From the NCBI GenBank assembly GCA_016748015.1, contig JAAOMT010000302.1:171237-235236 (forward strand): a stretch of DNA of 64,000 bases. The letters run 5' to 3'. How positions within the stretch are numbered: the first letter of the stretch is position 1; every line of letters starts with the position of its first letter. The notes under the pieces are model-generated. The model was given only the letters and a program-made list of their open reading frames with translations, did no database searches and was not told the origin of the DNA. This document shows, piece after piece, positions 1 through 64,000 of this stretch. The stretch is from Geosiphon pyriformis (taxonomy: Eukaryota > Glomeromycota > Glomeromycetes > Archaeosporales > Geosiphonaceae). The position numbers were made by a program, and so were the translations under genes.

Positions 1-2
1 AT

Positions 3-44
3 ATTCCTATCACTTCTTATGCTGATGGGTCTGAAGACGTGTAG
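3..44 (+). CDS. possible 3' end of a gene truncated by the window edge
   Basis: Reading from base 3 gives 13 codons of balanced composition ending in TAG (IPITSYADGSEDV), followed at once by AT-rich sequence like a 3' UTR. The opposite strand offers a rival reading: an ATG at about 76 opens a basic 23-residue stretch (MKQNGISKKGKSSTRL...) that runs to a stop at the window edge and could be a first exon. Too little is visible to choose between them. Confidence 0.2.
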   Translation: MPITSYADGSEDV

Positions 45-401
45 ATGATTTGCCTTTCTTAGAAATTCCATTTTGTTTCATACGATTTTCTCAAAATAAT
101 TAATAAGAAAAATTATAAAACGTTTATACCCCAAACAATCTCCAAAAAGTTTTTGCAATAATCAGGATTGTTACATCATAATTATCATATATATTAAAAA
201 CCCCAATCCTCCCAATTCATAAACTCTTTTCAACCCGAAAAAGAGTCGGTCATCGCGGGTATCCATGCATGATATTTGTTCACCTGTCATGCATATGATC
301 ATCGTTTTTGGCTCACAAAGATTAACGGCCATACACCCAAATAAAATCAAAAGAGTGAAAATTATAAAGTTATAGATTGAACGGGAAAATTCTGCTATTT
401 C

Positions 402-437
402 GTTGTTGCTGTTGTTGTGTGTTGTTGTTGTTGTTGT
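402..437. repeat. (TTG)n microsatellite
   Basis: Imperfect TTG/GTT trinucleotide run in the intergenic region 45-760. The rest of that stretch is AT-rich and I see no gene or other signal in it. Confidence 0.8.
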
Positions 438-759
438 TTCGTTTAATTATTTAACAAAGTTTCCACTTGATCACTTTCCCATTCTTTTCTTCGACAAGGG
501 TCATTCTTTCCATTTATAGCCCGGATGTCCGAGTTTATATAGATTTTAATCATTAGTTATTTCTTTAAATAGTGTTTAAATTACCAAAGGACAATATATA
601 TAAACTTTCTATTCTTTTTTTGATCTCTTTTATAAATATTCTCCTACGTACATCTGCAAAATATAAGTTATCTGGTTTTTAGTATTTACCACGACAACGT
701 TGGCTGGTCCAATTTTTTGTGTGTATATACCTTTACACCTCGTGTGTAATGTTATCTTT

Positions 760-1032
760 TCATAATTCATCAATAAGTTTATCGACAATATCTTTCGCCA
801 CAGTTTCCATTAAAGTTGAAACTCTTTTCCGATTCTGTCTCCTTGGTTTTTTCAACGTGGGGAAGAATTGATTTTCATCAGTCGTTTCCTTTTTCTCTAG
901 AGTCTTTCTAAAAAATAAATTCTCACCCTCACCCTCACTCTCACTCTCACTCTCACATAACAAAACCCCTTCTCTTGCTGTAATCAAAAGATTACTCTCC
1001 TTGCTCGGTTTGACCGGTTCAAACTTTTGCAA
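760..1032 (-). CDS. hypothetical small basic/acidic protein or terminal exon
   Basis: A minus-strand open frame of 90 codons ends in a stop at 760. It has an acidic Ser-Glu/Gly-Glu run (SESESESEGEGEN), encoded by a TCTCAC/CACCCT simple repeat on the plus strand, then a Lys/Arg-rich segment (KKPRRQNRKR) and a possible amphipathic helix at the C-terminus (METVAKDIVDKLIDEL). The frame stays open upstream to a TAG near 1102 without any ATG; the listed first codon is TTG. If real, it is therefore a downstream exon of a spliced gene, or translation starts at the late Met and only the tail is made. Composition is gene-like compared with its flanks. I do not recognise the protein. It would be divergent from the four-helix gene starting at 1278. 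Confidence 0.3.
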   Translation of the reverse strand: MQKFEPVKPSKESNLLITAREGVLLCESESESEGEGENLFFRKTLEKKETTDENQFFPTLKKPRRQNRKRVSTLMETVAKDIVDKLIDEL

Positions 1033-1277
1033 AAGGAAAAAGAATCGAAACGTTATAAGAAGGCGGCCTTTAGCGCTAGCTACTAATTGATGCGATAAAC
1101 TCTAAAGAGAAACGATATATTAACAAAGTACAACCATACCCCAAAGCAATTGTGGTTGTTGGAATTTACAAACCGAAATCTCAAATTTTTAACTACAAAT
1201 CCAAAGGAAGGCTTACCTGTTCTAAAACAGAACAGGTTTATTTTTTGACCATTCTTGAGCTTTTATTAAAAAAGACG

Positions 1278-2656
1278 ATGATTTATCAAAATTCAGCTCG
1301 TTACGCAGTCGCTATTATATCAATTTTATTCATTGTAGGTGTTATAATTTAGAAATAAAAAAATTTAGTTTCTTCTTTTTCAACCAAGTAACCCGGTCGA
1401 ATCATTTCTTTTATTAGTCATGGTGCACTTTAATATCTGTTCGTACTTTTCTAAAAAATAATGGTGAGCATTTTCAACATTGTCACTGGAAAATTTAAAT
1501 CAAAAAGTTAATAATCTAACTCTCAATCACAAAATTACAGAAGTCGTATACCACTTGTCAGGTTTTTATCTGTTGGTTTATGCGGCAATATATACTATTT
1601 TTGCACCTTTTGGTGTTGCCGGGATTCTTGGTGCTTTACACGTGAGTTAATTTGATTTTTTAATGATTACTTTAGTTCAAGTTAATTTAAAATCTCACTC
1701 GTCCTAATTTTTTTAAACCAGCGAAAGAAGACATTGATTCGAGGGTTTCTTTATCAATATTGGGTCGGTTTAATCCTGTTCACTGCTATTAACATTGTTA
1801 ATGTACTCTTGGCACATAAGTGGGAACAAAAAACACGTCTTTCTTGTCAACAAGATAACCACAGCGATGCGTTTTGTGCAAAAAAAGTAAAAGACACACA
1901 ATTAGCCAGTCTTGTATTTACCTCTATGCAAAGCATTACAATGGTGAGTTTCTTTCTATTCTTTGGGTGATCTTATTTAATATAAAGTGGCGATTCTACA
2001 TGTTAATTTTTTTCAAAATCGATTAGGGAATTTGTGGGATTATTTTGCTCATTTGTGGCAGGCGTGAATTCCAAGATATTAAAATCGACGAAGAAACGAC
2101 TGACCTATTGGAAAAACAAATATTCGCCTCGAAAAACGATAATGGTTTACTTTCTGTACCACAAAAAGTTTACAGAGAACCAGATGACGCCAAATCTGAT
2201 TACACGTATTGGAAATCGAATAATTATCCCAACAAAGCTGAGGATTTACTATCTCGCAAACCCAGTTTTACCTCACATGCTTTGAGCCGTCAGCCTACGA
2301 ATACAAAAAAAATTAATGTTCAACAAAGCCGAGGTCTAAATCGAAGTGCTACAACTGCAAGTCATTATTACAGCACTTATTCAACTCGCAGCGGCCCCCC
2401 TATTCAAACAATGAACTTTGGTCCTGTAGCTGTCCCAAAACGCGCTTTTTCCACGCGTACATATCAAACACCACATTTTGAACAGAACAGTTTGTATCGT
2501 GCAGCTCCAGCGGCAGCGTCAATTCATCAAAAATCTCGGCCGTCGTCACCCAATTTTTTTGAAAATAAAGCTCAATGTGACGACTACAATAATTATTGGC
2601 AGCCAAAAGTTGCAAAAACGTTGGCCAGCGATCTCACAAGGAAAGGTTTGTACTGA
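1278..2656 (+). CDS. predicted four-helix membrane protein with Ser/Tyr-rich tail
   Basis: Four exons give one continuous 337-residue protein: 1278-1338, 1541-1641, 1722-1943 and 2027-2656. Introns are GT-AG and short (about 80-200 bp); the last two donors are GTGAGT and the last two introns are in phase 0. The first donor (GTGTTA) is weak but is the only one that keeps the frame, and it puts a Glu at residue 21. The start is the first ATG of the frame at 1278. Four hydrophobic segments lie near residues 8-24, 28-52, 61-85 and 118-142, with a hydrophilic loop between TM3 and TM4 carrying two Cys (SCQQDNHSDAFC). The C-terminal ~190 residues are polar, rich in Ser, Tyr, Asn and Pro and probably disordered and cytosolic. 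The topology resembles small fungal plasma-membrane proteins; I cannot name a family. It converges on the gene ending at 3495. Confidence 0.72.
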
Positions 2657-2770
2657 AACTGAATTCACCTAATGATGGTTTCGGCAAATATTATGTCTCT
2701 TTAGATAGTCTGTTAGCTAAAAACTGCTGAAGAACTATAATTCATCCCTAAACGTCGTGTCAGCTGAACA

Positions 2771-2776
2771 AATAAA
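2771..2776 (+). terminator. candidate polyadenylation signal AATAAA
   Basis: AATAAA lies 115 bp after the stop of the four-helix membrane protein, a reasonable place for its 3' processing signal. In such AT-rich DNA the hexamer is common, so this is weak evidence. The rest of the convergent intergenic stretch 2657-3494 shows no coding potential. Confidence 0.35.
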
Positions 2777-3494
2777 ACAAAAAATATCTTTGACACGTCA
2801 TCCCTTTATCCCTCAAAATGTATTTATAACACTCCATCTCTTGATTATAACAATGTACAGCAAACTCATTAACGTCTTGTAACAAAATTATTGAAATGAA
2901 AATCTATAAAAGTCAAAGTGTCAAATGATGCAAAAAATATAAAAAAACCCGTGGTTCTATCAAAAATTAAATTCCACATCAATTTGAGTGACTCAAAATA
3001 ACCATTAAACCATATCATAAATAATTAAATTTATGCTATTGATAATCTTGAAAAAAACTAAATATTGTTCGAGTTTAAAATATTCAGCATCTTTACACAT
3101 GGCCTTGCATGTAGGCATAAGTTGATTGTAGTTGAATTTCTGAAACACTCCTGCATACATTGAAGCATCACAGATTGGCTATTTTGCAAATCGCTGAATT
3201 GTATATATATTTAACGTCAACTTCAATGACTCACCGATTCAAAAATCATGCAATTTTATTTTTAGAAAAGATATTGCCAAATTTTTTTTTGCCAAATTTC
3301 AGAGTTGTAAAAATTTAAATCGCTTTTAGATTTCAAAAATTGCCCAAATCCCAAAAAGGGAGAATAATTCTTGATTTAAGATATTGAACCAATGTTAAAT
3401 TAAAAGTTTTTTTGTCCAACCCCAATAATAGAAGTCGAAATTATTGTTTTCGAAAAATTACGAAATTAATGGAAAAGGCTAATTGAATAAAATT

Positions 3495-5598
3495 TTAAGG
3501 GACAGACATTCTTCTTTCAAGCGATTCCAGTCTAGCCTTCAAGGTACTCAAGACGTCAAAGTAACTTTTATCTTCTCCTTCATTTAAGGATGTAGCCGAT
3601 AAAGGTGGGCTAAAGGCACCGGCTGATGAAAGATGAATATGGCGAGCGTAAGGTGATCCTGAACTGCTACTGCCACTGACACTTTCAGCAGTAGATCGAT
3701 GAGGGTAACCCATATTATGGCTGTTTGTATGAATATCGCTTAGACCTCCATCATGTTCAAGAGGTGGACTAAGGCTCATCCTGACAACAGTTGAATTCTT
3801 CATTTCACCTTCGATCTTGGTAATTCTTTTTTCAAGGGTCATTAAATCTTTGACGACCTCTCGCTGCATGTCTCTAAAATGACTGTGTACGAGACTCTCA
3901 ATCATGGTGCCTGAAGTTTGAAGAGTCTGCAACAAAGTGGAAGTTTTTCGAATCTGATCATTTAGAGTAGACTTCAAATTTCGACTTTCAGCAAGGGTAT
4001 CATAAAAGGAATCAAATGTATTTATAAAAGATTCCTTATTAATTCGGTCAGCATGTGTTAATTCGTGCGATTTTGCCATATATGAGGATGATCGTGAACC
4101 ACCAAAGGGCCGGAATTCAACGTTTTGAGGTGAAATAAGACCATTGATACTTGCATTTGTAGAAGCCGAATGCAAACTATGGGTTCGATGTGCTGGGTGG
4201 TATCCAAAGTCAGAGTTTGATAATCCATTATCAGTACCATTAACTCTCGTCCTAGACTTATTTGCTATTGTAGGACTAATTGGAGTGGTAATGGAGGAGT
4301 TTCGTTTCAAGTTGGATGTATTTGGTGAAAGACTATCATGTGGAGATCCTGAAGTGCTGATGAGATTTTGAGCATTATAAGGTGGAGCAAATACACTAAG
4401 GTTTCTTGAGTTACGATTATTTCTAGATCTTTGATGAGTTGGTCTCTTGGGTAAAGTGGCTGAAGAGCTACCCAAATTTTTTCTGTCAACTCCATTTTGT
4501 TGTTGCTGTGCTTGTTGTCTTGCTTCAATAATTGCCTTCTGTTGTTCTTTCAACTTTAAAGTACTACGAACCTTTTCCATCACTTCAGGGTCATTAGTAA
4601 CCTTTATGCTGTTGGAAGTGATGGTAGAAACTGCACAACGTCTTCTCTTTCTCATTCTTGAATCATCATCAATTAGAGCAGATAAATCGGCAGTGGCCTC
4701 ATGTGGTGAGAAAGGAGAATGAGATGACCTCGGAAAGTTTTTAGGAGAAACTGGCTTGGAGTTATCACTTCCCAAATATGAAGTGGATGGCTCTTGTTTG
4801 ATTAAAATTTCTCCCCTGAAAATAAAATAAAATAAAAAATGAGTTTCAAATTTTACAATCACTGAAAATATCTCGCTATTGACTTTGCCAGACTTACCGG
4901 TCTGATCTATTAGGGGAAGCAATCGGTTCGACTGGAGAAGCCACTTTTGACCCATATATTTGTTCATTGCTAGAATTACAATTATCAAGAACTTCCTCCA
5001 CAGACATTCGCTTTCTTATATTGCCCAAAGCTGGAGGATTGAGGCGGTCAGAAGGTAAAAATTTATGATTGGAATTTGTACAGTCTTCCTTTGGAGCAGG
5101 CGTAAATGATTCCAAAGGGGATAATGATTTACTTTTGGAGTTACTAGCAATAAACTCAAATTCTCCCTCAATGAAAGGGACTCGAGTAATTGAAACACTG
5201 TTTAATAGGCAATCTGCCATTCCTGAAAGTATTTCTAATTTACTTAATTTGCAAAATTCTGCTAGCAAATGATTGCCAAGGCGAGTTGCTGTATTGCTCA
5301 ATGCGTTAGCAGATAGGTAAATATCACCAGACTCTTCATAAAAACAAGAACCTTCAGTGGCAAAGAATTTTTGTGGTATCTTTCCAGAATTATAAATATA
5401 TCCAACGCTTGACTCAAAAAATATCCTATCAATGTCCCTCAAACGATAGAAAGGTTTTTGCGTTCCTTTTATAGTTGAGATCATTTGTGATGATGAATTT
5501 TGTTCCAACGATGACATGAAGTTTTCCCAAGGGAAAAGGTATAGACAAAAAGGCTGCTGGTTGGCGTAAACACCAAGCATTATTCGACTGACTTGCAT
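3495..5598 (-). CDS. uncharacterised 673-aa protein with coiled coil, regulator-like
   Basis: Two exons on the minus strand, 5598-4898 and 4815-3495, are joined by an 82-bp intron with donor GTAAGT and acceptor TTTCAG; the split codon rebuilds an Arg, and 673 residues follow without a stop. The start is the ATG at 5598; the frame extends only to a non-ATG codon above it. Residues 1-155 look globular, with aromatic and hydrophobic patches. Residues ~160-490 are low-complexity (Ser, Pro, Asn), with a basic MRKRRRC cluster near 288 that could be a nuclear signal and a Gln-rich run near 320-335. A helical, probably coiled-coil segment spans about 505-560, and a short charged helix ends the protein (LKARLESLERRMSVP). 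This architecture suggests a nuclear or scaffold protein of fungal regulatory type, which is inference; I do not recognise the family. Codon composition is unlike the surrounding transposon DNA, and the frame looks under selection. Confidence 0.8.
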
Positions 5599-6302
5599 GA
5601 TGTATTTTGCCAAAGGAGGGTATTAGAAAATAGTTGGAATTCGGCGAAATTTAATGGATTAAAGGGATAGGATATGCTGATAAACAGCGATTTAGTGACG
5701 GATAAAAGGGGTGATTTCTAAAAGAAAGGACGAAATTGTGTAGATTTCGACGAGTAAAGAGAAATGAATAAAAGGAAATTTATCAGTCGAAAAGGTTGGC
5801 GTTTGGTTAAATAAGAAGGCTCAAAAGGAGATTTCCAAAAGAGCCACCACACAGTATGGTAAAACTAACCAATAATAGCTGAAGCAGGTGCTCGACTGAT
5901 AAGTTTACAAACAAAAAAAGAATGTAAGGTATAATAAGAGCGTTTTGATATTGAGTAAGGAAGTAACAGCGTTTTGTTGAATTGGCTGCCAAAGTCCATT
6001 TTCGGCTCCTCAAAAAGTAAATTCTCGTAATCATTCGGGGACTTTGTTCGGACAGTTAATAATCAGATTAACTGAGGCGTACCACAGTTAATATTATCTT
6101 GTGCATCAGGATTTTTATCAGTGTTTCATTTCATGTTGGAATAATGATAACGGATAATATGTTATTTTTGGTATTAATGCAAAGACTCCTAAAGGGGGTT
6201 TAATGAAAATTGTGAAACTTGCATCACAACTATCCGAAAATTTATTGTAGAATTGAAACACAAAGGGACATTTAATTTATGCGGAGAAATATTATCAAAC
6301 AA
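5599..6302. other. intergenic region, promoter side of the minus-strand coiled-coil gene
   Basis: About 0.7 kb of moderately AT-rich unique sequence upstream of the ATG at 5598. Short open frames here lack codon bias or motifs. No specific promoter element could be fixed. Confidence 0.5.
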
Positions 6303-6833
6303 ACTTAGGATTATGATTCAAAACTATATTTGGGTTTTTGAAAAATAGGGAGAAAAGTTGAAGTTTGATATCAATGAGAAAGCTTACATCATGAAGGCAA
6401 AGGGTGATTTCTGAGACAATACTAACGTTAAATTAGTAGAAAAACGTTGCAAACGAAAGATGGGTAAGGATTTTTGATTCAAAAATATATTTATTGTGAA
6501 AAAAAATACTTAAATATTTCTGCAGAATTGATAATTAATATTAAAATATGTTTTTAATCTCAGTCGAGCTTATTGATTTCAAATGAATCTGAATTTTAGC
6601 AGAATAAATGGCAATTTGAAACATTGAACCGGGGTTGTTTACTATTTCTTTGTTTTACAAGCAAAGGATATAAAAATTTAATATACCCAGGAAACACTGC
6701 TACATGAAGATCAAGGATCTCCCAAAATATATTTTTTGGAGGAATACCAAGTGAAGGGTATACAAACGCCGGGATCAATGAAGACTGCATGGAGGGGCTG
6801 TCTGCTTAGGTTTTGCGTGCTTGTTTATGTGTC

Positions 6834-7642
6834 TCATAGACCCAGGAAAACGTCCATTAATTTTCCCGTCTGTGTATAGGGCCACTTATTGCTTCTGCCC
6901 TTTGTTTCGAAGTGGAAAGGCCATACCACGCGTTCATCCTTTTTAAAATTGAAATTTTTGGTCTTAAATTTGTTTATCGATGTGCATTGACGAAGTGTGA
7001 AGCCAAACCTAAGCAGTCTCGTAAGGCATGCCAAGACGGATGACGGCTTTATAAAACTTTTCTTCCCCCAAAGCCGAAACATCATCAAAAAGAATACGTC
7101 TTTGCTGAAATGCCATAGGCTTCAACTATTTCTTTGCTTCTTTAACACAACATCTTTTGTTCCACCTCACCACAGTATTAAAGGCAAATCTCTCCAATCC
7201 ATACATCGCTTCATTAACTGCTTCTGACGGTGGTTGGGATACACCTTGAACAGCAACGTGGGGCTGATAGTTTCTCGCGAGCATAAATGTTGCCATTGCC
7301 TCGGTTTTCATCTTGCATTTTTTGCTTGTTTCGGAGTTCTCATCTATATTTAGCTGTTCGTCTGCGGATAAAGACGCTGTTAATGGAAAGAATATCTTGG
7401 TAGAGTTTGTATTCGTTGGAGGTTTTATCATCGAAAAGAACCACGAGCTTTGCAGAATTGAGGAAAAGTTGAGGGCAAAGTGGCAGTGACGGTTGTGATG
7501 GATAACCACAATTTTCGAGACCACTATACAACTCGTAGGTTGGAATTTGAGAGAAGAGCCGCTTTTGTCGGCCAAGATCCTCTTTTTTATTGGCACTAGA
7601 GACACAGGCATATCTTAGTAGTGGCGGTGTTAATGGCTGCAT
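6834..7642 (-). CDS. hypothetical multi-exon coding region (first copy)
   Basis: On the minus strand, an ATG at 7642 opens 100 codons of balanced composition (MQPLTPPLLRYACVSSANKK...) down to 7340. A second frame, open from 7611 to 7126, continues downstream with codon use that looks equally real (KTEAMATFMLARNYQPHV). A splice from GTGGTT to GAACAG would join them in frame, but the donor is poor, so a frameshifted pseudogene is also possible. A third gene-like stretch follows at 7088-6834 (VVWPFHFETKGRSNKWP). All three are richer in G and C than the flanks. A further frame at 6790-6596 (MQSSLIPAFVYPSLGIPP) may be another exon. I recognise no domain. Confidence 0.35.
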
Positions 7643-7835
7643 TTTGGGAAGTTAGTGGGGGAAAAACGAAAGAGTGTGCAGACAAGTACATGGAGATGGG
7701 AGTATTTATTGTCATGAATTTGAACCTCATATGCATTAATCAGTAGTTGATAAGATCAGTCTCTGTTTCGGTGTCTATTTCTAAAGGACGAATATATCTT
7801 TTGAAATCTATTTTCCAACATTTAAATTTGTGGTG

Positions 7836-7845
7836 TATAAAAAGG
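7836..7845 (+). promoter_or_regulatory. TATA-box-like TATAAAAAGG
   Basis: TATAAAAAGG is followed by a GC-rich patch (CCCGCCCC) that stands out in AT-rich DNA, as in a core promoter. It could serve a plus-strand gene whose remnant is the Hsp70-like tail at 8308. No transcript evidence is available, and an identical copy lies at 9965-9974. Confidence 0.25.
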
Positions 7846-8307
7846 CCCGCCCCAAATATTATTCCCCTCCCAATACTGAACTCTTTTATAATTTTCAAAC
7901 TAAATGATAAGCTACTCGCAAAAGCTGATGACTTGGATAATAATAAAAGATTCCTGGAAATTACTAATATTATTTTTCGGAATTTGTCAAGGAGATAATA
8001 CCTATATTTAAAAGAAAAATGTGTCGATGTGGGGGCGGTTTAGAAACAATAGTGATGGTAATTCAGGAAAAAATATTCAGAAACCCATTACTTGATTCTT
8101 AACACCAAAATGCAGTATATTTTATCCCCCAAGTTGAACTCGGGCAAGAAACTGCATTTTAGAGCAGAGCCCTCATTCCGTTATCAGATCATCAGGCGTT
8201 AATTATATTTCTGTCCTCGGATAAAATATTTACTTGATGGAATTTTTTCTACTTTCAAAAACATTGTCCGATTTTACGCGATTATTTGGAAGGTAACAAG
8301 CGGAGAG

Positions 8308-8411
8308 ATGATAGCGGAGGATTGGATGGAGTTAGATCTCGGATCAAATAACGGATGCTACCCTAGAAAAGAGCCTTTGACTATGTTTCTCGTAGGAATC
8401 TTCCAAGGTAG
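8308..8411 (+). pseudogene. Hsp70 (HSPA12-like) tail fragment, cut by assembly gap
   Basis: This is the same reading as 10437 onwards (IAEDWMELDLGSNN...EPLTMFLVGIFQ), broken off after 34 codons by the run of N. See the fuller copy at 10437-10760. It is probably not a separate locus but the same sequence counted twice. Confidence 0.5.
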
Positions 8412-8431
8412 NNNNNNNNNNNNNNNNNNNN
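8412..8431. other. assembly gap of 20 N
   Basis: Exactly 20 undetermined bases, a round number typical of a placeholder gap. It is bounded on both sides by the same 2,109-bp sequence. Confidence 0.99.
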
Positions 8432-10540
8432 ACTTAGGATTATGATTCAAAACTATATTTGGGTTTTTGAAAAATAGGGAGAAAAGTTGAAGTTTGATAT
8501 CAATGAGAAAGCTTACATCATGAAGGCAAAGGGTGATTTCTGAGACAATACTAACGTTAAATTAGTAGAAAAACGTTGCAAACGAAAGATGGGTAAGGAT
8601 TTTTGATTCAAAAATATATTTATTGTGAAAAAAAATACTTAAATATTTCTGCAGAATTGATAATTAATATTAAAATATGTTTTTAATCTCAGTCGAGCTT
8701 ATTGATTTCAAATGAATCTGAATTTTAGCAGAATAAATGGCAATTTGAAACATTGAACCGGGGTTGTTTACTATTTCTTTGTTTTACAAGCAAAGGATAT
8801 AAAAATTTAATATACCCAGGAAACACTGCTACATGAAGATCAAGGATCTCCCAAAATATATTTTTTGGAGGAATACCAAGTGAAGGGTATACAAACGCCG
8901 GGATCAATGAAGACTGCATGGAGGGGCTGTCTGCTTAGGTTTTGCGTGCTTGTTTATGTGTCTCATAGACCCAGGAAAACGTCCATTAATTTTCCCGTCT
9001 GTGTATAGGGCCACTTATTGCTTCTGCCCTTTGTTTCGAAGTGGAAAGGCCATACCACGCGTTCATCCTTTTTAAAATTGAAATTTTTGGTCTTAAATTT
9101 GTTTATCGATGTGCATTGACGAAGTGTGAAGCCAAACCTAAGCAGTCTCGTAAGGCATGCCAAGACGGATGACGGCTTTATAAAACTTTTCTTCCCCCAA
9201 AGCCGAAACATCATCAAAAAGAATACGTCTTTGCTGAAATGCCATAGGCTTCAACTATTTCTTTGCTTCTTTAACACAACATCTTTTGTTCCACCTCACC
9301 ACAGTATTAAAGGCAAATCTCTCCAATCCATACATCGCTTCATTAACTGCTTCTGACGGTGGTTGGGATACACCTTGAACAGCAACGTGGGGCTGATAGT
9401 TTCTCGCGAGCATAAATGTTGCCATTGCCTCGGTTTTCATCTTGCATTTTTTGCTTGTTTCGGAGTTCTCATCTATATTTAGCTGTTCGTCTGCGGATAA
9501 AGACGCTGTTAATGGAAAGAATATCTTGGTAGAGTTTGTATTCGTTGGAGGTTTTATCATCGAAAAGAACCACGAGCTTTGCAGAATTGAGGAAAAGTTG
9601 AGGGCAAAGTGGCAGTGACGGTTGTGATGGATAACCACAATTTTCGAGACCACTATACAACTCGTAGGTTGGAATTTGAGAGAAGAGCCGCTTTTGTCGG
9701 CCAAGATCCTCTTTTTTATTGGCACTAGAGACACAGGCATATCTTAGTAGTGGCGGTGTTAATGGCTGCATTTTGGGAAGTTAGTGGGGGAAAAACGAAA
9801 GAGTGTGCAGACAAGTACATGGAGATGGGAGTATTTATTGTCATGAATTTGAACCTCATATGCATTAATCAGTAGTTGATAAGATCAGTCTCTGTTTCGG
9901 TGTCTATTTCTAAAGGACGAATATATCTTTTGAAATCTATTTTCCAACATTTAAATTTGTGGTGTATAAAAAGGCCCGCCCCAAATATTATTCCCCTCCC
10001 AATACTGAACTCTTTTATAATTTTCAAACTAAATGATAAGCTACTCGCAAAAGCTGATGACTTGGATAATAATAAAAGATTCCTGGAAATTACTAATATT
10101 ATTTTTCGGAATTTGTCAAGGAGATAATACCTATATTTAAAAGAAAAATGTGTCGATGTGGGGGCGGTTTAGAAACAATAGTGATGGTAATTCAGGAAAA
10201 AATATTCAGAAACCCATTACTTGATTCTTAACACCAAAATGCAGTATATTTTATCCCCCAAGTTGAACTCGGGCAAGAAACTGCATTTTAGAGCAGAGCC
10301 CTCATTCCGTTATCAGATCATCAGGCGTTAATTATATTTCTGTCCTCGGATAAAATATTTACTTGATGGAATTTTTTCTACTTTCAAAAACATTGTCCGA
10401 TTTTACGCGATTATTTGGAAGGTAACAAGCGGAGAGATGATAGCGGAGGATTGGATGGAGTTAGATCTCGGATCAAATAACGGATGCTACCCTAGAAAAG
10501 AGCCTTTGACTATGTTTCTCGTAGGAATCTTCCAAGGTAG
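8432..10540. repeat. second copy of the 2,109-bp direct duplication
   Basis: Identical, as far as I could compare, to 6303-8411. The sequence continues uninterrupted past 10540 into the rest of the Hsp70-like frame, which fits this being the start of the right-hand contig. Confidence 0.9.
8963..9771 (-). CDS. hypothetical multi-exon coding region (second copy)
   Basis: Identical in all open frames to the region at 6834-7642: the ATG-led frame 9771-9469, the shifted frame 9740-9255 and the stretch 9217-8963. If the duplication is an assembly artefact, this is the same locus. Confidence 0.35.
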
Positions 10541-10760
10541 TGTCCCGAACTTGACAACCAATGCTACAGTAGTTAAAGGAGCTGTCGCGTATGGATTGAA
10601 TATAGAAACTGTGCGTACACGTACACTCCCACGTTTGGGAATTCGGGAACGGGCAAGGTTTGAAATAGCTATAGTTTTGTTTTTGAGAAATTATCTTTCA
10701 ATTTCATTACAAAATTTGTTATTCCTTCTTTTGTACAAAAGCAGATGGCCCGATCTTTAA
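10437..10760 (+). pseudogene. degenerate C-terminal tail of an HSPA12-like Hsp70
   Basis: The frame reads MFLVG, then QGSVPNLTT, then VVKGAVAYGLNIETVRTRTLP. These are the closing signatures of the ATPase lobe of the HSPA12-type Hsp70 proteins that are strongly expanded in Glomeromycotina: the nucleotide-binding MFLVGGF block, then the VVxGAVxYGL block and the (V)xTRxL strand. Here the blocks are closer together than in the family: the glycine pair of MFLVGG is lost and roughly ten residues are missing between the blocks. After RTRTLP the sequence departs from the family and turns hydrophobic. Nothing recognisable as the N-terminal ATPase lobe lies upstream on this strand. I read it as a truncated pseudogene; a short expressed fragment is possible but unlikely. 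Confidence 0.6.
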
Positions 10761-11449
10761 GTTTGAAAAATTCGCTGGACGTGATACGAAATCGAAGTGA
10801 ATAACCTGGTTTTGAAAAACAAAGATCCACCTATTTCAAAGTATATTATACGCCTATGGCATACGTAAATAGCAGAACGGGTATTATTTAGACTCATTGT
10901 GAGGTTTATTTTATATTGATTCTTTTTTGCCCTAGTTGTAAAAGCACGAAATAAACTTTGTGGAAAATGGATAGTTTTACCAGTTAGAAAATTTAATGGT
11001 ACAATACGGGCGCATTCTTTACTAATCGAGTATCCTCGCGTGAAAAAACAACTAAATTTTATATTCTAAATACTCAGCAAACAAATAAACCAGGAAATAT
11101 GGTTTCAATGGTGTGATAGCTACCCAGGTCAGAATAAATTTAAATCAATTAGAGTTTTGCAATGATTTATTAAGATTTAAAGCCTAGGATTTTTAGCTAA
11201 GTATATAAACAAATTTTTTTCATCGATAATTAATTCTTTAAATGCTTTTGTGCACTTTATTCTAATCCAATTGACGATTTTATATAAACAGGTCTTCTTA
11301 CAAAAGCCCTTAAATGTAAAATTATCAGAAGCTGTTAACTAACATCTATTACATTTTAATACAGAAGTTTTTTATACTATATTAGAATTTAGTTTCTTAC
11401 ATTTGAGAAAGTCGTTCTAGCCGGCTTTTTTACAAAAATGTTTTTATAG
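10761..11449. other. non-coding, no feature recognised
   Basis: Mixed-composition DNA downstream of the Hsp70-like remnant, with stops in all frames. No motif was recognised. Confidence 0.5.
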
Positions 11450-11524
11450 GCGCTGCCAGAACCAAAGAGCAATAAACCATCTGGTGGTAAAAAACACAAC
11501 ATGAACAAACAAAGTGCATCAAAA
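11450..11524 (+). other. isolated exon-like segment (75 bp)
   Basis: A 25-codon open stretch in phase 0 (ALPEPKSNKPSGGKKHN...) sits between a good acceptor (TTTTTATAG) and a consensus donor (AAAA|GTAAGT). Its composition is gene-like while both flanks are AT-rich. It may be one exon of a gene whose neighbours have decayed or lie far away, or a chance match. No family was recognised. Confidence 0.25.
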
Positions 11525-11699
11525 GTAAGTTTTTCATTGCAATTTGTATAAATAGTAACATTAATTTACTAATTCTTCTTTCTTGACAAACAAACAACAA
11601 ATAAGATTTACACAACAAAATTTTTTTTGCTAAACTTATATTGAATATATTATTAATAATATTGTAAACATATAACATATATTTTTTCGTGTGTATTTT

Positions 11700-13619
11700 T
11701 CTTCAAAAAACATACTCTGAATATTTTAAAAACATTATGAATTTAATATTAAAATACCCTTAAAATAGTTTAGATATCATATGTATTTTGCAGATTTTAT
11801 AAAAAACCATAAAATTTTATGTAAATTTATAACTTGATAATTTAAGCCAAATAATTAATTCTATACTATTGAAATCAATAAAATAATTGTACTTTTATTA
11901 AATTTTGTTTTTAGAATTATCAAATTTTTTATTTTTTGTCATGACGACTTTTTTTCTTTTTACTTTAATTTTACTGCTATTAATAAAGCTGAAATTTTTT
12001 TTATTCCAAAAAACTTATTTTCTTTTAATTCAACTTTTTTAATTTTTTTATTACTTTTATCTGAATTGTTTTTATTATTTGATAATATAATTAATTTTTT
12101 AACTTACCTGATTTTGGTGTATTTTATTCTGTTAAACCAGTTTATAATTGCTTTGGTTTTAGTCAACCAACTATTTCTAATTAAAATTGCATAAATTATA
12201 ACTTTAATAATTATAATATTAATTAAAATAACTTTATTTTGCAGATTAATTAATAAATTAATAACTTGATCCAATAAACTTTTTTTATAAATTTTATTTA
12301 TTAATTAAAAATAAATCTTTCATTTTTTTCAATTAATTTTAAAAATGGTTATATTGTTAAAACTTAATTAAAAATTTTTTTATTACCTTTTATATAACAT
12401 ATTATAACTTTGGTAAATAGTTTATCAAAAATATTGTTACTATTTTAAATATTGTTGACTTATTTTGGTTTAATTTATTGTTAATAATAAGTTTTTTAGT
12501 TAATTTATTAAATTATTAATTAATTATAAAAAATTTTAAAGTTATTTGCTTGGTAATAATTATTTTTTTTAATAGCCAGTTTTAAATTATATAATTAAAA
12601 TTATATAACTTAAATAGTTATATTATTTTAAATTTGTAAATAAACTGTTAAATTCAGTTTTTTTCTTAATATTAGTAAATTGAATTTATTTTTTTTATAA
12701 CTCAATTGGTTAATTAACATATTTATCTACTAATTTTTAATTTAATGTTATTATAATAATATAAATCAAGTAAAAATAACATTTTTAAATATAATATAAG
12801 AATTTTATTTTGTAAGCAATATTAACGCCATTAATTTAATAAATATTTAAAAAAATTTCAATTTTGAATTCAATTTGTATTTAAAATAGTTAAATTTTTG
12901 ATAATAGCTTCTAATTTTGTTTGTTTAATTCTCTGTTATAAACACCAAAATATTAATTAGTAATTTAAGTAGCCAATAATAATTAAATTAAGTGATAATT
13001 TATGACTTTTGTTTACATAATAATGAAGAAAATAGTTATTTTGAAAAGTTTTTATAGATTTAAATTGATTAAAGCTTGAAAAATTAATAATTAAATATTC
13101 TGAATAATAGTTGAAATGATATAGTCTGACTGAAAACTGATAATAAAATAATTTCGACTTATAACAGTATAAAAAATTACATAAATATAATATCTGGATA
13201 AACCAAAATAAGTCAATTTTGTTATTATTAATCAAAATTATAAAATTAAATTTGTTAGTTAAAATAACATATTTAATAAGATAAAAATTAATATTCTTTA
13301 ATATTCTTTAATATACGTTCAATATTACTTGAATAATTCAAAGTGCTTTAAAAAGTTTATATAAGAATAAATTAGTAAAATTTAAGATATTATTAAATTA
13401 TTATAAATTCATAAAAAAACTAAAAAATTAAATTAATTTTATCTATAAATAGTGTTACCAAGTGAAAATTAAGTTATTAATTAATATAAAATTATCTTTA
13501 TAATTCGTATTATTTTAATTTATTACTTATTATTAATCAAAATATCAAATTTTAATATCTAATTAATAATTTAATTTGTACAATACACAAGTATAAATAA
13601 ATGCAATGATTTAATTATA
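11700..13619. other. AT-rich tract without genes
   Basis: Nearly all A and T, with stops in every frame and no recognisable motif. By analogy with 53.6-55.4 kb it is probably decayed transposon DNA, but I could not read a domain here. Confidence 0.6.
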
Positions 13620-13642
13620 CAGTCAAACCTTTATAAAAGAAC
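13620..13642. repeat. left terminal inverted repeat of the pogo-like element
   Basis: Begins CAGTCAAACC and ends TATAAAAGAAC, with TA immediately before it at 13618-13619. Related TATAAAAGAAC-type units recur at 13664-13745, giving subterminal repeats as in other pogo-like elements. Confidence 0.6.
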
Positions 13643-14129
13643 TCTCTATAAAAAAACAACCTTTTACAAAGAACATTTTTTTATAGAACCAATTAATTAA
13701 TTAAAAATTTTCTCTCTATATAAGAACAATTTATAAAAGAACAAAAACATAATTTTATCAAATGTTTATTCGAAATTTATCTTCATATAAAAATAAATAT
13801 CATGTGCTAGATGTTAATTGGTAATTAAAAAAGAGTTAGAATGTATTGAATTGATTTTATCTTTATTTATTACTTCTAATCTTTATTTTTTGACTGTTCT
13901 TTCTCACTTTTTTCAACTCTATTTTATAGGAGAAAGAAAAAAATGCTATTAAAGAAATGAGACAGATTGAGATGGAAAAGGAATCACAGTAGGAACAAGA
14001 GATGTCTGTAAAAAACATTAAATCTAGTATAAAAACATTTGGTTTAAATGATAAAAGAAGAGAGATAGCAATTGATAGAGTATATTGTATTAGGTAATGA
14101 TTCATATATTAAAGGCTTTTAAAAACAAG

Positions 14130-17100
14130 CTTTAACAAAATATTAAACTCAATTAAACAAACAAAATCTAATCACTCACTAATCATTTTGGTTTATTTAA
14201 GACACTCTAAACTCTATGGATCAAAGGTTGTATCAATTTGATATCATTCTCAATGAAGACATTTATTTAGGCAAGTATGAATACCTTTTTCTTTGCACAT
14301 GATAATGCAGAAAAGACCAAAAAATGAATAAAGACCACTATTACGAAAGATATGACTGGTGAGTTGCCAGTATTATAATTTTTAAATAACACTCTTTGAT
14401 TTCTCTTATACTTAATAGTGCTTTTTTTAATTAACAGATATTACTATATATACTATGAACCATTGCATATTTTCTCATCTCCACCATTAACAACTATTAT
14501 TACTATCATCCTACGTGTACCCTTTGATTTCTCTTACACTCGATAGTGCTCTTTTTAATAATCTAATAATATTGTTGTTTATCTCCATATACAACTTTCG
14601 GAAATTTCTATCATCTTATTTCACCACAAACTCCAAATTCAAAATCAAACAAACTGTTAATAACTTCACCATGTTTATTAAAACCTGCTGCAAGACCAAC
14701 AGGATTTGATAGTTTTTTTCCTCAAACCAATGACCTCACAGTTCATCCAATTAGCATCTTTTAATCAGTTTAAATGGCACATATAATCGTTTTAATTTGA
14801 ATTTAGTGGTGATAAAAAAACTCTACATACCTCAACAGCCAATTGTTCATCATCCACCAGCCTATTCCTAGCATTCAGCCCCACTTTGTCGACTAAATTA
14901 CCAATCTATGCATCTGTTCTGTATTAGTGCTGAGGCGTATTAGAAGCATAAACATCTATTTGTGAACAGTGGCATGTGAATTAAAGGAGTACTCTAAGAA
15001 GAATACGAGGAATATTATCCCTGTTGTTTCTAGGATAAAGTTTCGGAGTTTTATTGAAAGGGTTGATAGTTGATAGTGTGCATCTTATAACTGGAAAAGT
15101 TGCCTGGTGGTTCAGGATAGAAGGGGCAAAGTATTGAATGATAAGAGAGTAAGAGCAATAATGTACCTAGAATGTGTGTATACAGTTTTAATAGTAACCC
15201 ATGGAATAATAACATTTTCTTTGGTAAAGTTTTGATGGCTTGATCTAATCACACTTTTTACAGATAGTGAAACATCATGATCATTGTATTGATTTTGGAT
15301 GCCTGTTTCGGAAACAATGGAATGTATGTAAACTGCAAAGACCTTTGCCTTTAAATGATTTGATGAATTGTCACATTAGGGAATATATAGCATAATAACA
15401 GATGTCTTGGTAACCTTTTTATATTCATGTGTCATTCGTAGTTAGCTGAGCATTAAGAGAAGATCAGGCGCTTATCACAGGGTTTCACTCATTAATAATT
15501 TAATTGAATGTTAAACATAAAATAAATATTCAATATTATAAAAACTATAATATCCTTGATCCCTTCCTACTTTTTATTCATTATTTGATATGGACAAAAC
15601 TATGCAGTTCCAATTTGCATCCCAAAGTGCCTGCTGAAATTCTTTTATATGAGTTCGCATTATTTCCAGTTTAGAAGAGTTTATAAGATAATCAGTGAAT
15701 AGGTTTTTTAGGTATAAAAGTTGTTATTAGTAGAAGAGGTTATATATAATCTTAATTAAGAGAAGCACATACTATCAATTATTTTGATAGTTCATCAGCA
15801 TTATTAAATATTAATCCGTTTTTTCCATGTTGAATTAGCTCATCAAGACTGAATAATAGATTAGGAAGAATAATAAAATAGTTTTTAATGAATTCCAACT
15901 CTTAATTAAATATAAATTCATATTTACCACTTAAAGTTGATTGCACAGACAGGCAAATCACATCCAAACATATTTACTACCTTCATAGAAAGATTCATTC
16001 CTAAAGATGATTTATGAAGAGAAATCCCAAGATTCGCTGATTCTGTGGAATGGTATTATTATGCCTATCAACATTATAATCAACAAAGAATTAACTTACC
16101 TAATATCAAAGGATAGTCTTCAACAGTTAACCATGTTGTCACAACCCTTACATTGGTCAATAAAAGTCTACTAATATTCCATGTATATATATCTTTCAAT
16201 GGGGCGTTTTCCATTATCATAAATAATAATTTTGGGAAAGGTTTGGCACCTCCCTTTACCAAGTTACTTTTAGCAAATTTGTCGCATATCTTGGCTGCTT
16301 TCCAATAATATTGAAAAATCTTCATTTGCTGTCCAACTTATACTGCTAATAATGTGTATTGGACAATCGGAACAATATTTGGCAGGTTCTTTTGGCAATG
16401 GTTTAATTGTTATTAAAGTTGGGTTGCTGGCATTACAAGCAATCCAATAGATTGTAAAGAGATAATATCTTCTGATCTGATCCCTTAGTTCTTTCTTAGA
16501 AACAAATTAGAAGTTAATATTGAGTCTATTGAAATGAAGTAGGAAAGAAATTATCTTGTGTATTTCTTCGATGTCTAATCTGCGGAAATGGGTTGGTGGA
16601 CAATTTTATAAAGTCGAAACTTTGCCACTATAACAATATTAAGATTTTTTTAAAAAGAAATGTTTCATAATATGAAGAAGACTTATTCGACATCTCAGTT
16701 ATAAAGAAGCTCTTAATGCAGGACTGCAGTCATGGTGAAGTGGGCTACTGCTCTATGTCCCCATACTCTTTTGCGTCTATAATGAAACAAATTAAAGATC
16801 ATATCACTTATAAACATAAGACAATATCTTTAAAGCTTTATTAAACAAGCTATTTCACAAATTTAACTATTCTGCTGTTAGGGCCCAATCGAAGCCCTAG
16901 AATAGTATAGCCAAAGTTATGCCAATCAATAATCAGATTTGTTTGCCATTGCCAGCATATGAATTGAACAATGAAAAGAGTAGGAATAAAAGGTGGATTC
17001 TATATCTGAGATGAAAAGATTGCCACAGTGAATCATGAAATATATTTTTTTGCACAATTAAGTTCTTGCGCACAAACTATAAATCCTTATAGATTTATCT

Positions 17101-17630
17101 GGACTATTACGAAATCTGGTGAACTAATCCACCATAAAAGGGTCCAATACAGCAGCAAAATCTGGGAATGTGTGTAAATCAAAAAAAAACACGTTCGGAA
17201 AGAATTCAGACAGGCATCATGAATATGATATATAATGAATTTTTATCTTTGGATTGTCGAATATAGAATTAAGAGGTCTTATGCCTGTGTAAAGAATATT
17301 AAAGATCTATTGAAAAGATCAAAGGTCCTTATATAATATGGTTATAATATTCTTACCATCATATCTCACAAAATAAACAGACTATCCATTTTGTGCAAAA
17401 CTTAATGCATGATATTGCATTCGAGGAGAGCATCCTATATTTCCTAGTTACATTCTTACCAAACTTTCTTTTAAATCGATTTACATTGGACTTACTCTTT
17501 TTGATCTTGTTTGTTCTCATGTACAGCCACTTAGCCCCTATTGTATTCCAATTTATGCTTGTTAAAACCAAATCTAATATTATTGTTATAGGCACATTTT
17601 CTAATAGACTTGCTAAATTATCACAATATT
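14130..17630. other. unclassified, stop-riddled DNA inside the pogo-like element
   Basis: About 3.5 kb with clearly less A+T than the neighbouring deserts but stops in all frames. The longest frames are a minus-strand one at 16325-16080 and a minus-strand one at 17595-17359, and neither shows a domain I can defend. This is probably a decayed nested transposon. I found no terminal repeats for it. Confidence 0.45.
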
Positions 17631-17634
17631 AAAA

Positions 17635-19015
17635 CCTTTATTCAAAAAACAAAGTTAATAATGCTCTTCATAAAGAAATTTGTCAATATTCCAAAAATCA
17701 CTATGGCACGAAACATGATAATATTGTAGCTTACTTCAATCATAAATATCCAGAACTTCATATTTTTCATCCAACTGTCTCCAAGATAATTAAAGAGCAT
17801 ACAAAGTAGTTGAATATTGAAATTGATAAAATCTCAGAAAGATGTATTCGACACAAAAGCATTAAATTTCCATTATTAGACCAAGCTTTAAGTTATTGGG
17901 TAGAACAAATAATTGCAGCCATTATTGAATTCAATGATCAACTAATTAAAAAAAAAGGAAAAGAATTTGCCAAACTTCTTAGTATACATGAAAATGAAAT
18001 GCAATTCTCAAATAGATGGGTTCAAAAATTCAAAAAACGAAACCAGTTACGTATTTACCGACTTCATAGTAAGACAGAAAGTGTATCAACAGAAATTTTA
18101 CCAGAAAAATGAAGAAAATTAAAAACCATTATATCCGAATTTGATCCTGCTGACATATATAATGCTAATAAAACAGGATTATTTTTTCGTATGGGACCAA
18201 ATCAAACACTTGCAAAATGTCAAAATATAGGAAAAAAATTGGTATATTATATTTACCAATTATTATCATTATATATTATTGTTATATTAAATTAATTGGG
18301 TTTTTTATAGAATAAATCTCAGATTACAATTTTTCTTGGTACAAATTCAACTGGATCTTACAAATTACAACCTTTAGTAATTGTACATGCAAAAAATCCA
18401 AGATGCTTTAAAGAAATTAATACTTCCAACCTATCTGTGATTTACAAATTCAATTCCAAAGCATGGATCCACTCAAATATATGGAAAGCATGGCTTAAAT
18501 ATATAAATGAAGGCTTTCGATCTGTTATAATTCAAAGCTATTGGCAAAAAACGGATATTCTTTTCTATAATCAAGAATTAGAAATTCAAGAATCCGAAAC
18601 ATCAATTGCTATGGATATATTCAACAATTTACCATCAAATGCACAACAATTGGTCAAAAATTTCGAAGATTATACTGTAGCAGTTGATGAATTATTGGCA
18701 ACTAAAAATATTCTTGATGATAATGAAATTGTAGATATGGTTTTAGCCGATGCTCAAATGGAAACCAATACAATTAATGATTCGAAAGAAGGATTAGAAG
18801 AATCTCCACCTGCTATAATTACAATTACAGAAGCATATGAAGCATTAAAAAAAGTAATTAGATTTGAAGAGCAATTAGCAGAAGAAAATTTTAATATAGA
18901 AAACCAAAATTTACTTAGAAAAAAATTATATGAATATGAAAAAATGAAGGAAAATTCTAAAAAACAGGTAACAATTAATCAATATTTTAATAATAATAAT
19001 AATTTATTGATTTAA
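17635..19015 (+). pseudogene. broken pogo/Tigger transposase (CENP-B HTH + DDE_1)
   Basis: In order the remains are an N-terminal HTH (NKVNNALHKEICQYSKNHYG to about 17806), a CENP-B-type HTH from 17810 to 18112 (LLDQALSYWVEQ, NRWVQKFKKRN), and the start of the DDE_1 domain from 18113 (IYNANKTGLFFRMGPNQTLA). A GT-AG intron-like 69 bp at 18242-18310 is followed by ITIFLGTNSTGSYKLQPLVI and AWIHSNIWKAWLKYINE. It then jumps directly to SYWQKTDIL and a C-terminal tail ending at 19015. Two stops interrupt it (TAG at 17807, TGA at 18110). The first catalytic Asp of the YNxDETG motif is Asn here and the following Glu is Lys, both G-to-A changes; the segment with the second and third catalytic Asp is deleted near 18515. 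It is therefore inactive. Confidence 0.8.
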
Positions 19016-19065
19016 TAAATAAATATAGTTTATTTAATAATAATTATAAAACTCTATAATAGAAC

Positions 19066-19118
19066 ACCTCTATAATAGAACATAATTTACATGTTCCAAC
19101 TGTGTTCTTTTATAGAGG
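19066..19118. repeat. inverted repeat / hairpin in the right subterminal region
   Basis: CCTCTATAATAGAAC at the left and GTTCTTTTATAGAGG at the right are inverted copies separated by about 23 bp. A direct copy (CTCTATAATAGAAC) lies just before the hairpin. They are variants of the terminal repeat and may have been transposase-binding units. Confidence 0.55.
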
Positions 19119-19125
19119 TCTACAA
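19103..19125. repeat. right terminal inverted repeat of the pogo-like element
   Basis: GTTCTTTTATAGAGGTCTAC followed by AA and then TA. Its inverse matches the left end over the ACCTYTATAAAAGAAC core; the outermost bases have diverged. Confidence 0.5.
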
Positions 19126-21230
19126 TATTCCAAATTATATAATATTTAAGAATTTATTAAAATATTTAAAAAGTTGTCAAAATATTTAAAAGTTTACCAA
19201 AATATTTAATTGTTTATTAAAATAACTTGTAATTTGCTAAAATATATCTTTAGTTTGTCAAAATATTAGTGAAAAAAAGTGCTAAATTTTAGAATAGTAT
19301 TACAACAAATTGTATAAGAAAAAGCTTTTTTCTTTAAGAGAATGCAAACTTTTTTAATAATTAATACTACTATAAAATTCACTAATATTCTGAAATTGAT
19401 TAGCTACCAATTTTAATAAACATTTAGTCAATTCCAGTTTTGGACAAAAAATATTTCTTTTTTTATTTCTTTTATTTTAAATTCTTTTTATTTTTTTATT
19501 TTTTATATTATTACATAACTTATAATTAAGTATTTTTGTAAAAATATTAATTTTTACTACAAAATAATTACACAAAGTAATTGATATAAAATTGGCCATT
19601 TTATTATAAGCTCAATAGTATAAACAATTCAAAGTATAAAAAGATATTTTAAAAATAGATTAGTTTATTAGAGATTTAATAGTTTTTATTAACGACAGAA
19701 TTAAACAACAATTTAGTATTAATAACATCAAAAAAAAATGAGAAAATATTTTGGTAAAAATGACTTTTTAAAAATTAAAAACAATAAATTACAAAAATAA
19801 AAATATTTAATATGTTAATATTTTATATAATACAAATATAAAATTATTATATAAACATAAAATTTAAAAAACATTTTTTTGCTGTATTTCAAGATTTAAT
19901 AGATGAGTAAGCCAAGTATTTTTTATTATAATAATAATATTTAACTTTGTTCTTGCTAATTTAATCTTGTTATATTGTTGTTAAGAGTTTTTTTAATAAT
20001 TAAAACCCTTTTAAAAAAAATTATAAAGGTTTTTTTTGAAATTTTATTTCTTTGTTAAAACAAAATACAGTTATCTTATCACTTGAATCTTTGAAATATC
20101 GAAAAAAAGCTAATTTACTAAGTATTTATAAACATAAACTTATAAATATTTTCTATATTAGAATTATTAAAAAGTGAATTTATTGTTTGATTAAATATTG
20201 AACATTTTTTAAAATAGAAATTGAATAGATTTAATGATCATATTTTGTTAATAAAACATAAATTAAGAAAATAAAAATAAATGTTAGTTTAAAAAAAATT
20301 TATTAAGCAATAGTTTTTTTATTAGCTTTAATATTAATGGCTTTTATGTTTTTATTAAGCTTTAACATACATAAAATATTAATGCTATTAATTATTAAAA
20401 ACTCTTTTAGATTAATTAAAAAGTAGTAAGAAATTAATATATAATTCTTTAAAAATAATATATAAAGATATTAAAAAAAGTAATAATTAATTACAATAAG
20501 ACATTTTAAAAATAATATACTAATAAATCACAAAGCTATTTAATAATTACACAAAAATAAATTAATATAAGCTTCTATTGTTTGGCTAATATTAAGTTAA
20601 CATAAAAACAATTATATTTATATTTATAATTTTTATTTTTTAAAATTTTTATGTTTCTTGTTTTTTTATCCTTATAAATTCATTTAAGTTTTTATTTTGC
20701 TTATGTTTTACAGAAATAGTATGACTTTTGTTAATAGTTTCTTTAGTTAAACTTTCTATTATATCTTGAGTTTTGTATTTTATTGTTGTTTTGCACTTTA
20801 GCTTAAAAATATGTGGTTAGCAGAAATTTTAATAGAATTGGTCAATTTATTTATGATTATAAATATCAAATAAATCTTTACCATATTTTCCAAATTTTGT
20901 TGTTCAATATTAAACCACAGATTAGTGATTTTATGCATCTTTTTATAGTAATTTTTGGAATTTTAATATGTTGAACAAAATGAAAAGTCCAATTAGCCAA
21001 CCACATTATAAGATCCAGAAAAAAAACAGCAAAATGTGCTGGCTACAACAAAACAATGTTTGTTGATCAGGTAGCACGAAGTTGTCTTTATTTTTTATGT
21101 AGACCATCGATAGCTGCTTAAGATTTTGCTTACTACAACAAGCATGAAGTTCAAAGAAGAGTTCGCATAAAGTTGATCTTGACTCAACTAAGCAAAAAAC
21201 CCACATTGTTTCTGCTAGCCATTAAGAGTA
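19126..21230. other. AT-rich tract without genes
   Basis: Extremely AT-rich to about 20.9 kb. Some minus-strand stretches near 20.65-20.80 kb keep Lys/Asn-rich readings with several stops and could be remains of a retroelement protein, but no domain can be fixed. At 20.95-21.23 kb the composition becomes more balanced without a gene. Confidence 0.55.
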
Positions 21231-21874
21231 CAATAAGAGTATGAACATTAACCTCGAATTGCTCTTCATTAAATTTTCAAGAATACTTACAGAAAACCCT
21301 GTTTTTTTATTGCCCAGTAACATCATGTGATCATCATGTTTGCTTTGTCTGGTTTTGTTGCAGTGCCCCATATAAAAAATAAACGTTAATATTATGGAAA
21401 TATTTTTGACTGCTTTAAAAAAAAAGTTTTAAATTCAAGAAATATAATTGAGCAGAAAAAAGTTAATGCCAATTATTTTTATATTTATAAATTCAGACTG
21501 AATTTACTAGAGCAGAGAAAAAAGAAGTATAATAAGTATTTTTAATTTATTTATTTTAGCAACACTATCATTGCTACCTATATGTACACTTTCTAGAATT
21601 TTCATAGCAATGGAAATCATAAATCAACACCCAAAAGGGGTATGGTAGGTAAACGAAATTCAAACTGTTCTAATATTTAAGGACATATGTTTGGTAAGTG
21701 TTCATTTCCATTGAAAACATTTTTTGGGAATTTCTCATTTTGTGCTTTTTCATAAATGATGTTCGGAACATCTTATCACTGCCCATACCATCGAGGGCTT
21801 TAGTCCATGTGAATGATTAGCACTTGTGTAAGCTATTTACTAGGCTATTAAAACAAAACTATATACAAAGCTAT
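21231..21874. other. 3' flank of the Sel1-repeat gene
   Basis: Mixed composition, no open frame with coding character. It presumably contains the 3' UTR of the minus-strand Sel1 gene. Confidence 0.5.
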
Positions 21875-23068
21875 TTAAAATCCTGCTCGCAAATGACTTT
21901 TAAGCATTCTATCGGCCAGAATATATCCTCGCTGTGCCGATTTTACATACCATTTAATGGCCTCGTGCATATCTTTTGGCGTCCCACTTCCATTTTCATA
22001 AAAATTACCCAAACAAAATTGTCCCTCAAAATCTCCGGATGCAGCGGATTTCTGGAAACAATAGTGAGCACGATGATCATTTTGTTTGGATCCGATCGCC
22101 TCACGATAAAACTTTCCGAGTACACACCATGCTTCATCTTTTCCAATATCAGCAGCTTGTTGATACCAATGTAAAGCTAATGAAGCATCTTTTTTGGTTC
22201 CAATTCCTTGTTCAAAACATTTTGCTACAGTTAATTGACCTCGCCCATCCCCACCCTTGGCAGATTCTAAATACCAATAAAATGCGTTGCAATTTTGATG
22301 CTTCCAGGTACCCAGTCCATACCGATGACATTCTCCAACTAAAAATTGTGCACTGATATTGCCACCAATCGCCGATTGCCGATACCAATAAAATCCTCGC
22401 TTTGCATCTCGTTCGACTCCTGAGCCATGATATAGACAGGAACCAAGGTTCATCATACCAATGGTATCTCCACCATCGGCTGATTTTCGATACAAGTTGT
22501 AGGCTATAGATAAATTTTGTTTGATACCTATCCCCTCACCGTAGCAATATGCAAGTAAACAATGACCTCGAGAACTCCCAGCATCTGACGCTCTTTTATA
22601 CCAGTAAAAAGCGTTTTTTTTATCTTTTTTACAACCAATCCCAGCGAGATAACAACCTGCCAGCGAAACTTGACCCAAAGCGTCATCTTTTCCAGCGGCC
22701 ATCTTATATAATGCAAATGCTTTCTCTTTATCAGTCTGAGTTCCAATTCCCAATTCATAAAATAATCCAAGCAGACGAGTACAGTGGGGAATACACTGAT
22801 TTTCGTGCAATAAATCCAAGACCGTTTGTAGATGTTGGTTATTTTTAACGAGAAAGTCTGTTATGGTTGTGTGAAGCCTTTTCTCAATTTCCCCACGACC
22901 AGCAGCTTTGTTATGTAAGCCATCCAAGAGATCAAGTATTTCATTCTCTTTTGGCAATTCCATATTGCTGTACTGATCTTCTATCTCGTCGATAGTGCAT
23001 TTTTGGTAAAAAATTTTTATAAACTTTCCTAAAATCAAATAAACGTAATCAAAACTGAGTGTTTCCAT
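21875..23068 (-). CDS. Sel1-like repeat protein, 397 aa
   Basis: A single uninterrupted exon with an ATG at 23068. Residues ~98-384 form about eight Sel1-like (TPR-type) repeats of 35-37 residues with the usual pattern LGxxYxxGxGxxxDxxxAxxWYxxAAxxG, clear in AGCYLAGIGCKKDKKNAFYW and GNFYENGSGTPKDMHEAIKW. Such repeats stack into a superhelix that binds other proteins. The N-terminal ~95 residues (IEDQYSN...EILDLLDGLHNK) resemble the linker between the protein kinase domain and Sel1 repeats in kinase-Sel1 fusions common in Glomeromycotina; no kinase domain lies upstream, so this may be a stand-alone or truncated paralogue. It is isolated between AT-rich, transposon-derived blocks, yet shows no stop or frameshift. 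Partner and pathway cannot be inferred. Confidence 0.88.
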   Translation of the reverse strand: METLSFDYVYLILGKFIKIFYQKCTIDEIEDQYSNMELPKENEILDLLDGLHNKAAGRGEIEKRLHTTITDFLVKNNQHLQTVLDLLHENQCIPHCTRLLGLFYELGIGTQTDKEKAFALYKMAAGKDDALGQVSLAGCYLAGIGCKKDKKNAFYWYKRASDAGSSRGHCLLAYCYGEGIGIKQNLSIAYNLYRKSADGGDTIGMMNLGSCLYHGSGVERDAKRGFYWYRQSAIGGNISAQFLVGECHRYGLGTWKHQNCNAFYWYLESAKGGDGRGQLTVAKCFEQGIGTKKDASLALHWYQQAADIGKDEAWCVLGKFYREAIGSKQNDHRAHYCFQKSAASGDFEGQFCLGNFYENGSGTPKDMHEAIKWYVKSAQRGYILADRMLKSHLRAGF

Positions 23069-24300
23069 AAATAATTGATGGTTTTCTAAATCTTAAGAAT
23101 AAGTAACTTGAAGGAAATTCCAAGTTATTATATAAAAACTATAACAATCATCAAATCTGGCAGGCTTGTTTAATGGTGTGTGCTACAATCCTTACAGTTG
23201 TTTAAACAATGAGATTGTTATGCGATTTTTGATGCTCAAGGAAATTTTTCATACTCACGCATACTTCGAATGAACAAAGTTCGGATAATTATCCATTATC
23301 CAGACCATAGATAAACAAGGAATATTATGTTGACTTAATAAGTTTTTGGCTGGTTAAGTTAAGGAGTACTTTGTGTGTAGAACAATATGATATCCAATAT
23401 GGATATAATGTTTCTGTTGGGATTTATCTCATGCACTTCGAATGATTGAATGATACGGATTCCAAATATTCAAAGCGTGATTTAACTTGTAAAGAGATAG
23501 TCATTCTATAAAACAACCATAAGAAAAGCATGTTAATCTTTTTGAGCCCTCTCTTTGAAATAACATTAAGGAAGTCAAAAAACAGGACTTTGCTTATGTT
23601 ACACAGTTGACACCTGGATAAGCAGGGGTTGTCAATTTCATTGTTTAACCTTCTCCCCTTTAATTGACGGGAAAATGTACCGTATGTTGTAAGCTCTGCA
23701 TACATCACGAATTTAACCAGTTCATAATAAAGATGCAGGTCAATAAATATCATGCAATTCATGATAATGCTATCTTACTGAAATATAACTTGAGTTGGTG
23801 CTTTTATCAATATGCTTCAACGGGTAGTGTGCTTATCAATCAGCCAAAGCCTACAATTGCTTTATGATTCTCCGAATGATGACCACAACCTTTTGTTAAT
23901 ATGATGCCAATAGACAAATATCCATGGTGTCGGGATAGCTAGATGCATGGAAAGACGTTAAAATCGCAACAAAGACAATGCTCAGACTTATACAATCTAT
24001 TCAATTGAATCTTTAAAAGTAGTAACCAATGATTTGATCAAACCAGATTTCAAGAAAAGATGTTATAATTTTTGTTGTAGTGTCTAAACTGATGATTTAT
24101 TGAGTGCAATCAAGTTTTCAGGGTATCATTTTTTCTTAAAAGTGAGGAGAAATAATGTCGGGTGTTTTATACAAGAATATCGCATTATGACTGGCAACAT
24201 GCAAGTATGGAAAATGAGATTTAAAAAAATTTCATATTATGTACATTCTAAAAATACAATTTTAAAATTTATGGAAATAATATTTGTTGCTGTATAGTTT
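23069..24300. other. upstream flank of the Sel1 gene, no gene recognised
   Basis: Mixed composition with stops in all frames. A minus-strand frame of 112 codons at 23762-23424 and a plus-strand frame at 24100-24297 lack recognisable domains. The proximal part should hold the Sel1 gene promoter, but no core element could be fixed. Texture resembles the unclassified DNA at 14-17.6 kb. Confidence 0.45.
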
Positions 24301-26239
24301 GCACAATTATTATCAACCTTTGATTTATAAAAAAATTTTACAAAGGTTTTTTTAAACATAAAAATTGAAAAAATACATAAATTTTAAAAAAGTTTTAATA
24401 AATTGTTTTAATTATTTTAACATATAATTATTAATTTAAACAATTTTTTTTAGTTTAATATAATTTTATTATTTATAATTATAATATTTCCTCAACAGAC
24501 AATTTAATGGGTCAAATATATTAAAAGTTTAGTTCAATTAAAAAATATTTTGTAAAACACAATTTTTATATATTAATTATGAATTATTCTAAAAACAACA
24601 CATAATTAATCACTAAAACCAATTAAAACTATTTTATATTAAGCAAAAAAACATATTCTGTGTATTTATCTTGTTAATACAACAATCTAAACAATTAATG
24701 TTCTTAATAAACTTATTCAGTTATAGATAAGTTATTTTTTTACTAATTTTAATAAAAAAAATCTAAAAGTAATAAAGTATTATCAACTTATTATATATGT
24801 TTTTACTTATAAAAAAAGTTATTTAGATCAACCAATATTAAAATTACTTTTATATTTTTTTATAAAACTATAAAATCTTTGTATATATATTACTAAGCCA
24901 ATAATATTACCAATTTGCTTTATTAAAGAATTAACTTGGGTTTTTATTACAAAATAAGTTTTATTATTATTGATAAAAATATAATTAAATTAATTAATAT
25001 ATTAATAAGTTAAACAATAAATTTAATCAATTAAAACAGCTTAAATACTTAAAATTTTAAAGATAACATTTTTAGAACTATTATATTATTAGATATTAGC
25101 AAATATTAAACCAAAAAAAATTAATAATAAAAATATAACAGCTTTAACATAAAATATTTTGTTTTTAAAAAAAAAACCAATACTTTGAAACCAATAAATT
25201 ACTTAAATAAAGATCTTAAAAAACCAAAAATTTTAAACTTTAACATTTATAACAAAATTAATATTTAAGAGTTTTTTTATCAAATATAACTTTTATAAAA
25301 AAAATAATGTTTTTTAATTTATAAAAAAAAATTAAAATTTATTTATAATTATTAAAATTAATTAATAAGCAAAACCAGCTTTAACAGCTTTATAAAACTT
25401 AAAATACACAATACATATTGTTATAAATTAGCAAATTTTAGCTTAATATTAAACATTTTACCAAAAACACCAAAAACATTTTTGATTTTATTAAAAAATA
25501 TACTTAAAAACATATTATATAAAGTTATAATAACAAAAATAGAAGCAAAAGCAAATACAACAAAAATATTTATAATCTTAAACATAATAATAATAAAATT
25601 AGCAAGCTTAATTTTGGTAACAATATTTAAAAAACTTAAAATATAAACTTTATAAAAACAGTTTTAATAATTTATTTTAAATTAATAAAACTATGTAAAA
25701 TTAAACATAGTTTAATATAATCTGATTTAATTTTAACTATTATATAAAATATTAAAGCAAAAATTACTTATTTAAAAAATTTTCAATAAACTGTAATTAT
25801 TTTTTAAATACTATTAAAATAAACAGTGTTTTTAAAAAGCAAAGAAAAAATACTGTAGTTTTTTTTAAAATTAATAATTTATTAAGTTAATTAGTTAAAA
25901 TTAAATATAAAATTATAATTTATTTTGACAAATATATTGTTATTGTTATTTTTTATAATAAAAAAAGTTATTATTTACAGTTAAATTGAAAATAAACACC
26001 ATAATTAATACAATTACAAAAGAAAAAAAATTTTTTTTTTGTTGTCTTGGTTTTTTTAACTATCTAAATAGCAAAAAAGAACTTAATGATAAAAAATATA
26101 GCTTTATTACTAGTTTTCTGTTAAATATTTTAGAACGATAACAATTAAAAACTGTTTTATATATTTATTATTAAAAAAAACATTTTAAAAAATCTTATCT
26201 AGTGTTTTTATTTTAAAAGACGTTTTGATCATAGTTATA
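24301..26239. other. AT-rich tract without genes
   Basis: Nearly pure A/T, strongly A-rich on the plus strand from about 25 kb. Lys/Asn-rich readings with many stops suggest decayed retroelement sequence, but no domain is legible. Confidence 0.55.
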
Positions 26240-26309
26240 AAAGATAAAAAACTTCTTTTTCTCTTCCATCCCAAATTTCTGAAATAGCACATTTTCTGAA
26301 AAAAGTTTT

Positions 26310-28241
26310 TTGGTTTTTTATCTGTCTTATCTTTTATTTTGCTTGGTTTTCACAATTTCTCAATTCACTAATCCTTTCATTGTCTCTTTGGCATCTGATG
26401 CTGTCAATGCTATGTCCATAAAAAAATCAGCCAGAGATGCCACTGTGAACTCTGTGAGTGGAAGTCTGAGGCAAAAACCTAAGGTTTCACTTGACAAAAT
26501 CAAACACTCGAATGACGAAGCTAATTTAACTTACAAACTGCTTGCAAGTGCTTCCAGTTAATACGAAAATATGAATATCTCTTATGATGAAAAGTTGAAG
26601 TGTGAAATAGGCAAAGACATGAGTTATGGTGCTGGCAGTAAGAGTAATGAGCAGTTAGACTCTTGTACCAACACTCCAAAAGCAAAATGTTTTGACTCTG
26701 GTATAATGAATACTTCATCTTTGGGCCTCTGTGATTTTGGCTCAGCCGTTAACAACTTTGATATGAGCTTATCTCCCCTTGTTTTTTTGAAATTCTCTTA
26801 TTGTTCTGTTGTTTCTGTCAAGGAAAAATTCTGTTTTGAACCTACTAAATCCTTCACACTCGACATTAATCTGTTGGCTGTTCCTGGAAGTACTCTATGT
26901 GACAAACTCAAGAGTATCAGGTTATTATTCTACAAAATTGACAGTTTTGGAAGTGCATCGACTCCTTCAAAATTTCTAGGCATTGTTTAGGCATCTTTTA
27001 CATCTGATTTCAGTCTCACTATGGCTAAACAATTGGCTGTGTCTAAGAATCTTGTTGTCAATGCTGATCTCAAGAAAATCAGCATACGTTCAGATTAAGA
27101 AATTGTTATCAAGAAGATTCTAGTTGATCTGCCCAAATTGGTGATTGAATCTGCTTTGGTTAAATATGGGAAAATTTTTTCAATCAAAGTACAGCTTATT
27201 GGCCTTTGGCAAAAAGTGCTAGTAGAGTTTGAGAGTTCTCAGGTCACTGACCTAGTTGTGTCCAAATGGTCAATCTTGCTAGGTAAGGATTTAGTGTGTG
27301 TTGCCAAAGCCAACACCGACAAACAAACGTGGGATTTAAAGGACAGCTATTGCACTCTTCTATACACTCTGCCGATAGGCATAACTGCTCATGATCTCTC
27401 AGACTTGGTCCAGTCATATGGTGGGAAAACTTGCTACATTTCTAGGAATTCGGTATCTTATGCATAGGCCCACTGTGCTGTTGTATGTTTTGATTCTAAC
27501 AATGCCAGAGAAGCTGTCATTTACTCTATGCTGGTGTTTAGGGGTATTAACTTCATTTGGACTGGTTTGTCTTCTCCTAAGTGTGTTGCATGTGAGAATT
27601 TTGGTTATGTTTTGTCTGGCTGTAAAAGTGGTGAGAAAAACAGTGGACAGAGTTCCAGAAAAAAAAGATTTTTCTGTTCTAATTTGGATAAGAGGTGCTT
27701 TGCATTTATTTATGCCAAAAAACAGGCACCCGTATCTTATCCAGTATCTTTCAGTGGTGCGACTTGGTCTTCTGTGATAAGTGGCTTCCCTAAAAATTCA
27801 TATTCTACATTACTCGTTGAGAACAATTTGAGCATAGGTTCAGTTGACAGTTTGATGCCTGTGGTTACAATTCTGGCTTTACACATTAGTGTCCTTGAGC
27901 ATTCGCATGAAAATATGTCAGATCAGGTAACAGATATTTCATATAAACTGGACAGATTGTTGGCTGTTTCATCAGTGAATTTTGCTGTTCCACTCTCTCC
28001 TGAACATAATCCTATGCTGGACATGGTTGTTGATGCTCCATTGTTCGTTCCTTCTGTGCCTAGTGTGGTCACTACTGTCTCCCAAGAAATTTTTCTAAGT
28101 GGTGCTCATGTTTTAACTGCAAAAGTGGGTGGTCTGAAGGCTAATCTGACAGTTCTGAAGAATTTGGTTAAGGCAATATTGAATAAATTGGACTCTTTTT
28201 GTTCTGGCAGTAGTATGATAACTCCTTTCTTTCCCCAATGA
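26310..28241 (+). pseudogene. LINE ORF1 (gag-like, CCHC knuckle), broken, copy A
   Basis: Readable from about 26310 (SLRQKPKVSLDKIKHS) to a TGA at 28239-28241. The N-terminal half (SCTNTPKAKCFDSG, STLCDKLKSIRLLFYKID) is followed by a stretch that may be an RRM-like nucleic-acid-binding fold (SALVKYGKIFSIKVQLIG...VLVEFESS), then a zinc knuckle at 27582-27623 and a low-complexity tail with a helical C-terminus. In family members ORF1 binds element RNA. Stops or frame changes occur near 26560, 26988, 27096 and 27465. In the knuckle (CVACENFGYVLSGC) the zinc-binding His is Tyr, so it could not fold normally. Confidence 0.8.
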
Positions 28242-31200
28242 ATAGTTTAGCTTAGAAAATTGCTACTTGTAATGTTAGAGGTATGAATGTTTCTACCAAG
28301 CAGGATGATATTATTAAATAGTACATAGTTTTGAATAATGACATTTTAATAGTTACTGAAACTAAGCTTCATTCTAGCATCAAGCCTTAAATTATGAATA
28401 AATTTCCTGGTGTGAGGGTGTTTACTTCAGGTCTAGATGCTGGGTTTTTGGGTGCAAGCGTAGCTTTAATCATGAATAAGAAGTTAACCAAACATGTTTC
28501 AAAAATCTTTGAAATTCCAGGCAGACTTTTGATTATCCATTTGTTATTTAAAAACAAACAATCTGTTTCTGTATTGGGTTTATATGCAGAGATTTCTCTG
28601 GATAAGTGTATGATTCAGGCTGGTCTCATCAATTCTTTTATAGCCAGAGCTTGTAATGAAAGTACTTTTGTTATTTTGGGTGGTAATTTCAATAAGAATA
28701 AGAACAAATATAGCTCTAGCTTTAGTAAGTGTGCAGATTTTGGTCTAGTCAATACATTGGTTAACAGTTCTTACATATAGGCTTCTACTTAGAGGAATTC
28801 TAGGGGTGTTGAGAGGACCATCGATTACATTTTTGTTTTGCAAAGTTTAAGTAATGCTTTAATTAATGAGTGTGTTGTGGATGTGGATGAGTTCTTTAGC
28901 ATTGATCATAGTTCTGTTCAAATCACAATTGGTCTTGGTAGAATTTTGGATCCTGTTTTAAGGGCTATTCATGTTCAAGCCAATAAAAACAAGTAGAGGT
29001 TTAATGTTAAAAATGCTAATGAGATTAAATAGGAGTGGTATAGGATTGCATCTTGTGATAATTTTGCCATGTTTTCTGATAAGTTTACAGACTCTTATAG
29101 TTCATCTAATCTGAACAGCATGTGGAGTGTTATTTGCAAAGCCATTTGTTTTTCAGTGAATGAAGTTTTCTCAAAAACCTGGTTTAAAGATTTTGATAGT
29201 GGTTTTACTAAGAGCTCTTCCCACTATCATAGATTGGAACTTTTGGTTTCTAAGTTGGTGAAAGCTTCACATTCTATGTCATTAATTGAATTTGTCTCCT
29301 TGTTAGATGTTTGGATATTTTTGAACTCTGTTAATGCTTCTATTATCAAATCTCTTTTTCTTTCAGGATTTTATTTTGATGCTATTAGATCAGCTTTGGC
29401 AAAGGTTAGAAAGTCTTATTGTTCCCTCAATATAATGAAATTAAAACGTGTTAGGGACTCTCAAATCAGGCTAGCAATTAACAAAAGAATGGAAAACTTT
29501 GAGTTAAATAAAAGCCAAACTATTAGAAGTGTACTTAAACAGCCATTTTGCAAAGTCATATTGGATTACTTGGTTGTGGATAAAGATCTCATTTTGAAGC
29601 CTGGTTTGGTTAAAAGTTATGTCAATAGAATTATGGAGAGCTGGACTAGAAAGCATATAGTGGCTGATGACATTTTGGATGAATGGCATCGCCAATTTCA
29701 ACCCTTGGAATATGTTTTTGACAATGTCTTTTTGAATGTCATGCATCCAATTGTAGTAAAAGATTTTCTTGATGTGGTTTCAGGTTTGCTTGATAATAAA
29801 GCTGCTGGCCTTTCTAGTATTACAAATGAACTATAGAAATATTGTGACAGGTTTGTTCTAAATTCACTTTTGGTGTTTTTGAACTCTTGTTTAATTTGTA
29901 GATCTGTTCTGGGTCCTTGAAAGGAGGTCTAGGTGTCTATGATTCCTAAACTCTATGACTGGGAAGGGATTCTTACAAACACCTGACCCATAGCACTAAT
30001 TGAAACTGCCCATAAGATTTTTTTTAAGATCCTCTCTGATAAAATCTTCATGGCATATAGTAAGTATAACATTCTTCATGGTAACAACTTTTCAGTTCTT
30101 AAGGATACAACAATACAGTCTCCTATTTTTGCTATTGGTTTGGTGGTTAAAGATGCTTTGGAAAAGAATTGTGAACTTTGGTTAGTTTTGCAAGACATGA
30201 GAAAAGTGTATGACTTGATTGGTTGGGAATATTTGAGAAGAAGTTTGGTCAGAATTAAAATGTACAATAGATTCATAAGATTTTTTGAGAGTATTCACAA
30301 TGACCACATGAACAGAGTGATGACCAATTTTGGGCTAACTGATGAGTATAGTGTTCATAATAGCTTAGATCAGAGGGAAGTGTTTTTGTTTCTCTTTTGG
30401 CATATTTTTTACAACACTTTGCTGTATAAGATAAAAAGACAAGAAGCAGTGTGTAGTTATAGGCTAAATTTGTATTATGTTGTCAAGTCTGGTCATGTTG
30501 ATCCTCAAGATAGTTTGACCTCTTTTCTTGCTGTGAGTGCATTCATTAATGATACTATATGGGTTGGTTCTAATCAGGCGGCTACACAACATATTCTCAA
30601 CATTGCCAGTGAATTTTTCAGGATGAATGATATTTCGATCAACAATAACAAAACTGTAGCAATCCCAATTAATTGCAGAGTGATGGCTCCTTTTTTATCT
30701 GTTTGTAGTGTTCCTATTTCCATTGCCAAAAAAGGAACATCTCATTGATATCTGAGAATTTTTTTTTCTTCTAATGGGTTATCTAAGCCTAGCCTGGCTA
30801 AAGCACATTCAGATGTACAGTTTTTTACCAATCTTGTTCTAAAGAAAGCTATTTCAGACAAACAGTTCTCTTATTTGGTTTTGGCTGTTCTTTATTCTAT
30901 CATTGATTATAGGACCCAGTTTAGCTTTATTTCTGCTAGTATGTGCCAAAAGTGGGATGTTTTAATTTGGAAGAACCTGAAATTGAAATCAGATCTGCCC
31001 CTGGACTTTCTTAATGATGTTTTGCACCATTCCTTATTTTATGGCTTAAAGACTTTTGAGCAGATCCAAGCCAAAGGCAAGGTTGCTGCTGTGGTGTGTT
31101 TCACCAACTCTGTTGGGGTTTTGGGCCAATTGTTCAAACATAGGTTGCATGACTTACAGGTTGTGAGTTGGTGTTCAGTGCATCTCTTGTGCTCTCCTGT

Positions 31201-32926
31201 TCACATTAGTGTTAATCCTTTGAACAACTTCCTGGTGGGTGTGGTTTGGATCTTTCTCAGTTCTGGTTTATCTTTGGGCAATCTTAAGTGTAATGTTTTT
31301 CACTTCCAGTATGGAACTTTTTTATCTGGTGTCCTTGATAAGTCTATGTATTTCAAGTGCCTTTCTTCTCTTTGTCATTATGGAATTGCTTTTGTTGAGC
31401 AGCTTCAGTGCCATGATAGAACTGTTTTTGACTGGAAGACTTTTAAGCAGTGAAAGAGACTTGACTCACGTGGTTCTGTTCCTGTCTGGTTTGGTGCTGC
31501 CATTCGACATCTCCATAATTTTGGTTCTCTTGATGTTTGCTCTTCTCTTCTGGATGGTGCTGTTGTAAAGAACATTCTTGAATTTCATAAGTTTAGAACA
31601 GTCCATGATTGATTGTCTAGCGTTGATGTCTCTGGCTTTTTTGTGTACATGGATGATTCTCTTTGTGGCCTAGAGAGTATTAATATAAAAGCTGGCACTG
31701 CTGTGTTCTTCAAGGACATTGACTTAGGTTTTGGGATAGAAGTAACTGGTATGATGTCTTCTACATTGGCAGAGCTTCAAGCCATAGCATTGGTCCTTGA
31801 GTGTATGCCTAATTCAAGTTTGGTTCATTTATTTTCTGACAGCCAAGCTGCCTTAGATGTGTATAGAGCTGAATTATTATTGTTGGTTCTGGATTTTCAG
31901 TACAAATGTTGGGTCAAACGTTGACACATTGCTGGCATCATATGTAAAAAGAATTTGAATGTTGGCTGGTATAAGGTTAAAAAACACTTAAATATTATGG
32001 GTAATATGCAGACTGATTTGCTTGCTGGTGTCTCTTCTCATTCAGGTCAGCTTCTCCCTTCTTGGCTCAAGAAATGTTTTGTTTTGGCTAGTGGCAGTGT
32101 TGTTTCTGAAAACTTTAGACACTTTGTTTGTGATGTTTTTCAGTCTATCTATTGTGCATGTTGAGAACTAGGCTCTGGTGCCAAAATTGTGAACAGTTGT
32201 CTGTATACAGATATTGATTGGTTTTAATCATCTTTTGTTTGGCATCCTGACTCTCACATGGCTGCTGGCTTTACGAGTCATCACTCTGCTGGCTCCCATT
32301 TCTATTTTATAAAAACTTTACACCATAGACTGCCTGTTGCTGTTCACAAATGTCTCTATAATAAACATTACCCCAGTGTAGTGTGCCTATATTGTAACAA
32401 TGTTGAAGTGTCAGACCATGTGTTCTCTTGTGTGTTTGATGCAGCTGCTCAGCTCCAATTGTTTGTTAATTCTGCTTCTGCTTGGAGAGTTGTTTCTGGT
32501 TTATTCCATGCCTCATCTCTTGTGTCACAAATGTTATTTGATTGTTTGACTAATTTAGGTCTGGTTGCTTTTCTGTGCAAAGATTTTGTGCTTGTGAATT
32601 TGTACTAGAAGGCTGCTTCTTGCTTTAATGACTTTAAAATTGCATCTGATAAGATGGTTGAATTTGTTTGCAGTTTGTGCTTGTCTTTTAGAAATGATAT
32701 TTGGCTGGTCCACTCTAAATATTGAGCTTTTATGGAGAAACATGGTTTGATTCCTTGTGATAGTTTGATTCTTGTCTCAATGTCTGGTGGCGTGTCAATG
32801 CTTTTGGCCCATATGATTAGACTGCTTGGTATTGACAATGTGTTTAGTGTTAGTTTTGGGTTGCATAGTTTCTGTCAGTTTTTTATGAATATAGGTGATT
32901 TGGTTTCTGTGTCTGTGAGTGTATAG
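28238..32926 (+). pseudogene. LINE ORF2: endonuclease-RT-RNase H, broken, copy A
   Basis: ORF2 starts with ATG at 28238, inside the last codons of ORF1 (ATGA). Domains: AP endonuclease ~28256-28980 (IATCNVRG, TETKL, GNFN, RTIDYIF, DHSSVQI); connector; reverse transcriptase ~29760-30750 (WLVLQDMRKVYDLIGW); thumb/connection to 31450; RNase H ~31613-31990 (YMDDSL, LAELQA, FSDSQAALD); zinc-binding CLYCNNVEVSDHVFSC at 32384-32431; tail to 32926. The endonuclease GDFN Asp is Asn, and the RT catalytic FVDD is FIND at ~30541-30552, both G-to-A changes. More than a dozen in-frame stops occur, starting at the sixth codon (TAG 28253). It would have nicked target DNA and copied element RNA; this copy cannot. 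Confidence 0.88.
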
Positions 32927-33085
32927 TGTAGTCCTGGTTGGCTTGAATGGCTAGTTACATATAGTAAAAACATGATTTACACCTAGTATAAATCATTATT
33001 TTGATGTATTGTCACTAGGCAGTGTTTAGACTTCACTTATTAAACTAATAAAAAAAAATAAAAATAAAAATAAAAGATAAAATTT

Positions 33086-34161
33086 TTCTTATTTATTATC
33101 TGTTTTATATTTATAACAAATAATATATTATTTTTTGATATAAATTTGTTTTTATTGTTTAAAACAATAATAAAAGTAAAAAAATATTTGTTAAAAATTA
33201 GCATAAAAATTATTTTTTTATATTTTAATATTATTTATTTATTTATTATTTAAATTGTTTATAATTATTATTTTATTAATAATTTAATTTGTATAATTTA
33301 TAAGTATAATTAAATATTATAATTAAATTATATAATATTTTCAATTAATTAATTTAAAATATGTTGAAACTTAAAATAATACTATTTAAAAATATATAAT
33401 TATTAGCTTAAAAATTATTTTAACAAAAGTTAAACTTTTTTGAAAATTTATTTTTTTGTGATTTAAAACTAATAATTTTAAAGTTAATTTTAAAAAAGGC
33501 ATTTATTTTAAGCTTAAAGAAAATTTTTTTAATAGATTTTTAAAACAATAGTATTACTATTATACAAATACAATTAAAATAATAATTTCAAAATTTTTAA
33601 TTGTTATTATTATGAAAAAATTGAATACTTAATAAAAATTTGTGAAATAAATTAAAAAAATTAAATTTTTTTATATACAATATTTATTTTAATATAGACT
33701 TTAGTTTAAACTATATTCAATTATTTTATTATTAATACAATGATAATAATAAATATAATAATATTAATAATTAGCTTAATATTAATTATTAAATAAAAAC
33801 TAATATAACAATACCAATTTGATTTTAAATTATTTTAATAATTATTAAAAATTTTATAAATAATTAATTAAGTTTTTAAAATAAAAAAAATAGAAATCAA
33901 ATAAATACAATGCTTTATTTAATTATATTAACAAAAAAATTCTTATTAATTATATTTTTAAAAGTAAAACTAGAAAATAATGATACAATTCTATTTGTTA
34001 AAATTGTAAAATAAAAGTTTTTTTAATATTTTCTTTTAAATTAAAAAATTAAAAACTATTTTTACTTAACAATACAGTAATTTTTAAACAGAAATTAATA
34101 ATAACAATATTTATTAAAAAAATACCAATAAAAATCAAAGTTCTTTTTAGAAAATTATATA
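33086..34161. other. AT-rich spacer between two tail-to-tail LINEs
   Basis: About 1.1 kb of almost pure A/T between the 3' ends of the plus and minus LINE copies, with no legible coding remnant. Confidence 0.6.
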
Positions 34162-34298
34162 TTTTTTTATTATTTATTAATTTAACAAGCAAAGTCCAAA
34201 CACTGTTTAGTAATAATACATCAAAATAATAATCTATACTAGGTGTGAATTATACTTTTTTTACATGTGACTAATTATTTAAATCAGCCAGAACTACA

Positions 34299-37200
34299 CT
34301 ATATATCCATGTACATAGAAATCAAATTATCTATACCTGAGAAAAACTGACAGGAACTACACAACCCAAAACTAATACCAAATGCATTGTTAATACCAAG
34401 CAATCTAATCACATGAGCTGAAAGTGTCGACATGCCACCAAACACTGAGACAAGATTTGAATCATTACAAGAGATCAGACTGTGTTTCTCCATAAAAGCA
34501 CAATGTTTGGAGTAGACCAGCCAAATACTATTTCTAAAAGACAGACACAAACCATAAACAAACTCAACCACTTTATTAGATGTAGTTTTAGAGTTATCAA
34601 AGCAGGAAGTGGCCTTTTGGTACCAATCCACGAGCACAAAATCTTTGCACAGCAAAACAACCAGTTCCAAATCAATCAAACAATTGGATAACATCTGTAA
34701 TACATAAGAGAAGGCATAGGATAGACCAAAAACAGCTCTCCAAGCAGAAACAGAATTAATAAACAATTAAAGCCGAGCAGTTGCATCAAATGGACAAGAA
34801 AAAACATAGTCTGACACTTCGACATTGTCACAATACAGACACATTACACTGGGGTAATGTTTATTATAGAGACATTTGCGAACAGCAACAGGCAGTCTAT
34901 GGTGTAAAGCTTTTATAAAATAGAAATAGGAGCCAGCAGAATAACAACTCGTAAAGCCAGCAGCCATATAAGAGTTAGGATGCTAAACAAGAAATAATTA
35001 AAGCCAATCAATATCTGTATACAGACAACTGTCCACAATTTTGGCACCAGAGTCTAGTTCTCAGCATGCATGATAGATAAACTGAAAAACATCATGAACA
35101 AAGTGTTTAGAGTTTCCAGAAACAACACTGCCACTAGCCAAAACAAAATATTCCTTGAGCCAGAAAGGAAGAAGCTGGTCTGAATAAGAAGAGACACCAA
35201 CAAGCAAGTTAGCCTGATCATTGTTCAAAACACCTAAGTGTCTTTTAATCTTATATCAGCCAACATTCAAATTTCTTTTATGTATAATGCCAGCAATATG
35301 TCAATATTTAACCCAATATTTGTCCTGAAAATCTGGAGCTGACAACAATAATTCAGCTTTACACACATTCAAAGCAGCTTGGCTGTCAGAAAATAGACAG
35401 ACTGAACTCAAACTAGGCACACATTCAAGGACTAATGCAATGGCCTGAAGTTCCATCAATGTAGAAAATACCATGTCAGTCACTTCTATTCCAAGACCTA
35501 AGTTAATGTTCTCAAAGAATGCAGCAGCACCAGCTTTCATATTAACACTCCCCAAGTTATAAAGAGAACTATCCATGTACACAAAAAAGCCAAAGGCATC
35601 AATGCCAAACAATCGATTATGCACTGACCTAAATTCATAAGATTCAAGAATGTTCTTTGCAGCAACATCATCCAAAGGGAAGGAGCAGACATCAAAAGAA
35701 CCAGAATCATGGAAATACTGAATGACAGTAACAAACCAGACAGGAACAGGACCACATGGGTCAAGTCTCTTCCACTACTTAAAAGTCTTCCAGTTGAAGA
35801 TAGCACCATTCCGGCACAAAAGCTGCTCAACAAAAGCAATTCTATAATGACAAAGAGAGAGAAGACACCTAAAATACATTGACTTACCAAGGATACCAGA
35901 TAAAAAAGTTTCATACTGGAAGCAAAAAACATTACACATAAGATTGCCAAAAGATAAACTGGAACCAAGAAAAACCCGAACCACACCTGCCAAGAAGTTG
36001 TTTAAAAGATTAACATTAATGCAAACTGGAGAACACAAGGAATACACAGGATACCAACTCAAGACCTGTAAGTTGTGCGACTTATGCATAAACAATTGGC
36101 CCAAAATCCCAACAGAATTAACAAAACATACCACAGCAGCAACCTTGCTTTTGGCTTAGATCTGCTCAAAAGTTTTTAAGCCATAAAATAAGGAGTGGTA
36201 CAAGACATTGTTAAGAAAGTCTAGAAACAGACCCAATTTCAATTTCAGGCCTTTCCAAATCAAAACATCTTACTTTTGGTACACACTAGCAAAAACAAAG
36301 CTAAACTGGATCCTGTAACCAACAATAAGATGAAAAACTGCCAAAACCAAGTAAAAGAACTGTTTGTCCAAAATTGTTTTTTTCAGAACAAAATTGGCAA
36401 AAAACCGAACATCCGAATGCACTTTAGCCAAGCTAGACTTAGATAACCCATCGGAAGAAAGAAAAATACCCAGATATCAGTGAGATACCCCCTTTTTGGC
36501 AATAAAAATAGGAACACCACTGACAGATAAAAAAGGAGCCACTACTCTGCAATTAATTGGAATTACTACAGTTTTGTTATTGTTGATTAAGATATCATTT
36601 ATTCTGAAAAATTCACTGGCAACATTGAGAATGTGTTGTATAGCTGTCTGACTAGAACCAACTTATATAGGATCATCAACAAATGCACCTGCAGCAAAAA
36701 AAGAGATCAAACTATCTTGGGGATCTATGTGACCAGTCTTGGCAACATAATGTGAATTCAGCTTATAACCACACACTGTTTCTTGTCTTTTTATCTCACA
36801 CAGCAAAGTGTTGTAAAAAATATGCCAAAGGAAAGGTGAAAACACTTCCCTCTGATCTAAGCCATTATGAATACTATAACCATCAGTCAACCCAAACTTG
36901 GTCATCACTCTGTTCATGTGGTCATTGTGAATACTCCCAAAAAATCTTATGAATCTACTGCATATTTTGATTCTGACCAAACTCCTCCTCAGATGTTCCC
37001 AACCAACCAAGTCATACACTTTCCTCATGTCTTGTAAAACTAACCAAAGTTTACAATTCTTTTTTAAAGCATCTTCTATCACTAAACCAATAGCAAAAAT
37101 AGAAGACTGTATTGTTGTACTTTTAAGAACTAAGAAGTTGTCACCATAAAGAACGTCATACTTACTATATGCTACAGAGATTCTATCAGAGAGGATTTTA

Positions 37201-38972
37201 AAAAAAATTTTATGGGCAGTTTCAATTAGTGCTATGGGTCAGGTATTTATAAGAACTTCCTTCCAGTCATAGGATTTAGGAATCATAGACACCCAAGTCT
37301 CCTTCCAAGAACCCAGAACAGATTCACAAATCAAACAAAAGTTTAAAAGCATTAAAAGTGAATCCAGAACAAACCTGTTATAATGTTTCTATAGCTCATT
37401 TGTAATACCAGAAAGACTGGCAGCTTTATTATTAGGCAAACTCAAAACCACACCAAAAAATTCTTCTACCTTAATTGAATGTATAACATTCGAAAAAGCA
37501 TCATTAAAGACATATTCTAAGAGTTGAAATTGGTGATACCATTCATTTGAAATATCATCTACTACCACATACTTTCTGGTCCAGCCCTTTATAATTCTAT
37601 TGACATAAAATTTAATCAGATTAGGCTCCAAAATAAGGTCCTCATTCACAACCAGGTGATTTAATGTGACTTTGTAAAATGGCTGCTCAAGTACACTTTT
37701 AATAGTTTGGTCCTTATTCAATTCAAAGTTTTCCATTTTTTTGTCAATTGCTAGCCTGATTTGAAAGTCTCTAGCATATTTCGATTCCATTATCTTGAGA
37801 AAACAATAAGACTTTTTAATTTTTGCTAAAGCCAATCTGATAGCATCAAAATAAGATCCCAAAAAAAAAGATTTGATAGTAGAAGCATTAATGGAGTTCA
37901 AAGACACCCAAACATCCAACAAGAAAACAAACTCATTAGATGACACAGAACATGAAGTCTTTACTAGCTTAGAAACCAAAAGTTCTAATCTATGATAGTG
38001 AGAAAAACACTTAATAAAACCATCATCAAAATCTTTAGACTAGGTCTTCATTTGCTAAAAACAAATGGCTTTGTGAACAACACTCCACATACTGTCCAGA
38101 TCAGATGAACAATGAGAACCAGTAAACTCATTAGAAAACATAGCAAAATTATCACGAAATGCAGTTCTATATCACTCCTATTTAATCCCATCAGCATTTT
38201 TGACATTAAATTTCTACCTGTCTTTATTGGCTTGAACATGAATAGCTCTTAAAACAGGATCCAAAATTTCACCAAGACCAATTGTAATTTGAACAGAACT
38301 ATAATCAATGCTAAAGAACTCATCCACATCCACAACACATCCATTAACTAAAACATTACTTAAACTTTGTAAAACAAAAATGTAATCAATGGTCCTCTCA
38401 ACACTCCTGGAATTTTTCCAAGTAGAAGTCTTAATGTAAGAACTATTAACCAAAGTATTGACTAGACCTAGATCCACACACTTACTAAAACTAGAGCTAC
38501 ATTTGTTCTTATCTTCATTGAAATTACCACTTAAAATAACAAAAGTACTCTTATTACAAGCTCTGACTATAAAGAAATTAACAAGACCAGCCTGAATTAT
38601 ATGCTTATTCAGAGAAGTCTTTACATATAAACACAATACAGAAACAGATTGTTTGTTTTTGAATAGCAAATGAACCATCAAAAGTCTATCCAGAATCTCA
38701 GAGATTTTTGAAACATGTTTGGCTAAATTTTCATTCATGATTAAAGCAACGCCCATACTTAAAAACCCAGCATCCAGACCTGAAGTAAACACTCTTATAC
38801 CAGGAAACTTATTCACAATCCAAGACTTAATGCTGGAGCGAAGCTTAGTTTCAGTAACTATTGAAATATCATTATTCAAAACCATGTGCTATCTAATAAT
38901 GTCATCTTACTTGGCAGGAACATTTATACCTTTAACATTACAAGTAGCAATTTTCCAAGCTAAACTATTCAT
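34299..38972 (-). pseudogene. LINE ORF2: endonuclease-RT-RNase H, broken, copy B
   Basis: ATG at 38972, overlapping the ORF1 stop as ATGA. The endonuclease is legible at ~38950-38214 (NDISIVTETKL, LSGNFNEDKN, RTIDYIFVL), the connector at 37979-37389, reverse transcriptase at 37400-36500 (LVLQDMRKVYDLVGW; AFVDDPI), RNase H at 35675-35290 (YMDSSL, MELQA, FSDSQAALN), the zinc motif at ~34845 (CLYCDNVEVSDYVFSC, His changed to Tyr) and the C-terminal tail from 34766 to 34299. The RT Asp-Asp pair survives here, but a stop follows two codons later where TGG (Trp) is expected. Two frames near 37.25 kb keep Trp codons that are stops in copy A, so a joint comparison gives a better view of the ancestor than either copy. 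Confidence 0.85.
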
Positions 38973-41027
38973 TGGGGAAAGAAAGGAGTTATCATACTAC
39001 TGCCAGAACAAAAAGAGTCCAATTTATTCAATATTATCTTAACAGAATTCTCTAAAACCGCCAAGTTAGTCTCTAAACCACCTATTTTTGCAGTTAAAAC
39101 ATGAGAACCACTTGGAGAAATGTCCTGGGAGATGGTAGTGATTACACTAAGCATAAAAAAAACAAACAATAGAGCATTAACAGCCATGTCCAGCTTTGGG
39201 TTATGTTTGGAAATGGATGGAACAGTAAAACTTGCTGATGAAACAACCAGCAATCTGTCCAGTTTATGTGAAATATCAGCTATTTGGTTAGACATATTCT
39301 TAAGTGAATGCTTGAAGACACTAATATGCAAAGCCAGAATCATAACCACAGGCATCAAACTATCAACTGAACCTATGCTCGAATTGTTTTCAACAAGTGG
39401 TGTAGAATACAAATTTTTAGGAGAGCCACTTACCACAAAAGCCCAAGTTGCACCACTAAAAGAGATTAGATAAGACACAAAAGCTTGTATTTTGGCATAA
39501 ATGAGCACAAGATGCCTCTTATCCGAATCTGAACAAAAAAATCTCTTATTTTTGAAACCTGGCCCAAAGTTTTTCTTACCACTGCCACATCCAGAAGAAA
39601 TGTGACCAAAATTACTATATGTGACACACTTAGAAGAAAACAGACCAGCCCAGATGAAGTTGACACCCTTAAACACCAGTGTAGAGTGGATGGCAGCCTT
39701 TCTGGCAACTTCAGTATCAAAACATACAACAGCACAGCAGGCTCATGCATAAAATACTGAGTTCCTAGAAATATAGCAAGTCTTCTCACCATATGACTGG
39801 ACCAGATCTGAGAGATTGTGAGCAGTTGTGTTCATCGGCAAAGTATATAGAAGAGCATAATAGCTGTTCCTTAAATCCCACATTTGTTTATTGGCATTGA
39901 CTTTGGCAATGCATGCCAAGTTCTTACCCAGTAAAATTGATCATTTGGATGCCATCAAATCAGCGACCTAAGAACTCTCAAACTTTACCAATGCTTTCTG
40001 CCAGAGGCCAATCAGCTGCATTTTAATTGAAAAAATTTTTCTATACTTAACCAAAACTAACTCAATTGCCAATTTGGGCAGATCAACTGGAATCTTTTTA
40101 ATAACAATTTCTCGATTCAATCATATGCTGATTTTCTTTAGATCAGCATTAACAACAAGATTCTCAGACACAGCCAATTGTTTAGCCAAAGCAAAACTGG
40201 ATTCAGACATGAAAGACACCCTAATGATGCCTGGAAATTTCAATGGAGTTAACACACCCCCAAAACCATTAATTTTGTAGAATAGCTTCCTGACACCCTT
40301 GAGTTTGTCACATAGAGTACTTCCAGAAATGGCCAACAGATCAATGTCAAGTGCAAAGAATTTGGTTGGTTTAAAGCAAAGTCTCTTCTTAACAGAAGCA
40401 ACTGGATGAAGAGAGAATTTCAAAGGAACAGAAAGAAGTAAGTCCATGTCAATGTCATTAACAGCAGAGTCAAAATCACAGGGACCTAAAGATGAAGCCT
40501 TCACTGTACCAGAGTTGAAGTGTTTAGTCTTTGGAGTGTTAGTACAAGAGTTCAGCAGCCTATCACTCTTACTACCAGCACTGTAGTCCAAATCTTTGCC
40601 CATTTTGTGCCCTAACTTTTTGTCAGAAAAGATTCATGTTTTCATACCAGCTGGTGTTACAGGTGATTATTTCTTTTGTGAAATTGAATAACAAACCTGT
40701 AACTTGGTGCTCAAAAGCTACTTTCATGGATAATGTGCAGAAGGTATGGTATCTGAAGGTTTTGGTTGATCTGAAGGTTTTGTTGTGGAGTTCTTTGTAT
40801 AATGAACAGAGATTCAATAAGGTTGAGAGTGGTTGTATTCTCAAGTGGTTTTCCCAATTTTTTTCTCAGCGTGATGGCCGGATTTAGTCTGGCAGTCGTG
40901 CCCTTCTGGTAAGCTATCTGATAATATATATAAAATTCTACCCTTATTTCTGGGTTTTTTATCAGGCTATCCTTGACATCAATAACTCAGCGCTTAATCT
41001 TTTAATCAATTAGTATACAACAACAAA

Positions 41028-41106
41028 TCAAAATAAAATAAAGAAAGAAAAATAAAAGAAAAATAAAGAAAGAAAAATAAAAGAAAAATAAAGAAAGAAA
41101 AAAAAT
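41028..41106. repeat. AAAGAAAAATAAA-type simple repeat
   Basis: Purine-rich imperfect tandem array (AAAGAAAGAAAAATAAAAG units) inside the insertion in LINE copy B. Confidence 0.75.
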
Positions 41107-41332
41107 AAGCCAAGGCAATTTGCAGATTAGTATCCTGTCAATAGCCATGATCAAAAGCTATTGTTCTAGCGTGGTTAAGTATCAATTACTATCAACATAA
41201 AGGGTTGATAGTGGGGAAGTGGATGGAGATATGAAATAATTATTTATTTAATGAATGCGTTTCTAGACTAAGGATTCTGTGGTCTTGATTCTGTTTTTTC
41301 TGTTTCTAATATTACTGCTATATATACCTAAT

Positions 41333-41522
41333 TGAGATTCCTCAATTCCTTGATTTTTCATGACAGAAATCCTAGAATTTCTGGAATCCTGCAATTCCTT
41401 TGAGAGGAATTCTGTGATTTTTTTGAGAGGAATCCTGGAATTCTGGAATTCTGTAATTCCTTGTTGAGAATCCTGAAATTTCTGGAATTCTGCAATTCCT
41501 GAGAGGAATCCTGGAATTCCAT
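41333..41522. repeat. GGAATTC/AATTCC-rich minisatellite
   Basis: Irregular tandem units of the type AATTCCT...GAGAGGAATCCTGGAATTC recur many times in 190 bp. The self-complementary GGAATTCC core could fold into hairpins. It lies within the insertion in LINE copy B. Confidence 0.7.
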
Positions 41523-44500
41523 ATTTACTATGCTTACTTCTAATTGGCTAATAATTATGCTAATATATTTCCTATATTTCTATAAGTAACACTGGGATTG
41601 CTTAAAAGTACTTTGAAAGACAAATCAGCTTTATCACCCAAGTGTTTAACTTTTCCAAGTGAAATCTTTAATTTCTGCCTCAGACTACTATTCACAGAGC
41701 TTGTAGCAGCATCTCTGGCTGATTTTTTTGTGAATATAGTGTCGACAGCATCAAATGCCAAAGGGACAATAAAAGAATTAGTGAGAAATTGTGAAAACCA
41801 AGCAAAAATAAAAGATAAGAACAAATATAAAAAAAAACAAAAAACTTCTTCAAAAAATGTGCTATTTTAGGAATTTGGGACATAGGGAAGAAAGAAGTTT
41901 TTTTATATTTTTTGTTATAAAAATTTTTTAATATTAATAAAAATTTGGCCAATTTTTTTGGTTATAAACTAACTTAATTTAAGTAAAATAAACATTTGTT
42001 ATTTATTATTATTTAAATGGTTTTTAACAACTAAAAATTTTAAATATAATAACCCAAATATTTTAAAAACATTTAGTTTATTTAAAATTTAATTCAAGGT
42101 TTTAATTTATTGTAAATTTTAAGTGTTTTTTAAATTAATATTAATTTTGATAGCATTATGTTTACATTCTAAAAACTCAAAGTTAAATTTATAAATAAAT
42201 TACAATACTTAATTATTTTAAATTCAATGTATTTGAAGTTAATAGTAAAATAATTGTGAAATTATAAATCCTAAACAAAAAATGTTTTAATGAATTGTAT
42301 ATTAAAACTATTATTTTGTTGTAAAATTCATTTTTTTTAGAAAAAATAAACTTTTTTTATACAATATTTAATTAATATTATTCTGCATTTTAATACTTTT
42401 GGTTTTACAAAAATTCTGGTAAGTTTTTTTAAAATAAATGTAAATTTTAGTAAATATAATAATTGTATAATAATAAAATTTAAATATTTTTTAACAAAAA
42501 GAGCAAATTAAATAAATAAATAATTCAATTAATATAATCAGTTTTAGAAAATTAGTTATTAATTTTTTCAAGATTACAAAATAGGTTAAAAATGTTAAAA
42601 AAAATGATATAATTGCTATAATTTTATTTTTAACAATAAACAAATTAGAAAAAAAATTATAATTTTTTATTCCAAAATTTTTAAATCAAAAAAAGTTGAT
42701 TGTAAAAATAAAAAAAGTAAATTATTAATACTTAAATAATCAAATTTTCTTCTACAATTTTACTCATGGATTTATCAAAAAAATAAATAATCAAGTTAAT
42801 TAATAATCAGATAATAATTGAGTCAATAATTAAGTCAACAACTTATTTTAAAAATAAAATGACTATAATATATAATATCAGTAACTAATACTTAATTAAA
42901 AAATTAAAAAAAATTACTATTAAAAAAAAACTATTGTTAATATTATTTGTTTTATTTAGAAAACCATTTAAAAAACGTATTTCCAATTACTGCAAAGTCT
43001 ATAACAGGGAAATATTCGATTAAAAAAAACATTTAAAAATTAAATTAAATATTTTGTTTAACATGTAGAAATGTTTATTAAACAAATATAATTAAATTAA
43101 TATGATAAACAAAACAATATGCAATCAAAAATACCAGTATTTTTTTTAAAAATATTTTATAATAGTTATAACAAATTTTTTAATTAATTATATTATTACT
43201 TTTACAATTCTATAAATAGGCCATAATTCTAATTAAGAATAAAATCTAAATACATTGTTTTTTTACAAAATAACCAACTAAAATTTTTCGAATAAAGCCA
43301 AATTTATTACAAAATGATACGTTATTATTATTTATTCAAAATCAAGCAACTTTAATAATTAAAGCAAATAAAAATTCAATTTTTTCAGAAACGCATTATT
43401 TTTACAATTAATAATGCTTAAAATATATGCTCTCCATATATTAATAAAATAAATATAAAATCAAATTTAAAGAGCTAAAACAAAAAAATGTTGTAACAAC
43501 TATATTAATTTATTTTATTAAAGAATATTTTACAGTACAGCTCAAATGTTTTCCAGCAGTAACCAAAAAAATAAGCCAAAAAAAGCTTAAAATATCAATT
43601 TTAAATATAATTATAAATATTTTAAAGTATGATTATTAATCTTATTACCAAAAGCATTAAACAAAATTAATTTTATTTAAATTAGTTTTAAATTATTATT
43701 AATTAATAAAAAAAGCAATGGTAAAAAAATTTTAGATATTAAATATATTATAAAAAATTAAGCATTAATAAAAAATTCAAGATTTAGTTTTATAAATTAA
43801 TTTATAATTTGAGTTAACATAGTTTTTAACTCTTAAAAATTACGACTATACTTTTTAGAATATATTAAAAAACTTATATTAATATTAAATTTCATAAAAT
43901 ATCAAATACAATTTTTATTGTTTTTATTTTCAAAGATTTAAAAAATTTAGAATAGTTTTTTATAATTTAACAGTTATTTAATTATTTTATTTTATAAATA
44001 AAGTAATTTTTAAAATTATAAATAACAATATTTTTTAAAAAATGTTTATTTTAAATTTAATAAAAATTATTAAACAATTATTTTTATTGAAATTTTTTGA
44101 AATTAACATAAAAAAACTAAATTATATTAAAAAAATGTGGGTTTAAATATTAATGCTAAAATTTATGTTTATATTGGTTGAACATGAAAATAAATTTCGA
44201 AAATTATAAAAAACAATTTGTACCAAAAAAAAACAAATAAAACACACAACTTTTTAATTTAAATTAAAACTGCAATAGTTATTTAAATACTCAAATATAT
44301 CTAATACTTTTTTTTAAAAGTTGATATCATTACTAATAATTTTAGTTTTAAATAGTTTTATTAACATTATTAAACTTAGTTAAATATTTCAAATAAAATG
44401 AATTTTTTGTGTATTATAATTATTTTATTTATTACAAACTAATTGTTTTTAAAAAATTTGGTTTTATATACAAAAATATTAAATAATATTTTAATTTTTG

Positions 44501-45717
44501 TAATATTATTAAAGAACAAATTAAAATTAATTTAATTAAACTCTTATTTTTTTATTAATTAATATAGCAAAGCCTAATTATTATCTAATACAATATGACA
44601 AAATATGTTCTAAATTAGTCATTATTATAATAAAAAAACAAAAATATTATTTTATTAATATTAGTAACTTATAAAACATTAAAAAACATATTATAAAATT
44701 TATACTGTTTAATTTAATAAAAAAATAACAGTATTATCAATTAATTTTTTGGTAAAAACATACTTAATTTAGTTTATAACTGAAAAAAACTTTAAAATAA
44801 ATAATAAATTGTTATTATTTATATTATACAAAAAGTTAAATCAAGATTTTTTATAAAACAATAGAATAAAAAAACCATTTTATATATATTAATATGTAAA
44901 TAATAAAATATACAAAGAAAAATTATTATATTATTTAATTATTAAATAATCAAAAAAAAACAATAAATTTAATAAAAATTATATATTCAATATAAAATTG
45001 TTTAAAATAATTTGAAATATTCCAAAAAATTAATATTAAAATATTAAAAATAGATTAACAATATTAACATATTTTAAATACATATATAATTTTATAATAA
45101 TTTTATATTAAATTATATAATTAATTAATAGTAATAATAATTAACAATTTAAATTTTTAAATAAATAAAATAAAAAATAAAAATTAATTTATGATTTAAA
45201 AAAATAGAATTATAAAAACAGTTTTTTAATATTAGTTTTTTTGTTTTGTATTATGATTTTTATTTTATTAATTTATTAATATATTGTATAATTTTAGAAA
45301 AAATTAAATAAATCAATCAACTTTAAAAATTTATTATACAATTTTATATATTGTTTTAAAAATTTTATTTAATATTTATTCATGATACTTTATATAATTC
45401 ATATTATTATTATTATTTTATTTTAATAAATATTGTTTAATTATTATATAATATAATATAAAATTGTTAAGATATAACACGTCTGAGAAAATACCAAATC
45501 AAAGAAAAAAACTCTTTTTTTTAACTCAGTTTTAAGCTTGAAATTAGACAATTAACTGTTTTTTCTAATTTTTAAATAACTTTGATATTGTAGTTTTTAT
45601 GTTACTAAAAATTAATAAAACTTTAAACATAAAACTTTTATATATTTTTATATATAAATTATTATGTTAATATATATTATCAAATTATAAAACATTAAAA
45701 ATATATTTATATTTATA

Positions 45718-46484
45718 CTACAATGTGTACGACCAAAAATTTTTAAGTGGCCAAATTTGAGATGTCGATCTGCTATCACGGGACACAGCAAATTCGGGTT
45801 CCCGGATCACATGTTCACGTGATTCCACAACCGTGACCTGCATGCCTCACTGTAACACGATAATAATTAATGTTTGGATTAGGGAGAATCGACTGATCAG
45901 GATATGTTTAAAAATATTTAATTTTCTTTTAATTGCGCGTGTAATATATATATAAAGATAGCAGCGATAGAACTAACAAAAAGGCAATCAGATACTGAAT
46001 ACCACAAAATGAATGAAAGCCATTATTTATGTACAAAAAAAAGAACAATTACATATTAATAATTATAATCGTTTCTATTATAATAATCATTTGAATATTG
46101 TAATGATCGTAAAAATCGTGGTCAATAAGGACCAAATTTAAATAAAATAAAAAGAACGCGTTAAAAGATATAGAACTGATGATTAGGGGAAGTTTAATTA
46201 ATATACTATTCTTAAATTAGCCAATTAGCAACAAATATGATTATATATGTTGATCATGTGTAGGTGGCCAAATTATTAGTTTAATAGTAAAATTGCTCAA
46301 CTTTAAATTACTACTGTTTTATTAAAAATTATTTTACAGAAAATTTGAAAACATAACATTGTTTAATTTGAATAGCTTTATCATTCTATGATTAAATTTG
46401 GTGTCTATCTTTTTTTTTGAGCAAGAAGTAGTGATTTGAATTTTATCTAGTTTAGTAGTCGGAACTAAGTTGTACACACTATAG
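45718..46484. mobile_element. ~0.77-kb TIR-bounded island in the AT desert (MITE or solo LTR)
   Basis: The left end CTACAATGTGTACGA and the inverse of the right end (CTATAGTGTGTACAA) match at 12 of 15 positions, all three differences being transitions. Between them the first ~450 bp is strikingly richer in G and C (CACGGGACACAGC, TTCCCGGATCACATG) than the 15 kb around it. An 11-bp direct repeat GTGGCCAAATT lies near each end (about 45751 and 46264), and a TATATATAAAG box is present. No coding frame. A short non-autonomous element is one reading; a solo LTR starting at TGTGTACG is the other. Confidence 0.4.
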
Positions 46485-49400
46485 TTATAAATTATTAGAA
46501 TAAAAACTATTTACTCAATAAATTTGTTAAGCAGATAATTCATATTATATACAAATTGTAATCTGAAATTTTTATTATATTAAATACTTAAAATACTTAA
46601 ATAAACTTTATTATAAAATTATTTTTTAATTATAATAAACAATTTTTTATGTAATATTTTTATTATATATGTACACAAATTAATTATAGTATTGTTTATA
46701 AATTTAAATTTATATAAAAATATTATATTATATTAAAATAATATAATATTAATTAATATTGTGTATCAAAAAAAATTAACAATTTTGATATTAAATATAG
46801 CTTTCTATTAAACATATTTAATTAAATTCTGTATAAATTTAATAAAATAATAAGTATTATTAAATATTATTCTATTAAAAATTATTAAAATCTATTTTAA
46901 TATTAACTATAAATAACAATTTTAAAAATATTGTCTTATTTCTTAATATATTAACATATTTTTATTTAAAATACTGTAATACTTTTTTATTAAATACAAT
47001 ATTGTTTATATATTAATATTTTATTTAATAAAAATTATAAAAATTATGTATAATTAAATATAATTTAGTTTAACAAATATTCAAAAACTACTTAACTACA
47101 AAAATTGATAACTATTTTTTTAAGAAATAAAATATATTCAAGTATTAAAACAATAATCTATAATTTAATCAATATAAACAACAATAAACTATGAATTTTA
47201 ATGTCTATATTTAAATTTAAATTTAAAAAATATGTTAAAATACTATTTATAGTATTAAATAAATCAATATTTTTTTATGTATGTTTTTTTTTAAATTAAA
47301 TAAATAATATTAAGGCATTATATTCTATTTAGAGAAAATATTAATCATAAATATTTTTTAATAAGATTACTTTTAAAATAAAATTATATATATATATAAA
47401 TTAAACAAAAACCAAATTTTTAAAATTTAAGCATTTTCAATAATAAAAGTTTAATTATATAAAACAAATTTTAAAACTATTTAAAAACTAGTTAATAAAA
47501 GCAATTTTAATATATTTAAAAAATTATTTTAAAAATACTCAAAATATTATTTAAAATCAAAATACATTATATATTTTTTGGTTAAGATAATAATATTACA
47601 GTTCAAAAAAATAATTTAAAAAAATAATTTTCAATTTAAAAAAAGTTATAACAGATTTTAAAACATTTATCTTAAAATTTTAAAATTTAATAATTTATAT
47701 CTAAAGAATTTATCAAAAACTTTCTTAATATTTAAAAAAATTAACATTAATATTACCTATTTTTAGCTTAAATTTATTCAAAAAACTTTAAACTATATAA
47801 TAAAAAATAATAAATTGTTTTACTTAAAAATATTTGCTTAGATTTCAGCTTTTTTTTAATAAAATAATCTTATATTTTTAAGTATAAAATTGAATTAAAT
47901 CTTTTAATTAATAATAAATTGTAATATTACTAATACTAAATATAATTTTTTTTAATAAAAGTTTTAATAGAATTAATTAATAAAAAATATTTAAATAACA
48001 ATAAATTTCACTAATTTTTTTAATTAAAATAAAAAACCTACTTATATTTAAAACAGTATTCTTGATTTTAAGATTGATTAAAATGATTATTATTTTTTTA
48101 TATTAATAAAAATATTAGAAATCTTAAAAAAATTATTAATAATATTTAAAATATTTTGTATTATTGTAATTATTTTTAATTTATTTATAAATATATTTAT
48201 AGCCAAATAAAAAATTATATTTACTTAATAATTCAAAATTTATTATAACTTTATTAATACAATTATTATGTATATAACCAAAATATTTAACAAATTTTTT
48301 ATATATTTTAATTTTATTTTAATTATTTTTTAAGTATAACTATTTTATAAAATTATATATCTTATATATTTTTTAAAATATTTGCCATATTTTTTTAATA
48401 TATTTTAAATCATAAAACCAATAACAAAAATAAACAATTATGTAAAAATAGTTTTAAAACAAAAAAGTTGTTATTTTACAAAATATTTAACTTATTATAA
48501 GCATTAAAAATACAATTCAACAGAATTTTAAAAAGATTTCTTTGTAATTTTAATTAAATAATAAGCTAAATATTTATTAAAATATTTTTTATTTAAATAA
48601 TTTGTAAATTATTAATACTTAACCTTTTTTTTAAGTATTAATAACAATAAAACTTAAACATAATAAAACTTAATTTAAAAAAACTATATTATTAGTATAA
48701 AATATTTTTTATTTTTTTATTTTTAATTAATATATGTTTTTTTATATTTCGATTTAATTATTACTATTTAAATAATTATCTATTAATTTATATATATAAA
48801 ATAGTATTAATATATATAATACAAACTAAAAATAGTTTATAAACAAAAAATATTTGTAAAAAATCAAATTTATACACAATATTTATATAAATTAAAAATA
48901 AAATTGGTTATTTTACAAATGTAACAATTAAAAAATAGACAATATTTTTTATAAAACAGTATTTTAAAATAATCTTAATATTTATTTGTGTATTTTAAAT
49001 TACAAAATATAAACAGTAGCTTTTTTAATTATTAAAAATAAAAAATAAATACTTTTAATAAATATTAAATAACAATAACAATAATAACAACAATAATATA
49101 TATTAAATATAAAAAAACTCTTTTTTTTGTATTTTTATAACTATAATTGAAGCAAAGAGCAATTTTTTATTTTTCGAAACAATTAATAGTATTTTTATTA
49201 GTAAAGCTTTTATAACTATTAAAACTGTTTAATAATATTTTGTAAAAATACTTTTTTTAAGTAAATTAAAAATTATTTTTTTGGTAATTTTAAAGCACTA
49301 TTTTTATTTTTGAATAAAAATTTTTTTTTCTAAAGTTCTTTCAAAAAAATTTATTTAAGATAATCTTAATATAATTTCTATATTGTTTAAAAGTTCCAAA

Positions 49401-50379
49401 ATATTTGATAAAAAGCCAATAATTAAATTACTTTTTTTTTGCTATTTAAATAATTAAAAATTCAAGTCAATTAAGAAACAATCTTTGAAGTGTTAAAAAA
49501 AAATTTTTAATGTTTTTAGTATTAATTTTAATATTTTAAAACCAGTTTCTTCTTTTATAAACAATAAAGCTTTGGTTTTTTTGTTTTTTTGCAGTATTAA
49601 TACTAATTAAAGTATTTAATTTTATTAGAAATTTAAATAATAATTACCAACTTATATACAAAACAGATTATTTTTGTATATATTTTTACTTAATTAATTT
49701 ATTGAATTATTAATCTTAAAGATTAAATTAATTAAATAAAAACTAAAAATCTTTTTTTTCTCTGTTTTTATTAATGTTTAAAAAACAATTATTAATTATT
49801 TAAGATTTTTAAATAAATAAGTTTTACTTTGGTTTTTAGTGTTTTTTTAATTTATATTAATATTGTTTTTTAATTTATTAATTTAAAGTTAAATTTTAAA
49901 AATAATATTAAATTGTTTTACAATAAATTTGCATTTTAATTTATTTAAATGCTGTTATTATGTTTAAATTTGCAAATTTATTTATTTTTTTACTCTTAAA
50001 ATAATTAAATTTTTAATGGTTTTAAATTTATTTCTTTTTTAATTGTTGTTATTTGTAAAATATTTTTAAAAATAGTTTGAATAATAATATTTAAAATGTT
50101 TTTAATGTTTTTAATAAAGTTTCTTAAGTTATATTAAAACCAATTAGTATTTTTTTTTGTTTAATAAAAAAAACATAATACTTTTAAACTTAATTAATCA
50201 ATTTTTTTTTAAATATATAGTTTTTAAAGAAATAATTAAATTTGTTTTATTTTTTATATTGTTAAATTAAAATAATATATAATTTTTAAGCTAATTTATA
50301 TGTTAATATTATAATTAAAACGTTTACTTTTTAGTATTATTTATTTTATATATATTAGTTATATATATTAGTATTAATA

Positions 50380-50705
50380 TAATTAATTAGTTATTTTATT
50401 TTTAAAAATAGTTATTAATATGATTATTAACTTAATTATTAACTTGATTATTAACTTGATTATTAATTAATTATTAATATAATTATTAACTTATTTATTT
50501 ATTTATTTTTAAAAATATGTTAATAAAGAACATAGAATTATATTAGTGTATTATTTTTTATTAATAATATAAATTATTTCTTTACTTTCAGATTCTCTTG
50601 TTATTTTTAGAAAAAATAGCAACTAAAATATTTATAAAACTAATCTTATATATTGAATATTAATTCAATTTGCTTAATAAAATGAATTACTTTTTTGATT
50701 ATTTT
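50380..50705 (+). repeat. probable left LTR of the gypsy relic
   Basis: Shares with 56190-56635 an array of GATTATTAACTT-type units, then ATTATATTAGTGT, then AAAATATTTATAAAACT and a run ending near TTGATTATTTT. It lacks ~130 bp present in the right copy. Confidence 0.5.
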
Positions 50706-53584
50706 ATAGTTATATAATTTTGTTCTTCTTTACTATCTGTTAAAATATTATATTTAATTATGATATAAAAATAGTGCTGTTTATAAGATTATTTAATCTT
50801 AAAATTATTTATTATTATATAAATATTTTTTTTAATACAAGAAATCTGAGATTATTTTATAATACATAATTAAAATCATTTAATCTATATTAAACTTAAT
50901 TTTTTTCTATTTTGTTTTATTTGTTTTTCAATTAAAAAACAGTCTAGATGATAGTTTTAAAATTTTTGAAATTGGTTTTTAATTAAATATTTAACCAAAA
51001 CTTATTCAGCATATACTGTTTATTCTTTTGATTAAATCTATTTTAAAAAAAATTTGAAATCAAAAATAATTATATTAATTAATTAATATTTTCAGTTATT
51101 TTTAATTAATTTTTTTTTAAATTTTAAATTTTAAATCAACAAATTCACAATTGAATAATTGGTTATCAACAAATTAAAATCTATTTAAAAACCAAAAACA
51201 AAAAAAATTACCAAACAGTTTCTGTTTTTAGTTTTTTTTATTGTTTAAAATAAAACAAATATTTTATTAGTTTTTTAAAACATTTAAACTGTTTTAAGTT
51301 ATCAAAACATAAGTTTTTATTTTTGTTTAAATAAGATTCTTAAAATCTAATAAATAGTTTAAAGACTTTAAAAAAGCTATTATAACAAATTAGTATAATA
51401 ATTACAAATTCCAAATAATTGAAAAATATTTTTAAGAATTTTTTATTGTATAATTTACTCAAAAGACTGCTAAAAAAACTGCTTAACAAATTATTTAATG
51501 GTTTTTGAAAATATTAGTCAAAATACAACTTTTTTTTTCATTAATTTAAAAAAAAATTTATATTATAATACTAATATTTAAGTAAAAAATAAAATTAGAA
51601 AAAAAAGTACAAAATACAGAAAAAGTAGTTATCAAATATGCCAAAGCAATTTGAAAATTAATAAAATATATAAACTTAAGAAAAAATTAAATAAAAGAAC
51701 AAAAGATTTATTTTTTTATTAAAGATTTAAAAATAAATTTATTTAAGCTTTATCGGTTTTTTAGTATCAAAAATAATTTTATTTTGAATACAACTTAAAT
51801 AAACAATTAATAAATAGATTAAAAACAAATTTTGTCAAAATTTTAAAACTATTAACCAAAACAGTATCAAAAATCTTTAAGATTTTAATATTAATCTTAT
51901 TAAAATCAATTTTAACAGTCTTAATATAATTTTAGATTTAAAAATTAAAGTTTTTTATTCTGTTATCAATGTAAAAACACTGATTATATAACACAAAATT
52001 ATAACAATCTTTTAATGCTTTTTTTAAATTTAAGAAACAATAATAATTAAATTTTTAATTTAAATACTAATCAGACTTATATAAACTTCTTTAAAAAGAA
52101 TTCTCTAGTCAAAACAACAAAATATTAGACTTTAAACTAGTAAATATATCTTTTAAAAGTATGAATACAAGCCAAAAAAAAATATCTTGTTTAATTTTAA
52201 TTTAACTAATAATAATATAAAATTATAAGAACAAAATATTAAATTATTAAAAAAACTTAATTCAAGAAACAAAAAATAAATTTTAACATGAATTTTGATA
52301 CAACAGTTTTAATATTTAACAACAAAAATATAACATTAAAATTAAAATTATTCAAAAATTTATTAAAGTTAAAATTATCAAAAATTATTTAGAAATCAGA
52401 TCTTTATTCAATAGTCAAAAATTTAATAAAAACATCTGTTTATATTATTTTTGGTTAGCTTATAACTTATTTACAATTTCGAAAATTTATTAATATCTAA
52501 GAAAAAATAATATCCAAATAGTTAAATAATGGCTCTTCAATTAAAATTTTAGTTTAATATTTTTAGATATAATTGGAAAAAAAATTAACAAACTATCAAT
52601 CAGAATTATAACTAATTTACATAGAAATAAGAAAGCTATTTTTATTTGAGTTAATAATATATGTATTAAAAATAATATAAAAGTATTAAAAACAAAAAAC
52701 TATATCATAATTATTAAAAACAAATAATTAAAAAAAGTTAATATTCTTCTTAATTATAAGTTTTATAAATTTATAATAGTTAAATATTGATATTAAACAA
52801 TATTTTTACGGTAGCTTAGTAACAACAATAATATCAATAACAAAAAAGCAATAACAATAATAATTCTGATAATTTTGATAATTTTTTTAAAAAAAAACTG
52901 ATTTAATTTTCACTATTTTTAATAATAATAGAAAACTTTTAAATAATATACAAGCAAACAGCAAAAAATTAGTAATTAATAAAAAAATGCTTAAAAAAAT
53001 ATTTAAGCAATAAATAAAAGAAAAGCAAAATAAGATTAATGATAACATAATCTTTATGTTCAATACTGGTACAATTATTTTTTCTATTTTCTAAGTAATA
53101 AATACAAATTATATTTGACTTTTTTTAAAGATTGAAAACTAATTAGTTTGATTTCTAATAAAAAAATCAAAACAATACAAAAAACATTTGAAGAAAAAAT
53201 GCCAAAAATCTGATTAACAATTGAACAAAAGAAATTCAATCAAAAAACCGAAAAATTAATATTAAAAATCTGTTAATACAAAATAAATTAGTAAAATAAA
53301 AAAACATTTTAGTCAAACAAATATTATCTAATATATAATTTAAATTAAAAATATTTAATTTATCTATTTAAAGTTTTATTAATTAAATTATCAAAATAAT
53401 AAATTTATTAAAAAAGAAATAAAAAACTTGAATTTATATAAAAAACCAAAAATAAATAAATATTTTCTATTATAATAATATCAAAAAAAAATTTATAATT
53501 TTATATTGATTATTATTAGTTAAATACAATTATTAAACAAGATATATATATTTTTTTTAAGAGTTAACAATACTTTTAATTAAT

Positions 53585-55430
53585 CTAAAAGCTAAGTTTA
53601 TTTTATAACAATTAATTTAATTGCTGAATTTTGGCAAATAAAATAATTTTATTAGCAAAAAAACTATATTACAAAATATAAAATTTATAAGTTATTATAA
53701 TATCTTTTAGATTAACAAATATAATACTTATTTTTCAAAGATTAATAGATAAAGTTTTTGAATCAAAGCATTAATAATTTGTTTTTATATATTTAAAAAC
53801 TCAGAATAAACATTTGAACCAGCTTTAAAATTTTTTTGATTTATTAAAAATGCTAAACTTAATATTAATTCAGTAAAATCATTCTTTAAATAACAATATA
53901 TCTAGTTTTTAGGTTATTTTGTAATAAAAAATAGAATTTTTTAAATTTAATCAAAATAGAAAAAATACAAAAGCTTAGACAATCAAAAAATATTTTTAAA
54001 TTATAATTTTTATTTGAATTAACTTCTTATTACCAAAAGTTTATCGAAAATTTCTTCAAAATTACACATTTACTTAATTAGTTTTTATAAAAAAATGTCA
54101 ATTATTATTAGAATATCTTTTAGCAAAAAGCATTTAAAACTCTTAAAAAAATACTGTTTAATAGACTCATTTTAAAATAATCTAACTTTGATAAGCTTTT
54201 TATTTTTATACTAATGTTTTTGATATTTTATTTGGTGCTGTTTTGTTTCAAAAAGAAAAAAATATATATTATAGTCTATAATAACAAAACTCTTCATCAA
54301 ACTAATAAAAATTACACAATTATTAAAAAAGAATATTTAACAGTAATATAATCTACTGCTTATTAAAACTAATATTTTATTAAAAAATAATTCAATATTT
54401 ATACGGATTATTAAGCTTTAATTTAATTAAAAAATAAAAAAAAACTGAATTACAAAATTTTTTTGCTGAATAATATATCTAAACAAATATGATTATAATA
54501 TTAAATATTACAAAACAATAAACAATTAAAACACAGATGCTTTATTTCAATTGGTCATTCAATAAAAAAACAGATTGGCAAAAACATCAATTAAAATTAA
54601 TTATATTGAAAAAATTATAATATATAATATGTACACTAATTTTTTAGCAAAACATTTTAGAAAAACAATAACAAATCAAAAAACATTAGCAAAATATTAT
54701 TGGTTAATTTTAGAAAAAAATATAACAGAATATATTATAACTTATAATATTTATTAATAAAAAAATAAATTTAATTGAAAAAAAAACATTTATCTGATTT
54801 TTGTTAGTCGATTTTTTAACAAAATTGGAATTAATATTTTTAGATTTTTAATAATAATTTTTAATAAAAATAGATATATTATAACAACAACATATTACTT
54901 AACAAAATAAGTAAAAACAAGAATAATATTAGATTAAATTACTATTTTAATTGCTAATTTCATTTACAAAGAAATTATATATAAACATAAATGCTCTTAA
55001 AAACTACTTTTAAATAAAAAAAAAGCTTTTTTAATTTATTAGTAGAAAAACTTTTAAAAAAACTTGGAATATATTATAAGTTTTTATTATTATTATCTAC
55101 AAACTAATAAATTAATAAACTATTTTAATCAAATACTTTACAAAAACCAATAAAAACAAATCTTTAAAACAAAGTTTTGTCTTTAGTATTTTTTACTTAT
55201 TAAATAATAAGTCATAATATAATTGATTATAAATCTTTTTTTTTATTCTATAAATATATGACAATATTATCTATTAAAACAAATATTAAAACTGTATATA
55301 ATTGAATTCAATTATAAAACTATTTTACAACAAAAACTTAGAACAATTTTAAATTTTTTAATAGAAACATAAATAATTGTTTAAAAAAAAAATATTTTAA
55401 GAAAAACTTAAGAAAAAAAAATGTATAAAA
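53585..55430 (+). pseudogene. Ty3/gypsy pol remnant: RT, RNase H, integrase
   Basis: Read by eye through stops and frame slips: RT from TINLIAEFWQIK (53607) through ITKYKIYKLL, then FQRLIDKVF (~53740), FVFIYLKTQNKHLNQL (~53780-53820) and TSYYQKFIENFFKI (~54021). RNase H follows, with FGAVLFQKEKN (~54230) and NNKTLHQTNKNYTI (~54285). The integrase zinc-binding and core regions come next, with LAKYYWLILEKNITEY (54675-54740), NRYIITTTYYLTK (~54870) and NFIYKEIIYKHKCS (~54958-55000). These match gypsy landmarks in the right order over 1.8 kb, far beyond chance. The YLDD catalytic box is missing: YL is followed directly by KTQN. Zinc-ligand Cys residues of the integrase have become Tyr. The element is dead and heavily AT-biased. 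Confidence 0.75.
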
Positions 55431-56189
55431 TACTTTTTTTAAGTATTAATAACTTAATTTTAAATATCAATCATATTAAAACAATGTTTTTGATAACAAA
55501 TTTTTAAATCAATGAAAAAAACTATTCTTAATTAACAAAATATTTTTTCAATCAAAAATTTAAAATACTTTTTTTATAATTTATAAATATTAAACAAAAA
55601 ACTATTCTAATATTTTGCTTACTATTAGAAAACAAATAACAATTAAAGATAGAATTGGAATATATTTTGTTATTAATTTATAAAAAACTCTTACAAAAAA
55701 ACAGAAAATTGGCAGCAAATTAAAGAAATATATGCTTAAATACATAATTGCCAAAATATATATATTTTTTAATATACTTAAAAGAATGATAAATTTTTTT
55801 TTGCCTATAAACAGAAAATTGTAATATAAAAGATAACTTAAATATTATAGAATACTTTGTAAAATTATTAAAAATATGAAGTTTTTGAAAAAAAAAATTT
55901 TAAAAATTCAGATAGAAATCTTAAGCATTGTATATTTAAATATTTAAAAAGTTTTAACTATTGCAAAAAAAGCCAAAATATTTATACAAAAATTTGGCTT
56001 CTTAAATTCAAAATTAATATTATCATAACTTTATACTTTGTTAGTTAAAAATTTTACCAAATTAGTTAAGTTTGAAATAAAAACTTCAAAACTTTTTCTA
56101 GAAAAATTAATTTTACCAAAGCTTAATTTTTTTGGAAAGAAAACTTTTACTTTTTAATTTTATTTGTTTACTTAGTCATTAAAATTATT

Positions 56190-56635
56190 AGTTAACTATT
56201 TATTTTTAAAAGTAGTTGTTAATTTAATTATTGATTTAGTTATTAACTTAATTATTAACTTAAATATTAATTTAATTATTAACTGAATTATTAATGTAAT
56301 TACTAATCTATTATTAATTCTTTTTTTAAGAATATATAAATAAAACTTCTTAAAGTTGTAAAAATTTATTCAAAACAAAGATTAATACAATAATATCAAC
56401 TTTTTTTGTTTTTTTTTACTTTTTTTTCTTGATTTGTATAATTATTTACTAAGAATTATAATTATGTCTAATATTAAATTTAAAAATGCTAATATAAGAT
56501 ATAAATTATATTAGTGTGCTATCTTTTGGAAAAAATAACAATTAAAATATTTATAAAACTGATTTTACACATTGAATTCTTATTAAATTAATTCATTCAA
56601 TAAAATTGAATTATTTTTTTAATTATTTTTATTCT
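56190..56635 (+). repeat. probable right LTR of the gypsy relic
   Basis: Begins with TTAGTTAACTATTTATTTTT and the TTATTAACTTAA-type array (56225-56325), includes TTATATTAGTGTGCTATC (~56507), and ends near TTAATTATTTT. See the left copy at 50380-50705. Confidence 0.5.
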
Positions 56636-56639
56636 AAGA

Positions 56640-57400
56640 TTTTTTTAAATCTGCTATTAATGTTAAAATTTTTCAATTTTATTTTATTAATGCAAATTTT
56701 TATGTTAAGAATGTTGTTTTTTTGGTCTTTTTAGTTTTTATTAACTTTATTAATTCTACAATTGGCTTAAAGTTGGCTTTTTTAAAATCTGATCTAATTA
56801 AATTGGTTTTGCTAATTAAATCTATTATTAAACCTATTAGTATTTTAGTTTTTTGGTTATAAAGTTGTTTGATGCTTTTTTTTAGATGTTAAAATAAAAA
56901 AAATTTGTAATTATAAAATAAAATGTATTCTAAATGGTTTATTAGATAATAATATTTTTAATGGAAATCTAAATTTTTTTTTAGTAAAAAAAATTAAATT
57001 TAATGGAAATAAAATTGCTGCATAGTTAATTAATTTAATTTCTGATAGTAATAGTTTGGTTGCAATTATAGCATTTTTGAATAAATTTTCTTTTATAAAT
57101 TCAATATAATTTAGTTTTAATTAAACTTATGTATGGTTATGTATATAAAAAGCACATAAATTATGATTAATTTTAAAACACAGTATTGTTGTATTGTATT
57201 AAATAGTAATAAAATTACATATATTATTATTAATTTTAATAATAATTAAAAATTAAAAATTAATTTTAGTAATTAACCCAAGTTTTTAACATTAATAAGA
57301 CAAGATATTCTTATAAATTAAAATTTTTTTAAAACAGAAAATAAAAAATTGTTTAATATGTAATTAATATTTTTATAGTTTTTTAATCAAAGATTTAACA
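56640..57400. other. further AT-rich decayed sequence
   Basis: T-rich plus strand with Leu/Ile/Ser/Phe-rich readings (for example GLKLAFLKSDLIKLV near 56780), possibly the edge of another decayed element. No domain identified. Confidence 0.4.
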
Positions 57401-57502
57401 ATCAAGTCAAATATTAATTTAATAACTTTGATCAATAATAAAGATAAAAATCTTTGATTAATTCTTAAGAAAATTCAAGTGCATATTGACTTTTGAATTT
57501 CT

Positions 57503-57526
57503 ACAAATGCAAATGCAAATGCAAAT
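57503..57526. repeat. (AAATGC)n short tandem repeat
   Basis: Four units of CAAATG. A separate (ACAAAAT)n run of about four units lies at 57624-57650. Confidence 0.85.
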
Positions 57527-59221
57527 CTTTATTGATTTAAAATTTGTAATAATTATTTTTTGTCATCTTTCTTTCATTCGATTGAATATTTAATAAAGAT
57601 CTCATCGATTTTATTTTTATAAGGCAAAATACAAAATACAAAATACAAAAGAGAAAGAATCGATCTTGAGGATAGTTTAGTCTTTGTCAAAGAGAAAAAT
57701 TTTTTTTTATGAACAAATTAAAAGTAGTATGGTTGAGATCATATTTACAATATATATTAAGGAATTTGCTTAAACTCATAAAGATATATTTTATGATCAA
57801 TTGCATTAGAAAATCCTTGTATAATAATTTATTTTCTTTAGAGAAATTGGGGGGGGGGGTGGGGTTTAGCTGGATCGATTTGATCATAATTTTTTATTTT
57901 CTAAACAAAACCAACTTTAATACTTTTTCTTCAAGGGAGAAATAATAATAATGTTTTTTGCGTGAATCAAATCATAAATTTAAGATTTATTATGTTCAAG
58001 AGTTTTTAAAATGGTGCTAAATCTTTTGGATGATTTTTCATTCGTTTTGTAGAAACTGTATTTTATGAAAAAAGAAATTTTTAGAATAGATTTTGTTGAA
58101 ACTACACTTTCTTTGGTCTAATTTCTGATCTGAAAGAATCGATGAGATTGTTATTTCAAAGATCTCTGCACGTTTTAATTTTTAATTATTTTTTAGAATC
58201 TTCTTTTTCTCAATTTATAATAATAATCTTTAAAGAAAAATAATCATAGATTTGAACATTTTTCGATTTAATAATAAAATTCAAAACATATATTCATTAA
58301 ATATATTTGTACTATAATTTTTCAAGTATATTTATTTTCTTAAAAGCTTTTATATTGATTTATATTACTTTTTAATTGAATATTTTCAAGTTTATCAAAT
58401 CTTAATTTAAATTTATATTAGAACCGATCAATATCATTAAAATTTCTTTAGATGAATAAAATATAGAAACTTTTAAATTTGTCATTTTTTAGAATTTTCC
58501 AAATGAAGTTTCAGTTTTTTGAAAGAAATTCCGTATCGTTTTATCCTCTCTTAGAAAAATGGAATATATTCTTTTTTGAAATCACTTGAATAAAAAACCG
58601 GAAATTTCGAATTTTTCGAGACACTTCTTTGAAGAATTTCATTTATCGAGGTGAAATGAAGTCATAAGAGGATGTACCTACTCTCAAAAACTTTTAGCCA
58701 TGACGTTTTTCGAGAATCTTTTTTCTTTTTTTGAGGAGTATTCATTGCAGCTCAATGTAATATCCTTATTTTTTTTTAGACCATAAGGAAATTTTCTGTC
58801 AAATTTTTTTTCGATCTACTACACAAATATTAATAAAATGAAAATGGAAAGATTTTCAGTAAAAAGAGATTATTATTATTTTTTTTTTGAAAACCTTGAT
58901 TGATTGGGAAATAGAATAATTTACAAAGATCCAAATACGTTTTAAGTCCTGCATATATATTTTAAGATTGAAAAAATAAATTTCTGATTATATTCCTAAA
59001 AAGTAATGATCATGAAAGGTTTTTGGTATTTCTTGATTTGGAAGGTAAAAAGATAGCCTCTTTTGAATGTAGATCATTTTATTTTTAAGGTGGTAAATCC
59101 TAAATATGAAATCGATGATTCCAAAGGAAAAATTTCATCTAATCTTGTAATTTAGTTCCATAAATATTATCCGATTCGTAGATCAAAAATGCAAAAACCT
59201 TTTGAAAAGGACACGGTGTAG

Positions 59222-59245
59222 ATAATAATAATAATAATAATAATA

Positions 59246-59305
<60 letters not shown>
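59222..59305. repeat. (TAA)n microsatellite
   Basis: About 27 ATA/TAA units, interrupted once by an extra A near 59246. Confidence 0.95.
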
Positions 59306-59307
<2 letters not shown>

Positions 59308-59910
59308 TAAATTCTTTAGATTGTAAAGGATCTTCCGAGATTTCAAGTTATTGATATGAATTACATCATGGTCATTGAAAATGAATGGTCTTTTATTTAC
59401 ATTTTCTATGTATTCAAAAGTTATAACATGTATGAAATGATGAAATGATTAAAAAAGAAAAAGAAAAAAGAAAACAAACAGAAAAACCTTTGCTTTGATA
59501 AAAAAAAAAATTTGATATAATTTTAATAAGATGGGATTTTTTGATTACGAAAAAATTATTTGTTTTAAAAATAAATGATTATAATTAATTTAAATATTAT
59601 TTATTAATTGTTTATAATATAAAAATATTTTGTATAATTAAAAATTTTGATTAGAATTACTTTTATGATAGAGAAAAATAAATAATAATTTATTTAGATT
59701 TTCAAGTATAACATTTAATCGAAAATTATTTTATTTTTAAAAAAAAAAAAAAAATATTATTTTTAAATATAAATTATTCAAAATATTTTGTTCATTAAAA
59801 TAATATCAAAAGATTTAATGTAAAGATTTATTTTTAGAATAAAACATATATAGATTATTAATGATTTGATGACATAATTGAAAATACATTATTTGATAGA
59901 TTTAATTTTT

Positions 59911-59973
59911 ATGAATGAATGAATGAATGAATGAATGAATGAATGAATGAATGAATGAATGAATGAATGAATG
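59911..59973. repeat. (ATGA)n tetranucleotide microsatellite
   Basis: About 15 perfect ATGA units. Confidence 0.95.
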
Positions 59974-60324
59974 GAAGGTATGAATTAGTTAATCAAAATA
60001 TTTTTTTTTTGTAAAAAAATTTATACATGAATGATAAGGTAAAAATCTTGGTATTCTTAAATATCGATGAATTTTATAAAATAAAATTTTCATCTTTAAA
60101 AAATTATATATGATAACCATGATAAATATTTTTTAATCATAAATTTAATTGATTATTAAAGATATGAAAATGATTTATTTTTTTTTAAAGGATTTAAATA
60201 AATAAATATATATATACAAGATATAATCAGTGATTTTAAAATTTGATCAAATCTTTTACGGTTGTATGCATGATCGACATTTATGAATAAATGCAAAATT
60301 TTTAAGATTTACTTGATTCTAAAA

Positions 60325-60362
60325 TTTTTTTTTTTTTTTTTTTTAATAATAATAATAATAAT
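60325..60362. repeat. poly-T followed by (AAT)n
   Basis: Twenty T then six AAT units, then another T run. Confidence 0.9.
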
Positions 60363-60629
60363 AATTTTTTTTCATAATTTCTTACATACATGCAGTTTTG
60401 TTGTTTTATAATCCTATTGAAACCTTTCTTCGGGAAAGGATAGGAAATATAATAACGCCATAAAATTTAACTTTTTTATGTTGTTAAAATCATTTAGTAT
60501 TTTATTTTATATTATATTGTAAAATTAAATTGAATCAATTAAAATTGATCTTATTGAACTCGGAGTTTTTAGTAATTTTCATATTAAAATTTTGACAGGT
60601 TTTTATACAGTTTTATTTATAAAATAATA

Positions 60630-60631
60630 AA

Positions 60632-60704
<73 letters not shown>

Positions 60705-60756
60705 GTAATAGTAATAGTAATAGTAGTAGTAATAATAATAATAATAATAATAATAA
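60630..60756. repeat. (AAT)n microsatellite with (AGT) variants
   Basis: About 42 trinucleotides; a central block alternates AAT and AGT, indicating point-mutated units that have themselves been amplified. Confidence 0.95.
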
Positions 60757-61689
60757 AAATACTTGATAATAATAAAAATACTTGATAAAATCAATTCCTT
60801 TTTTGTTACTATTCAGAAAACCAAAAGATTTTCGAATCATAAAATACATTAAAAAAAAGTACTTTAACCATTTTTAATTTACGAAAACTTTTTTTTAACC
60901 TGGGTAATTTAAAGAATGATGTAATTTATATTTTCTAAAAGCTTTTTACTTTTGAAAATTTTTGGGAATCAGGTTTATTTACTTGAATTTTAATGATGAA
61001 CTTTAAATTCTACTCTGAACTATCTCGGGACTTTGATGATATAGACCTCAATTTACAGTTAAAAAGAGTTGCAAATGTTTTTTTTATTATTTTAATTATT
61101 TTTATATATTGGGTTAAGGTTGAAATTTTTTTTTAAAAAAAAGACGCAATGAAAAAGACTGCATTCCGAATCTCGAAAATTGATAAAAGAAGCCCCCCAA
61201 AGGTAAAAAAAACGTGCTCGGTTTCAATGATATAAACATTTTTCCAAATTAATCATATTTTAAACAATGTTTAAATTTAGAATCAATGATAAATAAATAA
61301 ATGATGAATAAATAAATGATAAATAAATAAAGATTTCACGAGGCTTATATAATCTCGAAACACAGAAAAGTATTTTTTATTTGAATTTTATAATAATTTT
61401 TTTTTTTGAAATGCTACATACTTAAAAAGAATTATGTAAATATAAATGAAATAAAGCCTATCCGTAATTAGAATGATTTTTTTTTTTTTCCAAAAAAAAA
61501 AAAAAACTCTCAAAACGAATTTAAGGAGGATATCAAAATAAAAAACAAACAAATCGAAAAAAAAAAATTAAATTAATGTGTTACATCGAAAGCGCCCTAT
61601 TAATAAATTTAATTTAACAATCAACCTTCTTCTTTCTTTTGTCAATAATATTTATCCATTTTTTTTTGTCTACATAGTAAACATTAAAA

Positions 61690-61693
<4 letters not shown>

Positions 61694-61723
<30 letters not shown>

Positions 61724-61746
61724 CAACAACAACAACAACAACAACA
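61694..61746. repeat. poly-T followed by (CAA)n
   Basis: About 30 T joined directly to seven to eight CAA units. Confidence 0.9.
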
Positions 61747-62280
61747 AAAACAGATCAATGTTCCAAACCTATTCTCTTACGAAGCTTTTGAAAAAAATTT
61801 TCTTGTTCCAAATATCTTTTGAAGATAAAGTCATCACATTTAATAATTGATAATTGATAATTGATATTTTAAATTTTGATAGGGAAAATGATGATTGAAT
61901 TTATTAGGGAGATTGTAACAGCAGTGTAATGATACTTTATGACGTATAACGGGGTATCATAAATCTCAATTGGTTGTGTGCTCGGTTATTATTTATAAGA
62001 AAAGAAAATTCGAGGAACACATACCATTTAGTTTTTAATTGGTAGAAAAAAAATATTCTTTCATCAGTGACTATAAAAGATTTCATAATTTAAGAAGGAA
62101 TTAAAATTCCTTTTCTTATGGTAACATAAGATATTTGTGATCAAATCAAAGCCTTTTTACATTCAAAGTCAAATTTACGTAGATTAATTCAATATTTTAT
62201 TGCTCTCCAAGTTAGAGATAAAATGGATTTAAACACTGCGGGTACCAAATCTCTAAAATATTGATAATACAATTTGTGGG

Positions 62281-62333
62281 AGTGGAAGTGGGAGGGGGAG
62301 GGGGAGGGGTAGGGGGAGGGAGGAGTTTTTCAA
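62281..62333 (+). other. G-run block, candidate G-quadruplex
   Basis: The plus strand carries at least five runs of three to five G separated by one base (GGGAGGGGGAGGGGGAGGGG, then TAGGGGGAGGGAGG). This meets the usual pattern of four G-tracts with short loops. It is exceptional in DNA this AT-rich. Confidence 0.7.
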
Positions 62334-62505
62334 AATCTTGCATGTAAAGTTTCCCTCAAACAATGAGATTTCAAAATTTCAAAAAAAAAGGACATTTTGT
62401 AGCTTTGTTGAAGTAATGTGTGTTGGGTAATCTATGAAATTAATTTGATGCTTTAGAAAATCTTTTAATAGCGAGTATCCACACACTAACTTATAAAAAT
62501 AGTAG

Positions 62506-62671
<166 letters not shown>

Positions 62672-63258
62672 CGGGCTTTTTTCAAAAACCATTTGAAAAT
62701 TTTAATTTACCCTTTACTGAAAAAGAATACATCATAGTGATAGGTCACGGAAAAACTGGAAAGTTCAAAATAACAATAGAGGCAACCTCTTGCATGATTG
62801 AGATCGGAAAAATTGAGAATTCCCACAGGTTATCCCAGGTCAAATTTCCGATATTTTCATAATTTCCCAGTTTCTTTTAACTGGGGAATTATTTTTACTC
62901 GGGTTTTAAGATTGGGTAAATAATTTATAAGAAAATCTTGACGCTAGTTAAAGAATTACTGGTAAAACTCTAAAATTATTTGATTTTTCCGTTTTTTTTT
63001 TTGGGGGGGGGGATAGGAGGGATAATTAATATTCAGAATAGCCTTTTTAAATAAACTTGAAATTTCACCAACTTTATAAACTTGATTTCCTTTTAAATGG
63101 GTAACTATCGAGCTGTCAATATAGAAAATTTTTAATGTACTACCTAACGTATCTTACCAAGATTACTATTTATTTTTCACAAAACAGGATGCAAAGCGTA
63201 CAAATTAATTGGAAAAATTATCACGGAAATTTGGTGGAAAATTACTAAACTTTTAATG

Positions 63259-63323
63259 ATGATTTGATTTGATTTGATTTTAAGTTGTTTTAGTTCAGTT
63301 TAGTTCAGTTTAGTTCAGTTCAG
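63259..63323. repeat. (GATTT)n and (TTTAGTTCAG)n short tandem repeats
   Basis: Four GATTT units, then about three to four TTTAGTTCAG units. Confidence 0.85.
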
Positions 63324-63956
63324 AAGATTATGCTTATTTTTTTTCCAATATTAAAAAAAAAATAAAAAAATAAAAAAAAGGAAAAAACAACGAACCCTAA
63401 CCTATTAATCGATTCCTATTCTCTTTAAAATATGGAAATTACCTTTTTGTTTTATCTGATCATGTCTCTACATATTCTAGCTTGATATCAATAAAACTTT
63501 GGAATTTCTAGTTGATTTCAAGTTTTTTTTTCATTTATCGATATATATTCAAATATGGACTTTTTATCGGTCCTCTCAATTGTTATGTATAAATAGTGAC
63601 ACACTTATTAGAATGCATAATTAAATATGTTTAGACTAGAAATTAATCGGATCTAAATTAAATGATACTTCTACTTTCCCTTTTTTATCTAACCATTCTA
63701 ATATTTTAAATGTAAAATATCTAAGTTTTTTTTTTTTCATATCACTTCTTTGTCGCACCCGGTAATTCAAACTTATTGAGTTTAAGAGAGATGATAAATA
63801 ATTTTTTATTTTAAATTCAAATATTAGAGATGCATATAACTAAATCGATATATTCATTTAAAAATATATATAAAGTATTTTGGAATAATAAAAAAAGTTT
63901 ATGGTGAATTGAAAAGGTTAGTATAAAGGTTTAAAAGTTGATCAGGTTAAATATTA

Positions 63957-64000
<44 letters not shown>

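Follow-up and report, generated by a model that had tools for sequence, protein, structure and literature searches.

The window, a 64-kb stretch of scaffold C342 (C342:171237-235236, in an assembly of 124,688,122 bases and 406 contigs), contains two copies of a 2,109-bp unit on either side of a run of 20 N. The left copy occupies 6303-8411, the run of N occupies 8412-8431, and the right copy occupies 8432-10540, with no strand assigned to any of the three; the 20 N are the only N run of the window. Direct base comparison within the window gives 0 mismatches in 2,109 positions at an offset of 2,129, bearing out the identity claimed in an earlier, sequence-only reading of this DNA, and a repeat search recovers the same pair of copies, at the same offset, as a 300-nt family (D3). 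Each of the four open frames of at least 80 aa lying wholly within the left copy has a counterpart of identical translation in the right copy, so that the agreement of translations stated in that reading also holds for these frames. The match extends by 0 bases beyond the unit on either side, an automatic outcome, since at each end one copy meets N.

Genes and features at the locus

The unit contains a gene-like block on the minus strand, located at 6737-7748 in the left copy and, by identity to the left copy, at 8866-9877 in the right copy. In particular, the block comprises frames 6834-7088, 7126-7611, and 7340-7642 (left-copy positions), none of which has a Pfam match at E 0.1 or better. 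A search of the unit against its own assembly (40 of 93 candidates scored, making all counts lower bounds) revealed partial relatives of the block: at least 57 further partial matches, at 66–87% identity, with all of those listed falling within unit positions 435-1446. Frames akin to the minus-strand frames of the block are found in those of the genomic relatives that were retrieved. The full 2,109-bp unit was found in the same search only at C342:177539-179647 and C342:179668-181776, which are the two copies in the window. None of the seven frames in or beside the unit has a Pfam match above cut-off; frame 2045-2653 has a Y_phosphatase match below cut-off (E 0.034, 14.2 bits vs a cut-off of 20.9).

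A plus-strand gene at 10335-11578, tentatively Hsp70-like on the basis of a motif only, crosses the right-hand join (10540/10541). Ordered blastn and tblastx blocks relate this gene to a paralogue on the minus strand of the same scaffold (C342:86425-84751). Specifically, blocks 10337-10476, 10464-10526, 10545-10937, 11217-11359, and 11521-11578 match from C342:86423 to 84751 in the same order, and a tblastx block at 10494-10541 reaches over the join itself. The paralogue is about 50 bases longer near the join, perhaps because of an intron, and the two genes do not correspond there base by base. Judged by these alignments, the collinearity shows that the right end of the unit and the sequence past 10540 belong together. 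In the left copy, the first part of the gene (8206-8411, plus strand) is broken by the gap: blocks 8208-8347 and 8335-8397 match C342:86423-86153, the final paralogue block stops 14 bases short of the gap, and the remainder of the gene is missing. At the left-hand join (6302/6303), searches of the assembly itself found no spanning relative; a relative, on C354, of the sequence to the left of the unit reaches no further than window position 5753, and relatives of the unit itself start at unit position 435.

The unit has a G+C content of 36.9%, against 25.5% for the window, and its neighbourhood (2001-10000) is similar to it, at 35–37%. None of the tandem arrays reported in 1-16000 (seven rows) touches the unit or the gap. 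ARAGORN, run with the bacterial code, found no tRNA gene in the window, and Rfam gave no match there at the gathering score.

Elsewhere in the window, 26365-41784 is occupied by a long imperfect inverted repeat, with its inner arms 1.1 kb apart. The repeat search pairs its arms as 29356-33063/34162-37869 (83%), 26577-29153/38057-40633 (81%), and 26365-26558/41591-41784 (77%), and from its sequence the repeat reads as two copies of a LINE-like element, head to head. Five frames in the repeat were scanned: one, at 36663-37082 on the minus strand, has an RVT_1 match (E 4.8e-5) that falls short of the curated cut-off, and the other four have no Pfam match. A stretch of about 16 kb, at 42001-58000, has a G+C content of 11–17%, with 33% just before it and 20% just after it (2-kb steps). 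A 397-aa open frame with Sel1 repeats (E 1.7e-56) is located at 21875-23068; the genome has at least 150 Sel1 matches (150 of 1,991 candidates scored), and the available part of PMC9453076 describes Sel1 expansion in arbuscular mycorrhizal fungi and their relatives. Together with the low G+C content, this Sel1 frame and the many Sel1 matches point to a fungus of that group as the source of the DNA.

Gaps of 20 N along the scaffold

The first 255 kb of the scaffold (C342:1-255000; 242,417 bases without N) contain four gaps of exactly 20 N, that of the window included, as well as a 12,503-base run of N. A gap length of exactly 20 N that recurs in this way suggests a conventional placeholder, not a length that was measured. 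At the gap C342:147743-147762, the flanks overlap end to end over 265/262 bp, with 0 mismatches and a single 3-base indel in an ATT repeat; from this overlap, the gap probably marks a second false duplication. Unmerged contig ends would be the simpler explanation there, because reads would be expected to span easily a real tandem pair as short as 265 bp, and this point also bears against a tandem duplication as the source of the copies in the window.

The flanks of the gaps C342:66990-67009 and C342:77321-77340 do not overlap end to end: those of the first have only short matches in common, of at most 128 aligned bases and away from the gap ends, and those of the second have no match to each other. 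End-to-end overlap is thus present at two of the four 20-N gaps and absent at the other two, on this scaffold as the only one sampled, and a 20-N gap alone is therefore no sign of overlap. In a control with 2,000 random points having 2.5-kb flanks free of N, none showed either 30-base end in the opposite flank. Both of the direct repeats of at least 200 bp and more than 93% identity that megablast found in C342:1-255000 abut 20-N gaps.

The two gaps without overlap mirror each other in the two arms of an inverted repeat (about 0.9 kb) that encloses a contig of 10,311 bases. The sequences flanking these gaps match pairwise, at 94% (492 vs 514 bases) and 96% (375 vs 370 bases), and the orientation of the enclosed contig may, on this pattern, be arbitrary. 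The N run of 12,503 bases (C342:235237-247739) begins one base past the window and represents either a scaffold gap with a size assigned to it or sequence that has been withheld.

Origin of the duplicate

Two simple accounts of the duplicate were rejected. Chance similarity of the copies is excluded by the absence of any mismatch in 2,109 bases: for a given 2,109-mer at a fixed place, the chance of a match is about 10^-1072 at this base composition, with bases taken as independent. A dispersed repeat flanking the gap by accident was set aside on the lack of any other full unit in the assembly search (40 of 93 candidates scored) and on the 31-mers of the unit, none of whose 2,079 recurs, on either strand, in the remainder of C342:1-255000.

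We consider it highly probable (about 0.85) that the duplication is false and stems from overlapping contig ends left unmerged. The odds that we attach to this and to the other readings are matters of judgement and were not computed. The explanation by overlapping contig ends given in the sequence-only reading is the best one, and it gains further support from another 20-N gap of this scaffold whose flanks overlap. It is supported by the exact identity of the copies, the geometry of the overlap, the second overlapped gap, and the collinearity of the gene at the right-hand join. The lack of further full units in the assembly search, the uniform 20-N gap length, the position of both direct repeats at 20-N gaps, and the empty random control speak for it as well. 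In particular, the 20 N sit between the two copies on one scaffold, and the contig ends overlap perfectly from end to end over 2,109 bp with 0 mismatches. The earlier observation that the copies stop exactly at the gap is correct as geometry; it carries no independent weight, as the N run cuts any sequence shared by two contig ends in this way.

Under this explanation, two neighbouring contigs would share an end-to-end overlap of exactly 2,109 bases, with 6303-8411 closing the left contig and 8432-10540 opening the right one. The scaffolder would have recognized the contigs as neighbours and, without merging them, set them in series with a fixed 20-N placeholder, which would mean that the size of the gap was negative or not known. 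The genome would carry the unit once, between the sequence before 6303 and the sequence after 10540, and the scaffold would exceed its true length by 2,129 bases, a value (2,109 + 20) that corrects the earlier estimate of about 2.1 kb. Assemblers of the Celera type write negative gaps as 20 N. The available excerpts of PMC5368935, PMC2688933, and PMC4154752 contain no statement on 20 N as a Celera-type sign of negative gaps.

The same layout could arise from a real, very recent (or gene-conversion-kept) tandem duplication whose unit measures at least about 2.1 kb, in which branching of the assembly graph broke the assembly at the junction of the copies; we regard this as unlikely, though still a reading to be weighed. 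An exact tandem pair could yield a left contig ending in the unit and a right contig starting with the unit. The argument that real tandem repeats rarely end at a gap is therefore weak: an exact tandem pair is also able to halt an assembler at its junction, and the case must rest on other evidence. A tandem duplication gains from the many genomic relatives of the block within the unit and from the two sampled 20-N gaps that are not overlaps. Those two gaps also count against the preferred reading, as do an exact overlap of 2.1 kb that should have been easy to merge yet was left unmerged, the extra bases of the paralogue near the right-hand join, and the lack of a relative spanning the left-hand join in the searches. 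The gene collinearity over the right-hand join fits a single copy and is also compatible with a tandem pair. Against a tandem duplication, the copies would have to have accumulated 0 changes in 2,109 bases, whereas the listed relatives elsewhere are only 66–87% identical; megablast found no direct repeat of the above length and identity away from a gap in the 255 kb; the would-be break points at 6302/6303 and 10540/10541 have no bases in common; and the copies are linked through the 20 N only, with no continuous sequence from one into the other. The corresponding outcome for the genes, in which both copies are real and a recent duplication doubles one member of a gene family and gives the gene beside it an additional, truncated copy, is improbable to the same degree.

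A false duplication could also come from two haplotypes or nuclear types, one represented at each contig end (a heterotype duplication). The placement of the copies beside a gap fits the description in the available part of PMC9516828, and the other overlapped gap (C342:147743-147762) does differ between its flanks by the 3-base microsatellite indel. At the present locus, however, 0 of 2,109 positions differ, leaving no trace of two haplotypes, and we consider this origin very improbable.

Consequences and comparison with known assembly artefacts

If the duplicate is an artefact, an annotation of the scaffold has one gene-like block double and one false truncated gene. The earlier statement that genes here would be counted twice accordingly holds for the one block inside the unit, which would be double-counted in its right copy; the second gene would not be doubled and would instead gain an extra, truncated copy. 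The use of the finding is in quality control only. With overlapping ends at two of the four sampled 20-N gaps, counts of gene families and estimates of size taken from this assembly merit checking at every 20-N gap.

On the preferred reading, the duplicate is an artefact of an already known kind, compared here with cases described from other assemblies. In the available text of PMC9516828, gaps between copies are a main mark of false duplications, and copies without heterozygous k-mers are termed homotype. The present case shares with a homotype false duplication the identical neighbouring copies, their position on one scaffold, the gap between them, and the double-counted gene-like block. The calls described there rest on read depth, discordant pairs, and k-mer multiplicity, whereas ours is made from assembly sequence.

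The present case also resembles the "negative gaps" of PMC2688933, in which, as far as the available text describes them, the ends of neighbouring contigs overlap near-perfectly over a short nominal gap. In that work, 1,076 overlapping contigs were reduced to 534 joined ones, and 542 gaps with an average size of −822 bp were closed by stitching; the overlap here, at 2,109 bp, is larger than that average. According to the accessible part of PMC5368935, ALLPATHS-LG assigns negative gap sizes to overlapping contigs, and SOAPdenovo2 puts gaps within overlapping contigs. A Celera assembly described in the available part of PMC4154752 provides a further instance, in which the ends of several contigs overlapped by about 1 kb with perfect identity.
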